Origin: Asterias amurensis
Lineage: Eukaryota; Echinodermata; Asteroidea; Forcipulatida; Asteriidae
Assembly: GCF_032118995.1 (NCBI RefSeq)
Contig: NC_092657.1
Coordinates: 362,891 to 426,890 of the forward strand
Length of the DNA stretch: 64,000 nucleotides
Direction of reading: 5' to 3'
Program-made: the position numbers and the translations under genes
Part shown: positions 1 to 64,000 of the stretch, piece after piece
How the letters are laid out: every line of letters begins with the position of its first letter
Numbering within the stretch: the stretch's first letter is position 1
Notes under the pieces: model-generated
The model's database searches: none
Told to the model about the DNA's origin: nothing
The model's input: the letters and a program-made list of their open reading frames with translations, nothing else

Positions 1-1
1 T

Positions 2-32
<31 letters not shown>

Positions 33-53
33 TTTGTTTATTTGTTTATTTGT

Positions 54-140
<87 letters not shown>

Positions 141-146
141 TTATTA
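1..146. repeat. (TTTA)n tetranucleotide microsatellite
   Basis: About 36 uninterrupted or nearly uninterrupted TTTA units, with a few TTTG variants between about 35 and 55. It is followed by a T run and a G run at 150-168. The window starts inside it, so the true left end is unknown. Open reading through it (an Ile/Tyr/Leu/Phe ladder) is a repeat artefact. Confidence 0.97.
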
Positions 147-168
147 TTATTTTTTTTTGGGGGGGGGC

Positions 169-3009
169 GAACTTTTGGGTGACTTGTTTTGATCACATTT
201 TGTTCAAACTTCTGCTGCAACAAACATGTAGTTGTTGACATTAATTTCACTTATTTCGCTGTAAAAATATTTATAAAATAACTAATTAAACAACTCAACT
301 AATATTGTGTGATAACCTTATTTGATTGTGGCTTTGTTTCTCTTATACAAAAGCAACACCATCTCTAGAGTCCTATCTATTATGATTCCATCAAAATCTA
401 AAAGATACTTGGAATGAATTAAAAACTTTATGATGAACCAAAACTATTTTTCATGAGGCCGCCATTTATCAACAGATGCGAGTTATAATATTGGTAAATA
501 GAGTTTGATGGATTTCAGTAAAATAATGCCAATTGAGTTAACAATAAACTAAAACCGTATCAGAATTAGTGGCTTTTGATGTGGCTTGATCGTCATTGTA
601 TCCATAGCAACATCTGCAGCCATAGCCACAGACACACATTCAGATAGTCCAAGATGATCATCTTGAGTGACGTCATACAGTAAGGCGCCCTCATTGTCCA
701 GCTTGTTACTGTTTACCCACCGGGAATTCCTCTGGTATATAGACTTGACAGTCTTTCTTCAGTTGATGAGAGTCCAACATATAGTTAACACACATGCATC
801 TAGCTAGACTTGACAGTCCTTTGATTCAGCTGGTTGCACAAGAGCAGTGTTTATCAACATCCCTCACTCACTTAAACCATGGAGCAAAAGAGGTTGAACA
901 GTTCAAATTCTTGTGGAGGCATCTAGCAGTGACGTCTTTGGCTGTTGGCACACCGTCCAACAAGTTGGTTTCTTCAACCTAACAAGCAGTCTGTTGTTGA
1001 CCCAGAAGAATGTTGGCCTCAAAACATCCACATGTAAATGTCACTTGAGCGGTTGAACTTGTAACATCATAGTTCTCTGGTTAAACAGCTCTTCTTCAGC
1101 TGGATGGAGGTGAATGTCCAAAAACTGGCGGTTATAGCCTCAAGATGTCATCTCCAAGGTCATCGTCTCCTCAATCTGTGGTAGAAAAAAATCAACCATT
1201 TTGACAGATTAATTTGGATAAATTATTTTATTAAAAGTTGGTCTGGATGAGGAATGGTGAAGTCAAAAAGTTCTTACAAAGAAAATTCTCCTCGAGCACC
1301 TCCAATCATCAGTTCTTCAATGGACACGCCCACCCACTTCACCACACCCATTCCAGCTTTTGGGTTGGGCATGTTTTAGACATTTTTTTCAAACAACAAA
1401 TTGATCTCCTATTTTAAGACGTTTTCCAATAGTTGGCTACTGCAAACCAGATGATGGGAATGAATGTATTCTTTCACAGCAACGATTTCAAACCCCCTTA
1501 AAGTGAATTCTGAAACAACTCATTTGCATAGCATGCAACATTTATTTCTTAAAGAACAAAAAGTTAGAATAAGTTTTGTCAAACTTACCAAGTGGTCTGT
1601 TGTTGACTCTTTGCACCTGCCCAAAGCGTTGGTTTGCCTCATCATCCACGTCACAGTGAAAAGTTGAACTTGTAGCAGAGTGTCATCTGGCTTGAAATCG
1701 TCATTCAGTCTTCATCTGGTTTCATAAGGCATATTAGCTCCAAGATGGCCTCTCAATCTAGGGTAGAAAAGGCATCCATTTCAGATTCAAAGGTTGATTT
1801 TAATTAACTCTTTATACAAACAGGTATCAGTTGTTCTGGGGGATGGTTTATATGAATGCTCAGCAGGTGCAAGAAGACTCTTCTCCTTCTCCAATCAGTT
1901 CTTCAACTCATGCACACAAAACATGACACAACATCCCATTTTTTGCTGAAGGTTTTGTGTGTTTTAAAAGCTTTTTTTCTGACAAAGTTTGCTTTTTTGA
2001 GGTCGCATGTCCTTGGAAACTAAAGAATGGGAATTTTGAATGATTTTTTTCTTTCAAAATAATTGACATTTTTTAAAACCTAAAAGATTGTTAATTTTTG
2101 AAACAATAACTCCTTTGCCCAATTTGTGAGATGGACCATCTCTCCAAAAAAAAGTTGTCGATTTTTTTCAAAAGTTGTCGATTTTTAAATATTTTTTTTG
2201 ACAACTTTTGACAACTTTTCTTTGAAGAGCTGTCTGTTTTTGACTCTTTGCACCTGTACCGTCAGACAATGTTCATCCAGAGAGGTCCATAGTCACCACT
2301 CCATGTATCCTCCAATGATGCTCACACATGTCCATTAGTCCATTCCATGTACCCTTCAAATAGATCCCGGTAGTCAACACTGCACAAGAAACAACTCAAA
2401 ACTGAGAGAACTTTACTATTTTTTAGGCACATTCAAAAAACATCTTTAAAAACAATTTAATTAAATTAATGTTTAAAAAAAGGATTCCAATTTGTTTTGA
2501 TTTTACAAACAAAAATGTTTAAGTGGGTTTCAAGTTGTTTTACCTCGGCGGGTGGCTGGTCACATGATTGCTGCTGAGTTGGATTTTAACATTACTTTAG
2601 TGATTTGACTGCTAAAACGTTTTGAAATATCTTGAATAAAAAAATTATGTTGGGGTTGCATGTTTCCTTTTTCCTCCCATGTAGATTTTTAATGATCTTC
2701 CACATATTTGTTTGATTAAGTTATCCTATCTCGATGGGTAGTTTCCTCAACAGTTGTGTAACTTATAATTAGATACATTACCACATCCTTTGCACGCCTC
2801 CATTCTCTGCTGGTATAGGTGTCCTTTCAGCCCAGTGAAGATGTCAGCACACAAGTTACTTCATTTTCTAAGAAACATGGCCAGCCATCTGTAAGAAAAT
2901 ATTATGTAGAAAGTTAATTGGTGTCACCTCATTATAGCCAAAGTCAGGTTCACCACATACATTACCGGAGACAGAACATGTCTTGACGATGTCCCAGAGC
3001 TACCATCTA
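169..3009. other. Non-coding region with diverged duplicated segments
   Basis: I see no coding exon here. Segments near 985-1430 and 1595-1985 are diverged copies of one unit. Shared landmarks are CTGTTGTTGAC, a TTGAACTTGTA stretch, GGTAGAAAA, and a CCAATCA-CAGTTCTTCAA block, in the same order. A third partial match (CTGT-TTTTGACTCTTTGCACCTG) lies near 2230. The longest ORFs are under 70 codons and show no domain. It could be part of a non-coding transcript or the decayed end of a gene to the left. Confidence 0.5.
668..675. promoter_or_regulatory. Perfect CRE palindrome TGACGTCA
   Basis: A full 8-bp CREB/ATF consensus site. An RFX-like half-site (CCATAGCAAC) sits about 60 bp to the left, near 602-611. 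No gene start can be tied to it, so its function is unproven and a chance occurrence is possible. Confidence 0.25.
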
Positions 3010-3249
3010 GGCCCAATTTCATAGAGCTGCTAAGCACACAAATTTTCTTTGCTTTGCATGAAATTTCTTCCTTGATAAAAACAGGATTACCAACAAGTTT
3101 CCATTTGTTGCATATTACTTATTTGTATCTGGTACTCAACTGTTTTTTATTTTGCTTTTTCTGAAAACCACGTGGAAATTTGTTTTTATCAAGGAAGAAA
3201 TTTAACGCTATGCAAATTGTTGTGCTTAGCAGCTCTATGAAATTGGGCC
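3010..3249. mobile_element. Foldback MITE, CCCAATTTCATAGAGCTG family, copy 1
   Basis: The left end reads GGCCCAATTTCATAGAGCTG and the right end is its reverse complement, so this is a non-autonomous inverted-repeat element of about 240 bp. GCTTAGCA motifs recur inside both arms. Related copies lie at 3517-3739, 40299-40492 and, decayed, near 45809-45950. Confidence 0.8.
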
Positions 3250-3516
3250 CAGATCTGTGCATAATGGCTGGCCAGCAGCTAGGTTGAATACCAGTCTGTA
3301 GGTTACACACCTGCGAAAAAAGAAACAAAACAAAAAACCAAGGTTAAAGCCTGTCGAGGGAAGCTTTGAAAGTTGGCTGGGGGAGGGGGGGGGGGGGGGG
3401 TAAAGGTTAGTTTATACTTCACCTATACTTAACCTCTGCTGCAAACAGTCGAACTCATCTTGCATCCAGTCACTCATCAAGGACATCGAAGGGAGAGACT
3501 TCATCTTATAACTCCA

Positions 3517-3739
3517 GGGCCCAATTTCATAGAGCTGCTAAGCACAAATATTTGCTTAGCATGACATTTCTTTCTTGGTTTTTTTTCCAAATGTTGCATA
3601 TATTGCTTGTTACTGTTTTTCAGCCGTTGTTTGCTTATCCGAAAGTCACGTGGAAATTTGGTGGGTAATCCTTGTTTTATCAAGGAAGAAATTTCATGCT
3701 AAGCAAATTTCTGTGCTTATCAGCTCGATGAAATTGGGC
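3517..3739. mobile_element. Foldback MITE, CCCAATTTCATAGAGCTG family, copy 2
   Basis: Same termini as the copy 270 bp to the left (GGGCCCAATTTCATAGAGCT and its complement near 3720-3739, with two changes). The interior also matches (TTGCTTAGCATGA..., CACGTGGAAATTTG). Two close copies in one orientation suggest local duplication or repeated insertion. Confidence 0.8.
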
Positions 3740-6360
3740 ATCCTGCGTTTAGCGACGACAGCGTAGTTCTTAGTCTTGGCTCAAAGACTAAGTACTAACA
3801 CCTGTCACACTTTATACTTTACCTATCTCCAGTGAACCTGCTAAAAGAATAGAGAGTTAGTCTTACCTCTAGGCCAAAACTAATACTCTAAGCCTGGACT
3901 GTCTTACCATTCATACATACCTGGGCATCACATGGTGTCTTTTCCTCTGGATTTATCTGCTCACTCGTCCTCCTTTCTTCTCTCGTGACGTCTTCACTTC
4001 CCCCCCCCCTTTTTCGCAGCGCTCAGAAATACGTGATTTAGGGAAGTTATTAGCAATGAGCTCTATTTAGTTTACTGACTTAACTAATTGAAAAGTTTCG
4101 ACATTCATGAAGTGATATCATGGTGATGTAAGGAGTAAATAAATATTAATTTAGCTGGTATAAATTATATATTTATTTAGTACTCCTAACTTCAACATTA
4201 GCCATCAAATGAATGTTAATGGGACTGACATATTTGACTAGTTTTATTTTTTGGAGGGGGTTATCATTATTATAAAAAAATAAACAAAATTATCAGATTT
4301 TCATTTCTATGATTCAAGTTATAGTTGGATTTGTGTTCTTTGTTTCTAAGCATTACACTATTTTAAAGTGTAAAGTTATGACAATAATAGATAAACATGA
4401 CAACTGAAGACTTGAATAATCAACCCTGGCAGAAATTTCCAGTAAGACTAGTCTCCTAACTAATAAGCATCATTGGCTTCGACCAATATGCAACTCAAGA
4501 AATACCAAGGAACTATGAAGTCACATTGAAAGCTAAGCAAGGACAACATCAACAAGATCGCCGAGCATCATTGGAAGGGAGGGGGCGGTACGAGGGGTGG
4601 GACTCTGCAAGAGAACGGGTTAGATCTTCTCTTACCATTTGCAGTCTTCGTCTTGTCTTTATCTTGAATTAGATCAACTTGCATTATCCGACCTCCACTA
4701 TTGCGCCCAACTAACATTATTACCCTTTTAGCTCATTTTTTTTTTTTTTTTGACAAGCAGTAGTTTTCAGAGTCAACACAACTCATGAAAAAAAAAAAAA
4801 AACACAAGTTGTATTTTCATTGTTCTCATCTATTTCCACATTGCATTCTTTTCCAACAAGAGAATGGAATAAACGGTTTATTGAATTGAGTTGAACATCC
4901 GTATAATAATTGCGTTAAGAAATTGTGTAAACTGACTAAATTGCGTTCACTGCCATTCAGGAGGTGGACACAAGTTTTAAGATCAATTAAGCCAAACAGT
5001 AATCAAAATGGTGAATCGCACATGCTAAATTAAAAAGTGGAGGTCAGATATTCTGCACAGTTGTTTTTACCTTGATCCTTTGGCGAACTCCAATAATACG
5101 TCCACATAACCACATATCCATAGACTCCTGCAACTGTCTTTAAAGTTCAACGGTGAATTTTGTGTTGAATACTGCAGTTTTCAGTCCGAGTGGCTGCTCT
5201 CCATTGACAAAACAACGCACATGTTCATAGATTTGCAATGTTGGCCTTCTTTAAGACGTTGGCAAAGCCCTTGGTATAGAATAAGCACAATTCTAAACCA
5301 GCAACAGTTATTGTCAACAATTGTACATTTTCCCGAATGTACACGATGGGCCATATATTAGGCCTAAAGTTCGTCAGGAAAAAGCGACGTCCAAACCCCT
5401 TGAGAGCAAAGAGATGCGGCCATTGCTGCCTTCCACTCCACTGTGCTATACAGTCAGTACCATTCTGAATGCTGGAATGCCATGCGATTCACCACAATGA
5501 GTATTTCGAAAGGACCGCTTAACTCCGAATTTGCATAATCACCGAAGATTTTGTTTGAGGTGAAATGCAGTTGCCACCTGTTTTCACGTTCAGCCTCTTT
5601 TATTTGAACAATAGGTATTTTTTTGTTGGTGAGCAGTTTGCATGCAACAGCTAGACCTTAATTATTTCCCTATGAATCCAAGAAAAAAAGGTTAAGAAAT
5701 CAAATGTTTTTTTTACGGAACTAATTGGGGAAAGAATCACCAGGGAGTGGGGACAGATCTCCCTGTGACAACTGCATAAAAATATTATATTATGTCATAA
5801 GTTGTCATGATGTTGAGGAGGCTTGATAAATTAATTTGGCTATGAAGTTCGGCAAGGGGGGGGGGGGCTGCTTTATTAAATTGTCAGCAATAAGGAAAAC
5901 AAACACATTTTCTGGGATTAGCTTTTTCCCAGGGTAATTAGTTTTTTTTTTTTAATATTCGCCCCCCCCCCCATAATTTTAACTATGAATCCATTGTTAT
6001 AAAGGCCGTATTAGATTTTGAAGCGCTGATAGCGTTTTAAACAAATGGGCGGTATTCACTGGTAAATATTTAATGCTGGTAAATAAATAAAATGACTTGA
6101 GCTTTTCACCTGATTTTAGCTTCATTAGGGAGCCACTTTGTGCTAAACGTTTTAAAATAATTGTTCGCTTCATGTAAATCTTTAGTGTAACATCACTTAT
6201 CATTGTGCACTACTTTGCTTGACTCAGGTTAAAACGTTTATTCTACGTCCGATTCCTGCAAGTTATTTGCCCACCATGACTTCAACTACGTACCGAAAAT
6301 GCTACTTCTCCAATACTGCTTCTTGACACCAAAAATAATCACAGCTGATGCTGGACTTGC
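3740..6360. other. Intergenic, no supportable gene
   Basis: AT-rich sequence with homopolymer runs (C near 4001, T/A near 4738-4802, G near 5861, C near 5961). No ORF exceeds about 70 codons, and I found no convincing acceptor-exon-donor unit with a recognisable protein. Confidence 0.55.
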
Positions 6361-6362
6361 CA

Positions 6363-6491
6363 AGGTACATCCAGGTTGCTGAAATATCTTGCTAAGATGC
6401 ATCCAGGATACTGGAAACGTCTTGCAAAGAAGCATCTAAACTGCTGGAAACATCTTGCTTAGATGCATCCAGGTTGCTGGAAACATCATCC
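6363..6491. repeat. 33-bp tandem repeat, about 4 copies
   Basis: Degenerate units of the form A-G-ATGCATCCAGGTTGCTGGAAAC-ATCTTGCTTA repeat four times with a period of 33 bp. The period is a multiple of three, but no conserved open frame surrounds it, so I do not call it coding. Confidence 0.8.
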
Positions 6492-8213
6492 AGCCCCGGG
6501 AGCCATGAATCACAAAGTGGCTCTCTAAACAAACTAAAAACAGATGAACAAAATCAGATACCGCCCTAAAGAACTTCCGAACAGTAATTCTTACCACACC
6601 CATTCAAAAAAGAAGGAGAAAAGAATTTTTCAAGTTATAAGATTACCCTCTATCAATATGGATACGCGACCTTGGAACATCAGTATAAACACCTGACAAT
6701 AAAACTCGTGAAGTCCTTGAGGATCCTTCCGAATGTACATTTGACCATTTCATTTAGTTCACATTGAGATTTGCAGTCAAATCATACGTACATGGATACG
6801 TAAGGCAACATTTGACAGTTACACAATGTTAACCCTGTCGTCCTTATTGGGGCTCTCAAATCTGTTCAGTAAAGAATAGTTTTAGGGTATACAAAGAATT
6901 ACAATTAGCTCGAAAAACGCAGTTTTCTCCTATTTATTTGGTTAGCACCCCTATGAATCGATGGATTAATCATAAATAGCGCCCTCTGCTGTCATACCTC
7001 TACAATTGTGTAACCTTTGGACCATTAGCCCCATGTTTTAGTATCCTCAATTGAAACAATCACCCCTTATTATTATTAAGAAACCTTGGGCTCCCCAGCG
7101 AGAAAACAATAAATTTTCACGTGGAACATAAGAATAAAAGAACTCAAACAAATAACACAATGTACACATTTTCTTTTGTCAGACATGCTGTTGTTATTTT
7201 GAGAAAGAACATTGCATACAAAAATATATGATCTCAAAATAGAGTATTTTTTTCAATTTCATAAAGAAAAATAAATCTGTTAATAAATACACAGTCCAAC
7301 TGCTTTAAATATAAAAAATGGTTGACAAGGACCCTCTCCAAAAATATAATATTTAGAAAGAAAGAAATCATATAGGTGAAAAAAGGAGATAAAAGAAAGG
7401 ACAGCTCTTCTATGTCTACTTTATGTTCAATTGTTTTTAAAATTAGAGTTCCACAAAAAACCCAAAGCAAAATGACAGAGACAAAATGTAGAAATTTCAA
7501 AGAAAGATGATTATTGTTCTTCACATTGTATGCAGCATTCTTATAGATCCCACCTAAAACTACTTGTCTCACTTTACTTCCCTATACACATTGTATTCAT
7601 TCTTTGACTACACACAAAAATAAAGTTAAGTGAAAAATAATTGTATAATTTTAACAGTTTGTTGTCTTCCACACACGTTTTTAAATACTACGTTTCCTAC
7701 GACTGGTTAAAGTGGTTTATATTAAATAACAAAAGTCACTAATTGATGTAATAATTGCATAGAAGATAACTTATGGTTTCACCTTTCACTGAAGTGTAAT
7801 AAGGGTGACTGCTCCTGACAACTCAATGTTCCAAATGCCCCCTCATGATTGTAAGGTTTAGTGTAAGAATTAGGAAAATACACAAGGGGTGTCAGAACAT
7901 CCAAGACATGGAATGCAAAAGGTTTAGCTGGTAATCAGCATAGCCGCTAGTACTAGCTGAAGGAAAATGTAGTTCAAATTAACAATGACTTGTGTACCTA
8001 CTATTGGGGTTTTTTACCCTTCCAATAGCTACGGTTACATTTGTGCCCGATGGTGGTAATCACCCCCCCCCACCCCACCCACCTCTACTGTGTCTTTATG
8101 GTGTGCTTGTAGTCTCAGGGTTTTAGGGGGTACTCCTGTACAAGAGGAAGAATGCTGTCGCGGGGAGGGGGGGGGTACCCTCTGCTCATCAGGCATGGTA
8201 TAAACTGCAAGTG
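6492..8213. other. Intergenic / probable 3' UTR of the transporter
   Basis: This stretch lies just downstream of the stop codon of the minus-strand transporter gene. A 112-codon minus ORF at 7234-7572 is Ile/Leu/Phe-rich and tracks the AT bias. It has no family signature and is most likely fortuitous within 3' UTR or spacer. Near 7818-7910 is a segment related to one near 55190-55300 (CCTCATGATT... AATTAGGAAAATACAC), a dispersed repeat. Confidence 0.45.
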
Positions 8214-11200
8214 TTATGTGTCGATAGTCCGGTCTTGTCTGGTACCTGCCTCATGCGTCATCCGATCATCACCTTGAAGTGGTAGATAGCCTGGTTGTGG
8301 ATGCCACTCAGACAGTCTGTCAAGGATGCTGTGGTGGGGTGGGAGAAGGATATCAAATTATTACATAACATTCTAAAAAGATCGCCCACTGTCAGTTTTT
8401 GTTGTTGCTATGCAAGTCATCTGACACACAAGGTCTGACGGCCACTTCAAGGTGTGGGCTACAATCAACTATTTTTTCCAGGGGCCGTTGCCACCTACTC
8501 CTGGAGCTGAAACAGGGTGACCGCCTTCACAGTCCATACACATGTAGGCTTGGGTATCATCCATCAGAAGCCTGGATGGTAGAGCAGCAACCACTACCTC
8601 CCCAACTTTAACGAAGCAATCATGGTTAAGCGTCTCGCTTAAGGACACAAGTGTCTTAACCGGGTTTCGAACCCACACTCTGCTGATCAAGCAACAGAGC
8701 TTGAATCCGGTGCTCTTAACTGCTCCGCCATGACACAAGATAATTTTAAAGAATGTTTCCTGTGAATTAATTTTTGAAGGCGATGCTACGAAAAACATAC
8801 AAAAACTTTCTTATGTGGTACAAAAAGTCTACCTGAATATTGTGTTAGGTTTAGGTAGGGCTGGACAAGGAAATAATGCAGTCATACTCTGTGTTTGACC
8901 TTTTGATACAAAATAAATATCTTTTTAAAAATCCTTCTAGCTTTCTACAAGAAAAAATATTGTCAAACTATGTCAACATTTTATTAAACAGGATTAAGGT
9001 TTTTAAACTGTTTTCCTTACCTCATCAGAACTAATGGTATAACCAGAATCCCGATGGCTATGTAGAAAATGATGTACAGTTGGTGAATCTCAGCCATATG
9101 TTGGAATATACCATTCATCAAAAAGGGGGAAGAGAAGCGAGCAATGCTGATCACAACTGCTATGCTTCCAAACAATGTACCTATGGGAAGAGGGGAAGAA
9201 ATAAAAAGTTAGTAAGGTATGCTTAAAGAGACTCTTGTTCTAAAGGCAGTTATAGTGGTTTCAAGACGGGTCTCACACCTTCAGGTCCATCGGGTCTCGA
9301 CTACACACTGCCAAAATGTGTCAATGAGTTTATAAGAACCAACGCCCAGTTCATTCATCTGTGACTGTGTAGTACTGCTGGCCTAATACTAGGAGGCAAC
9401 AAAGGCGATTGCCTCCATGCCCCCTGGTGCATTGGTGCCCTTGAAATGCTCCAGTAGAAATGTACGATTTCCTCATAGGGTGCCCTTTACCAAGTGAAAA
9501 TGCATTGATGCCTTTGCCCTTTCAAAAAACGAAGCATACAGGCCTGGTACTGAATCCCAAACTTTGATACATCTCCTGTACTGCCCTCTGTTGATAGAGC
9601 CCTGTTGGTAGAGCCCTTCATTTGACATAACTTTAACAGTTACTCTTACCTTGTTCTGCTGAAGTAACATTCTTTGACATCACTGACTGTAATATCGCTG
9701 AAGGTAGAATACGTAACAAACCCAGGACTGGTGCTGTACAACAGAAAAAACAAAACATCAAAAGTTAACAAAAAATAATCTTCAAAGTTAAGTTGAATTA
9801 AAAACTTGGTAGCTACTAGGTACGGTAGCGCTCACCTATGTCAACCTTGGTTCGAATCCCACCTCAGACCGGAGCCTTGCATTGGGATTGAGTTTTCAGT
9901 TCCTAACAGATTGTGCCAGTTTTTCCCTATTGGGGTTTTCCTCTCACATACAAAACTGAACATTTCTTCTTGTTTCATAAACATCCTGTTATTAGCTCTA
10001 ACTGTGCTGTTGGATGTATTACTAAATAAAATAAACAAATTGATGTTTCACAGTGCCCCAAGATCTAAACAGAGCATACAAAGTCAATCCCTTTCCACAC
10101 TGGTTAACCAGAGACGTGTCTTTGTGTCTTTTGGTCACATCATTTTAAATTTTGACTCCCTTTTTATCTGTCATTTAGTAATTTAAATGAATTGTTAATT
10201 TAAAAGTTTTGACACCATATTTTTAAACACCCTTTCACTTTTCACAACCCTTTCACAAATTCTGGCTAAAACCTTGCTTACCAATATAAAGAAGGGACGA
10301 ATTAGTAGTGGCAAGAGCAGATGACAGTAACAAACCAATACCAGAAGAGAGTCCAATACGAACGAACCAGGAATCAGACGTCCATGGTGATAGAAGCTTG
10401 ACGACAATAACTGAAGCTGTTAGAATACAAACGAGCAAGTAAAAACAATTCAGTTCAATTGATTTAGGGTTGAAACAAAGCAAACTTTACTAGAGCGGGA
10501 TTTGAACCAAGCCTCTAGCCAAAGGTTACAAAGGTCATGGGTTCGATTCCCACCCAAGTGAATGTTGTTTTTCCACAGAACTTTGGCAATTACTCAGTAG
10601 GTCTTTACAGTTTACTGCTTAAAGGCAGTGGACACTATTGGTTATCACTCAAAATAATTATTAGCATAAAACCTTTCTTGGTGACCAGTAATGGGGAGAG
10701 GTTGATGGTATAAAACATGGTGAGAAATGGCTCCCTCTGAAGTGCCATAGTTTTCGAGAGAGAAGTAATTTTCCACGAATTTGATTTCAAGACCTCAAGT
10801 TTAGAACTTGAGGTCTGGAAATCAATTATCTAAACGCACCAACTTCGTGTGCCAAGGGTATTTTGTTTTCATTATTATCTCGGAAGTTCGATGACCGATT
10901 GAGCTGAAATTTTCACAGGTTTGTTATTTTATGCATATGTTGAGGTACAACAAGTGAGAAGACTGGTCTTTGACAATTACCAATAGTGTCCACTGCCTTT
11001 AATACACATCGGTGTTAGGGTAAAACAAACAACCTTGGACTGCTATGGCTCTCTGTTTAACATCGGTCTAATATATAGAATGACAACTATGATAAGACCA
11101 ATGTTAGAAGAGAGCCATAACTTCCAACGAGGTTGACTATTGAGTACCTACCTATTGCAGGAGTAATGTAACCCACTACTCTGTACATCCTGACATCGTT

Positions 11201-12097
11201 GTGGGTCCAGCAAAATGGTATCCTCTGCCCGTAAGAAACAATGACCGACAACAACTCTTCAATCACAATGACGTATAAAAAGAGACAAACTAGAAGGAGT
11301 AGTAATTTCAACCGGCGCCCATTTCCATTTTGTTTGAAGAGGTAAAAGACACTTAAGAATATTTCCTTTAAGATGTTGCTTTGGATCGGCCGAGTTTGAC
11401 AGGATTCAAGAAGGAGCCATGGAAGGATGATGTAGATGAAGGAGAGGAACGCTGGGATGCACAGAAGGAGGAAAGCTAAGACGTAATCTTGGGTCTCCTT
11501 GAGGAAGACATCAATTGATATGAAGGCAATACCGAATCCAAGATATCTCATCAGATCCAGGAGTACAAACCGTATACTCCTGGTGTTCTGTACATGGATT
11601 GTAACATCAGCAATATAAGAGAAACTAATACTTAAGAGGAGTGCCTTGCCTCCACAAACTCCAAGAACACCTTGAGGGACCAGAAGAAGTGCTAGAGGTA
11701 ACTTGAGATACGCAACCAAGAAGGTCATTAACGAGGCTGTGATGTACCCAACTGAGCTGATGATTAGCATCGGTTTGCGACCGATGAAATCACTCAGTGT
11801 CGTAAGGATTAAAGCAGAAGCTATTGGGATAAGTGTTGCCTCATACCACAAGTACGTCATCAATTTATCTGTTGTAGCTTCAATCTTGATTTGTGTTGGA
11901 TCTTTCCCATTATCATTTGAGCATAGAGTACTCTCATTTAATGGTGCTGTGTAGTTATAGATCTCCGTCAGTCTGTGCTCTATATATCTGCCCTTCAGTG
12001 TCTTCAATCCACCTTGTACAAGGAACAGAAGAAACAGCACAGGCTCTATTGTGACTGGCCGTTTGCTTAAGGAAGGCATAGTTGATCTAGCAAACAT
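8214..12097 (-). CDS. SLC46-family (proton-coupled folate transporter-like) MFS transporter
   Basis: Complete five-exon gene, exons (minus order) 11152-12097, 10282-10416, 9650-9733, 9021-9180 and 8214-8328, giving 479 aa, the usual size for SLC46A1-3. All junctions are GT-AG and in phase. The ATG at 12097 lies shortly after a splice acceptor (near 12150), so there is at least one upstream untranslated exon. TM1 is at about 16-32. The first extracellular loop carries N-glycosylation sequons N48 (NYT) and N54 (NES). The MFS signature S-D-F-I-G-R-K-P spans 102-109, with D103 and R107 matching the functionally important Asp/Arg of human PCFT. Further hydrophobic helices run to about residue 440, followed by a hydrophilic C-terminal tail. 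The protein is expected in a plasma or lysosomal membrane, carrying small organic anions or pterins with protons. The substrate and the exact member (A1, A2 or A3) cannot be decided from sequence reading alone. Confidence 0.9.
8411..8605 (+). repeat. Dispersed repeat, GGCCGTTGCCACCTACTCC family
   Basis: This lies in the last intron of the transporter. The same text (AAGGTGTGGGCTACAAT, CCACCTACTCCTGG-GCTGAAA, AGGCTTGGGTATCATCC) recurs at 46284-46490, 48826-49065, 51781-51975 and, in part, 61722-61802. It is followed by a tRNA-like B-box region near 8650. ORFs that cross it are repeat-derived. Confidence 0.75.
9391..9545. repeat. Dispersed repeat, GGTGCCCTTGAAATG family
   Basis: Sequence in a transporter intron containing GGCGATTGCCTCCAT, GGTGCCCTTGAAATGCTCC and CATACAGGCCTG. 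Near-full copies lie at 56779-56948 (same strand) and 61073-61236 (opposite strand), and the ends of the better copies are CAGGCCTG inverted repeats. All three copies sit in introns. Confidence 0.75.
9800..10030 (+). repeat. tRNA-derived SINE-like fragment
   Basis: A B-box-like GGTTCGAATCCCACC lies near 9848-9863 in a transporter intron. It is followed by a non-tRNA body that includes TTTTTCCCTATTGGGG and CTCTCACATACAAAACTG. No intact tRNA fold can be drawn, and the A-box side is decayed. Confidence 0.5.
10500..11030 (+). mobile_element. tRNA-derived SINE split by a MITE
   Basis: The left part (about 10530-10620) has the B box GGGTTCGATTCCCACCC and then a body with CCACAGAACTTTGGCAATTACTCAGTA. 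The right part (11001-11030) is the tail ACACATCGGTGTTAGGGTAAAAC. Uninterrupted relatives lie at 50424-50575 (plus) and 63790-63925 (minus). The 376-bp MITE at 10623-10998 separates the two halves, so the SINE is the older insertion. Confidence 0.75.
10623..10998. mobile_element. TTAA-flanked MITE (AGGCAGTGGACAC family), copy 1
   Basis: Terminal inverted repeats AGGCAGTGGACACTATTGGT are at both ends, with TTAA directly repeated at 10619-10622 and 10999-11002. The element is 376 bp, carries no transposase and has an internal palindrome around CCTCAAGTTTAGAACTTGAGG. TTAA target duplication is known for piggyBac and Kolobok transposons; which one mobilised it is not visible here. Confidence 0.9.
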
Positions 12098-13764
12098 TGT
12101 GGTAGACTGGTGTTTCAGAGGGAAAACAACTCCATTTTGTCACATGATCGCCTGAAAAAGAGGAGATGATGAAAGATTTAGTTTGACAAATTGATTAGAC
12201 TTGTGAAGGCAATGTAAAAAATCAACTTGGAATAATACTCAGGATTCGAACCCATGACCTGTGCCTACCAGGCCTCAACCTTTAGCTTCAGAGGGGCAAG
12301 GCCACTTGGCCTCAAAGGCTCCAAAAAAGAAAGGGGCACCAAGGCCAACTGAAAGGGCACCAAGGCCATTTTCAAACTTGTATTTGTTGATGACTACTTA
12401 TGTATACTTAACTCTACTCCTAGAACTTACTTAGTAAAATCATGGAGGTAGAAATGGTAAAAGTAACAAGTTAGAAGACTATGACTATGAAGTTCATTCC
12501 ACTATTGTCACCTCATAAGGAATCAACTTCTCGGGGTGACCTTTGCCATGCTATTGCTAGACTCCTAGAGATTATTAACTCCTCCCCCCCAGATCAACCA
12601 GCTAGCTCGGTGGCTAGAGATAGAGGCAATTCGTCTCCCATCATTTTTATCATTACTTTTTTCAGCACTCACTCAGCACAGACACAGTGTAAACTAACTG
12701 AAGTGTAAACAAAACTTCTAAAGTGCACTAGAACTTTGTAATTGTAGAAAATCCTCTCCCGATGTGAGATACCAATTCTTGTATAGTTCTGCTTGAACAT
12801 GGAAGCAGAGCTCTACTAGTGTTGGACTTTGCTCAGTCAGGTCTGCAGGAGTGCAGATAGGCCTACTTAACTAAGTAGATACAATTACAGGTAATGATGT
12901 ACTCCGTATAAATACAGTACCGTGTGTAGAATGGGATGGAAGAAGGAAGGTGGTTCCATTTTTCCACTTTTTTACTTACGAACAATGTCAAGTCTGAACC
13001 TTATTTTGCTAGTTTCTACAATTTATCTTGCAGATTGTGTCTAGGCAGATCACATTCTACGCTACTTCTTTGATTCTTACCTCATTTTCCAGTCATTTAG
13101 GTCCGTTCCTGATGGTCCACTTTTAAACTTTTTCGCCACTTTCTACTTGTTGTAGTAATTTTTAAATAGCGCCCTCCATCGGCAAGAAAATAAGTTTTTC
13201 CGGTGAAAAAATAGACTGGTCACCAGTCTTTATCCGCAAAGATAAAGACAGGCACATGTATAGGTTTTACAGATGATTTCATTGGATAAAGGTGCAGTGA
13301 CGTAAGCTTTTCGTATTTTTGGTTTGTCTATGATTATTTTCTTATATTATTTACTCTTTGTAATTTGTCTATGTTAATGTTAACCCTTAGTAATTTGACA
13401 GCATTTTAACCTTTGGCTGTGATGATGTTTTAATCAACCATAGATCACTTATTCATATTAAATCAAATCAAATCGTTCGGGGGGGGGGGATCTATTGAAA
13501 TGAGAATTATTTCAAACAAGTTGATGAATGATATAAACAAACAATTTATTTAAACACCAACCGTAAATATCACCTTCCATTATAAAATAGTTAAGAATAT
13601 ACAAGTTATTTACATTTTTGATATAAAGGTTAAATACTGATCTAGAAAGGTATTTAAATTTCAGTATCCTAAAGGTAATACCATTCCTTTAAACATAAAA
13701 ATACAAGATTCAAGATGAGCAGAGAATACTGTTCGAAACGATGAGATCAAACAGGCTCTTTTAA
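12098..13764. other. Upstream region of the transporter gene
   Basis: It contains the splice acceptor upstream of the start codon (TTTTTCAG near 12155 on the minus strand). A fragment of the GGGGCACCAAGGCC repeat lies at about 12296-12375, with a tRNA-like GATTCGAACCCATGACC just before it. No further exon can be assigned, and the first exon must lie here or farther right. Confidence 0.4.
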
Positions 13765-14152
13765 AATCACTGGACAATAATTATTGGTAATGTGTCAAAG
13801 GCTAGTCTTCACAGTTGGTGTATCTCAACATAATGCATAAAATAACAAATTAATTGTGAAAATTTGAGCTCAGTCGGTCGTCGAAGTTGCGAGATATTAA
13901 TGAAAGAAAAAACACCCTTGTCGCACCATGGTCACACAAAGTTGTTTGCTTTCAGGTGCTTGATTTCGGGACCTCAAATCTAAATCTGAGGTCTTGAAAT
14001 CAAATTTGTGGAAAATTACTTCTTTCTCGAAAACTACGAGGGAGCTGTTTCTCACAATGTTTTATACTATCTACCTCTCCCCATTACCCGTAATCAAGAA
14101 AGGTTTTATGCTGATAATTATTTTTAGTAATTACCAAAAGCGTCCACTGCCT
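13765..14152. mobile_element. TTAA-type MITE (AGGCAGTGGACAC family), copy 2, decayed
   Basis: The right end CGTCCACTGCCT and the interior (TAGTCTTCACAGTTGGTGTA, CCTCAAATCTAAATCTGAGG, TTTTATACTATC) match the other copies. The left end is eroded (AATCACTGGAC) but still preceded by TTAA. The right flank is TTAT, so the duplication has been lost on one side. Confidence 0.8.
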
Positions 14153-14944
14153 TTATAGCCAACAGCCCATCAAAAGCGAATCATTTCAGCAAGATAATTG
14201 ATTTAATCTATAAGTTATTCTTACAATATTTTAATTAAAGAGGTCAATTTAAAATTGTTCTATATTTCAAAAGGCATATGACGCACTCCTTAATAACTTG
14301 TGTTTTAATGTTCTTTAAAATATCAACATACCTCACCAGCTGAGTTTTTTTTATTTTGACAGCTATTGCTTCAATGTTAACAACAAAAATGTCACCATTG
14401 TAGTACAAACAATACAACAGCACAACAATATTATGAAAGACAAATTACAAAACAAAATTACAAAAATTATTACAAAGCAGAGCCGATTGGTACAAAAATA
14501 CAACATACGAAGCAAAGTAAATCGAAGTACAAAAATACAAGCAACATTTACAAGAAATAAACAAACAAAACAGGAGCTTTAGCCAGACGGAAATCATGTC
14601 AAATTAAATTTCATGTTTTGTTTGAGAGAATTGGAACAGCTCAAAGATTGCTGAATATAAAGAGTGTTTTTGTTTGAGCAACATATTCAGCTGTCAAAAG
14701 TTATTATCGTTGTAAGTTGTTTCTTTGTTTCACGTGTGAGTGACAACAAATTCTTACATTTCCCCAGTGGCAGAAGTAAAGAAATAAAAAGAAGTAATAA
14801 TACTACTATAAATGTAGCACTAGTTATCCTGTGTACAAAAAATACATTTGTCTTTTTTGTTGTCACATTTTCAAAGGACATGCAAATGTTTCATTGGTTT
14901 GTTTGAAAAAGGTTTTCCGATTACATAACATGGTTTGTACATTC

Positions 14945-14957
14945 TTTATTCTTTATT
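14945..14957 (-). terminator. Tandem polyadenylation signals for the 15.4-19.0 kb gene
   Basis: On the minus strand the sequence reads AATAAAGAATAAAG, i.e. two AATAAA hexamers about 440 nt beyond the stop codon at 15394. This would end a short 3' UTR. Other AT-rich hexamers exist farther on, so the exact site is inferred. Confidence 0.45.
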
Positions 14958-15393
14958 ATAGTAGTGTTAATCTTCTGAGTATTTTTTGAAAATGGGTAAT
15001 GATTAGTCCTAGTAATGATGTTTGTAAAGTGTAAATGGACTAATACAAAAAAACTATACCCTCCTCCACTCCATCATTAAAAACAACACATCTATTTTCA
15101 ACAGTTTTGCTTTCGAGTTAAACAAACATTACAGAAATACTTGTGGATAACCATTGGGCAATAACGGGCAGTTTGAGCTAAATGCAGTTCGCGTGTTTGA
15201 CCTCGTTAGAGCCTCATAAAACATGGCAATTTCTACAGCGAACACGGATGCACGCAACTTAAACGATTGAAGTGTCAAATTAGATCTTAGGCTACTCATT
15301 AATATAATATCAACAAAGACGGACGAATTATTTGACTGCCGTCAGAATATTTCAGTAATGACTGATGTCAAACCATTATTCAAAACATACATG

Positions 15394-18300
15394 TTAGTAA
15401 TACCCATGGTTTATATTATTGGTGGTGGGTGCGATTCCATGCAACTGCATCAAACTTATACCATTACCATATCGATTATTGGTGATATCACCGGGACGTG
15501 AACTTAGGTCACCCACACGGAATGTACCAGTTTCATTCTGATAAGCGCCGCCATTTTGGTTACCATGGCGACTAGATCCAGTATAGAAACCTTTTGGGGT
15601 GTCATTACTATGGTAACCCTCTCTTCCATCAACAACCATAGCTCGTTCGTTGCCATAGTAATCATCGACTTGTTCTTGACCTCTGACCGTTGCCCTCGGG
15701 ATGACGTAATTTGTCCCCTTTCCTCTGGTGCTGGAACTCCCATTCTGACCGTACATCACTTCCTGTGGGCGTTCTTGTTGTTGATGCCCCTGGTATATAG
15801 GATTCCTATTGAAGAATTCCTCATCGTATGGACCACGGTTACCACGCTGTTGTGTTTGGGCACGAGTCTGACGTCGTTCGGGGCTTGCATCCTTTGTTAT
15901 TAAAAGAGAAAACAATAAAAGTTACTACAAATGTTAACTCTATTCTGTATCTGTCAAATATTGCAACAACGCCCCACTGGGTATTATTTTTCAGGCATCA
16001 CAATGGCAGGCTGACTTAACTGTGCCCCCTCCTCCTCAAGAAAGTGGACATGTTTATATTATTAATCTTGAACTTAAAGGTCTCAAATGCTATAGATTTC
16101 CCAGTGTTGACATGGGATAAACTTCATTCCACAAAAGATGGCACTGGTGCCGAAAAATGGCAATGTAAGACAAAGAAGATGGCACTGGTGCCGAAAAATG
16201 GCAATGTTAGACAAAGAAGATGGCACTGGTGCCGAAAATGGCAATGTTAGACAAAGAAGATGGCACTGGTGCCGAAAAATTTGCAATGTTAGACAAAGAA
16301 GATGGCACTGGTGCCGAAAAATGGCAATGTTAGACAAAGAAGATGGCACTGGTGCCGAAAAATTGCATGTAATTCCAAGAAGATGACACTCGTGCCGAAA
16401 AATGGCAATGTGAGACAAGAAGATGGCACTAGTGCCGAAAAATGGCAATGTACGAAAAGAAGATGGCACTGGTGCCGAAAAATGGCAATGGTAGACAAAG
16501 AAGATGGCACTGGTGCCGAAAAATGGCAATGTTAGACAAAGAAGATGGCACAGGTGCCGAAAAATGGCAATGTTAGATAAAGAAGATGGCACTGGTGCCG
16601 AAGAATGGCAATGTTAGACAAAGAAGATGGTACTGGTGCCGAAAAATGGCAATGTTAGATAAAGAAGATGGCACTGGTGTCGAAAAATGGCAGTGTTAGA
16701 CAAAGAAGATGGCACTGGTGCCGAAAAATGGCAAGGTACGACAAATAAGATGGCACAGGTGCCGAAAAATGGCAATGTTAGACAAAGAAGATGGCACTGG
16801 TGCCGAAAAATGGCAATGTTAGACAAAGAAGATGGCACTGGTGCCGAAAAATGACAATATTTTAATACGGTGGTTGTTGCATATACCGTTTAAGTATTGC
16901 TTTTACTTGCCATATTTTGTTTTAATTTCCACTACAATTTAAGAATTCTGTGTTATGTTTAGTACAATTTTTAGTCTTTTTAATGAGCAAAGTCTGGGAG
17001 GGCCCATCTTTTTATGATATTTTGTTTACTTTCGTCTTTTCCTGGACGGCCTCTGCTTGTAAAAAATATTGTATTGTCCAAAGAATAAAGATAAATACAT
17101 AAGTAAACAAAACCAACACTTTTCCGGGGGTAACTTACCGGATAATCATCGGATCCAGAGCATCCAATAACGCAGGTCCAAATAATAATGAAGAGAAGAA
17201 TAAATACAGCCAGTAGCGCTTCAAGACCCGTCAAGATCGTTCCCAGAGATGGTGTGGTTTTCGTCCCCGTATCCACTAATGCATTATATAAAACAACCTC
17301 TTCGTATGTATTGTACCCCATTAGGGCAGCACATGCCAAACAGCATAGTAATACGACGGTATTCAACAACACCATCAAGTATTTCTGAGGAAAAAAATAC
17401 ACGTAAAGCATCAGCAAATTGCGGACACCTTTCAACTCATTCATCCATTTACTCATTTCAGTTTTATTAAAAAACACCAAACAACAGTCCGAAGACTAAT
17501 TGTTAAAGTTAATTGAGATATTTAGTTCAATTCAATTCAATGGATATTTATTTTAGATACTGCACTTTATGCGAAGAACTCACCACACGATTATGTCTTC
17601 GTGTCTTACAAATATAAAATGTTACTCAGTATACCATGGAGAGAAAAAAAACTGTCGTAGCCTCTATCATATAAATATGATGTGCAAAGTCGCCACAATA
17701 ATCGTATTACAACATAATAATACAACCTCTTAAGAACTTTGAAGATGGGTTTCATTTGTGTGTATAGGGATTACACCAAGACATCAAGCTTCTTAAATAA
17801 TCACCTCCATAGTTTTAATTAAGATGTTGTTGTTACTTACCAGAGGTTTGTTCCAGCAACAGCTAAGAAAAAGCTGAAGCAGTCCACTGAAGAAAGCCTG
17901 GTAATTAAACAAAATGTAATTAGGGTTACTCTTATGGAAACTAGGTTGAATCTCTAGTTTATTGCTCTATGGTTGAATCCAAACGTCACTTGCACTTGTT
18001 AGATTGTAAGCAGATTAAGAATTAATCAGATTGTTCAGCCAGAAACTATTTGATGTAATATCAGAGAAGTGCAAAGAATGACAATTGCTATCAATGATAA
18101 ATAACATTACGACAAACTTCTGTTTATGTGTATTTCATTTTTAAACAATCTAAAGGGAGAGACTTCCGTACTGTTTCACAATTTATTTTACCAAAAAAGA
18201 ATATTTTATTTGATAAAATCAGATTTTGGAAAAGTTTCCGTATCCTGCTACCACTTTTTCAAGCATTACGGAATAACATAGTTTTATTATTAAGGTTGAT

Positions 18301-18987
18301 TTTATTTGAATAAAGAAAGGTTGGCACTATTCAAATTTACACAAAATTTAAAAGTTAAGAAAAATGTAATTAAAAAATAAACAGGTTAAATCTATAAACA
18401 CACACACAAAATAGTTTTTAAAAATATATATATTATTATTTAAATAAAGTATAAAAATAGTATCTAACATACTCAAATGAGATTTTCCTTTTTTTCTACA
18501 AATGCGTGAAAAAGGGTGATGGCAAGATCTGGTACGTTTTCCATTAATTTATTTCAAAACAAATGACATTTTCAAGATGGAGCTCCAGATTCACATATTG
18601 CTCCTAGGTCGGTAACTGCTACAAACATTCACAATGTTTTAGACAATTTCGCAAGGAATGTAGAACATATACAAAAATGCTGTCCGCTCACACGAAGCTC
18701 ATTTTGTAAAAATTAAGAAATTTCACCAGGAATGTTTCTTTCTTTACGTCGTGTGAAAAAGGTTCTATAACCCTGGTTTGTATATACACAAAGTAACACA
18801 AATTACTTACTATTCCTCCAGTCCAGACAGCAACATAATAGTTGAATTCTATGAGTTTTCCAGTTAGGCATTCGTAGTAACAAGCGACCCAAGTCCCGAC
18901 TAAACCACCACCCATCAGCATACACAACAAGGCAAGGGGGATCAAACAGATCAAGGAAGGCTGGTTCTTAGTTCCGGAAACACACAT
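15394..18987 (-). CDS. Four-TM membrane protein, CD20/MS4A-like (gene A)
   Basis: Four exons, 18811-18987, 17841-17897, 17139-17384 and 15394-15891, joined by three phase-0 GT-AG introns, give 325 aa (59+19+82+165). The start ATG at 18987 is preceded by an in-frame stop in the leader. TM1 is about 11-33. The following short loop has CYYEC (CxxxC), and the segment YVAVWTGGI leads into TM2, which is encoded by a 19-codon exon. TM3 is about 80-102 and TM4 about 125-152. The 165-residue cytoplasmic tail is rich in Asn, Gly, Arg and Gln and carries an NPIY motif at about 190-193, which fits the NPxY class used in endocytic sorting or PTB binding. The TM plan and the W-[ST]-G before TM2 resemble CD20-like proteins. 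The family call is an inference; another tetraspan family is possible. Genes at 20.7-22.9 kb and 33.8-35.5 kb are paralogues. Confidence 0.82.
16136..16858. repeat. 41-bp minisatellite, about 17-18 copies, in an intron of gene A
   Basis: The unit begins GATGGCACTGGTGCCGAAAA and continues with ATGGCAATGTTAGACAAAGAA. Each unit contains GGCAC-TG-GTGCC, a short inverted repeat that can form a hairpin. The array fills much of the intron between the TM3/TM4 exon and the tail exon. Reading frames along it are open on both strands for up to 169 codons, but the translations are the repeat in different phases and are not proteins. Confidence 0.97.
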
Positions 18988-20709
18988 CTTGCACTTCGGA
19001 GTCCGGGAAGTTTATTAAAAACAAAGTCAACTTCTATAAAGTATAATATCCGTAATGGTGACTATTGGCAGGTTTTCTTGCAAGATGTATCCAAAACTTT
19101 TGGGTTGTCTTAACTAGTCCAATAAAAGTTTAGTTCCTTATGCAGCCATTTTCCTGATGTGTCTACAAGCCAATACAGTAGTAGATCTGTTGTAGTTTGG
19201 GAGGCGCCTTTGTAGTATCATACTAAATATCATTTGACTTCAAAGAATTGGTCATATGGACACGAATGAATAAGTGTGAAAGAAACAACTTGTTGGATTG
19301 TGTCGTGTCGACGGCTATTTTATGTTTAGATATCAAGAGTCAATAAGTAAGTATTTGAAACTTTGGTTCGGGGAGATAAGTATTACAAACTCTCTGTCAC
19401 GGTTCGTTAATTGACAATTCCAACCACCGGTTCGTCTGAGAACCACCATGCTTACAAGAAATACATACAATTGGCTCTCCGCAAACCTCTCGTGATTTGA
19501 ACTTTGAAGAAGCATATACATGTACATACATTTATGCTCTCAACTTCTTAATACAAATTATTTGTATACATGCAACAGTCGTAGCTTCCAGGACAAAAGT
19601 GCCCGAACTTTTACGCGTGACTACCCCTAAAGTTGTTTAACAACAAAGTGGGCATGGTTCTGTGCACTGCCGGCGTTACTTTTATCATGCAAATTAGGTA
19701 CACCTCTCAATTCTTAAACACCATTCAAGGGGTTTGGGTCGGTATAGGGTCAAATGGAAAGGTTTTCACCTGCCAGGCGATATGGCTGCGTTATTTACAT
19801 TTAGAACAACACCCAAACAGTTATGCGTATGTTGTGTGACTAGAGCAGACTATAGTTTGGTTCTCCACTCAAGTTGTTGATATATTATTATTGACACAAA
19901 GTGACTCACTTTCATGGAGACGATCAAGCCGTTTTATTGATTTGTTTTTCTCTATTTATTAGATGGGAGTGGTGGAGTATGGGGTGGGGAGTAAGCACAA
20001 AATGTGATCTATGAGAGATGTGTTATTTTAATTTAATATCAGAGTTTAATTATGTGCAAATTTACATTGAAGAACTTTCACCCAAATTGAGAAAGAAATA
20101 TGAAATTTTTTATACAAAATATAACTAATTTTATGTTAGTAAAATCACGGTATCTATACTTTGCTTTAACGAGTAGTTTGAGTATAACAAGGAGGAAAAC
20201 GGTATATTTATAAAAAAATATTTTCATGCCCATTATGCACAGTGAACAATCATTAATTATTTAATTAATTGGGGTTGAACAAAGACAACCCCAACTCTTT
20301 AAAAGTTCCCAGTCAGTTTCCCTTCTGGTATTTTATTTAAAGATTAATTTATTAACACCGATCGTTCATCTATGTTTCCACTGGCACTATGCTTATGTGT
20401 TTTTGAGCATCAACCTTTTATTAAAATACATTGGTTCTCATTGATTGTTCATACATTGTTTTTAAGTTTATGGAATAAAAGTTAATCTAATATTATTTCC
20501 AATAAATAAAATAAAATAGCAAAGAAAAAGTAATCAACAACCCCAACATTAAGCCTCTCACAAAAGTAACACAGGCAAGAAACATGTTCTTGAAGCGGAA
20601 GGGGCAAGTGCACCTCCTCGTGCTGGGAAAGTTTCTACTTAAAGAGAAAAAAACATTTCTTATAAAAATATTGTGTTTGTCATTTAATTAAATCGCAGTT
20701 TAGTTCGCA
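18988..20709. other. Spacer between the two minus-strand four-TM genes
   Basis: The part next to 18987 should hold the leader and promoter of gene A, and the part next to 20709 the 3' UTR of gene B. An AATAAA on the minus strand near 20331-20336 is a candidate poly(A) signal for gene B. No other exon is supported. Confidence 0.45.
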
Positions 20710-22856
20710 TTACAGTCCACTGACTCGCCTTGTCCTTTCATCTGGATTACAATAGCGCCACCATTGCCGGTCAGCAGCAGTGACGGATGCGAACCGTGGA
20801 CCAGCCGTTGGGTATCTAGGTGTATCACGTCTCGAATCCCACGACCCGTATTTAGGCAAGTTGAATGATACACGATTAGATTGTGGGTAGTTTGAGTGGC
20901 GTCGATCATAGCTGGTGGCTTGTTGTAGAGGATGGATTGTTGCAGAGGTGCTGAGACGAGATGGGCGTGGTAGGGAAGCCGTCTGGAAAGCTCGAACGAA
21001 GGCTGGTGGCTCGTCATCTTCGATGTGTATATCACCATCTGCATCTATGTAAATCTTCTCATCTTGAAGAACCTGTTTGTAAATTCAATTCAGTAGGATT
21101 TAAAACGTTGAATGAAAGTATACATAATTTTATAGTTAAGTGAGGTTTGTGGTAACACCATGTCACAATCTCTCTTTTGAGTAGTGTTGGTTCTGAAAAC
21201 TAACGGTTCTTTTGAGATCTAATACAACTCATAAGAGAGATTTCACATGGTGGACCACAAACCTCTCCTAAATTCAATTCACTGTACCACTAAAACAGCA
21301 AAAAAAAACCCAACAAACAAACGAACAGCAAACAAAACAAGCAATCAAAGAAGTGAACAACAAACACCCAACGCACACAAACAAGTAACTTACAAGCAAA
21401 CACAACTAATATTATTAAACACCAAAATAAACAAACAAACAAACAAAACAAAACAAAGTAAAACCATATAAAAAGTTGACAATAAAATATTGACCTTTGA
21501 CCGATGACGCCTGAATGCACACATACACGCCCACGTGACACTTCCAATAAACACAATGAAACTGAAGAACGCCATTGCTGCAAAAAGGGCCACGCCCAGT
21601 ATGCCATAATCAAATACATCTAGAGGGCGCCCTTCTGATTCATATAACTGGAACTCTTTGAATGATGCGTAGACTGAGAGAGTGAGGGCAGCAGAGCTAC
21701 ATAGAGCCGTGATTAATATCAGAACGAACAACAATGTCTCCTGTAAAATATTGGGAAAAAGGTACAATTTATGTGGTTTTTGTTAAGGTCTTAATTCACA
21801 CTCTAATTATCATTTGAAACGATCTCGTTGGGGGAAATGAACGAAGGAAAGTCACATGGGGCTCTTTGAAAAGTTTCAAGCAAACATCGATTTACTGTCA
21901 ATATAGGCCTACAGTAACAGTTTTAAAGAAATATAAAATGGAGGAACCCTGGTTAAGAATCATACATGCAGAAATGAGTTTATATCTTACAATTCATTGT
22001 GGAAATAAGAGGAAAATGATGGTACTTACATTTTTTCTTTTCCAGTACAGGCAAGAAAACACCAGTCCAAAAGAGCCAACAATAACACACTAAGAAACAA
22101 GAAAAGGGTTGACTTTAGTGGAGGTTAGAACCACAGGTATTCGAATATTTAAATCTTAAATGTTTCAATTATTATAAGAGGTATATTTGAAGACAGATTT
22201 CGAGTGGAACATTTACGTAACCTCTTTGAAATGTGAACTAAATGTCATGTGTGGTTCTGTGAGGGTTGGGTTCGAGTAATAATGGTGTGGTGAGTGCTAG
22301 GGAGTGGTTATGGTGTTAGGGTGTGGTTCTGATGTTAGGGCGTGACTCTGTTGGTAGGGTGTGGTTCAAGTGGTAGTGTGTTGCTTTGGTGATAGGGTGT
22401 GGTTCTGTTGGTATGGTGCGGTTCTGTTGGTAGGATGTGGTTCTGGTTGTAGGGTTTGGTTCTAACGGTAGGGTGTGATTCTAACGGTAGGGTGTGATTC
22501 TGATGTTAGGGTGTGGTTCTGTTGTTAGGGTGTGGCTGCATTCTCACCATGATTCCTGTCCATAGAGGAGCCGCAGCATCATTCTCTATACTCATTCTAC
22601 TAAGACATCTCTCAAAGCAAGCTACCCATAAGCTTATTAAGAGGAGTCCGAAGATGAGGTTGCATAGACTCATGTAGTTTGTACAGTTCCTATAACAACT
22701 CCATCTCCTTGGTGATTCTCGAAGTGCATCTTCCATCATCATGTTGCTTCTTAGTCCTCTTTTAAACTCTTCCTTTTGATGATTATGTTTGTGGTTTCGT
22801 TTCCAACTGTCGTCAATAGTTGTTATCTTCAAGTAAAACAAAGCACGCAATCTCAT
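20710..22856 (-). CDS. Four-TM membrane protein, CD20/MS4A-like (gene B)
   Basis: Four exons, 22548-22856, 22030-22089, 21495-21740 and 20710-21072, all introns phase 0, give up to 325 aa (103+20+82+120). The ATG at 22856 is the first in frame. A later cluster of Met codons (residues 39-41) could be the real start, or exon 1 could begin at an acceptor near 22827, so the N-terminus is uncertain. TM1 lies at about 60-80 and is followed by CFERC (CxxxC) and APLWTGIM before TM2. The 82-codon TM3/TM4 exon has exactly the length of its counterpart in gene A. The tail begins with an acidic patch (DADGDIHIEDDE) and continues Ser/Arg/Pro-rich to a WWRY motif near the end. The donor after the TM4 exon is weak (AAG/GTCAAT). 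The tail exon is open in only one frame that continues the upstream exon, which supports this junction. Function is unknown. Confidence 0.78.
21143..21267. mobile_element. Small foldback MITE, AGGTTTGTGGTAACACCATG family
   Basis: It lies in the last intron of gene B. The left end GAGGTTTGTGGTAACACCAT is mirrored on the right by ATGGTGGACCACAAACCTC, giving an element of about 125 bp. A longer relative is at 61241-61442 and an internal fragment near 54333-54400. Confidence 0.75.
22255..22545. repeat. 18- to 19-bp GGGTGTGGTTCTG minisatellite abutting a splice donor
   Basis: About 15 degenerate units of the type TTAGGGTGTGGTTCTGTTGG. The array ends directly against the 5' splice site of exon 1 of gene B (exon boundary at 22548). 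On the transcribed strand the intron therefore starts with GTGAGAATG and then a CCACACCCTAACA-type repeat. Confidence 0.88.
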
Positions 22857-24391
22857 TATTTAGTAATTGAAATATAAAAGGAATTTATTTTGTCTCTTAG
22901 ATTTCATTCATTCCAACTCTTTAATTTTTTAACAAGAAAACATCTTGTACAACGTAATTGTGGTTAAGGCGGTGAGGAACACTTTATACTTTTGTTTTCC
23001 TTTGTTTTTTTACATTAATTTTGAAATGGTTAATTAACATCAAGATCTTTCCAGATCGAAGACATACTTTAAGGTGGCTGTTATTTTGATGATACATCTG
23101 TTTCAATGATCAACATTATCTACTGCTAAAGTCGGATCAGTCTCTAATTGAAGCTAAAAACTAAAAACTCACCAGCTTAATTCCACACAGATTGCAGCCG
23201 TTGATTGGGTTACCTCTTATGCTCCACAAACCTATGGCAATGTCCTCAAGAAATGATTAGAAGACGATGCTTCAAATGGGACTCAAACCAAAAACTTGAA
23301 ACTGTAGAAAAGTGTCCACTTACTTCGGATACGAACAGGTAACGTTGCATCAATTTAGGATATGAATAATATCGAAGTAGTTACTTCAAATTATACTTAG
23401 TGATTTGGTATCGTTCATGAGTAGTTAGGCTTTTAGGTTCTGCAGGTTACAAACAAATCACCACAATAGAACTATTTCACAAGTTTATTGAGGTTAAATA
23501 AAACTTTGAACAACCGTTTATAAAACATGGCGCACGCGTTGTCTAGAACCATTATGACTGTGACCAAACTCCGCTTAGTATCAACAATCCTATATAGCGC
23601 CAATGACCTTTAAATTATCACAAAGATGGTTAGCAATACACACACAAGAGTGCATCGGGCTGTAACCTTGAAGCTTGTTTGGATTTATTTGGGGTTTTGT
23701 ATACTTTAAGCCATCCTCATCATTTCTTTTGTCATAAATTATAACCAATCCCAACTTTATGTGACGCACCACTGCATGCTGTGTACACTGGGTGCAGTTG
23801 TGTAGTGGTGGTGATCGTGGGAAACTGATGACGTCATCACAGTGTCAATGTTAGATAACGTTGTATAACGCAAAATGACAAAGCGGACTACACAGAAATT
23901 GAGAACAAATCTTCTGCTAAGCAATGAAGCTTTATAAATAAATGCTAAGCAAACGAAAACCAGGATATAATCAATCAACCAATGCACAATATTTACATTG
24001 ATTGTTCGCTGGTTGCTCTTGGTATGAATAACAAGTTTATTCTGTGCTGAATTTATCTTTAGGAATTTGGATCAGAACCTTTTTTGAACAATAATATATT
24101 GTTTTTTTGTCAGTGTTCATCTGATTCTCTCATACAAAATTGCGGCTATCATCCCAGGTGGTATTCTAGTTTAGAATGAAAAACAAATAACCCAGGGCCT
24201 GACGTTTCGACCCTTGAAGACTCTTTCTGTCTTCGAGGAAGGCTCGGCTAGGTTCGAAACATTTAACCAGTATTTTTTTATGTATTGGTAAGCACAGTTT
24301 GCAACAGCCAATTCCGTTTTCTAGAATGAGTAAAAAAACAACATTAAAAAAACATGGCGTTACAATACATCTGTTCCTATATAGGCGTCAT

Positions 24392-24690
24392 ATAGACCTT
24401 TCTTTTGCAACGTCACAGCCCGAATTTTTGCCAACCCAGATTGGAAAACTATGGAAAGCCGTAAGTGCAAATTAAGAAAAGATCGCTATTTTTGGTAACA
24501 ATGTAACCAAATTTGTTGATTTTGTTAAAAACAAAACAAATAATTATGAGAGGTATTTTATTTAATTGAATGTTTGCAGAAAATGCTGAATTTGGTTAAA
24601 ACATTTGTTTTTAAGATTTAGTGTTTTTACTAACATTCGGCCGACCATGCCAACCAAGGCGGTTTGTTTATCAACAAAAGAAAGGTCTAT
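24392..24690. mobile_element. Foldback element with ATAGACCTTTCTTTTG ends
   Basis: The left end ATAGACCTTTCTTTTG and the right end CAAAAGAAAGGTCTAT are perfect complements 300 bp apart. There is no coding capacity between them, so this is a MITE-like element. No second copy was noticed in the window. Confidence 0.75.
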
Positions 24691-27402
24691 TGAGGTCTAC
24701 TCGATCGAGCGCACAGCACTTACTCATGCAAAATTAATACAACCCGCAAAACCATGAGACTCTTTCAAAAAAAGAGAGCTTTATTTGGGTTGAGGATCAT
24801 GGTAAATATTATATTATTAACGCTTGATGTACTAATTATGTTTTTAGATTATATTATGATAAAGCTTACAGACTGCTTTTCAAGAATGTTGTACATTACT
24901 GATGGATTACAGTGACGTAAACAAGTTACAGGTTTACAGGTTTGAAAAACAACATATTGTTTGTCTTTTTTCAATTGTTATTAAAATGGTATCAATTTTG
25001 CTGCAAACGAACATAACATTTCAACGAAAAAGTCACAATATACTTGAAATTTGTGTGATTTTCTCTATTAACTGAGGGAACCCAATTCGGCTTGGTATTT
25101 AACTTATTTTGTTTGAGTTATTCATTTCGCATAATGAATAATCAATCATGTGTTATACGGACAGCGCCCTCAACTGTGGCATCTAATTTGAGGCTGCATT
25201 ATTTCAATATACAGTGTAGTCCTAAAAACAATTTGCATTCGGTTCATCATACTTGTTAACTGCTGCTTTATTAAGGCTGCAGTTATTTTAAACACTACAA
25301 ACTTTTTTTAATGACCTGTCTATTTTTTAGATTTGTGTACATTCTGAAATAACATTTGAATACAACAGAAAAGATACAAAATGTTGACAATAAAATGGTA
25401 TTTTAAGTATATTGTGCTTTTTTGTTCGAAGGACTCGGTAAAGAACTGAGAATACAGTGCTTACACACATCGGTGTAAGGGTAAAACCAAAATTAATTTC
25501 AAGTTATTTGGTTTTCAATGAATAAGGATGTTATGTATTTCCCTTCCCGATGTGCTATGAATGTCAATGTATTTTTAATACCAAGCAGTCATCCAATGCT
25601 AGTCATTACTCTTCAGTTAGTATTTATTTCCACTGCAAGTTCAGAGACAGTTCAGTCATGTTTGTCTCTCCAGCTATTAGATAAATCTGGATCTTGAATG
25701 TCAAGTAGTCCGGGGATCAGACAACGCGCAGCGGGAGCCTCAGGGGCAATGTAGTGGGGGACTGCGGAGCTAGACAACGGCTCTTATGTTATTACAGTAA
25801 TACCACTTGCTCCGGGAAAACTTCTCCAAATTGAAGTGACTTTTTAAGCATTTTATTTATGTTGTTTGTCCACTCTTGGGAATATTTGGCCAGTGTTTGT
25901 TCCACAACAAGGAATCAACTACAATTTAAAGACATAACTTCGATAAAGTACATGTTTTTATTTTATCATTTTTTATGGGGCCTTTTATTCAACTTCTCAC
26001 CACGATAAAGCATAATATAAAAAAGCGACAGTGGCAATAAATTTAGTTTATTATTTTTCTTAACCTATATAAAATATAAAATAATTAAATCATAGGAACA
26101 CTTGAAGGACTTTTTTTAACAATGCAACGAGGGTTCACTCTGCACTTTAAGAGTAAGGCTAGTCTGCTTTAAAGCTTGATGGCAGATTTTGTTATGATTG
26201 CTTATACCCGAGCCGTCACGTATACCATGTTTGAACATTCTGACCTTTTCCCAAACTAGGTAGCTCATTAGATGCTGTATGTTTAGCTGCCAAGCGACAA
26301 ATTGACATGAACTTATTGGTGAACCTAGAATCCAAACCAAGCTTGGATTTACAGAATCACTGCTTCAACAAGTGCACACCAACCCCAGCATCAAAGAAAT
26401 ACATCCCAGCATAAAGAATATGATATTGGAAAATGAAGCATAACCGAATTGACCTGTTTTTATCACCCCTAGTGGGGACCAATGAAGTCTATTCAAGACC
26501 CTTTACTAAGCCTCTTGAATCTCCAGCTAGGCACGGCCCATTGCAGGGTGCGTAGAAACCCAATTACATGACCTCTTATACCCCCATTCACCAACTGACC
26601 CCAGTTTGTTTTTCTTTCGCTAGGCAAACAATTTAAAGCCTACAAATTAGACCCTAGGTATACATAAGTCAGCTTTGCACTCTTTCAGTATTTTCTTTAC
26701 CCTTTGGGTAGGGCTCTGGTATAAAGCAGTACATATGAAGTAAAGGGATTCTTCTATACATATATCATTCCAGATAGTACATAATTATCTTTTAAATTAA
26801 ACGCTACGAAAACTGGTTATAGTTATCGCACAAGTGTTCCAAATTCTGTCCTCACTACATTGCAAGAGGCTACTTTTAATTAGATAATAACAAGTTGAAT
26901 TGCAGTTCCCATTTTGACGAATGAAAGTGCCATATCTTAGAGGTTCCGTAATTTGTTTTAATAACTTGGAATTAATGTACTAAGGATCATACATTAAAAA
27001 GGCATAATAATGCATCTGTGAAGCTGATTTTAAGTAATTCAAAATTGGTTCCATTATTACGTTTAAATATTTTCTTGAATTAAATATTATTTGTTTGTAA
27101 CCTTTTTGGTTAACCCATGCAAGACAGGAATGACAAGCTCCCATGCTGCACATCTCCTTCATGTAAAGATAACCTTGATTTATCATTCCTCCCAGATCAT
27201 TGTGACCTCATCATCCAACAAGCTGTACAAATATTCATGCCATGAGTCTCATCTTATGGATCTAATTGAGATACAATATTAATATTAGAATATCCACCAT
27301 CATAACTATAAGACCTTGTACCTATAATAGTACCACGGCAGTGAATGTTCGTATATCTCTGTCCTTACTCTTTGGTTAACTCTGTCCTTACTCTTTGGTT
27401 AA

Positions 27403-27771
27403 AGACACTGGGCATGTTTGGTAATTGTCAAAGACGAGTATTCTCACTTGGTGTATATCCCAACATAACCATCAAATAACAAGTCTTTGAACATTTGGGC
27501 GCAGTAGTCATCGGAGTTGCAAGAAAATAATGAAAGAAAAACACCCCTGCACACTATAGCTGCTTTCAGATGATCAATGTAGGCTTCGGGCCTGAAGTCT
27601 TTCTCAGATTCAATTGTTAGTGAGAAATACCTCTTTCTCGGGACGTTACTTCAGGGGGAGCCGTTTCTCACAATGTTTTCACATACTATCAACAGCTCTT
27701 CGTTGCTCGCTACCAAGTCAGTTTTTAGGCTAATAAATATTTTGAGTAACTACCAGACATGTCAAGTGTCT
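27403..27771. mobile_element. TTAA-flanked MITE (AGGCAGTGGACAC family), copy 3
   Basis: A diverged 369-bp member with TTAA at both sides (27399-27402 and 27772-27775). Its left end reads AGACACTGGGCATGTTTGGT. Just left of it the 24-bp string ending CTTTGGTTAA is directly duplicated (27357 and 27381), so the target region was locally duplicated before or after insertion. Confidence 0.8.
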
Positions 27772-28554
27772 TTAATTGTAGATGTTCTAGTACGATGTAG
27801 GAAGATATCCGACCCAGTTATCAAACCAGTCGAATCAGCGCCATCTGTTCGTTTCATAATATCCAATTAATTTAATTCAATATCTGTACGTGTATTTCTC
27901 TCTATATTTTTACGGGTAGTTTACTACTGCAGGAAAACAATTAATATTGTGTAGGAAAATGCAATACTACTCATGTTCTGTTGTTATTATTAGATTATAA
28001 ATTTATCTTTCTGGAAAAAGAATTATTGGAGCATAACTCGGCAATGTAAATTTAATATTGAAGGGGATCCAGATTCCATTAAAACAATTTTGCAACAGAA
28101 GAGAGAAACGAGTCATATCATTATCAGTTGAGGGTATTTGACCAGGGTTCGATTTAACCAAACATTCAGCAGATGCATCAAAAGATGAGTTGCCGCTTTT
28201 ATAATACTTTAGTGATTTAGGTTTTGAGATTACATTTCGCTTAGAAATTAAGATGACTAATACTGGGCTCTTTGTGATATCTATCCAAGACAATTTGCTT
28301 CAAGATTATTTTTAAAGCGTTTTGATTGGAAACAAATTTATAAATGGTTTAATTGGTGTTTTAATGCTGGGCATTTTTGAAAATAGTGTTTTCTCTGAAA
28401 GGTTTTCCCAGGGTAAATAATAAATAAAATAAAATAAATTATAAAACATGGATGTCAAACAATGTTGAGCTGAATATTCAACAGATGAAAGCATGTAAAC
28501 TCTAAAAGAAACTTGGATTATAAAATATAAATATTTGTGTATTTCTTTTTGCAG

Positions 28555-29003
28555 ATATACGGGTAGAGCCTTTGGCGATTACAGTGCCCTATAAACACCG
28601 AGGTAATGAACTCCTCCACCAGGTCAGTTGACCTCGCTGTCCGCCGTGTATAACGGCACATAGACGGCATGCATTGGTGCTCAGTTCATGCCATCCACAT
28701 CACCTTACGTTCCTTGTTATTTACACACGACCTTCATAGGACATCGATGAATAGAACAGCCAACTGGTACTCGTGTCTATTCACTACGAGGCAGTGCGCA
28801 TCACTAACTGTGGCTCTCTCTACATTGCGCCCCAAGGTCTCATATCAAATGAAATACCAGATGTAGTTGATATTACTCTGCTGGTGTAAGTGAACTTCGC
28901 TTTGGATTCAAGACAGCTGAAGCTACTTGTACAGTTTCTTCGTCTTGTGAACTCAGATATACTTGTTGTACTTCTAGACTTGTCATAGTGTGGAGTAAGG
29001 CAG
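28555..29003 (+). other. Candidate untranslated exon upstream of gene C
   Basis: A strong acceptor (TATTTCTTTTTGCAG) and a strong donor (GGCAG/GTAAGTG) frame about 449 bp that is less AT-rich than its surroundings. No long ORF uses it. It is on the same strand as the four-TM gene starting at 33822, which itself begins after an acceptor (TTTAAAG near 33806), so it could be a leader exon. It could equally belong to a non-coding RNA. RNA evidence is needed to decide. Confidence 0.3.
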
Positions 29004-29499
29004 GTAAGTGAGAGTTTAAACTTTGCATGGTATCAACAGGGAACTATTATACGTTGGAACTCCATAACGGGGATGGGCACTTTGAGCTTTTCGATAGTTT
29101 AGTTTGTTTGCAATTATTTCTTTTACAACCAAATGCAAGACGTCTGTTAATAGATAACGCGCTGAGATATACTTTGATTGATTGCTATAGATATGCTTCA
29201 GAATATGTTTCATTGCTAAAATCACTCACTTTGCCTTAAAAAGAAAACTAAAACTGAAGAACTCATAATAATTATGATACAAAGAACCATATTTTCACCC
29301 AAATGCACATGAAACGGTTGTATAATAAACAAGGAGAACAGTCATTCCAATTTAAAGCAATTTCTGTTTGTCGATGGGTTTTTTAAAACTGAAAATGAAT
29401 CTGGTTCCCACACACCACCATTGGTTCCCCATTGTTCTTCACCCAAACTTAGAAACAGAGAGTGATGGAGGAGTAAGCTCTATACACATTTTGTTTTAA

Positions 29500-29877
29500 A
29501 GGCAGTGGACACTATTGGTAATTACTCAAAATAATTATTAGCATAAAACCTTTCTTGGCAACGAGTAATGGGGAGATGTTGATGGTATAAAACATTATGA
29601 GAAACGGCTCCCTTTGAAGTGCCATAGTTTTTGAGAAAGAGGTAATTTTCCACGAATTTGATTTCGAGACCTCAGATTTAGAACTTGAGGTCTCGAAATC
29701 GACCATCTAAACGCACACAACTTCGTGTGACAAGGGTGTGTTTTCTTTCATTATTATCTCGCAACTTCGATGACCGATTGAGCTCAAATTTTCACAGGTT
29801 TGTTATTTTATGCATATGTGGAGATACACCAACTGTGAAGGCTAGTCTTTGACAATTACCAATAGTGTCCACTGCCT
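29500..29877. mobile_element. TTAA-flanked MITE (AGGCAGTGGACAC family), copy 4
   Basis: This 378-bp copy is the best preserved in the window. Its terminal repeats AGGCAGTGGACACTATTGGT are near-perfect, with TTAA on both sides (29496-29499 and 29878-29881). The internal palindrome CCTCAGATTTAGAACTTGAGG is present. Confidence 0.92.
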
Positions 29878-30046
29878 TTAATAATAAAATAAAACTAGAT
29901 TAATTCCACACATTACTGGAATTTATTTTTTAAAGGATGCTCGGCAGTATTCGAAGGAAGCTTTAGCTTTGATTTAATGAGTTGCCATTTTAGTTTTGAC
30001 CAATCATTTGTGTTACTGTATCACGAAATCTGAAGAACAAGTTTAA

Positions 30047-30425
30047 AGACACTGGCCACTATTGGTAATTGTCAAAGACCAGTCTTCACAGTTGGTGTAT
30101 CTCAACATTATGCATAAAATAACAAACCTGTGAAAATTCGAGCTCAATCTGTCGTCGCAGTTGCGAGATGATAATGAAAGAAAAAACACCCTTGTCACAC
30201 GAAGTTGTGTGCTTTCTGATGCTCGATTTCTAGACCTCAAATTCTAAACTTGAGGTCTCGAAATCAAATTTGTGGAAAATTACTTCTTTCTCGAATACTA
30301 CGTCACTTCAGAGGGCGCTGTTTCTCACAATGTTTTATACTATCAACCTCTCCCCATTACTCGTAATCAAGAAAGGTTTTATGACGATAATTATTTTGAG
30401 TAATTACCAATAGTGTCCACTGCCT
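30047..30425. mobile_element. TTAA-flanked MITE (AGGCAGTGGACAC family), copy 5
   Basis: A 379-bp copy in the opposite orientation to copy 4 and only 170 bp away from it. TTAA lies on both sides (30043-30046 and 30426-30429). The left terminus is changed to AGACACTGGCCACTATTGGT. Confidence 0.9.
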
Positions 30426-31085
30426 TTAAATGTCCTGGATGTTGTCGAACCCAGCAGGAACCCCATCGTCTCTTCTTCCCAGTTATTTTTTACATCAAGC
30501 GTTATTGGTTTGTCAAACCGTCATGTTCTCGTTGCTTTTTTTGTTGACACATTTTTAATATTCCATTCCTTTGTGTTCCTCTTACTTCAATAACAAATAA
30601 CAAAATCATGTCAAGCATACCAAAATTGACGACCGTTTTATTCAATCAATTTTGAGGTCGTAACTATGGCAACCTGGCAATGAATGAACCCTCTTCATCA
30701 TTATGGACTCCAAGCTCAGTAAACGATGTCAAGGTCAAGTTCTTATAATAGCAGAAACTGGTGTCACATGGAAACTAACTCCCCGTGGCGTCGTGTAATG
30801 ATTCAAAACATAGTTTCGTTCTCATTGAATTCAACACGATGGGGGATTACCGTCAGAAATATAGGTCATAGAATGACATGAAACATTTTGTGGACTAAGT
30901 AAACATTATGTTGATACCAACTTTAGTCATAGAATGTTGCTTTCCGATATCATACAGATATCAAGAAATACTGATCTTGCTTTTGTTATTTTCTTTATAA
31001 CGTACATTTTTTTGCAAAGTACACTTTTACTTTCCTTCGAATATTATAATCATTTTAATAAACAATACGATCTTTCATATACCAA

Positions 31086-31421
31086 CTAAGTCAAAAGGAA
31101 GATTGCTGCTTTCCGAAATTGACATTTCCATCCGTATTCATTGTAAAATGAAAGGTTTGCTCTTTCTTTATCAACGTAAAAGCTCTGCATTTCAAACTCT
31201 GTCTTTTGTTTTCGAATTCCGAAACAAGGAGCATTGTTGATGCCAACTAGGTACGAATAATAGTGCTTGCCATCCAGTATAAAACAGTTAGAACGGAATG
31301 TAGATCTGTATTGATTTAGGTAATGCCATAATGTTCCTTTCTTAGGAACAATCTTAAGAACAACCAAAAGTTTTGATTGCCAAACTTTTGATTTCGAGTT
31401 CATCAATGAAAACATAATCAT
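31086..31421 (-). CDS. Orphan ORF of 111 codons, doubtful
   Basis: An open frame in otherwise gene-free DNA, with a mixed, not obviously repeat-like composition (several Tyr, Phe, Cys and Lys, and a stretch SNCFILDGKHYYSYLVG). It has no signal peptide, recognisable domain or neighbouring exon. It may be a chance ORF or a fragment of an old gene. Confidence 0.15.
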   Translation of the reverse strand: MIMFSLMNSKSKVWQSKLLVVLKIVPKKGTLWHYLNQYRSTFRSNCFILDGKHYYSYLVGINNAPCFGIRKQKTEFEMQSFYVDKERANLSFYNEYGWKCQFRKAAIFLLT

Positions 31422-32990
31422 CGGTACAACTTAAGGGCCTCTTATAAAACCATTCATTTTAATAACGCATAATCATATTCATTCATAACAATGGTTAATT
31501 AAAATTGTTGTTTCATCATCTACCAGCAAGTTGTACATCCAGTCTGTGCAGTTGATATAGTGTAATTATTGGAGTTATATTATGTATCTTCGACATTAGT
31601 AGGATTTTTAAATTTTTTATACGAACACCAAAATGTATGTATACAAGATTATTATGTATAACTTGAGGGCGTTATTTCCATTTCAATTTATTTAAAGGCA
31701 TACTATTGATGTGAATAATCTAACACCCTATATCGGTCTCTTTTACACTTTTATTGCAAAACAGCTAATCTCTGTACATGCTTTTCTCAAAATTACAATT
31801 TCGAGATGTAAAGAGGCGTTTACTTCCCCATGCCATATAGTCCTATGTATATTGATACACTGTTGTAATCGTATCTCCATTGTTCGTTCCAACAATAGCC
31901 TTTGTTTGGTTTGGGTCTGCTCCTTAGTAGTGCTATTGTTAGTTGGCGGTCTTCTGTATGTTCATATACAGGCTTATGATATGGGACATTATTACCATTG
32001 TAGGTTGACATTTTTTGAAAAAATGGGATAACAGAAATCGTACAACAGTAATAAGGTTGGATTGAAATACGCGAGAAAGAAGACAGTCAGAGCATACTGA
32101 TCGAAACGTCGAGTTGTTGGCCATCAGTTCTTTTCAGAACCAACACACCTCCATGCGTATACACCCAAGGAGATAATTCACATGGTGTTTCCACCAAACC
32201 TCTCTGTAATTGTTTTATCTGTTTTACAAGTTTTGAAAAAACCCAAATACATTTTTGATGTCATCAAGGACCAAGCCGAAACGATTTCGATGCTTGAGTC
32301 TACACTAAGGCACTCAACTCAATGCCACTTTTATATGACACTGTCTTTTATGGTCCCGATGCTATTTATAAGACTAGTTGGTTAACTGATATAGGTTAAC
32401 TATTTATTGCCGATGGCACAAGCTTCACTCCAGGGTGGATTTCAAAGTATAAATTGTCAACTTTAAAAACACATTATCAAAAGGGGATTTAAATCGAGTA
32501 TTGAAGTAGTTAGTTCACTACCGCGACAACATAACTCAGAAACGATCAATATTAATAGTTATAGTCAAGAAGTATACAAACTAATAATAAAACAAGCATT
32601 TTTTATAAATTCGAAGTTTAATTTGTCAACGTCCAACCGACAGAATAATTGGTTTCATACAATCGACAGAACAGTCTTTCAATTTTCTGTTATATTCATG
32701 CTTCATTTAATTCTAATTTACCTGATTGCAAACAGTGTGCGTGCACTATGCTATCTCACAGACGTTATTCCAGCCGGTTTACTTCATGTATTGCTAATTT
32801 ACCTTTTATGGTATAAAGAGCGCATGATACGCAAGCTCTTAGACGTTATTCCAGCCGTTTGATCTTTCCATTAATTAGTGCCCATCTTCATGTCATGCTG
32901 TGCATTAATATCAAACCCGGTTGGACATCGTGTTGTCCTCGCTCCTTGCAGCTGCTTTAAGTTCATGTGAAAATATCACTCAGACATTAA

Positions 32991-33439
32991 AGGCTCTGGA
33001 CACTACTTTGGCAATTAATACTTAGAATATTATATGTTCATTTAGCCTTCGAGAAAGACTCTGCTAGGGTCGAAACGTCAGGCCATTAACTATGTTTTGC
33101 ATTTATACTCTCGGTCCATTTGGTTGGTAAATTGTTAGCATAAAACTTATTGGTAACAAGCAATGGATAGCTGTTGATAGCATATAACATTGTGAGAAAC
33201 GGCTCCCTCTGAAGTAATGTAGGTATTTTTAGAAAGATATAATGTCTAGCGCAAAATAATAAAATAATTCAGCTAGTTGAAGCCTTTTATTATGCATCTG
33301 AGGAATAGAAAGCAATGTAACAAGATTGCAAATTCGATGACCAAATTGAGCCTAATTTTCACGGGTTTGGACATTTAGACACCAAGTGTGAATACTGGCC
33401 TTTGACACCATTGGATTATACCAAACGTGTTCAGTACCT
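32991..33439. mobile_element. TTAA-flanked MITE (AGGCAGTGGACAC family), copy 6, with internal insert
   Basis: TTAA flanks at 32987-32990 and 33440-33443 enclose 449 bp, about 70 bp longer than the other copies. The extra sequence (about 33040-33125) carries the CGAGAAAGACTCTGCTAGGG-TCGAAACGTCAGG repeat seen near 24197-24260, so another small element was inserted within it. The rest is strongly diverged. Confidence 0.7.
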
Positions 33440-33821
33440 TTAACTATGAATCATTTTCACCATTGATGCCTTGATTGCGTTGATGGAATTCGAGATATTT
33501 GTTGGTATGGTGGAAAGGGAATAATTACTAATCAATGCTGAATGCGCCAAGTAAGTATTTGGAAGCTTGCGCATTACTGTTACTTTATGTTATTAATAAT
33601 TAATAAACAGACAAATAAAACCCGACAATCACATTATGCCAAGTTTAAAGGTAAAGTGTAACTTGGGTTTTTGGAACCGTTCGAGTGTTTTTAATACAAT
33701 GTGAAGTTTTATTTGAAAAGGTGGTCGGGTTTGTGAGAAGCGTTGCTGTGGTAACCATGAATATAAAACTGTATTTCACTCAATTCTCCCTGCTCTTCTT
33801 TAAAGGTGCACCAAAGTCAAG

Positions 33822-35459
33822 ATGGCGTATGTCTACTCTAACGCCCTCAACGCCAGCATAGCGCTGATTGTCTTTGGTTTGATCCAGATAACGATGTTCA
33901 TTAGTTGCTTCTTTGGATGCTTTGCTCCTTACCCAGTAGACTTCGCGTCTCCAGCTTGGAGTGGTGGATTTGTGAGTTACATTTAAGTTACATACCCCCC
34001 CCGCCCCCCCCCCCCAAAAAAAAAAAAAAAAACCACACACACACGTGCTAAAAAATGCATTTTTGTGAAGCATTCTTTTTGTTCCTTCCTGCGTCCCGGT
34101 GTCCTAGGGAATTTTGTCAACTGGAGATTGATCCGGGGGGAGCACAAAGTTTCGGGGGGGGGGGGGGGTGGGGGCGGCAGACAGAATCTCGGGGGGGGGG
34201 GACACACCATAATCTCCTTTAGCACCTGCACCTAACAGTTGCCCAAAGACTTTGTAATAAAATTGCTTAAGTTTTTTGTAAACTAACGCCTTTTTTTATT
34301 TTTTTCACTCATACAGGCAATATTTACAGGCCTTTTTGGTATTTGTATGATTTGCACGTACAGAGAAATCAAATTGGTAAGTCAGAAAGTACCTCCTTAA
34401 TATATATTTTAACTGATTGAAAAAATATAAACAAACAATCCGATAGACTGTTCTTACACATTTTTTCTCTAAAGTAACTTTTATCAGTTCTTTTTGCAAA
34501 TGCCTACTCATTATTTTACAATCTCTGGGCCATACAAAACTTCAAACATCACTTTCTGAAAGAAGTTTACTATCAAAGTTTACTGTCAAGTCTTCCCCTT
34601 CTTAATTATTTATCCAAATACAACTTATTTGTTTCCCCCAAAGGCCAAATTTTTCTTCTTTCTGAGCCTGGTCTCCATGGTAATTAGCCTGGGTTGTATC
34701 GCTATAACTGCTGCTCATACGATGGTCATTGAGTATAAGTTGGCTGACCAAGATGCCAGGGAAGGTTATGAACCAGGAAAACGTGGTCCATTTATTGCCA
34801 CTGGATTGGCTATTAATGGTGCCGTCATCGTCTTTGGACTGATTCTGATGATCTGCGCATGCTACGCAAGTTGGCTCAACTGCTGCTGCGAGAGCAGACC
34901 ATCAAAGGTAACAGCGCCCTCTATTGACCAATTAAGTTTAGAAGTACTAAAGTTTGCATTTGGGAAAACAATGGTTTACCCTCTCTCTGGGATTGAACAA
35001 AATGACAGGCATATTATATTACTCTGATATGATTCAAATTTGAACCCACAACTACAGTAATATTCAATGAAAGTAATTTGTTCTCCAAATTGTCACATAG
35101 ATCGATAAAGTTGTCAAAAGAAATGTATAAAATATTGACAACTATAATGGTTCTGGGCATTATATTATTTCAAGGGGACTTTCCCCAAATTGAAAAGTGT
35201 TGTTCAATCTTTGATATTTAATGTTTAGTCATTTTGTCAATTAGTGGCAGTTAGTCCACTTGAGACACTGGCAAATTAAGCTAGGTTTTCCATGAATTAT
35301 ACGCATAGTACAACAAAAACCAAACAACGACAACAGCAACAAAGTTTTCGCTTAGACTAACTTTGTAAATTCATTCAATTGCAGGGCTACACGATGACAT
35401 TAGAAACTGTCCACGTAGAGAACGCTCACAAGGTTGCACCAACTGAGAAGTCACCTTAG
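33822..35459 (+). CDS. Four-TM membrane protein, CD20/MS4A-like (gene C)
   Basis: Four exons, 33822-33971, 34317-34376, 34644-34907 and 35385-35459, three phase-0 GT-AG introns, 182 aa (50+20+88+24). TM1 (about 9-32) is followed by CFFGC (CxxxC) and SPAWSGGF before TM2, which is encoded by a 20-codon exon. TM3 is about 72-95, and a charged extracellular loop (about 100-120: YKLADQDAREGYEPGKRG) leads to TM4 at about 121-143. A cysteine cluster (NCCCE) follows TM4 and is a plausible palmitoylation site. The tail is short, unlike the 120-165 residue tails of genes A and B. The gene lies on the opposite strand, 11 kb from gene B. The exon plan and motifs make it a paralogue; function is unknown. 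Confidence 0.85.
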
Positions 35460-36684
35460 GATCAACAGCGCACGCTCAATGACCTTTCACCCATGTTACT
35501 TCTGCCCACTGAGGTCTGAGCAAGTCTCCCAGTGGAATAGCCAATGAGAGGCCTTGAATGACTTTACTTCTACCGGGCCTGGTCCCTTTTGCCTTCTTTG
35601 TTTTTTTACCTATTTGACCTGAACTATATGTTCTTGATGTGATATCAGGGTATAAGGGAAGGTAGTCACCAAAAATCACAAAGCACCGCAAGGAGAAAGA
35701 TTGGCAACAAAAGCCTATCTGTTGTTAGAGCGTGTGAAGTACAATATGGGGGCCATTTTGGTAAGCAAATGTTTCAATTGAGCATTGATTGCATTACTCA
35801 CCATCTACATTAAACAAAATTTGCATCAACAGTTTGCGTACTAAATATGGCTTCCTGTGCATACTTCACATGTCAGCCCCATATAGCCACCATCTTGCGC
35901 CGCTGCTTAACAATCTTTAGTAGCGACCCAACCTCAGACTTTTAAAAACTGTTATTACTCATGCATACTCTAAGCTATTGAGAAACTTATGAAAGATGTA
36001 CAATACTTGGATGTACTGATTTATACTGAATAGAGATCGTACCCAACCCATGAATGAGTAGCACGCTGGCCTAGCTAGCAATCACTGATCACTAGACCAG
36101 CATGCACCTCATTAATCGCGTAATGCGCGAAGATGTTGATGGACCTCGTTGGTGATTGGTGTCACCCAGTTTCTTTCAGTTGGAGCTCATTCACTCGATC
36201 AAGCATACAATATATGCAATTGTATTTTCACAGGAGTGACTTGAAATGCATAATAGTTTTTTGAGTACACTTTGAATAGTTTTTACCCATTCCCCAAGTT
36301 GATAGGTTTTATAATTATTATAATTACATTTAAAAAACACAATTGCTGCTTCATATTTCATTTTTTTATTCAGTTATGGTTTATTGTTTTAAAAATATAT
36401 TTATAAGATGAAGACAGTTAAATCGCAAGCTTATAGTACAAGTTTTAGTTTGGTTTTTAACAGGTAACTAAAATTGGATGAATTTAGGTTCACAATAATA
36501 TTGAGTTGTTTTCAGTTTTGTAAAAGTCATTGCTTGTAAACTGCTTTTTAATTTGTGTTCTAGTGGATAAAGTAGACATAGACATTTGAAAAATGTACAT
36601 ATTTTTTACATCGTTATTTGTTTACACGAGCTTCTAAGAAATTTCACTTTGCTTTTAAGTTCATTATTGAGATACAACTGTATC

Positions 36685-36759
36685 TGGAAATGACAGCCAC
36701 TGACCTTTAGAGATTCAATGTCACATTGAACCTCTAAAGGTCAGTTGAGGTCATTTCCA
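36685..36759. repeat. 75-bp near-perfect palindrome (hairpin)
   Basis: It is symmetric about position 36722. The inner arms are 23 nt with a single mismatch (ACTGACCTTTAGAG-A/G-TTCAATGT) around a 1-nt centre. The outer arms TGGAAATGAC / GTCATTTCCA also pair, across a 4-nt bulge on each side. The loop is far too short for a normal pre-miRNA, and no terminal duplication is obvious. Confidence 0.9.
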
Positions 36760-37150
36760 TGTCAAGCTGTGTCAGAATTAGCGGCTACAGATCCGGCTAA
36801 GGCTATGGCTTCAGCTATGGCTAGATTTCCACTGTTTTGTTATGCAATACAAATCAAACTGCCAACAATACATTGATGTTCATAGTTTCTATTACTGTTA
36901 TTAGCTATGGTACTATTCATAAAGATGTATACAAAAAGTAATAATTCAAAGGTATAAACTAGCATTAAACTGCCATCTATGTACAAATTTCCGCTGAGTG
37001 ATAGCAATCTCTTTTTAGGCCTAGAATTTCATTTTTGAACATGTTGAAAGGGAAAGGCCAATTACATTTGGCAAAGGGCACTTCCATTGGAAAATCTAAA
37101 AGTCTATAGGTAACTTTAGAAGGGGCACCAAGGCCAAGACCAGTGGCCAA

Positions 37151-37286
37151 GGGGCGATTTCACAAAGAGTTGGGACTAGTCTTGTCCTAGAAGATATACA
37201 AATTGCATGGATAGTCCTAAGTTAGGACGAGTAACTGGTCCTAACTGAAGATAAGATTAATCCGTAACTCTTTGTGAAATCCACCC
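37151..37286. mobile_element. Foldback MITE, GATTTCACAAAGAGTT family, copy 1
   Basis: The ends GATTTCACAAAGAGTTGGGA and AACTCTTTGTGAAATC are inverted repeats. The interior is built of repeated TAGTCCTAAGTTAGGAC-type words. A second copy of the same design is at 63278-63426. Confidence 0.85.
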
Positions 37287-38718
37287 CCCCCCCAGACCTG
37301 TCTTTGAATAAAGCTCCTCCAACCAACGTTTATTTCCCATAATGGGGACAGAATCTCCAGAGGATTTCCCTATAACAATGCCGCCAAACAATGTTTACCT
37401 CCTGAGAGAATAATATGTGTGGTCGATAGCATCTCCCTGTTGTTTCAGACGGCAGGTGTAGTCCTTCTAGTTCCGCTAGCTGCCCCGCAGTTGCAGGTCC
37501 AGATCCGTTAGCTGGCCCGCTGTTCTAAGCTCGTCTCTGCACAGTACATTTTGTCCTGCACCATGCAAGCACACAACACCTAATACACCATTGGCGGTCA
37601 AAGAAAAAGAAGATTTGGTAAACATGATCAATAATCTTAGTATAAGCATAGAGATAGAAGTAAGTCTACTTGACAGTTTAAAATAAAATTAATCTATTAT
37701 CCCAAAAAATGATCAGCAGAACCATCTTTGCCCAAGTAATTGACATGTAAACAAACAAATAATTGTATACAAATACAACTACAATCCTATTAATTATCAA
37801 GTACAAATAAATGAAATGCGTGAACAAACTAGTACAGGCCTATACAATACAATAATAAGTTTTTATAGCACTTTTCAAATCCAAAGCAAGATCTCAAAGC
37901 ACTTCAACAGTGTGGTCACTGGGAAATTCAGTAACTCATTCCTTAAACTATATATGAGTATAGGCCTACACTACAGCCTTTAGGCTGTGCAACAAATCAA
38001 ATATGGGCTTCTAAAAATGCTAAATCAATCATCAAGAATCATCTCTGCCCTCACAGGTGGCACCCATTTACTCTTAGGTTGAGAGAAGCAATTATAGTTG
38101 TGTCTTGTTCAGGGACACAAGTGTAGTGGCAAACAATTCTTATTTTACAAGAGGAAATAAACACAAAACAGTTAAGCGATAAATAACAAATTGAGAGATG
38201 AAATCATGAATATTTATAATATATTATTATAACTTGCATCAACAAAAAGATAAATAGAACAGGACAAATAAGAATTCAAGACGCTGGGTTATTCTTATAG
38301 CTCTGTCTTTGCTCAAACTCAGTAAAACTCAATACAAACAACAACAAATTGATTTTAAAACAAAAGATCTGATCAGACTCAGATCAGAGCAACCTGTCGG
38401 AAATAAACGACTTAGGCATCACCCATCAACCTTTTCAATGCACAAAAATAACCGTAATTTTTTACAAGATCATAACTTGACAATAAATACAAATATGATA
38501 ACATTAAAACGCTTAAAATACAAATATGATCATAATTTAGTCAAATAATCTCGTGAATGGTCAGAAAAAGCCTTCAAACTTACAATATTTGTGGGGGAAA
38601 CTACTTGTTTATCGTCAAATCTTCGCTTGGCCGACTGTCAAAATATTATCAACCTCGTGTACATTATATAGCCTCGAATTAATCTTGTTCGCCCCCACCA
38701 CAAAACACAACGGCCCTT

Positions 38719-39677
38719 ACACTGTGCACAAAGTAATGGGTACAGGAATATCGCCATATCCTGGGTCCACATCGCGAAAACGTAACGGTCTGTGTTCTCA
38801 TATACTGTGCACAAGCAATGGGTACAGGAATATTACCATATCCCGGGTTCACCAAGTCCCGTATACTGTGCATACAATGCAATGTGTAGTGGACCTGTGT
38901 TATGGCGATATTCCTACACCCATTGCTTTGTGCACAATATGGGCCTTGGTGGACCCGGGATATGGCAATATTCCTGCACCCATTGCTTTGTGCACAATAT
39001 GGGTCTTGGTGGACCCGGGATATAGCAATATTCCTGTACCCATTGCTTTGTGCACAATATGGGCCTTGGTGGACCCGGGATATGGCGATATTCCTACACC
39101 CATTGCTTTGTGCACAATATGGGTCTTGGTGGACCCGGGATATGGCAATATTCCTACACCCATTGCTTTGTGCACAATATGGGCCTTGGTGGACCCGGGA
39201 TATAGCAATATTCCTGTACCCATTGCTTGTGCACAGTATATGACAAGACAGCCCGTTACATTTACGTGCTGTGGATCCGGGATATGGTTATATTCCTGTA
39301 CCCATTGCTTGTGCACAGTATATGAGAAGACAGACCGTTACATTTTAGTGCTATGGACCCGGGATATGGCAATATTCCTGCACCCATTGCTTGTGCACAA
39401 TATATGAGAAGACAGACCGTTACATTTCCGTGCTGTGGACCTGGGATATGGCAATATTCCTGTACCCATTGCTTGTGCACAGTATATGAGAAGACAGACC
39501 GTTACATTTTCGTGCTATGGACCCGGGATATGGCAATATTCCTGCACCCATTGCTTGTGCACAGTGTATGAGAAGACAGACCGTTACATTTACGTGCTGT
39601 GGACCTGGGATATGGCAATATTCCTGTACCCATTGCTTTGTGCACCGTATACGGGCCTTGGTGGACCCGGGATATGA
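38719..39677. repeat. 60- and ~86-bp satellite with an inverted left arm
   Basis: From about 38905 the 60-bp unit (CCCATTGCTTTGTGCACAAT ... GTGGACCCGGGATATGGC) repeats about five times. From about 39226 the unit lengthens to about 86 bp by including GAGAAGACAGACCGTTACAT. The first 180 bp (38719-38900) contain the same words in reverse orientation (GTGCACAAAGTAATGGGTAC), so the whole is a foldback array. Long open frames on both strands (up to 284 codons) are repeat artefacts. Confidence 0.93.
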
Positions 39678-41771
39678 TAATAACAGAGGCGCCTGGCTAT
39701 ATATGGCTCTCTGGTAGGCATTATTGTTGTCCATAATAATGAGTATACTTTGTATAGTAAAATTCCCAACTGAAGGAAAACCATATCCAAAGTGTATACT
39801 TAATTTGGACGCTGTATTTACTCCCCTTTTTAGAAGTTTGACATCTGCGGCCCCCCCCCCCCTACACCCACCCCCATTAATCCCTTGCCACAATAAATGT
39901 TCAATAAAAAGCCCAAATTTGATAAAAATTATTGAATTATCTCTTGCCATTTTTGTTTAAATAATAGACTTTCCCACCCTTTGCAATTTGTTTAATTATT
40001 TTGTAGCTCAAGTTCTATAAAAAAGGCTGGACTTTTTACTTCCCCTTGCCATTATTTCCCTTTTTAATTAAAGGCCAAAGAGTATCCCCTAGCTGTCTTT
40101 TTATTTATTTTAGGCCCACATTTGATTTTATTTTTGTAAGGACACGGGAGTCAAGGTAATAAAGATGGAATATCGGTCTATAATTAGTTTTCAGCTCACT
40201 TTATTTAAAGTTCTGATGACAATATAGAAATTGTGGTTTATTATTCGACAATTAAAGAAAATTCACTGAGTTAAGTCAAATGGACTCCAGACCAGTCTGG
40301 GCCCAATTTCATAAAGCCTGTAAGCATAAAACTTGCTTAGCACAGAAAAATCACGCTTAGCAGAAACTGATTACCAGCCAACTTTTCATCAATGATACAT
40401 TGTTGCAAACTGGTGCCCCACTATATTTTAAGTTTTAGCAAAGAAATTTGCTAAGCAGTATTTTCTGCTTAACAGCTTTATGAAATTGGACCTTTGACTC
40501 GAGTCCTCCAACACTGCCAACAGGATCGAGTATAAATCAAGTTGTGAATAATTATTGCTACAAATAAAATGTCAATATTACACAAAGGATTTTGTTCTCC
40601 TTTAAGAACAAAGGAATATTTTTTAGGAACTCAAACTTAATAATGCAAAATTAAATAAACAACACAAAATCACAACTGGTATTCCTTTCTGACCAAATTG
40701 TAACAGGGAAACTTTGACACAAAATCGTCACATCAGTGCACAAATATTGCATCTCCATTTTGCAAAAACATCTAGCACAAAAAAAGCTCTTTATGAAAGC
40801 ATTCCTCAATAATTGTTTTGTGTGTACTCCTGGGCTATTTTAAGCGAGACACAAAGTTTTGAAATTTTCAAACGTGCATGTAACATATGTCCTATTTGAA
40901 GAAGATATGCGTTTTTTAAACTGACTCAAAGAAAATCATGTTCTATCAGGATAAGTTACTATAAATAAATACATTAATCAGGAGAGTGCAAGTTTAAATC
41001 TTGCTCCAGCCAATGTTACTTTTTTCAACCCTGAACTAAATGGCCAATTTCTCTTGTTGTTTATTACTTAAAAAAATACATACAATAGATTATGTACTCT
41101 AGTGTAGGAAACCAAGTGAAACTCTTGGATTTAAATCCCTCACCATGACAAAGTAGAGTGATACACAATTTAAAATGTACTTGTAGAAAAATTCATGACT
41201 TTTAGGAAAATCTATAGACCTTACTGGCCTTATTTTTCTTAACACAAAGCTGCTAGTCTTCATATTCAAAATTTCAACTTTTATATACAAAAATGTCCAC
41301 ACTAAAACAAACAAGAAATTTCTGAGAAAGTTTGTTCACACTTTAAACTGTTGACTTTGGGGACCACCCAGCTAGGGAATAGCTACCCCTGTTAGAGGGT
41401 TGGGTCAAGGCGAGATAACCCCATAATTAACACACATAGTATTTGTTTGGTTTTGCCCAGGATACACCTTAACACTGTGTACTCTGTACTTTCCAAAGGT
41501 CAGTGAAAAAAATAACATGCATGTTATTCCGGTGGGATTTGAGCCCACAACCTTTTCAATTCTAAAGCAGAGTCTTACCAACTAGAGTGTTCGATTTCCC
41601 CCGGGATATAGTATGAGGGATATTACTCGAACATGGGCTGTGGAGCTAAATTTACCATAAATTTCCTTTGGTTTCATTTCCTTGGAATTGACCTGGTATT
41701 GTGCATAGGGCTTCGGTGAATAGCAGAAGAAGTAATGTTCTTTGAAGGGCTACTATAGACGTCACTTCAAT
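39678..41771. other. Intergenic / 3' UTR of BRD10
   Basis: No gene is seen. It includes a foldback MITE at 40299-40492 and a tRNA-like segment near 41520-41600 (GGGATTTGAGCCCACAACC, complement of a B box). AATAAA occurs on the minus strand at 41060-41065, about 700 nt past the BRD10 stop, and is a possible poly(A) signal. Confidence 0.45.
40299..40492. mobile_element. Foldback MITE, CCCAATTTCATA family, copy 3
   Basis: The ends GGGCCCAATTTCATAAAGC and GCTTTATGAAATTGG are complementary. The interior has the TTGCTTAGCA / TGCTAAGCAG words of copies 1 and 2. Length is 194 bp. Confidence 0.8.
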
Positions 41772-44700
41772 CTAAGAGGTTGTTGGTGTTTCGATGGGAG
41801 CAGTAAGCCTTGGGGTCTTTACAACGCCACTCTCTGTAGGCATTTGAGAGACTCGCTTTACTCCCATTTGTTGAGAAGGTGATTCTTGATGAGGTAAGGC
41901 GACCGGTGAGATAAGCTGGGGTGTGTTTGCAGATGGGACAGCCATTAGAGTCTGAGATGATTGAAGGTAACTACCATCACCAGCATGGGTAACACTTGTC
42001 ATCATTGCGGACTGTTGAAAAGAACTCTTCATACCTGTTGAGATGGTTCGACCATCTCCTCCACTCTTGGCTAACTGAACAGGCAACCGATGATTACCGA
42101 GGCTATTGTTGGCGGGTAATGCTCCGAGGGGTTTCTTTACCAGTTGGACTGGAATACTCTGTTGGAGGAGAGTGAATGGGGTAGACTGTTGTAGGTTTGT
42201 GATATGTGGAGCTTGCTGTTGTAGGTTTGTAACCAACTGTGAAGCTTGTTGTGACAGTGTAATGTTAGTTGGATTTAGATGTTGGACTGATGTTGGCTTT
42301 ACTGTAGACTGTTGTAGGTTTGTGACTATCTGTGGAGCTTGCTGTTGTAGGTTTGTAACCAACTGTGGAGCTCGTTGTGACAGTGTAATGTTAGTTGGAT
42401 TCAGATGTTGGAGTGATGTTGGCTTTACTGTAGACTGTTGTAGCTTTGTGACTATCTGTGGAGCTTGCTGTTGTAGGTTAGTGACCAACTGCGGAGCTTG
42501 CTGTGACAGTGTAATGTTAGTTGGATTCAAATGTGTGATTGAGGCCGGCTGTGCATTTGCCTGAGCTGATGACATTGTTATTTTCCCAGACGTTAGCTGC
42601 TCTAGAATCACTTGTTGAAGCTGCTGTTGCTGTTGAATATTGTTGCTGGGACCCATCAGACTACTCGAGGTACCTGGATTTGTTGTAGCAACCATGTTAC
42701 CTTGCTGAACTGGCAAACAAAGTAACTGCTGGCTTCCAGGAGCTTGGGTCAATATCTGCAATCCTTTGGATGCTAGTTTGACTGATTCCGAACCCCCAAA
42801 TGGTAAACTGCCAGTTTGATTTTGTTCTGGGGTGGCTATAAACTTTGTGGCAGTGGATAGCTGGCTCGGGTGGACTAGTCGGACTAGTTTTGTAGGGCTC
42901 CCAATGACTACCTTGGGATTTCCGTCACCTTTTACAATCTGAAGCTGTGGCTTCTGGATTACAACTGGGCTAGCTTGTCTCTGAATGGTACTCGCTGTTG
43001 CTTGAGGAAACAGTGTGGATATCTGGCCTCGGGTCCCTTGTAGATTGTCTAAGCTGCTTTGTTTGAGCACGACTGTTGATTGATTGTGATTCAAAACAGC
43101 GTTTCCGCCGAGGATTGGGACGACTGTTCGTTCAACAGGCTGGGTACTATTCGCCCGCACTTGCAGAGTTTGTTTTGGTTGAGCAAGATGCAAAACTGTT
43201 TGAGGGTTAGGCTGAGTTGGGCTTAGTAGAAGTTGGACTCCCTGAACAGTCTGCTGAGTAGTAACTACTGTAGAGGTAGGGGCTACTTGTAAAGGATGAC
43301 TCGCGACCTGTTGAATTAATTGAGTGTTTTGGTTCGTTAGAATCATTGGCACTGCACTTCCGGAATTAGGAACATTGATACCAGATTGGAGACCAACTAG
43401 TTTAGGTGTCTGGTTTGATCCAGTCTGCACTAGAATCTGTGCACCTTTGGCTGTCTGTACAAGGTGAAGTCTATTGCCTGGAGTTTGAGACAGAGTGTGG
43501 GTTCCTCCTGGCAGGGTTGCCATTGATGTCTGAGAAACAACTGGCAAGGCTGCAACTTTAACTGCTGAACTAGTGGTACAATTTGACTCTGTTAGATTGA
43601 CTGACATCTTAGGGCGATTCACAGAAGCTGTGACTGTTGTATTGGTTGATAAACTAACGGGTTGAGAAACGGTTGGAAGTCCTGCAGTCCAAGTGTTAGT
43701 AGCAGTAACTATGACCATGTTGGATGCATGTGGAGAAGTATGTACCGTTGTTGGAGCAGGTGTTGTTGCTGGTATCCCTGCCGCTTGTAACAGCTGTGGT
43801 TGAACTGTTGAAACTAATACTCCCGACGAGCCAATGACAAAATGCTGCTGTTGTTGCTGCTGCTGCAGAAGACGCTGCTGCTCTTCTTTCTTTTTCAGGA
43901 GTAATTTCTGCTGCTGTTGTTGCCGGTGAAGCTCAAGCTGTCTTTGTTGCTGCTGTAGCAGTGCAATTAGTTCCTTCTGAGAGAGATTATTGACAGGTTC
44001 TTTGGTTGATGAACGTGCTTTTGTTGGAGTTTTTGGCTTAGGGTGTTGGATTGGTTTGCCAGGGTGCTGAGATGGGCGAACAGCGGTGCTTTGTGTAGCA
44101 GCTTTTCCTTGCACCATCCTTGATAAGTTTTGAGGTAAGGTATTCCTGATAGGAGCTTGAGGAGAGGTTTTTGGTGCTGTGACCTGAGCTTTAGGAAGGC
44201 TACGGATGCACGTTACTGTTTGTGCTGGAGTGTTGAGACTACCCTTAATTGCTGGAGTAGCTGATCCACCTGCCACTGCCTGCTGTTTCTGCTGCATTTC
44301 TTTAATCTGTTGCAGGACAAATTGCTGTTGTAGGTCTGGTTTGCCTTGAAGCTGCGACCACACACTAGCGTCTACCTTGATTGTATACACACCTTGTGGT
44401 ACTGCCGCCTTGCTGCTTGAGACAGCAGAGGCTTGACTTAGAGCCGTTTGAATGGCTTTAGAAGTGGCGCTACCTTGGAGAACTTTCATGTCTTTGACGA
44501 TACCTTTTGTTTGGTCATTTATGAGACTGTTCAATGGTATGACAGGAAGTTTAGACGTTGGAACTGGAACAACCATGGATTGTGTTATTGTTGAACCAGT
44601 GTTAATTGTTGAATGTTGAGCGGTGGATAGTTTCAGGCCAGGCATTACAGATGTCACATTGGTTCCTGTTAGATACTGTGATGGTTTAGGTAGCATTTTC

Positions 44701-45767
44701 AGTAGGAGCTCCTTATCTGTCTTACGGTTGGCCGGAGTCACACTCGAGCTGACAGATTCTTTGTTCTCCGATGAAGCTGGTGGTTTGGAAACACTTTCTT
44801 GAAGGTTTGTATAATCAGGTAGTAACTCGGAGAGGCCTGTTGCTAAATGTTCCCGTAGAATCTGCTTGGTGAGGGCCAGGACACCGCGTAGGCCTTCAAG
44901 AACTATCTCATCCATGACTTCCTTAGTCTTTGGTTTTGCACTTAGCTTAACAACCTCCTGCTGGGGCCTAGTTACTAGAGAGTATTTATTGTTATTTGGA
45001 GGGCTACTTTGGTCCTTGTTAGCATCTACTACTTCTTGCTCTGAAGGTTTCTCAAGTTCATCGGACTTTTCCCCAGAATCTGTTTCTTTTGAAGCGGAGA
45101 CCATGTGAAACTCATGGTTCACACTTTCTTTGGCTTTGACGATCTTGGCTAGACTCGTCTTTAAATTCCTGAAAATGACATTCAGCACATAGATGGGATG
45201 AAGGCGAACCAACTCTTCAACTGTTTGGGCGACTGTTCCTTCGACACTCGGGGGTTTCGCAAAGGACCAAAACGGCTTGTTCAGAAATTTACGTAACGAT
45301 TTACCATCCGCTGAGAAGTGCGAACTTGAAGGTGTGGACTTTGAGAATTTCTGGTTACGACCGGTTTCACCGCGTTTGACCATGGTTTGTAATCGTCTAG
45401 TCGCCTCCTTTAATCCATCCGTGGATAAATTCTTAATAAGCTCCATCAGGCTGGTGTTGATTTGATTCTTATGTGGTGGGGTTCTCTTATTACCATCCTG
45501 ATTCCTAGAGCTCTTTTTACTGGATCTGTGCTTACGTCCCTTCTTTGCGGTTTCCTCGTTGACAGAGCCAGAAGGAGTTTCTTCATCATCATCATCTTGT
45601 TGAGACTCACCGACATGTTTCTTGCGAGGGCGCTTTCTAAGCTTCATACCATCGCCGTCCCATTCTTCATCTTCGTCGTTAGGATCGTCTTCCTCCTCGT
45701 CACTCTCGGAGTCAGAGCTTTCAGATTCTGATGAGGATTCCTCAGATGCCCAAATATCCTTAATATC
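41772..45767 (-). CDS. BRD10: BRD10 last exon, 1331-residue Q/S/T-rich region
   Basis: One uninterrupted 3996-bp exon. It opens with an acidic Ser/Asp/Glu run and then basic RKRPRKK. It contains a poly-Gln and Gln/Lys/Leu coiled stretch (DNA about 43830-43975). Near the C-terminus are three tandem 41-42 residue repeats (DNA 42181-42540) built on HLNPTNITLSQ and QLVTNLQQQAPQI. Such composition is typical of disordered transactivation-type regions. Frames open on the opposite strand are shadows. Confidence 0.93.
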   Translation of the reverse strand, partial: DIKDIWASEESSSESESSDSESDEEEDDPNDEDEEWDGDGMKLRKRPRKKHVGESQQDDDDEETPSGSVNEETAKKGRKHRSSKKSSRNQDGNKRTPPHKNQINTSLMELIKNLSTDGLKEATRRLQTMVKRGETGRNQKFSKSTPSSSHFSADGKSLRKFLNKPFWSFAKPPSVEGTVAQTVEELVRLHPIYVLNVIFRNLKTSLAKIVKAKESVNHEFHMVSASKETDSGEKSDELEKPSEQEVVDANKDQSSPPNNNKYSLVTRPQQEVVKLSAKPKTKEVMDEIVLEGLRGVLALTKQILREHLATGLSELLPDYTNLQESVSKPPASSENKESVSSSVTPANRKTDKELLLKMLPKPSQYLTGTNVTSVMPGLKLSTAQHSTINTGSTITQSMVVPVPTSKLPVIPLNSLINDQTKGIVKDMKVLQGSATSKAIQTALSQASAVSSSKAAVPQGVYTIKVDASVWSQLQGKPDLQQQFVLQQIKEMQQKQQAVAGGSATPAIKGSLNTPAQTVTCIRSLPKAQVTAPKTSPQAPIRNTLPQNLSRMVQGKAATQSTAVRPSQHPGKPIQHPKPKTPTKARSSTKEPVNNLSQKELIALLQQQQRQLELHRQQQQQKLLLKKKEEQQRLLQQQQQQQHFVIGSSGVLVSTVQPQLLQAAGIPATTPAPTTVHTSPHASNMVIVTATNTWTAGLPTVSQPVSLSTNTTVTASVNRPKMSVNLTESNCTTSSAVKVAALPVVSQTSMATLPGGTHTLSQTPGNRLHLVQTAKGAQILVQTGSNQTPKLVGLQSGINVPNSGSAVPMILTNQNTQLIQQVASHPLQVAPTSTVVTTQQTVQGVQLLLSPTQPNPQTVLHLAQPKQTLQVRANSTQPVERTVVPILGGNAVLNHNQSTVVLKQSSLDNLQGTRGQISTLFPQATASTIQRQASPVVIQKPQLQIVKGDGNPKVVIGSPTKLVRLVHPSQLSTATKFIATPEQNQTGSLPFGGSESVKLASKGLQILTQAPGSQQLLCLPVQQGNMVATTNPGTSSSLMGPSNNIQQQQQLQQVILEQLTSGKITMSSAQANAQPASITHLNPTNITLSQQAPQLVTNLQQQAPQIVTKLQQSTVKPTSLQHLNPTNITLSQRAPQLVTNLQQQAPQIVTNLQQSTVKPTSVQHLNPTNITLSQQASQLVTNLQQQAPHITNLQQSTPFTLLQQSIPVQLVKKPLGALPANNSLGNHRLPVQLAKSGGDGRTISTGMKSSFQQSAMMTSVTHAGDGSYLQSSQTLMAVPSANTPQLISPVALPHQESPSQQMGVKRVSQMPTESGVVKTPRLTAPIETPTTS

Positions 45768-48700
45768 CTGCAATTGGAAAAAAAGGAACAGATGAATATT
45801 TTAAAAAGCTGTTCAGCTAAAAATAATGCTCAGCAAATATCTTTGCTGAGCAAGAAACGAGTATAAGCCTTATGAAATGCTGGTAATTTGTTTTGGCTAA
45901 GCAGCTTTTTCCTGTGTTTAGCAAGTGTTGTGCTTAATAATTGGGCCCTGATGGTTCAAAGCATTAAACCCATTTGTTTGACTTTTTAGAGACTATTCAT
46001 TTCTGTACAATCATCACTCATAGCCAACCAGACTACTTGGGAGTGAATTTTGAATGGTTCTTATGTGTTTAATAACTAACATTTAGCTGTACATCTTTGT
46101 ACAGATAACTTTTAGATCATTCCTAATCTTTGATGATATTCAATCAAAACGACATTGAATTTGACCTTTTGACTGGCGCAAAACAAATAGTAGAGCCCCT
46201 CCCAGTATATCGAGTTCTAGAATGTGTCACTCCCTCAAAAAAAAATGATACTGGCCAAAGTTGCCAAAGTTTGTTTTTTTAATGCAAGTCGCCAGACACA
46301 CGAGGCCTGAAGGCCACTTCAAGGTGTGGGCTACAATTATTTTATCCAGAGGCTGTTGCCACCTACTCCTAGGGCTGAAACAAGGTTACCCCTTTTACAG
46401 TCCATACGGATGTACATGTAGGCTTGGGTATCATCAGTCCGAAGCCTGGCCGGTACAGCAGAAAGCACTACCTCCCCAATTTGCTACATGTGAGTTTGTC
46501 TATTCACTTTCACATATTTTGGAAAAGTGAAAGGGATAGATTCACTGGAGCTCACTCTTTTGTCTTTGTCAAATATAGATTTTAATAATACTTCACGAGA
46601 ATAGCGTAACAACATTAATCCACTAGTAATAGACCCTATTCACAACACACGGCGCACATAAATGCCATCTCCATTTCTGCCTTATTGGGAACTCCAATCC
46701 TTTTGTACACGCTATAACTCTCCAAATGGCTGACAGGGGCGTGATGTGCCCTGCGCATTGTGAATAGGGTCTAGTCTTAGCGCAATCTCTAGTTCTACCT
46801 GATCAGTAACTGGAATTAGCTGAGCAGCTTCAAACTCCTTCTTGAGTTTCTCTCGATTACGGATTGCAAACTTGGCTAGTTTAGATTCCCATGGTGTGAG
46901 CTCAAGCAGAAGGTTAGTCAGTTTCTCATGAAGCTCCTTCTCGCATCGTTTCCTTGGTGGTTGCCTCTTGTAAGACACAGCCTGAAGGAATAAAAAAAAC
47001 ATCACAGGAAATATAGATGAGAACATTGTAAAGACAAAACTTATGCTTTATAGCAAGTCTTAAAAGTATGGTGACTCAACACCCAAAGTGCTGAACTAAA
47101 CTTACGAACCCTTGCACAGACACATATCCTAAGAATGAACTTCTACCTTCACATAACTTTTTATTCCAATCCTTTTTGCTAACACTGGCTCCCAAACTGA
47201 CTCCCAAAATGGCAGACATAATAGACCCATGGAAGTCAGCTGCTTGTTGTGAAAGGGGCCATTGCATGACCTCATGTACTGGCCAATTCATACTCCACCA
47301 GAATTGCGAAAGCAAAGAAAATTTCAAGGCCTTTTCTTACTCCTTTTGACGTTTGCTTAAACACTTCTTTCAAGAAAATGTGCCAGTGATTTTGTAAAAA
47401 TTCCTGAAACCAGAAAAACCCTAACCAGAAAAACCCTAAAGAATCAAATTTCAAAGAGCTCTGAACAGTAAACAAGTTTTTGTGTTTACTGTAGCGGAAA
47501 ACTTGGCTAGGGTGTAAGCGTATTGTACAGGTAAGCAAGAAAATTAGGTAGCCATCTTGCGTGTTCACCATGAGTATGCATTGTGACGTCATGTATTTTC
47601 ATGTAGTAACAACAGGGAAGGTTAGCATGCCTTTTTGTGTGCTTACAGTTAGCAGTGTCATGAAATGAAAATTGCACAGTAAAGACAAGATCAGCCGTTA
47701 AGCAGGTCTATAGACTTGGGCTCTGGTTAACAACTCCTTATTACCTTTCTCTTTCTGCCAGTTACTGTAAGAGCAGGGGAGGTTTCTTCTGGAGTCGACG
47801 GTGGGCCAAACTTAGTAATAAGCTCTCTCAGTGAATCCATACTGTCACACACGAGCTCAAACTCCCCAAGAATCGGTAACACTTCAATATGTGGTTTGAT
47901 TGGAGATGGGGGCGGAACAGGTAATTCCTCCTCAGCGTTAATACCCTCGAGTGTGTCTAGTGGGTTCTTAACCGGTACCTCGGAGGTATCCATGGGTGTA
48001 ACTTGAGGGTCAGCAGCAGGTTTGATGTCACTGGGTGCGTCCACAGATTGGTTGCAATTGTTAGTAGAAACATTCATAGGTTCACTCTCCATAGACACTA
48101 ATTCTGATTCCGCCTCAGGATTAGTGGAAGGGTTATTGATTCTATTGCTTTCAGTTATTTGATCGACTGCTCCATTGTCCATTGCGGGGTTGTTCTTTTC
48201 AGTATCTCCAATAATTGCCTGATCAGTTGACGATTTGGTGACACTTTTAGGGATGTCGAGTTCCGACGTTGGTGGACTTGTCACTGCCACTTCACCATTA
48301 CATATCGGTTGGATTTCTTCCGTCTTTGATGTTTGAGATTGATTCTCCTCATCCTGACCATCTAATGCCTTATCCTTACAATCCATGTCTTCATCATCAT
48401 TGTTACTATCGTATCCATTATCCTCATTCTCAGAGACAATCGTTGACGGAGCTTTCTCTATTTCTTCCTCAGTATCCATTGTCTCTCCGACCGTTCTAGA
48501 TGTTGTTGGTTGGTCCCCCTGACTGTCTGTATCGTCAGTTTCATCCTCCATTTCTGTAAACTCACTTGTGACGTCTTCAGAACCGGTGCTGGATATGACG
48601 CTTTCAGGATAGGCCCCAAAATGAACAGTTGGGGTCAACCTCTGTTTGAATAGAAGAAAAAAAGCAAATTTTAGATTGTTAACTGAGATGGTAATGAACG

Positions 48701-51700
48701 ATGGCCATTTTCATAGCTCTTTAAAAAAACTCATTTGAGAGAGAAAGATCGTTTATTATCACGAGGCTAAGGACAGCCACTTCAAGGTTAGAGCTACATT
48801 TTGAACTGTCACCCAGGGCACATTCCCACCTAGTCATGGAGCTGAAATAGGGTTATCCCCTTCACAGTCCAGAAGGATGTAGGCTTGGGTATCATCCACT
48901 AGGAGCCACCTACTCCTGGGGCTGAAATAGGGTTATCCCCTTCACAGTCCAGAAGGATGTAGGCTTGGGTATCATCCACTAGGAGCCACCTACTCCTGGG
49001 GCTGAAATAGGGTTATCCCCTTCACAGTCCAGAAGGATGTAGGCTTGGGTATCATCCATACAGGAAGCTGGTCGATAGAGCAGATTGCACAAACTTCCCA
49101 GCGACAAATTTGGTCCTTTGGTGGCAATAATGCGTATTTTCCAAAACAAATCAACAAATGAAATAAGGGACTCCTCACAAGTTTTAAAACTTGGGGAGGG
49201 AAGGGGGGGTGGGGTGCTGGTGGCACTATAGAACCAAATTGTGGAAGTTTGGCTAAGCATGCTGCATTGAAATGAAGTTTTCTACATGGTGTTTATCTTT
49301 GGTTATAAAAGCCTTAATTTGCAATCTTAGCCAATCTAAATTATGAACAATGTAACAATGTGTACCTGTCTAAGCCTGCTTGGTCGTAACCGGGGCGTTT
49401 CCATAGTATTAGGTTTGGGTTTGGTAGCTATCTTCTTGGATTTAGGTGTTTTCCGCTGCTTTTTTGGCGTTGGTAGATTATCTTTTGCCCTGGCTTCCAT
49501 CTCTGCTTCCTGTGTTATCAATAAAAAAAAAATCTTAATTAATAATCTGAAAAATAAAGTGAAAGCAACATGATAAAATAAAAATTTACAAAAGCCACCA
49601 ACTATGGGACTATCCACAGTCAAGGCTCAAACTGCAGGGCTTATTCTACAGAATTTATTTTACAAATCAAAATGAAAGAGAGAAGATCTATTTCATTTGT
49701 GTTTACGTGTAAGTGAATTGAAGATAATTATCACATCCACAGTCAGTATTTTTCACCAAGGAGGGCTCAACGTTTCGGACAGTATACTCTGTCGGTTGTC
49801 ATGAAACTACTGGATTCCAACTTGGCCTTGGGGTTATAAGGGAGAGTGCGCTGAGCTGTACAAGTTTATCGGTTCTTCTCAGAACCACCGTCACTCAAAA
49901 GAATCAAGAGTGCATTTTGGCGACCCCAACCAAAGCCCAACCAAGTCCACAAGTCACCGCGCTCAACCGAATACGCGATAATGCTCAACCGGTGAACAGT
50001 GTTTCTGGTTGGAGTTTGCCAAAACGCACTCCTATCTCGGTGGTGTCACCTCAAATTGTTCTTATGTTTATTGTCTTTCCCCATGCAAGTCTACAAGTTT
50101 TAAATAATTTAGAAGCATAGATTTCTCCAAATCAAAAGTAAATAGAAATAATTGATGTACCTTTTCTTTCTTAGTCTTCTTTAGTAGGTCAGGATATTTT
50201 TTCTGCCGATATATTCTCAAGTCTGCTCCACAGAATTGCGGGAAGTGAATATATGAGTTAGATTCTCCATCGATGCCTAGGATGATGGGTCGTTGCTCGT
50301 CTGCAGGTTGAGACAGGAGGCATCGTCTCACTACCATTTGAGTCTCCTGTGTCAATCAGAACAGAGAAAACAATTAATCTTGAATTGAGTTTGACTACCT
50401 CTAGCCACCAGGCTAACTAAATGGACTAGTGGTTAGACTTTTGCTCCAGCAATGCAAAGGTTAAGGTTTTGATTCCCACCTGAGTGATTTGCCTGTGGCT
50501 TTGTTCACAGAGCTCGGGGAAGTACCGAGTATACAGTGCTTAATAAACATCGGTGTAAGGGTAAAAACAAAAAGCATTTGAAATAAAATTGCACCACTTA
50601 AAATGAACCCTCTCCTGCCAGTTTCAAAGTTTTATTTAACTTGGTTATACAGTTGAGTTCTGACTGGCATCCCCTAATAAACATATTGACAAACAAGGAA
50701 TGGAGAGTGCAATCATGATGGCTAGATGGCTCAGTTGGTAGAGCGCTGGCAAGCTAATCTGGAGGTTGCAGGTTTGAATCCCGCTCATGTCAACTTTGAT
50801 TTGTTCAACTTGAAATTAATCGTTGTTAGATGTTTCAGTTAGTCCCAAGTCCAAAACCACACAGAACATCAACACCCAAAGTGTTGGATTCTGATTATAG
50901 CGATATACCTGGTCCCATATAAAGCATATTTACTTTTGATTTTTTATTTGGTTTTAATGCGCCTTGAACTCCCAGCAGAGTGGATATGTGTGCAAGTCTT
51001 TATAATCATTACCAGTGCAGTCCTCAAACCAACAAATCAAACAAAATATGAAGTTAGATTTTGACAAGTTTTGCCAGGTAAGTGTTAACATCAACAAAGT
51101 TTAAAGCAGAATCTACTTACAAATAGCTGATCACACAGTCCTTTAAGAATCCAAACTCTCTCATAATACGTCAATTCATGATACTGAACTCTGTCCAACG
51201 GGAAACTGGATCCAAGCACCTCAAAGAATCTCTCTGGTACTCCAATCTTTTCATAAACTCTTGTAGGGTCTTCAAGCTTCTCTAGAACGTGGTACCAGCC
51301 ACGAACCCACTCTCTAAGACGAGCTTCCCATACTTTGTATGGCATGGGTGGTTTCTTGCCAAGTCTAGATGGAATCAAACAGATTTAATGGTTAGTGCGT
51401 GGCAGTACTGTTAAGAGCACAGAATTCAAACTCTGGTGTTTCTAATCAGCAGAGTGTGGGTTTGAGTCCCAGTCATGACACTCGTGTCATGACTGGGACT
51501 CAAACTCTGGTGTTTCTAATCAGCAGAGTGTGGGTTTGAGTCCCAGTCATGACACTCGTGTCCTTTAGTAAGACACTTTTTCGTCCTTCGGATGGGACGT
51601 AAAACCGTTGGTCCTGTAATGCACCTAAAAGAACCCAGTTCACTTATGGTAAAGAGAAGGGATTTGTCCTGGTGGTTAGTTGCTTTGATTGACAGCATCA

Positions 51701-54700
51701 AGCACAAAAGCCTATTATAAACCATTAATGCTACCAAGAAATAAGTCTCCTTTATTCTTTTTGTGTTTTTTTTTTGTATGCAAGTCGCCTGACACACAAG
51801 GTCTGAAGGCCACTACAAGGTGTGGGCTACAATTATTTTTTCCAGAGGCCGTTGCCACCTACTCCTAGGGCTGAAACAGGGTTACCCCTTTCAAAGTCCC
51901 TACGGATGTAGGCTTGGGTATCTTCAATTCGAAGCCTAGCCGGTAGAGCAGAAAACACTACCTCATACTTCAAAATGTAGCTCCACATACCTTGCAGGGA
52001 AAAAACTACTGAACGATTTAACACACCCCTAGGGGTGTGATAAAGCGCTGCATAACAACCCAGTATTTTAATTATTATTTGAGTTGCAAATAACAAAACT
52101 GAAGGCAGAGGGAATATAGGATTTGTTAATCTTACCTAGTTCTCTGATACGGTGTGCTAAGAAGCGTAGTGAAGATTCTTCTTAGTATCATACTCTCCAT
52201 CGGTAAAGCAAAGGCACGTTCAAGCTCAAAGAAACTAATCTCATCTAACTCCAAAACGCTCTGACATAGACACAGAAAATGACCTATGGCTGGGATCTAG
52301 ACCAAAGACAAAGACGGACACATTAAAAATAAGCATTTATTGTGTATGTTTATAGTAAATGAGTGCCCGAATGATAGGCTGTGCTGGATGGGTCACCCTC
52401 GTTAAATATCCTTTTAAATAAATAAAAGTATCAAAGTGTCCGATACTTTTTTAACTATAGCTGTTTTTGTGACTCAGCCTAAGCATTCCTAAAATATTCT
52501 CAACTTGTTTGGAGAATACAGCATAGGCAGCCAAGTGGAGCATATAAGTTACTTAAACCTTCACAAATTCTCTTTATTCTTGTTTCTGATATAATAGATG
52601 TTAATTTTTGCATCGAGGATAATTTTTGCGACTACAAAATATAGTTAGGCTTAGAGATACGGAGTCTGAAATGGTGGACCTTCCAAACATGATGAGGGAT
52701 AAACACACCTCTGGCATGACGTTGTGCATGGAATCTTGGTTGCGACTGCTAAATGAAGAATGATGATGATACAAAGCTTTGAACATGTTGAACATTACTT
52801 AAGAAAATTGAGCTTTGAACAAACCTCCCAGAGTGACTTCATGTTAGTCCAGTTAGGTTCTCCAATCAATTGTTTATCCCATTCCAATAAATCGTTTCTC
52901 TCTTTGATGATTTCATCTCGTCTATCAACGATCTTCTGCCTCTTATCCTCGCGTTCCTTCAGTTCAAGCTCTCGACCGATGTGGAATGCTAATGGAGTTG
53001 CTGAAGCTTTCTCTATAGCTCGAACAGCTAGTCTGGTGCAGGAACGACGCAGACGACCTGTAAATAACAAACAAATTCATTAGAAAAATACAATTTAACC
53101 CAGAATTTTACTCCTTTTACTGAAAGTTAGAGACTTGTATTTAATTCCAATTTAATATTTCATTCATAAACACATGGGACAGTTCATCCAATCTGGTTTG
53201 GTTGTCAGGAGATTACGTTGCCATGTTTACAAATGTACAGAACTTATCCGGCCTTGAACTTCGCCTTGAAGGGGCGCTTCTATGGAAAATATAAAGTTGT
53301 ATTGGAACCTTGCAGGGGGCACCGCAGCAAAAGCACAGGGCAGCAAAGCAAAGGGCACCACCGCAATAAGCCTTTTTGAGGTATGGCGGACACAATGCTT
53401 CAACACTGTACAGTTGTGGTAAATTTGTGCGTATTGACCATAGTAATAGAACGTATGTTATTCAGTGAAGTGCGCATTTTAGGCGACGTGGCGTTTACAC
53501 GTTAACCTAATGACCACCAACATGGTGAGCGTGGCATCAGTCGCAGCGTGTGACGCGCGCGTATCACATCCGCCATACCTCAAAAAGGCTTATGGTGTGG
53601 GTGCCAATAGTTATTTGTATTTGAATTTGTATTTGTATTTGAAATGTAACATCATCAAACATGTCAAACATTTTAAACCAGAATTGTACACCAGATAAAC
53701 TTGAGGTTAGAGAATTTGTTCCCAATTTCACAAGAACTCTATTCCAGAACTGAATTTGACCTTGCAGCATGTTTTTAATTGTTATACATACCAGATGATA
53801 GTTCTATAGTATTAGGGCAGCCATCACTGTATTTGCCTTGAGACGTCACATACAGGGTCGTCTTTTCCTGAAGGGGTCTGTTGAAATAAACAAGAGATTG
53901 TGTTATAACTTTGAAAGGGCATGGCTTTTTTCATTTTTTAAAAGGCACTTCCATTGGAAATTCTTAGCATCTATGAGAAACAAATTTCTATTTGATGTAT
54001 TTTTTAACGTATTTGATGTTGGCGTGTGCAATTCCTTTTTCATGTAAAGCGCTGTGGTACCTTGTGTAAGAGCGCTTTCTAAATGTCTATTATTATTATT
54101 ATGAATTGAATTGAATTGAATTGAAAGGGGCACCAAGGCCAATACCAGGGCAACATGGGATGTGATCTCCAACCACTCTGTATTTCCAGGCCTGATCTTA
54201 ACACAAAATAAAATGTGCAAGATTAACATGCCGATGCTCTACCAACTGAGCTGTCTAGCTCCAAGTATTGTTTGATGCTTTTCTTGGTGTAGATAAATAG
54301 GAACAAACTATAAATAACAAGTAAACTTGCAGGTAAAACCATGTGTAAATCTCTTTTGAGAGTTGGCTCTGAGAAGAGCTGATGTAGTCTCTACACATGG
54401 TTGTTCCAACAAGCTTACTATTTATTTATTGTTTCTTCCTATAGCTAACCCTACCACCAACAGTCAGTTTCCATTGTGGTTTTTATAATTGGTATGTTTG
54501 TTATAAATACAGACATGTTCTTTGGAGTCCTTACCTAGACAGCAATGCTAGTTTCTGCTCAAAGACACACTCCAGGGTCTGAGCATATTTAGAGATCTGA
54601 TGCTTCATTCCGTTGTAGCGATAACAGTTCTCAAGAATTTGTCGCATATCGGTCGCAAACTCTGTGATGCTGACGTACTCTTTATTATGAAACTTGGACT

Positions 54701-56457
54701 CAACTGTAAAGGAAGAATAATGAAAATTTTAAGATCAAGAAATCAACATCAAAGTGTTTGAAGCTAGGGTTGCCCTAGGTCGTTGCCTTAGTGGCTCTTG
54801 AAATAGTCTAATAAAAATTTACAAATTCTTTTAGTATTAAGGAGAAAACATCTTGGTGCCCTTGCCCTTTCAACGATTAGGCAAAAGGCCTACCGTAGAG
54901 GCCGCAAAAAGTTTGTACCAAAATGACCTTAGCGACCTTGATATTTGACCTATTTTCACTCAACCAAAAAGGTCAAAGTAAAGTTCATGTCCTGAACTGA
55001 TATTTCTCAATCTTTCTCATGTTAACTTGAATCAATTTTGTGAAACTTATAAGTCTTTATCTGGACATTTTCACATGAAAGAACTGGGTCAAAAATTAAC
55101 CCCAATCAATCAATGTGTAAGACTGAAAGTATGATGATAATATAGAAATGATGACTGCTCTTTGTACTGACACCCTGTTCCGACAGCTATGTCCCATAAA
55201 CCCTCTCATGATTTACAAACTAGACTTCTAACGGCTTAGGGTTATACAAATTAGGAAAATACACCAGGAGTATAGGTGGATTTTTTTTTTGAAAGTTGAA
55301 ACAAAGGGTTGTCTGAAAAACGGCGTGTAACCATAGAAATGAATCATCTCTAAATGAAAGGGTTAATCACTTGATCTTCTTTGCTTACTTTTCCTAAGCC
55401 ACATGGGATGTTTAATCCTCTCCTCATAATCCCATAGGGATTTAGTATCCACTTGATCCAGGAACGGCCAGACGAAGGATTTGCACTTATCCCCAAATAT
55501 CCCCGTCAAGATCCGATAAGCCAGCATCAGCTCATCAGATAAATCAGGGACAAAAACTAAAGCGTTTCCTCGTAATTTGGGCGTTGGCCTCTGACTTGCT
55601 GTTAAGTTTGAATCCAGGGAATTTGGCTCAACTTTTGAAGACGTTGGAATTTGAGGACTTGTTGACTCCAGGTCTATAACTTGAGGTGAATACTGGGTGT
55701 TTCCTTCGGACTTGGCCGAGCTTGGACTATTCTTAGGCCCCTGTGATGAGATTGACTGAACGTCAGCGTCCCTGCTCAGACTAGCGACCGATTTATCACT
55801 ATCCGTTAAAACGTTGATCTTCCTGTCATGTGATATAACAGTTCTATCAACAACTTCTGTGTTCGATAGGCTTAAAGTTGATGTCATATCTGTACATGGC
55901 TCATTCTTTGGTATAACTTTGTTGCCAACTACATGCATACTTGAAGTTTCATCAGGTTTTCTGACATCTTGTGGAATGTTCAATAGTTTTGCTTCGGATT
56001 TAACTTGAGAACTCGAAGACTCCGAAGAATAAGGCATGTTTCTACTTGGAGGTTCTGTGCTAAGTTGCTGGGCGTGGTTGTTACCGACTGAATTATGGTC
56101 TTGACTTAACTCATTTGGAACTAGTTTATCGGAGCATGAGGTCTGTATTGCAGAAGATCCATTGTTGCAATTTTCAACCCCAGATATTGCCGTCTCATTC
56201 ACAACGACACCTCCATGATCAGGAATGTGTGAGTGTTTGGACTCTTGTGGAGTCAGATTTTGTTCCATGTTTTCATCAACTTGAAGCAAATGATCAACAT
56301 TATTGCTCTGATTGGCGAGTTTCTTTGCTGTGCTTTCCGTCTTGTCTAAGATCACTGATTCGGTGACAGCATCGTTGACAAGGTTACCATGGTTACCTGA
56401 TTGCTTCAAAGCACCATTCACTAGAACAGAATTGTGATCTGAATTACAGCGATCCAT
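41772..56457 (-). CDS. BRD10: Bromodomain-containing protein 10 (KIAA2026) homologue
   Basis: Eleven coding exons: 55389-56457, 54535-54703, 53792-53877, 52825-53057, 52136-52296, 51121-51364, 50161-50346, 49366-49509, 47745-48641, 46799-46981 and 41772-45767, all GT-AG and in phase, encode 2455 aa. The bromodomain is at about 310-412, with an intact WPF shelf (330-332) and the acetyl-lysine-binding Asn at 387 in CYRYNG. Next come a basic coiled coil (about 470-505), a DDT/WHIM-like helical region (about 520-654), the segment with HFPQFCGAD (about 690-700), an acidic region and a glutamine/threonine-rich C-terminal half. This order, and the phrases WILKGLCD and HFPQFCGADLRIY, match what I recall of vertebrate KIAA2026/BRD10. 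The role is presumed to be chromatin reading in the nucleus; molecular function is poorly characterised in any species. The ATG context (ACAATGG) is strong. A 64-codon ORF precedes it in the leader. Confidence 0.93.
45809..45950. mobile_element. Decayed MITE of the CCCAATTTCATA family
   Basis: In the BRD10 intron just after the last exon's acceptor. TTGCTGAGCA, GCTAAGCAG and a terminal AATTGGGCCCT near 45938-45950 recall the family at 3010, 3517 and 40299, but the arms no longer match well. Confidence 0.5.
46284..46490 (+). repeat. Dispersed repeat, GGCCGTTGCCACCTACTCC family
   Basis: An intronic copy in BRD10. It shares CAAGGTGTGGGCTACAATTA, CCACCTACTCCTAGGGCTGA and GTAGGCTTGGGTATCATC with the copies at 8411 and 51781. 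A plus-strand ORF of 89 codons crossing it is repeat-derived. Confidence 0.75.
46631..46772. mobile_element. Foldback MITE, AGACCCTATTCACAA ends
   Basis: The ends AGACCCTATTCACAACAC and GCATTGTGAATAGGGTCT are complementary, about 142 bp in all. It lies in a BRD10 intron with its edge only 26 bp from the donor of exon 46799-46981, so the splice site survived an insertion next to it. Confidence 0.82.
46799..50346 (-). CDS. BRD10: BRD10 exons 7-10
   Basis: Exon 50161-50346 begins ETQMVVRRCL and contains IHFPQFCGADLRIYR, a stretch strongly reminiscent of vertebrate BRD10. Exon 49366-49509 is Lys/Pro-rich and NLS-like (PKKQRKTPKSKK). Exon 47745-48641 is a 299-residue acidic, Ser/Thr/Asp/Glu-rich linker ending in the basic GRKRK. 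Exon 46799-46981 encodes a second charged helix (KELHEKLTNLLLELTPWESK). All junctions are phase 0. Confidence 0.9.
48826..49065 (+). repeat. 80-bp tandem triplication inside a dispersed repeat
   Basis: Three copies starting at 48826, 48906 and 48986 (CCACCTACTCCTGGGGCTGA ... ATCATCCACTAGGAG), with copies two and three nearly identical. The unit is the core of the family at 8411, 46284 and 51781. It is in a BRD10 intron. Confidence 0.92.
50424..50575 (+). mobile_element. tRNA-derived SINE, fuller copy
   Basis: A-box-like TGGACTAGTGGTTAGAC, B-box-like GGTTTTGATTCCCACC, then TTCACAGAGCTCGGGGAAGT and the tail AACATCGGTGTAAGGGTAAAA. The same order occurs on the minus strand at 63790-63925 and, split, at 10500-11030. 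It lies in a BRD10 intron. Confidence 0.7.
50655..50793 (+). repeat. Single diverged copy of the 314-bp tRNA-like unit
   Basis: TTCTGACTGGCATCCCC and ATATTGACAAA precede GCTAGATGGCTCAGTTGGTA (A box) and GCAGGTTTGAATCCCGC (B box). The same order of parts occurs at each junction of the tandem array at 57179-57967, so the array unit is also dispersed as a SINE-like element. Confidence 0.7.
51121..53057 (-). CDS. BRD10: BRD10 exons 4-6, coiled coil and DDT/WHIM-like region
   Basis: Exon 52825-53057 encodes a Glu/Lys/Arg-rich coiled coil (RELELKEREDKRQK). Exon 52136-52296 (IPAIGHFLCLCQSVLELDEI ... LERAFALP) has the hydrophobic pattern of a DDT-type helix bundle. Exon 51121-51364 continues with WVRGWYHVLEKLEDP and WILKGLCDQLF, resembling the WHIM-like part of chromatin remodeller subunits such as BAZ/ISWI partners. 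The exact domain assignment is inference from pattern, not from a profile search. Confidence 0.88.
51427..51575. repeat. 74-bp direct duplication with a 38-bp perfect palindrome
   Basis: CAAACTCTGGTGTTTCTAAT recurs at 51427 and 51501. Between them, 51464-51501 reads GAGTCCCAGTCATGACAC-TC and then its exact complement. The sequence is tRNA-like repeat material in a BRD10 intron. Confidence 0.9.
51781..51975 (+). repeat. Dispersed repeat, GGCCGTTGCCACCTACTCC family
   Basis: BRD10 intron copy: GGCCACTACAAGGTGTGGGC, GGCCGTTGCCACCTACTCCT and GTAGGCTTGGGTATCTTC, closest to the copy at 46284. Confidence 0.75.
53366..53593. mobile_element. Foldback MITE, AATAAGCCTTTTTGAGGTAT ends
   Basis: The left end ATAAGCCTTTTTGAGGTATG is mirrored by CATACCTCAAAAAGGCTTAT on the right; total 228 bp. 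It is in the BRD10 intron between exons 3 and 4. The interior is more GC-rich than its surroundings (GACGCGCGCGT) and has no coding capacity. Confidence 0.9.
53792..54703 (-). CDS. BRD10: BRD10 exons 2-3, rest of bromodomain
   Basis: Exon 54535-54703 encodes residues 357-412 (VSITEFATDMRQILENCYRY...), including Asn387 of the acetyl-lysine pocket, and completes the domain. Exon 53792-53877 adds 29 residues beginning PLQEKTTLYV. The intron between them contains a MITE-like CACCAAGGCC repeat and a fragment of the AACACCATG family. Confidence 0.92.
55389..56457 (-). CDS. BRD10: BRD10 exon with start codon and first half of bromodomain
   Basis: It encodes residues 1-356 plus one base. The first 290 residues are Ser/Asn/Thr-rich and probably disordered. 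Bromodomain helix Z and the ZA loop follow (DELMLAYRIL ... VWPFLDQVD ... LWDYEERIKHPMW). The exon ends AAA-A/GTAAGC in phase 1, inside the ZA loop region. The same exon continues upstream of the ATG as leader up to an acceptor at 56584-56585. Confidence 0.93.
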
Positions 56458-56478
56458 TGTTCGTATACAGTGATGGTC

Positions 56479-58842
56479 TTAGCAATCATATATCTTGATA
56501 GAATTCATCATATCGAAGACGAGTTTCCTGGAATGGCCGATGATGAGCATTGGATGCAGTGGGTCATGATGCCATTCTAAGAACTGCATGAAAACAAAGA
56601 ATAAAATTTAATAAATTTGACTGTCATTTTATATTAAAACAAAACAAGTTGTGAGAAAGAAAACTCTTTTCATGAAGACGATCAAAACTTACTGATCGAA
56701 ACGTTGAGTTGTCAACCACTGGTAAGCTATCTTGCATCATGCAAAGTTTCAATCACACAAAAAAATCTTTGAAAGCACAGGCCTGACACTTCATGGAGGC
56801 AACGGAAGGCGATTGCCTCCATTGCCCCTTGCCTTGGTGCCCTTGAAATGTTCTAGTAGAAATTTACAATTTCCTCATAGGGTGCCCTTTGCCAAAAAGA
56901 AAATGCCTTGGTGCCCTTGCCCTTTCAAAAATGAAGCATACAGGCCTTAGTCATTTTGACAATTTGGTTCAAAATAATATGTGAATATTTCACTAAATGT
57001 GAGAAACTGTATGATGATGATAGACTGACATTGATGTGACAAACACAGCCTTCATCATACGCTCAGAAATTGAAGTGCATACTTTTATATGTTTTTATAT
57101 TTTTTTTTAGGGATAAGCCCAAATAAGTTTTATTACTATTATTAATTTTAGGGATATTAAATATGATTTTGAAGTTTATGGGACACCGCCAATATAGGGC
57201 TAGATAGCTCAGTTGGTAGAGCGCCGGCACGTTCATCCGGAGGTCGTTGGTTCGAATCCCACTCTAGTCAATTCTTTGTTCAACCCCCAAAATCATTTAC
57301 AAATTTACCCAGTCAGTTTCCCTTGTGGTTTATATTGATATCTGAAACAAAAAAAGTCGCATCCCCTTAAGGTGATCCCCTAGCTGCCGCTTCCCAGGTT
57401 GTATCGTAATTTGGGTGTGATCTCTGGCTACACGGCAGTTAACGGTTGTATGGCTTCTGACTGGCACCCCCGAACAAAGATATTGACAAAATAGGGACAC
57501 CGCCAATATAGGGCTAGATAGCTCAGTTGGTAGAGCGCCGGCACGTTCATCCGGAGGTCGTTGGTTCGAATCCCACTCTAGTCAATTCTTTGTTCAACCC
57601 CCAAAATCATTTACAAATTTACCCAGTCAGTTTCCCTTGTGGTTTATATTGATATCTGAAACAAAAAAAGTCGCATCCCCTTAAGGTGATCCCCTAGCTG
57701 CCGCTTCCCAGGTTGTATCGTAATTTGGGTGTGATCTCTGGCTACACGGCAGTTAACGGTTGTATGGCTTCTGACTGGCACCCCCGAACAAAGATATTGA
57801 CAAAATAGGGACACCGCCAATATAGGGCTAGATAGCTCAGTTGGTAGAGCGCCGGCACGTTCATCCGGAGGTCGTTGGTTCGAATCCCACTCTAGTCAAT
57901 TCTTTGTTCAACCCCCAAAATCATTTACAAATTTACCCAGTCAGTTTCCCTTGTGGTTTATATTGAAGTTTAAATTCCCTACAAAAAATACCTCAACTCA
58001 ACTCAATCAAGTAATATTTTATCCTTAATAAATTACATTTATTGCAATAATAACGTTGCAATCTTATTTAAACTAAAAAAAATTAAAATAAAGTGTAACA
58101 AAAATGAAGAAAAAAATACTCTTATTTCTGAGAATTCAACCTTAGAAGTTCTATCGCACTTCTGAATTTGAATTACGTCTTAAAAAAAGTATGCGCAACA
58201 TAAAAACAATTGACCCAATAATGTGTTGAGTTGCGCCGTGTACCCCCAATAGAAAAGATCTGTGTACATTAGCCCAGACAAAGCAGAGCAGTACTTTTTA
58301 CTGCTAATTTGTACTTGGCTACACGAATAGTCATATTTATTTAATTATTTGCTTGATTGAGCATCCCTCAGAAAGTTTTCAAGTCTCTCAAACTCAAGCC
58401 AGTCAGAAAGTTCAGAAAGTATCAGAAACATCTTGCCTGACATTGGTTGCATTATTTGGCTATCAATTTAATTTTATATGGGTTTATTTGACTTCCCCAG
58501 ATTCTCCTATCCAAACTGAATTGTGACCAATCGTCAACTCTAGCGAGACTTTCCACATAATGTAGACCTTATGTTTACAATCATTTCTAACTAAACAGTC
58601 TTTCTAAACTTACACACTTTTCAATCGTATTCACTTGACAAAGACCCGTTTTTCCAGCTAACGACACGGGCGCATAAACTCCTGTCCCAAAATAACACTA
58701 GAACAACTCTTAAGCCACAATCTCAACAATCAGAATTGGGACATATCCTTACCTTTTCTTTTTCTAGGAACATTTCGAGGTTTGTGTCCCGATAATGAGG
58801 CAAAGTGTTGTAAATTTGTTCAGGATCTCGGCGAACTTTCAT
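56479..58842 (-). CDS. Spliced 64-aa upstream ORF / microprotein in the BRD10 leader
   Basis: Exon 58753-58842 (30 codons from ATG at 58842) ends AAAAG/GTAAGG. It joins in phase 0 to 56479-56583 (34 codons plus TAA) after the acceptor TTTTCATGCAG. The TAA is 21 nt upstream of the BRD10 ATG on the same exon. The protein starts MKVRRDPEQIY and ends MNSIKIYDC. It is charged in its first half, and its second half has WHHDP and a moderately hydrophobic PMLIIGH segment. There is no signal peptide or clear TM. The ATG context is weak (T at -3), while the BRD10 ATG context is strong, which would permit leaky scanning. An earlier ATG at 58858 opens a short ORF in another frame. I do not recognise the family. 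Open frame across a splice junction and sensible composition argue for a real product; conservation has not been tested. Confidence 0.6.
56779..56948. repeat. Dispersed repeat, GGTGCCCTTGAAATG family
   Basis: It lies in the first BRD10 intron, bounded by AGGCCTGACAC and CATACAGGCCT, so the termini are short inverted repeats. About 170 bp. It matches 61073-61236 in reverse over its full length and 9391-9545 in the same orientation. Confidence 0.8.
57179..57967 (+). repeat. 314-bp tandem array, 2.5 copies, each with a tRNA-like head
   Basis: GGGCTAGATAGCTCAGTTGG starts at 57197, 57511 and 57825, exactly 314 bp apart, and the copies look identical. Each head has an A box (TAGCTCAGTTGG) and B box (GGTTCGAATCC). 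The acceptor stem GGCTAGA/TCTAGTC and the D stem GCTC/GAGC pair. The anticodon stem-loop is enlarged (CCGG / 9-nt loop / CCGG), U33 is replaced by C, and the T stem has a mismatch. I therefore call these SINE-type tRNA relics, not functional tRNA genes. They are in the first intron of the BRD10 transcription unit. Confidence 0.9.
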
Positions 58843-58872
58843 TCATTTTCCCCGACATGAAATCGACTGTAT

Positions 58873-58926
58873 TACCCAAAATGCATCGCGAAGGGCACCC
58901 AGAATGCAACAGCAAGCGCTACGTCA
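58873..58926. promoter_or_regulatory. Candidate BRD10 promoter: two ZNF143/Staf-like motifs and CRE half-site
   Basis: TACCCAAAATGCATCGCG (58873-58890) and ACCCAGAATGCAACA (58897-58911) both fit the core CCCA-R-AATGCA of the ZNF143/Staf (SBS) motif. TACGTCA at 58920-58926 is a CRE half-site. All lie 30-85 bp upstream of the leader ATG at 58842, as expected for a TATA-less housekeeping promoter. Binding is inferred from motif shape only. Confidence 0.55.
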
Positions 58927-60818
58927 TAGCATAATTTGCATATTATCAGTTTTTTTCGCACTGACGTCTGAGGGCGCTATGCTACCAGAGCGGTGTGTGG
59001 AAAAAGTAACGGTTCCACCAAGGGGCTTTTTGTTACCGGCTTAAAGGGGCGTTACAAAAAAGACCAATGAAGAAACAAATAATAACTGAATTTACACCGG
59101 ACCCGTTGTAAACGCAAAATGAACACTTTTGAACCGAATAAAACATGAACTGTGTTTCTTTCTCTCCACGTTTTTGTTCACATTTTCCAAAAACTATCAG
59201 CGGCCCCATTTTTGTTCCATTTGAAAAAATAGTGGAGGGAGTTTTACATGTGTACATCCAAAAACAAAGGGAAGAAATAACATGTGCAAACTTTTACTTG
59301 AAAAGGAAAATAACAAAGCTGTTAAAATCGCACCATGGTTTATTCAATATTTCAATCAAACTTCATAATTACATCTTATGATTACTTTATGTTTGAAACA
59401 AAGACTAAAAATGAGATACCTTTAATTATTGAAGGCATTACTTAATTTGTATATGAATTTTGCATAGATAGACACAATTAATCTCTATAGTAGGCACTTT
59501 GGTCTAATTAACTTTTACAACAGTAATTTGTATTTAACATAAATGAAGAAAAAAAAGAAGAGGCCAACATGAAAATAATAAATACACTTTGATTGAGCCA
59601 TCACCAACATTACTTTGTGACCAATTACATCATGATTTCCTTTATAAAATAATTAAACAATTATTAAATGATAACAGAAAGTTTAAAAAGAGCCAAGGCA
59701 TCAAAATGCTTTACATTTCTAAACTAGAGCAGAGTACAATAATCAAGAAACCTCAAAATACTTTTCAACAAACTTTCACTGCCATTCTTTCCTGTATTTT
59801 CTTTCTACATTCCAGACAAGATAATTAACCCTCGGAACAAAACCCAGAAAATTTATCATTAGTACAAGGGCTAACTTACATGCCTTTCATGCCATTTAAA
59901 AACACTTTTGTGGAAGTCAGATTGAAGTAGAAAGAATATTGTACCCCCAATTCATAGTTATATAGTTCACACGCAAGTTTAGAACAAGATTTTTGGTCTC
60001 TGCCCCATTATATACATCCCTCTGATCTGCAGTAAGAGTGGATAGTTTTGAAGTCTTGAAAGTAAATAATTGTTGACTTTTTAAAACAAATAATAATCGC
60101 ATCTTTAACTATTATTTCTCTTATAATTAAAATTTCTAAATTCTAAAAATTATACTACGATAATCTGAATAAAGGATCTATATCAGAAATTTGTAAAAAA
60201 AAATTCCTTCAAAAACATATTGCTTGATCGGTTTGAGTTGATTCTGTGTGGAATATTTTAAGACTAAATTATAAACCTGTCTGTAACAATCTTTACCCCA
60301 AAACATTTATTGAGAAACTCTCTATTTAACACGATAATGTAATAATGGAAGACAGGTCCGGCTGTGGCTCTTGTAAAAGCCTCAATTTGAATGCTGTTGT
60401 TTCACCCAAAAGCCACAGCCAAGATTCAGAATTGGCTTTATTTGTGTGCAAAGTGTAACCTTTTTATCCCCAAAGGTGACTTAAGTCGCCTGAGCACAAG
60501 GACATTTGTGACAAAGCTGTAGTTTTAATCAATGCCACCCTCCATTCCATGCTTGCCACCAAAGGAAAGAGAAAGATCTGATCTTTTCAACGATAGTTAA
60601 AATAAAATACAGTTGTTAGGATGCAAGTACTTCAAATTGGAGTTGAAAGATCTGAAATACCAAACACCTACAGAGCGCCATATGGTTTGGTGCAAAAAAG
60701 TGTTTAAGTTTTACAGAAAACACTAGGAAACAAACTCCTTGAACTCCCCCTCAACCAATAAATGAAACATTTGAAAATGTTGTGACACATCTCCTTCTGA
60801 AAGACAACCTTTGAACCT
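58927..60818. other. Spacer between BRD10 and the carboxypeptidase gene
   Basis: Both genes run on the minus strand. The left part should hold the upstream promoter region of BRD10, the right part the 3' UTR of the peptidase. AT-rich, with no ORF over 80 codons and no domain; nothing else is recognised. Confidence 0.5.
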
Positions 60819-63714
60819 TTAAGCCACTTCTAAGAGAATGCTTGATGCTGATTGGATAGTGAAGATAGCGATTGATAATTGCTTCTTGACGAGCTCCCAT
60901 TTCTCAGGGTCAGGGTTGTTATCGATGTCAAACATAGAGTCCACGATTCCAGGGAATTTATCGCTGGCGTAGCTGTCTCGACTGCTTGGTGCAAATACAA
61001 TGTGCCTGGGATGAAGAACAAGGTAAAATAAGTAGGATTTAAACTTTGCATGGTGGAAATACGATATAGTAACAGGCCTGTATGCTTCGTTTTTGAAAGG
61101 GCAAGGGCACCAAGGCATTTTCTCTTTGGGAAAAGGGCACCCTATGAAGAAATTGTAAATTTCTACTGGAGCATTTCAAGGGCACCAAGGCAATGGCAAC
61201 AATCGCCTCCGTTGCCTCCATGAAGTGTCAGGCCTGTAGTAAGGTTTGCGGTAACATCATGTAATGACTATCTCTAAATGAGTTGGGGTTGTTTTGAAAA
61301 GAACCTTTGATTCCAACTCGACGTTTCGATCAGTAGATTGTCTTTCTCAAGAAGACGATCAGAGCATACTGATCAAAACGTTGAGTTGAACCACCCCAAC
61401 TCATTTAGAGATAGTCATTACATGGTGTGGCCACAAACCTTTCCATAAGGAACATAAACTCAAAGTCAAATTCAATTTATATGTGACTTATTGGTAACTG
61501 TATGAGTTAATTACACTATGTTTCTGTCGTCATAGAATCAAAGTTAAGATATTTAATCCAGCAGGTTTCTTTAATACGACAAAAATGATTTTATAGTGTG
61601 ATGGCAAACTTAGTCTCCAGTCTGTTTTTTTCCTCACCATTGAGACTTTTAACCCATTGCAAATTTGAAAAAGATTTGTTTTTATAAAACAAAATTATGT
61701 GAGATTCTTCAACATCACAAGACTCTGGACGGCCACTTCAAGGTGAGGGCTGTCATCACCAAGGGTACGTAAAGATGTAGGCATGGGTATCATCCACTAT
61801 ATTGCACTGTCTTGGAAATATTTCCCCTTGTGATTTAACCTAAAGAGTAAAGAGACAACTTACCTGACAAAAGGACGATCCGGCAGACCTTGGACGTCGA
61901 TAAAAGCTCTCTCAAACATGTGCATTTGGTCGTTTAACATTCGTACCTGTAGAACACTAAATAAAAAACAAGAAAAAGAAACATGATTTGTGGTCCTTTG
62001 TAAAACGCTGGCACATTGTATCTTGTACATTGGTTGATCTACATGTCACTGGTGTTGGCTTTAAACTGTAAACTTTTCAGGCTATTTCAGCACAAATTTT
62101 CTGGTTTTTTTATGTAGACCAAAGAGAGCCACTTCTTCAAATCGGTGGCTTTTAGGGCTTTTTTTTTCACTAAGCACATACAAAAAAGTGTGAATTCCAA
62201 AAAGAGTCTAGACGAACATATGGATCCTATGATTATCTTGAAGTGCTACCACTAGGTTCCTTGGTTAATACTCAGTGGTGTAAGGGTAAAAACAATTTGT
62301 TATCATTTTCACTTGCAAAATCATCATCTATTAAATACGTACTCAGTCTTATCTGCTTCTTCAACTCTCAGTTGGAACGCATTGGCAGCTTCAGTCAACT
62401 TGTTTACAGCAGCCTGCATATCATCTGGAAAAAATATCATAAGTCATTCATGACAACTTTTTCCATTTACAACTTTTAATGAGGTGAGAGCAGACCTACC
62501 GGGTAAATTTCCATTTTTCATCAAGTTTTTAGGCTGTATCTGCTTTGGCAGCTATGGTTACAGTGACAAATGTTGTTAAGGGAGTTGCTAAGACCATCCA
62601 ACACTCCAACCAAGATGATGTGGAAATCTAGCCGTAGTTATAAATGGTAAGTATGCTGCCCCCTAATGTACCTAACGATCTCCCATTGAAACGCTTTAGG
62701 CCTATCACTGCTTGAAACATCAACGTCAAAACTTTGCACTTGTGAAGCAAGACAAAACATCCAGCACACAGTTGTTTCCTTTCAGTTGCAGTATAGAACA
62801 AAAAAGTCCATTGGTTAATCATCGCTTGAAGGTGCTGTGTCGTCATGATCAAAGCAGGCCTTTGGCTGTACATGTACACTCTCACCCAGTTACAGCATGC
62901 ATCACCCACCCTCTGTATTATATCTATGGAGAGAACCTGCGCTACAGGTCTGCTTTAATCATAGACACAGCCCTTTTATGAACTCTCACCCAGTTACAGC
63001 ATGCATCACCCACCCTCTGTATTTTATCTATGGAGAGAACCTGCGCTACAGGTCTGCTTTAATCATAGAAACAGCCCCTTTATGAACTCTCACCCAGTTA
63101 CAGCATGCATCACCCACCCTCTGTATTATATCTATGGAGAGAACCTGCGCTACAGGTCTGCTTTAATCATAGACACAGCCCCTTTAACAAGTTTCTAGAT
63201 CTTAAAAATACTCACCGAATGAGATTTCTTCTTGAAAATTTCAAAATGCCAAACTAAGCGTGCACTGAAAGAGCTCTGGGGTTGATTTCACAAAGAGTTA
63301 GGACTAGCCCTAACTTAGAACTAGTCCTAGGAGATTTTAAAAAACTAAGGCTAGTCCTAAGTTTGGACAAGTAACTCGTCCCAACTCAAGATAAGACAAG
63401 TCTTAACTCTTTGTGAAATTCACGCCAGGAGTTTCTAGATCTTAAATGCTCTCACCGAAAGAGATTCCTTCTCGAATGAGTCTCTGTCCGTAACTTCCTT
63501 CTCGAAGATTCTCGTAATATTCCTTGACGTATTCCGCGTAGACCGCTACATCCATAGGCAGTATGATAGACTCCGCTAAGTTACGTGCAATCTCCGCAAC
63601 AAGCTGAGTCATTGCTCGATGATATTTGAAACCAGGATCGTAGTATCGGTCGACTAACTTGAAGGTCTCGTAGACGGAGTGGTACATGGGGTAGCCAGAA
63701 ATTGGGATTCCATT
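60819..63714 (-). CDS. FOLH1-like: Glutamate carboxypeptidase II / NAALADase-like, C-terminal exons (5' part off window)
   Basis: Four exons, 63456-63714, 62343-62424, 61864-61956 and 60819-61005, in phase, encode the last ~200 residues of an M28 zinc peptidase. YHSVYETF carries the Tyr-His pair matching human GCPII Y552/H553, where the His is a zinc ligand. MLNDQMHMFERAFID and GLPDRPFVRHIVFAPSS are hallmark C-terminal phrases. In human GCPII a Lys-Tyr pair (699/700) contacts the glutamate side chain; here the pair is Ser-Tyr (SRDSYASDKFPG), so one substrate contact differs. The family cleaves C-terminal glutamate from N-acetyl-aspartyl-glutamate or folyl-polyglutamate at the cell surface. 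The N-terminal TM anchor and the metal-binding core lie beyond the right edge, so FOLH1 and NAALAD2 cannot be separated. There is no gene break: the protein ends LLEVA and then the stop, as in the family. Confidence 0.95.
61073..61236. repeat. Dispersed repeat, GGTGCCCTTGAAATG family, inverted copy
   Basis: In the last intron of the peptidase gene, bounded by CAGGCCTGTATG and TCAGGCCTG. It is the reverse complement of 56779-56948. Confidence 0.8.
61241..61442. mobile_element. Foldback MITE, AGGTTTGCGGTAACATCATG family
   Basis: AAGGTTTGCGGTAACATCAT ... AGATAGTCATTACATGGTGT ... CCACAAACCTT form terminal arms of about 60 bp that pair. The centre carries CTCGACGTTTCGATCAGTAG and its inverted partner CTGATCAAAACGTTGAG. 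Related to 21143-21267. The central GATCGAAACGTCGAGTTG word also occurs near 32098-32116 and 56695-56712. Confidence 0.82.
61722..61802 (+). repeat. Partial dispersed repeat, AAGGTG-GGGCT family
   Basis: A short fragment (GGACGGCCACTTCAAGGTGA ... GTAGGCATGGGTATCATCCA) of the family at 8411, 46284, 48826 and 51781, in an intron of the peptidase gene. Confidence 0.6.
62878..63185. repeat. 104-bp tandem repeat, three copies, in a peptidase intron
   Basis: ACTCTCACCCAGTTACAGCA starts at 62878, 62982 and 63086. The units differ by only a few bases. Short plus-strand ORFs running through it simply repeat the same peptide and are artefacts. Confidence 0.95.
63278..63426. mobile_element. Foldback MITE, GATTTCACAAAGAGTT family, copy 2
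   Basis: The ends GATTTCACAAAGAGTTAGGA and TTAACTCTTTGTGAAAT are complementary. The interior has repeated CTAGTCCTAAG words. Its right end is 29 bp from the donor of the peptidase exon ending at 63456. Copy 1 is at 37151-37286. Confidence 0.88.
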
Positions 63715-63784
63715 CTACAAATAATAAAAAAACGTTTAATAAGTAACTTGAAAAATAAATTTAGTTTACCCATATACGCCTATA

Positions 63785-63930
63785 TGTGGGTTAACACTGT
63801 ATACTCAGTACTTACCCGAGTTCTGTGAAAAAGAAATCACAGGCATATTACTCGGGTGGGATTCGAACCCACGACCTTTGCAATTCCAGAGCAGTGTCAC
63901 ACCAACTAGACTACCGAGATTGCCCGGTGG
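63785..63930 (-). mobile_element. tRNA-derived SINE, minus strand
   Basis: Read on the minus strand: CTCGGTAGTCTAGTTGGTGT (A-box region), GGTCGTGGGTTCGAATCCCA (B box), then TTTCACAGAACTCGGGTAAG and CAGTGTTAACCCACAT. Same family as 50424-50575. It is in the peptidase intron at the right edge of the window. Confidence 0.75.
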
Positions 63931-64000
63931 CTAGAGGCAGTGGCTAAGTTGCAAAATGTTGCCAAAGTGAAATAATAACCTTTACGAAAGTAGTAGACCT

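Follow-up and report, generated by a model that had tools for sequence, protein, structure and literature searches.

Two kinds of described arrangement come closest to the one reported here. In the first, upstream open reading frames (uORFs) regulate the main frame of animal messengers (PMC7889888); evidence for a conserved peptide is given, in the available part of that article, for 0.44 per cent of translated human uORFs (at least ten codons) and 0.80 per cent of translated fly uORFs. According to the available sections of a second article, uORFs that permit reinitiation are usually shorter than 30 codons in mammals, though exceptions have been described, and the spacing between a uORF and the ORF that follows governs how likely an initiator tRNA is to be regained (PMC5972666). 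In the second kind of arrangement, the upstream frame of a bicistronic mRNA encodes a microprotein, as in SLC35A4/STREMI (PMC13303939).

The locus compared with these systems lies in a 64-kb window (C10:362891-426890) of a 491.5-Mb, 23-contig starfish genome; positions below are those of the window. On the predicted messenger of BRD10, a 64-codon ORF with a product of 64 aa crosses a splice junction on the minus strand. The parts of the locus are as follows (slashes mark splice junctions).

58753 to 58842, minus strand: first part of the uORF, 90 nt, from the ATG at 58842 through 30 codons (MKVRRDPEQIYNTLPHYRDTNLEMFLEKEK) to a phase-0 donor.
58747 to 58757, minus strand: putative donor AAAAG/GTAAGG (junction 58753/58752), octamer AAGGTAAG.
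56584 to 58752, minus strand: putative intron of the BRD10 5′ leader, containing three tRNA-Asn-like copies on the plus strand.
56584 to 56605, minus strand: putative acceptor with pyrimidine tract TTTATTCTTTGTTTTCATGCAG, 12 of 15 pyrimidines.
56479 to 56583, minus strand: second part of the uORF, 34 codons (FLEWHHDPLHPMLIIGHSRKLVFDMMNSIKIYDC) and the TAA at 56481-56479, in the BRD10 frame.
55389 to 56457, minus strand: opening coding piece of BRD10, which runs from the ATG into the bromodomain, with a donor AAAA/GTAAGC read by eye; the ORF runs on to 55363.
51115 to 51369 (C10:414005-414259), minus strand: BRD10 exon region encoding the KIAA2026 helical domain, by which the gene was identified.

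All of the uORF positions in the original prediction (ATG, donor, acceptor, TAA and BRD10 ATG) were reproduced on the minus strand. Its reading of the start contexts was also right: the uORF ATG is weak (T at -3, A at +4) and the BRD10 ATG strong (A at -3, G at +4). The TAA is followed by 21 nt and then by the BRD10 ATG at 56457, and in the predicted spliced sequence the uORF is an AUG-to-stop frame 5′ of the main ATG without overlap, as in the definition of a regulatory uORF. We consider the best single explanation, and probably the correct one, to be that this is a long translation-damping uORF in a two-exon leader of starfish BRD10.

Two features of the leader had been overlooked in the original prediction, namely its crowding by further upstream ATGs (listed below) and the frame that the uORF shares with BRD10, with a single TAA and seven codons between them. 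The shared frame and the lone TAA would fit an origin of the uORF as a former N-terminal part of BRD10, with the TAA and the seven codons stemming from a nonsense change or read-through and a longer BRD10 made once or still. By chance a frame is shared in one case out of three, BRD10 has a strong-context ATG of its own and the peptide has no similarity to Pfam domains, and we regard this origin as very improbable.

The downstream gene was confirmed as BRD10/KIAA2026, since both a bromodomain (3.8e-15, hand-joined from two exons) and the KIAA2026 helical domain (PF23450, E 8.9e-29) were found. Across the genome the helical domain was detected in this gene alone, as two exon pieces, and starfish BRD10 has several coding exons. 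Its last large exon (42106-42564) contains internal repeats (TNLQQQAPQIVT units), and the opposite strand there carries an open frame. Elsewhere in the window, open frames of short repeated peptide units at 38553-39407 and 16083-16592 are probably minisatellite-like DNA, and an ORF at 11087-12097 (minus strand) resembles sugar/MFS transporters (PF00083, E 2.5e-7).

The two-exon leader proposed earlier is plausible, given a strong donor and a good acceptor, and we infer splicing from 58753 to 56583 from the sites themselves. The acceptor reads ...TTTTCATGCAG/TTC at 56584/56583. Counting both strands of the 64-kb window, the donor octamer AAGGTAAG has two copies and the pattern [AC]AGGT[AG]AG has seven; the same GTAAGG apparently ends the bromodomain exon near 54.5 kb. 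Acceptors of the YAG type with at least 11 of 15 pyrimidines are commoner than the octamer (249 of 3386 in the window, about 1.9 per kb), and a second AG follows the leader acceptor, ending 7 nt beyond it. Just upstream of exon 1 is a pair of promoter-like motifs.

58875 to 58908 (58908-58898 and 58885-58875), minus strand: two TGCATTYTGGG copies, a possible core promoter.

These copies may resemble a ZNF143-type promoter site. The CpG observed/expected ratio is 1.16 at 58800-58999 and 0 to 0.42 over the windows of 59200-59799, which supports a promoter weakly because some intron windows reach 1.0-1.5 too. If the main transcription start site (TSS) were in exon 2 or the intron, or if exon 1 spliced elsewhere, the 64-codon ORF would rarely or never be found in one mRNA. 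The frequency of similar acceptors, the second AG and the derivation of splicing from site sequences leave room for such an error in the leader model. Against it are the rarity of the donor octamer, the fitting phase and the promoter-like motifs, and we consider it quite improbable. The RNA fold of the exon 2 leader has a z of -1.69 (10 of 200 shuffles fold equally well or better).

Further upstream on the same strand is a gene in which two exon pieces (60822-62045, minus strand) match a transferrin-receptor-like dimerisation domain (PF04253, E 6.9e-8 and 6.4e-8). Exon 1 is not obviously part of that gene, because its last domain piece lies near 60.8 kb. The three tRNA-Asn(GTT)-like copies in the leader intron (57198-57898, plus strand) run antisense to BRD10 and are spaced at 314 bp. 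Recent duplication of these 314-bp units looks likely because the first two are identical (314/314) and the third matches at 190/314 positions, ungapped; the copies may be a tRNA-derived repeat instead of working genes.

To judge how often an ORF of this length arises by chance, we made 3000 dinucleotide shuffles of the leader per assumed TSS; the actual TSS is not fixed, so the chance figure is a range. ORFs of at least 64 codons were found in 24 (TSS 58860), 49 (58880), 91 (58900), 162 (58950), 263 (59000) and 315 (59050) cases per 3000, corresponding to 0.8-3 per cent for a TSS from 58860 to 58900 and to 0.8-10.5 per cent overall. When donors and acceptors of the window were joined at random, 362 of 20,000 draws yielded an ORF at least this long, a denominator that includes some draws skipped for lying too near the ends. 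The original prediction held that chance uORFs rarely stay open across a junction, which holds in part only, the frequency reaching 10.5 per cent for the farthest start site assumed (TSS 59050). The uORF is long for a chance uORF, and we counted this against a plain damping uORF.

Codon usage leans modestly towards coding, short of proof. On the full codon score the uORF outscores 97.6 per cent of 1444 noncoding windows (2.4 per cent reach it), and on the synonymous score it is above 95.7 per cent of them (4.3 per cent reach it). The noncoding regions were hand-picked within the window and are presumed noncoding. Among kinase windows (n = 138), 16 per cent (full) and 28 per cent (synonymous) score at or below the uORF, and among BRD10 windows (n = 57) the figures are 68 and 88 per cent. 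The training sets were small, comprising twenty-six kinase loci (5639 codons; four of thirty loci were left out for stops), three BRD10 stretches (1978 codons) and nineteen helicase loci (1503 codons; eleven of thirty were left out, five with stops and six open on both strands). Coding/noncoding likelihood ratios from six hold-out tests were 1.08, 7.65 and 6.23 for the full score and 8.41, 3.42 and 3.19 for the synonymous score. Open frames from shuffled leaders with 60 codons or more (n = 1075) reached the uORF's score in 3.7 per cent (full), 9.8 per cent (synonymous) and 2.1 per cent (both) of cases; for order-3 Markov ORFs (n = 783) the full and synonymous figures were 0.13 and 0.26 per cent, and for ORFs of at least 50 codons from presumed noncoding DNA of the window (n = 45) they were 4.4 and 4.4 per cent.

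Comparisons among frames gave a more mixed result. The uORF's own frame has the top full score among the six frames. On the synonymous score, frame +1 reaches 0.09 versus 0.057 for the uORF frame, and the two parts of the uORF score -0.027 (exon 1) and 0.132 (exon 2). The proportion of RNY codons is 0.25, 0.27 and 0.19 in frames 0, 1 and 2 (kinase mean 0.31) and does not single out the uORF frame.

Searches for relatives of the peptide covered protein families, structures and genomes. Pfam returned no family for the 64-aa product at E up to 10 and none for its exon parts at E up to 1, and this agrees, together with the PDB search, with the earlier statement that the peptide fits no family. The PDB search gave SART3 as a lone chain at E 0.63, which we rejected (best domain i-Evalue 24). 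Neither part of the uORF showed a second copy or paralogue among the best candidates scored across the 491.5-Mb, 23-contig genome; each matched its own place alone, and a repeat or paralogue origin was rejected. There were 32 pattern matches in GTDB genome contigs and four in viral contigs, none of them a confirmed relative. A text search of the literature with an 8-residue piece of the peptide gave no match, and among the listed papers that mention KIAA2026/BRD10 no title or abstract opening concerned an upstream ORF of the gene.

These results bear on the main rival explanation, a genuine selected microprotein (64 residues, about 7.9 kDa) co-transcribed with BRD10, with ribosomes getting to BRD10 through leaky scanning and, following the shorter uORFs, through reinitiation. 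The coding-leaning codon usage argues for such a peptide, as do a frame that stays open across a strong donor and a good acceptor and a varied composition in which charged and aromatic residues and a single Trp occur. Rough arithmetic with the base rate, the chance length and the codon ratio gives 0.15-0.45. On the other side are the weak context of its start, preceded at 4 nt by an ATG in better context, the failure to find a family or relative in Pfam, PDB, the starfish genome, GTDB or viral contigs, the low base rate (PMC7889888) and the one neutral hold-out test of six (likelihood ratio 1.08). We set the microprotein as unlikely because the frame results (frame +1, exon 1 and RNY) also count against it. 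It is correspondingly doubtful that starfish, and perhaps further deuterostomes, make an undescribed microprotein alongside a chromatin reader. If selection does act on the peptide, the locus would count as an additional bicistronic gene from outside the vertebrates and offer an initial way into how BRD10, on which little has been published, is translated. Otherwise the leader is a further example of one rich in upstream ATGs, of use chiefly as a warning against reading coding potential from a single genome.

The further ATGs and short uORFs of the leader are the following.

58886 and 58858, minus strand: ATGs 5′ of the uORF start (in an mRNA from about 58900), adequate and weak, respectively.
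58820 to 58846, minus strand: overlapping 8-codon uORF with an adequate ATG at 58846 (A at -3), 4 nt before 58842.
58773, minus strand: adequate ATG in the frame of the 64-codon ORF.
56564 to 56575, minus strand: 3-codon uORF (MAS) lying within the 64-codon ORF, with a strong-context ATG and a stop 106 nt ahead of the BRD10 ATG.
56508 to 56567, minus strand: 19-codon uORF with an adequate-context ATG at 56567.
56550, 56511 and 56508, minus strand: ATGs in the frame of the 64-codon ORF.
56489, minus strand: weak ATG whose frame overlaps the BRD10 start.

Depending on the assumed TSS (58860 to 59050), the leader contains 10-14 upstream ATGs versus shuffle means of 6.6-10.9, and 4-11 per cent of shuffles reach the observed number; the leader is therefore not kept clear for scanning. 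The original prediction also held that the arrangement suits leaky scanning or reinitiation. Its start contexts were right, but a ribosome that scanned past the uORF start would have to pass other ATGs, one of them strong. Reinitiation at BRD10 would seldom follow the 64-codon ORF, because it is 64 codons long and ends 21 nt before the BRD10 ATG (by the rule in the available sections of PMC5972666). The 3-codon uORF (106 nt) and the 8-codon uORF, whose stop is 193 nt before the BRD10 ATG in the spliced leader, would suit reinitiation better.

Because the long ORF disfavours reinitiation and the short uORFs fit it better, the leader would most simply damp BRD10 translation. Ribosomes that start at 58842 would stop 21 nt before the BRD10 ATG and mostly be lost, making the long ORF a sink. 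Others would begin on the short uORFs close by, the 8-codon one at 58846 or the 3-codon one at 56575, and could then reinitiate more easily at BRD10. Together the upstream ATGs may hold BRD10 output low, possibly in a stress-adjustable way, and any effect of the uORF would come from the act of translation and not from the peptide.

In favour of the damping uORF we counted the many upstream ATGs, the weak ATG of the ORF, the adequate ATG 4 nt before it and the strong ATG inside it. We also counted the length and spacing that disfavour reinitiation, the missing family or paralogue, the low base rate, the 0.8-3 per cent shuffle frequency, the higher synonymous score of frame +1, the score of the exon 1 part (-0.027) and the flat RNY. 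Counted against it were the coding-leaning codon scores, the likelihood ratios of 1.08-8.41 and the ORF length.

Compared with the regulatory uORFs of animals, as described in the available part of PMC7889888, the starfish uORF is alike in being an AUG-started frame wholly 5′ of the main ATG, in its weaker start context and in having several upstream ATGs in its leader. It differs in being longer than the reinitiation-permissive kind, spliced, coding-leaning and in the frame of the main ORF. The microprotein uORFs of the SLC35A4/STREMI set were chosen, in the available text of PMC13303939, for their ribosome footprints and signs of purifying selection, and for STREMI the protein itself has been shown, whereas the starfish uORF is known from sequence alone. 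Downstream coding sequences in that set are often intronless and retroposed, in contrast to the several coding exons of starfish BRD10, and the main text, as available, does not mention KIAA2026 or BRD10. With respect to BRD10/KIAA2026 itself, the upstream peptide matches no Pfam domain and the downstream starfish gene has both domains. What the locus has in common with bicistronic mRNAs such as SLC35A4/STREMI (PMC13303939) is a small upstream and a large downstream ORF on one mRNA, which is predicted here.
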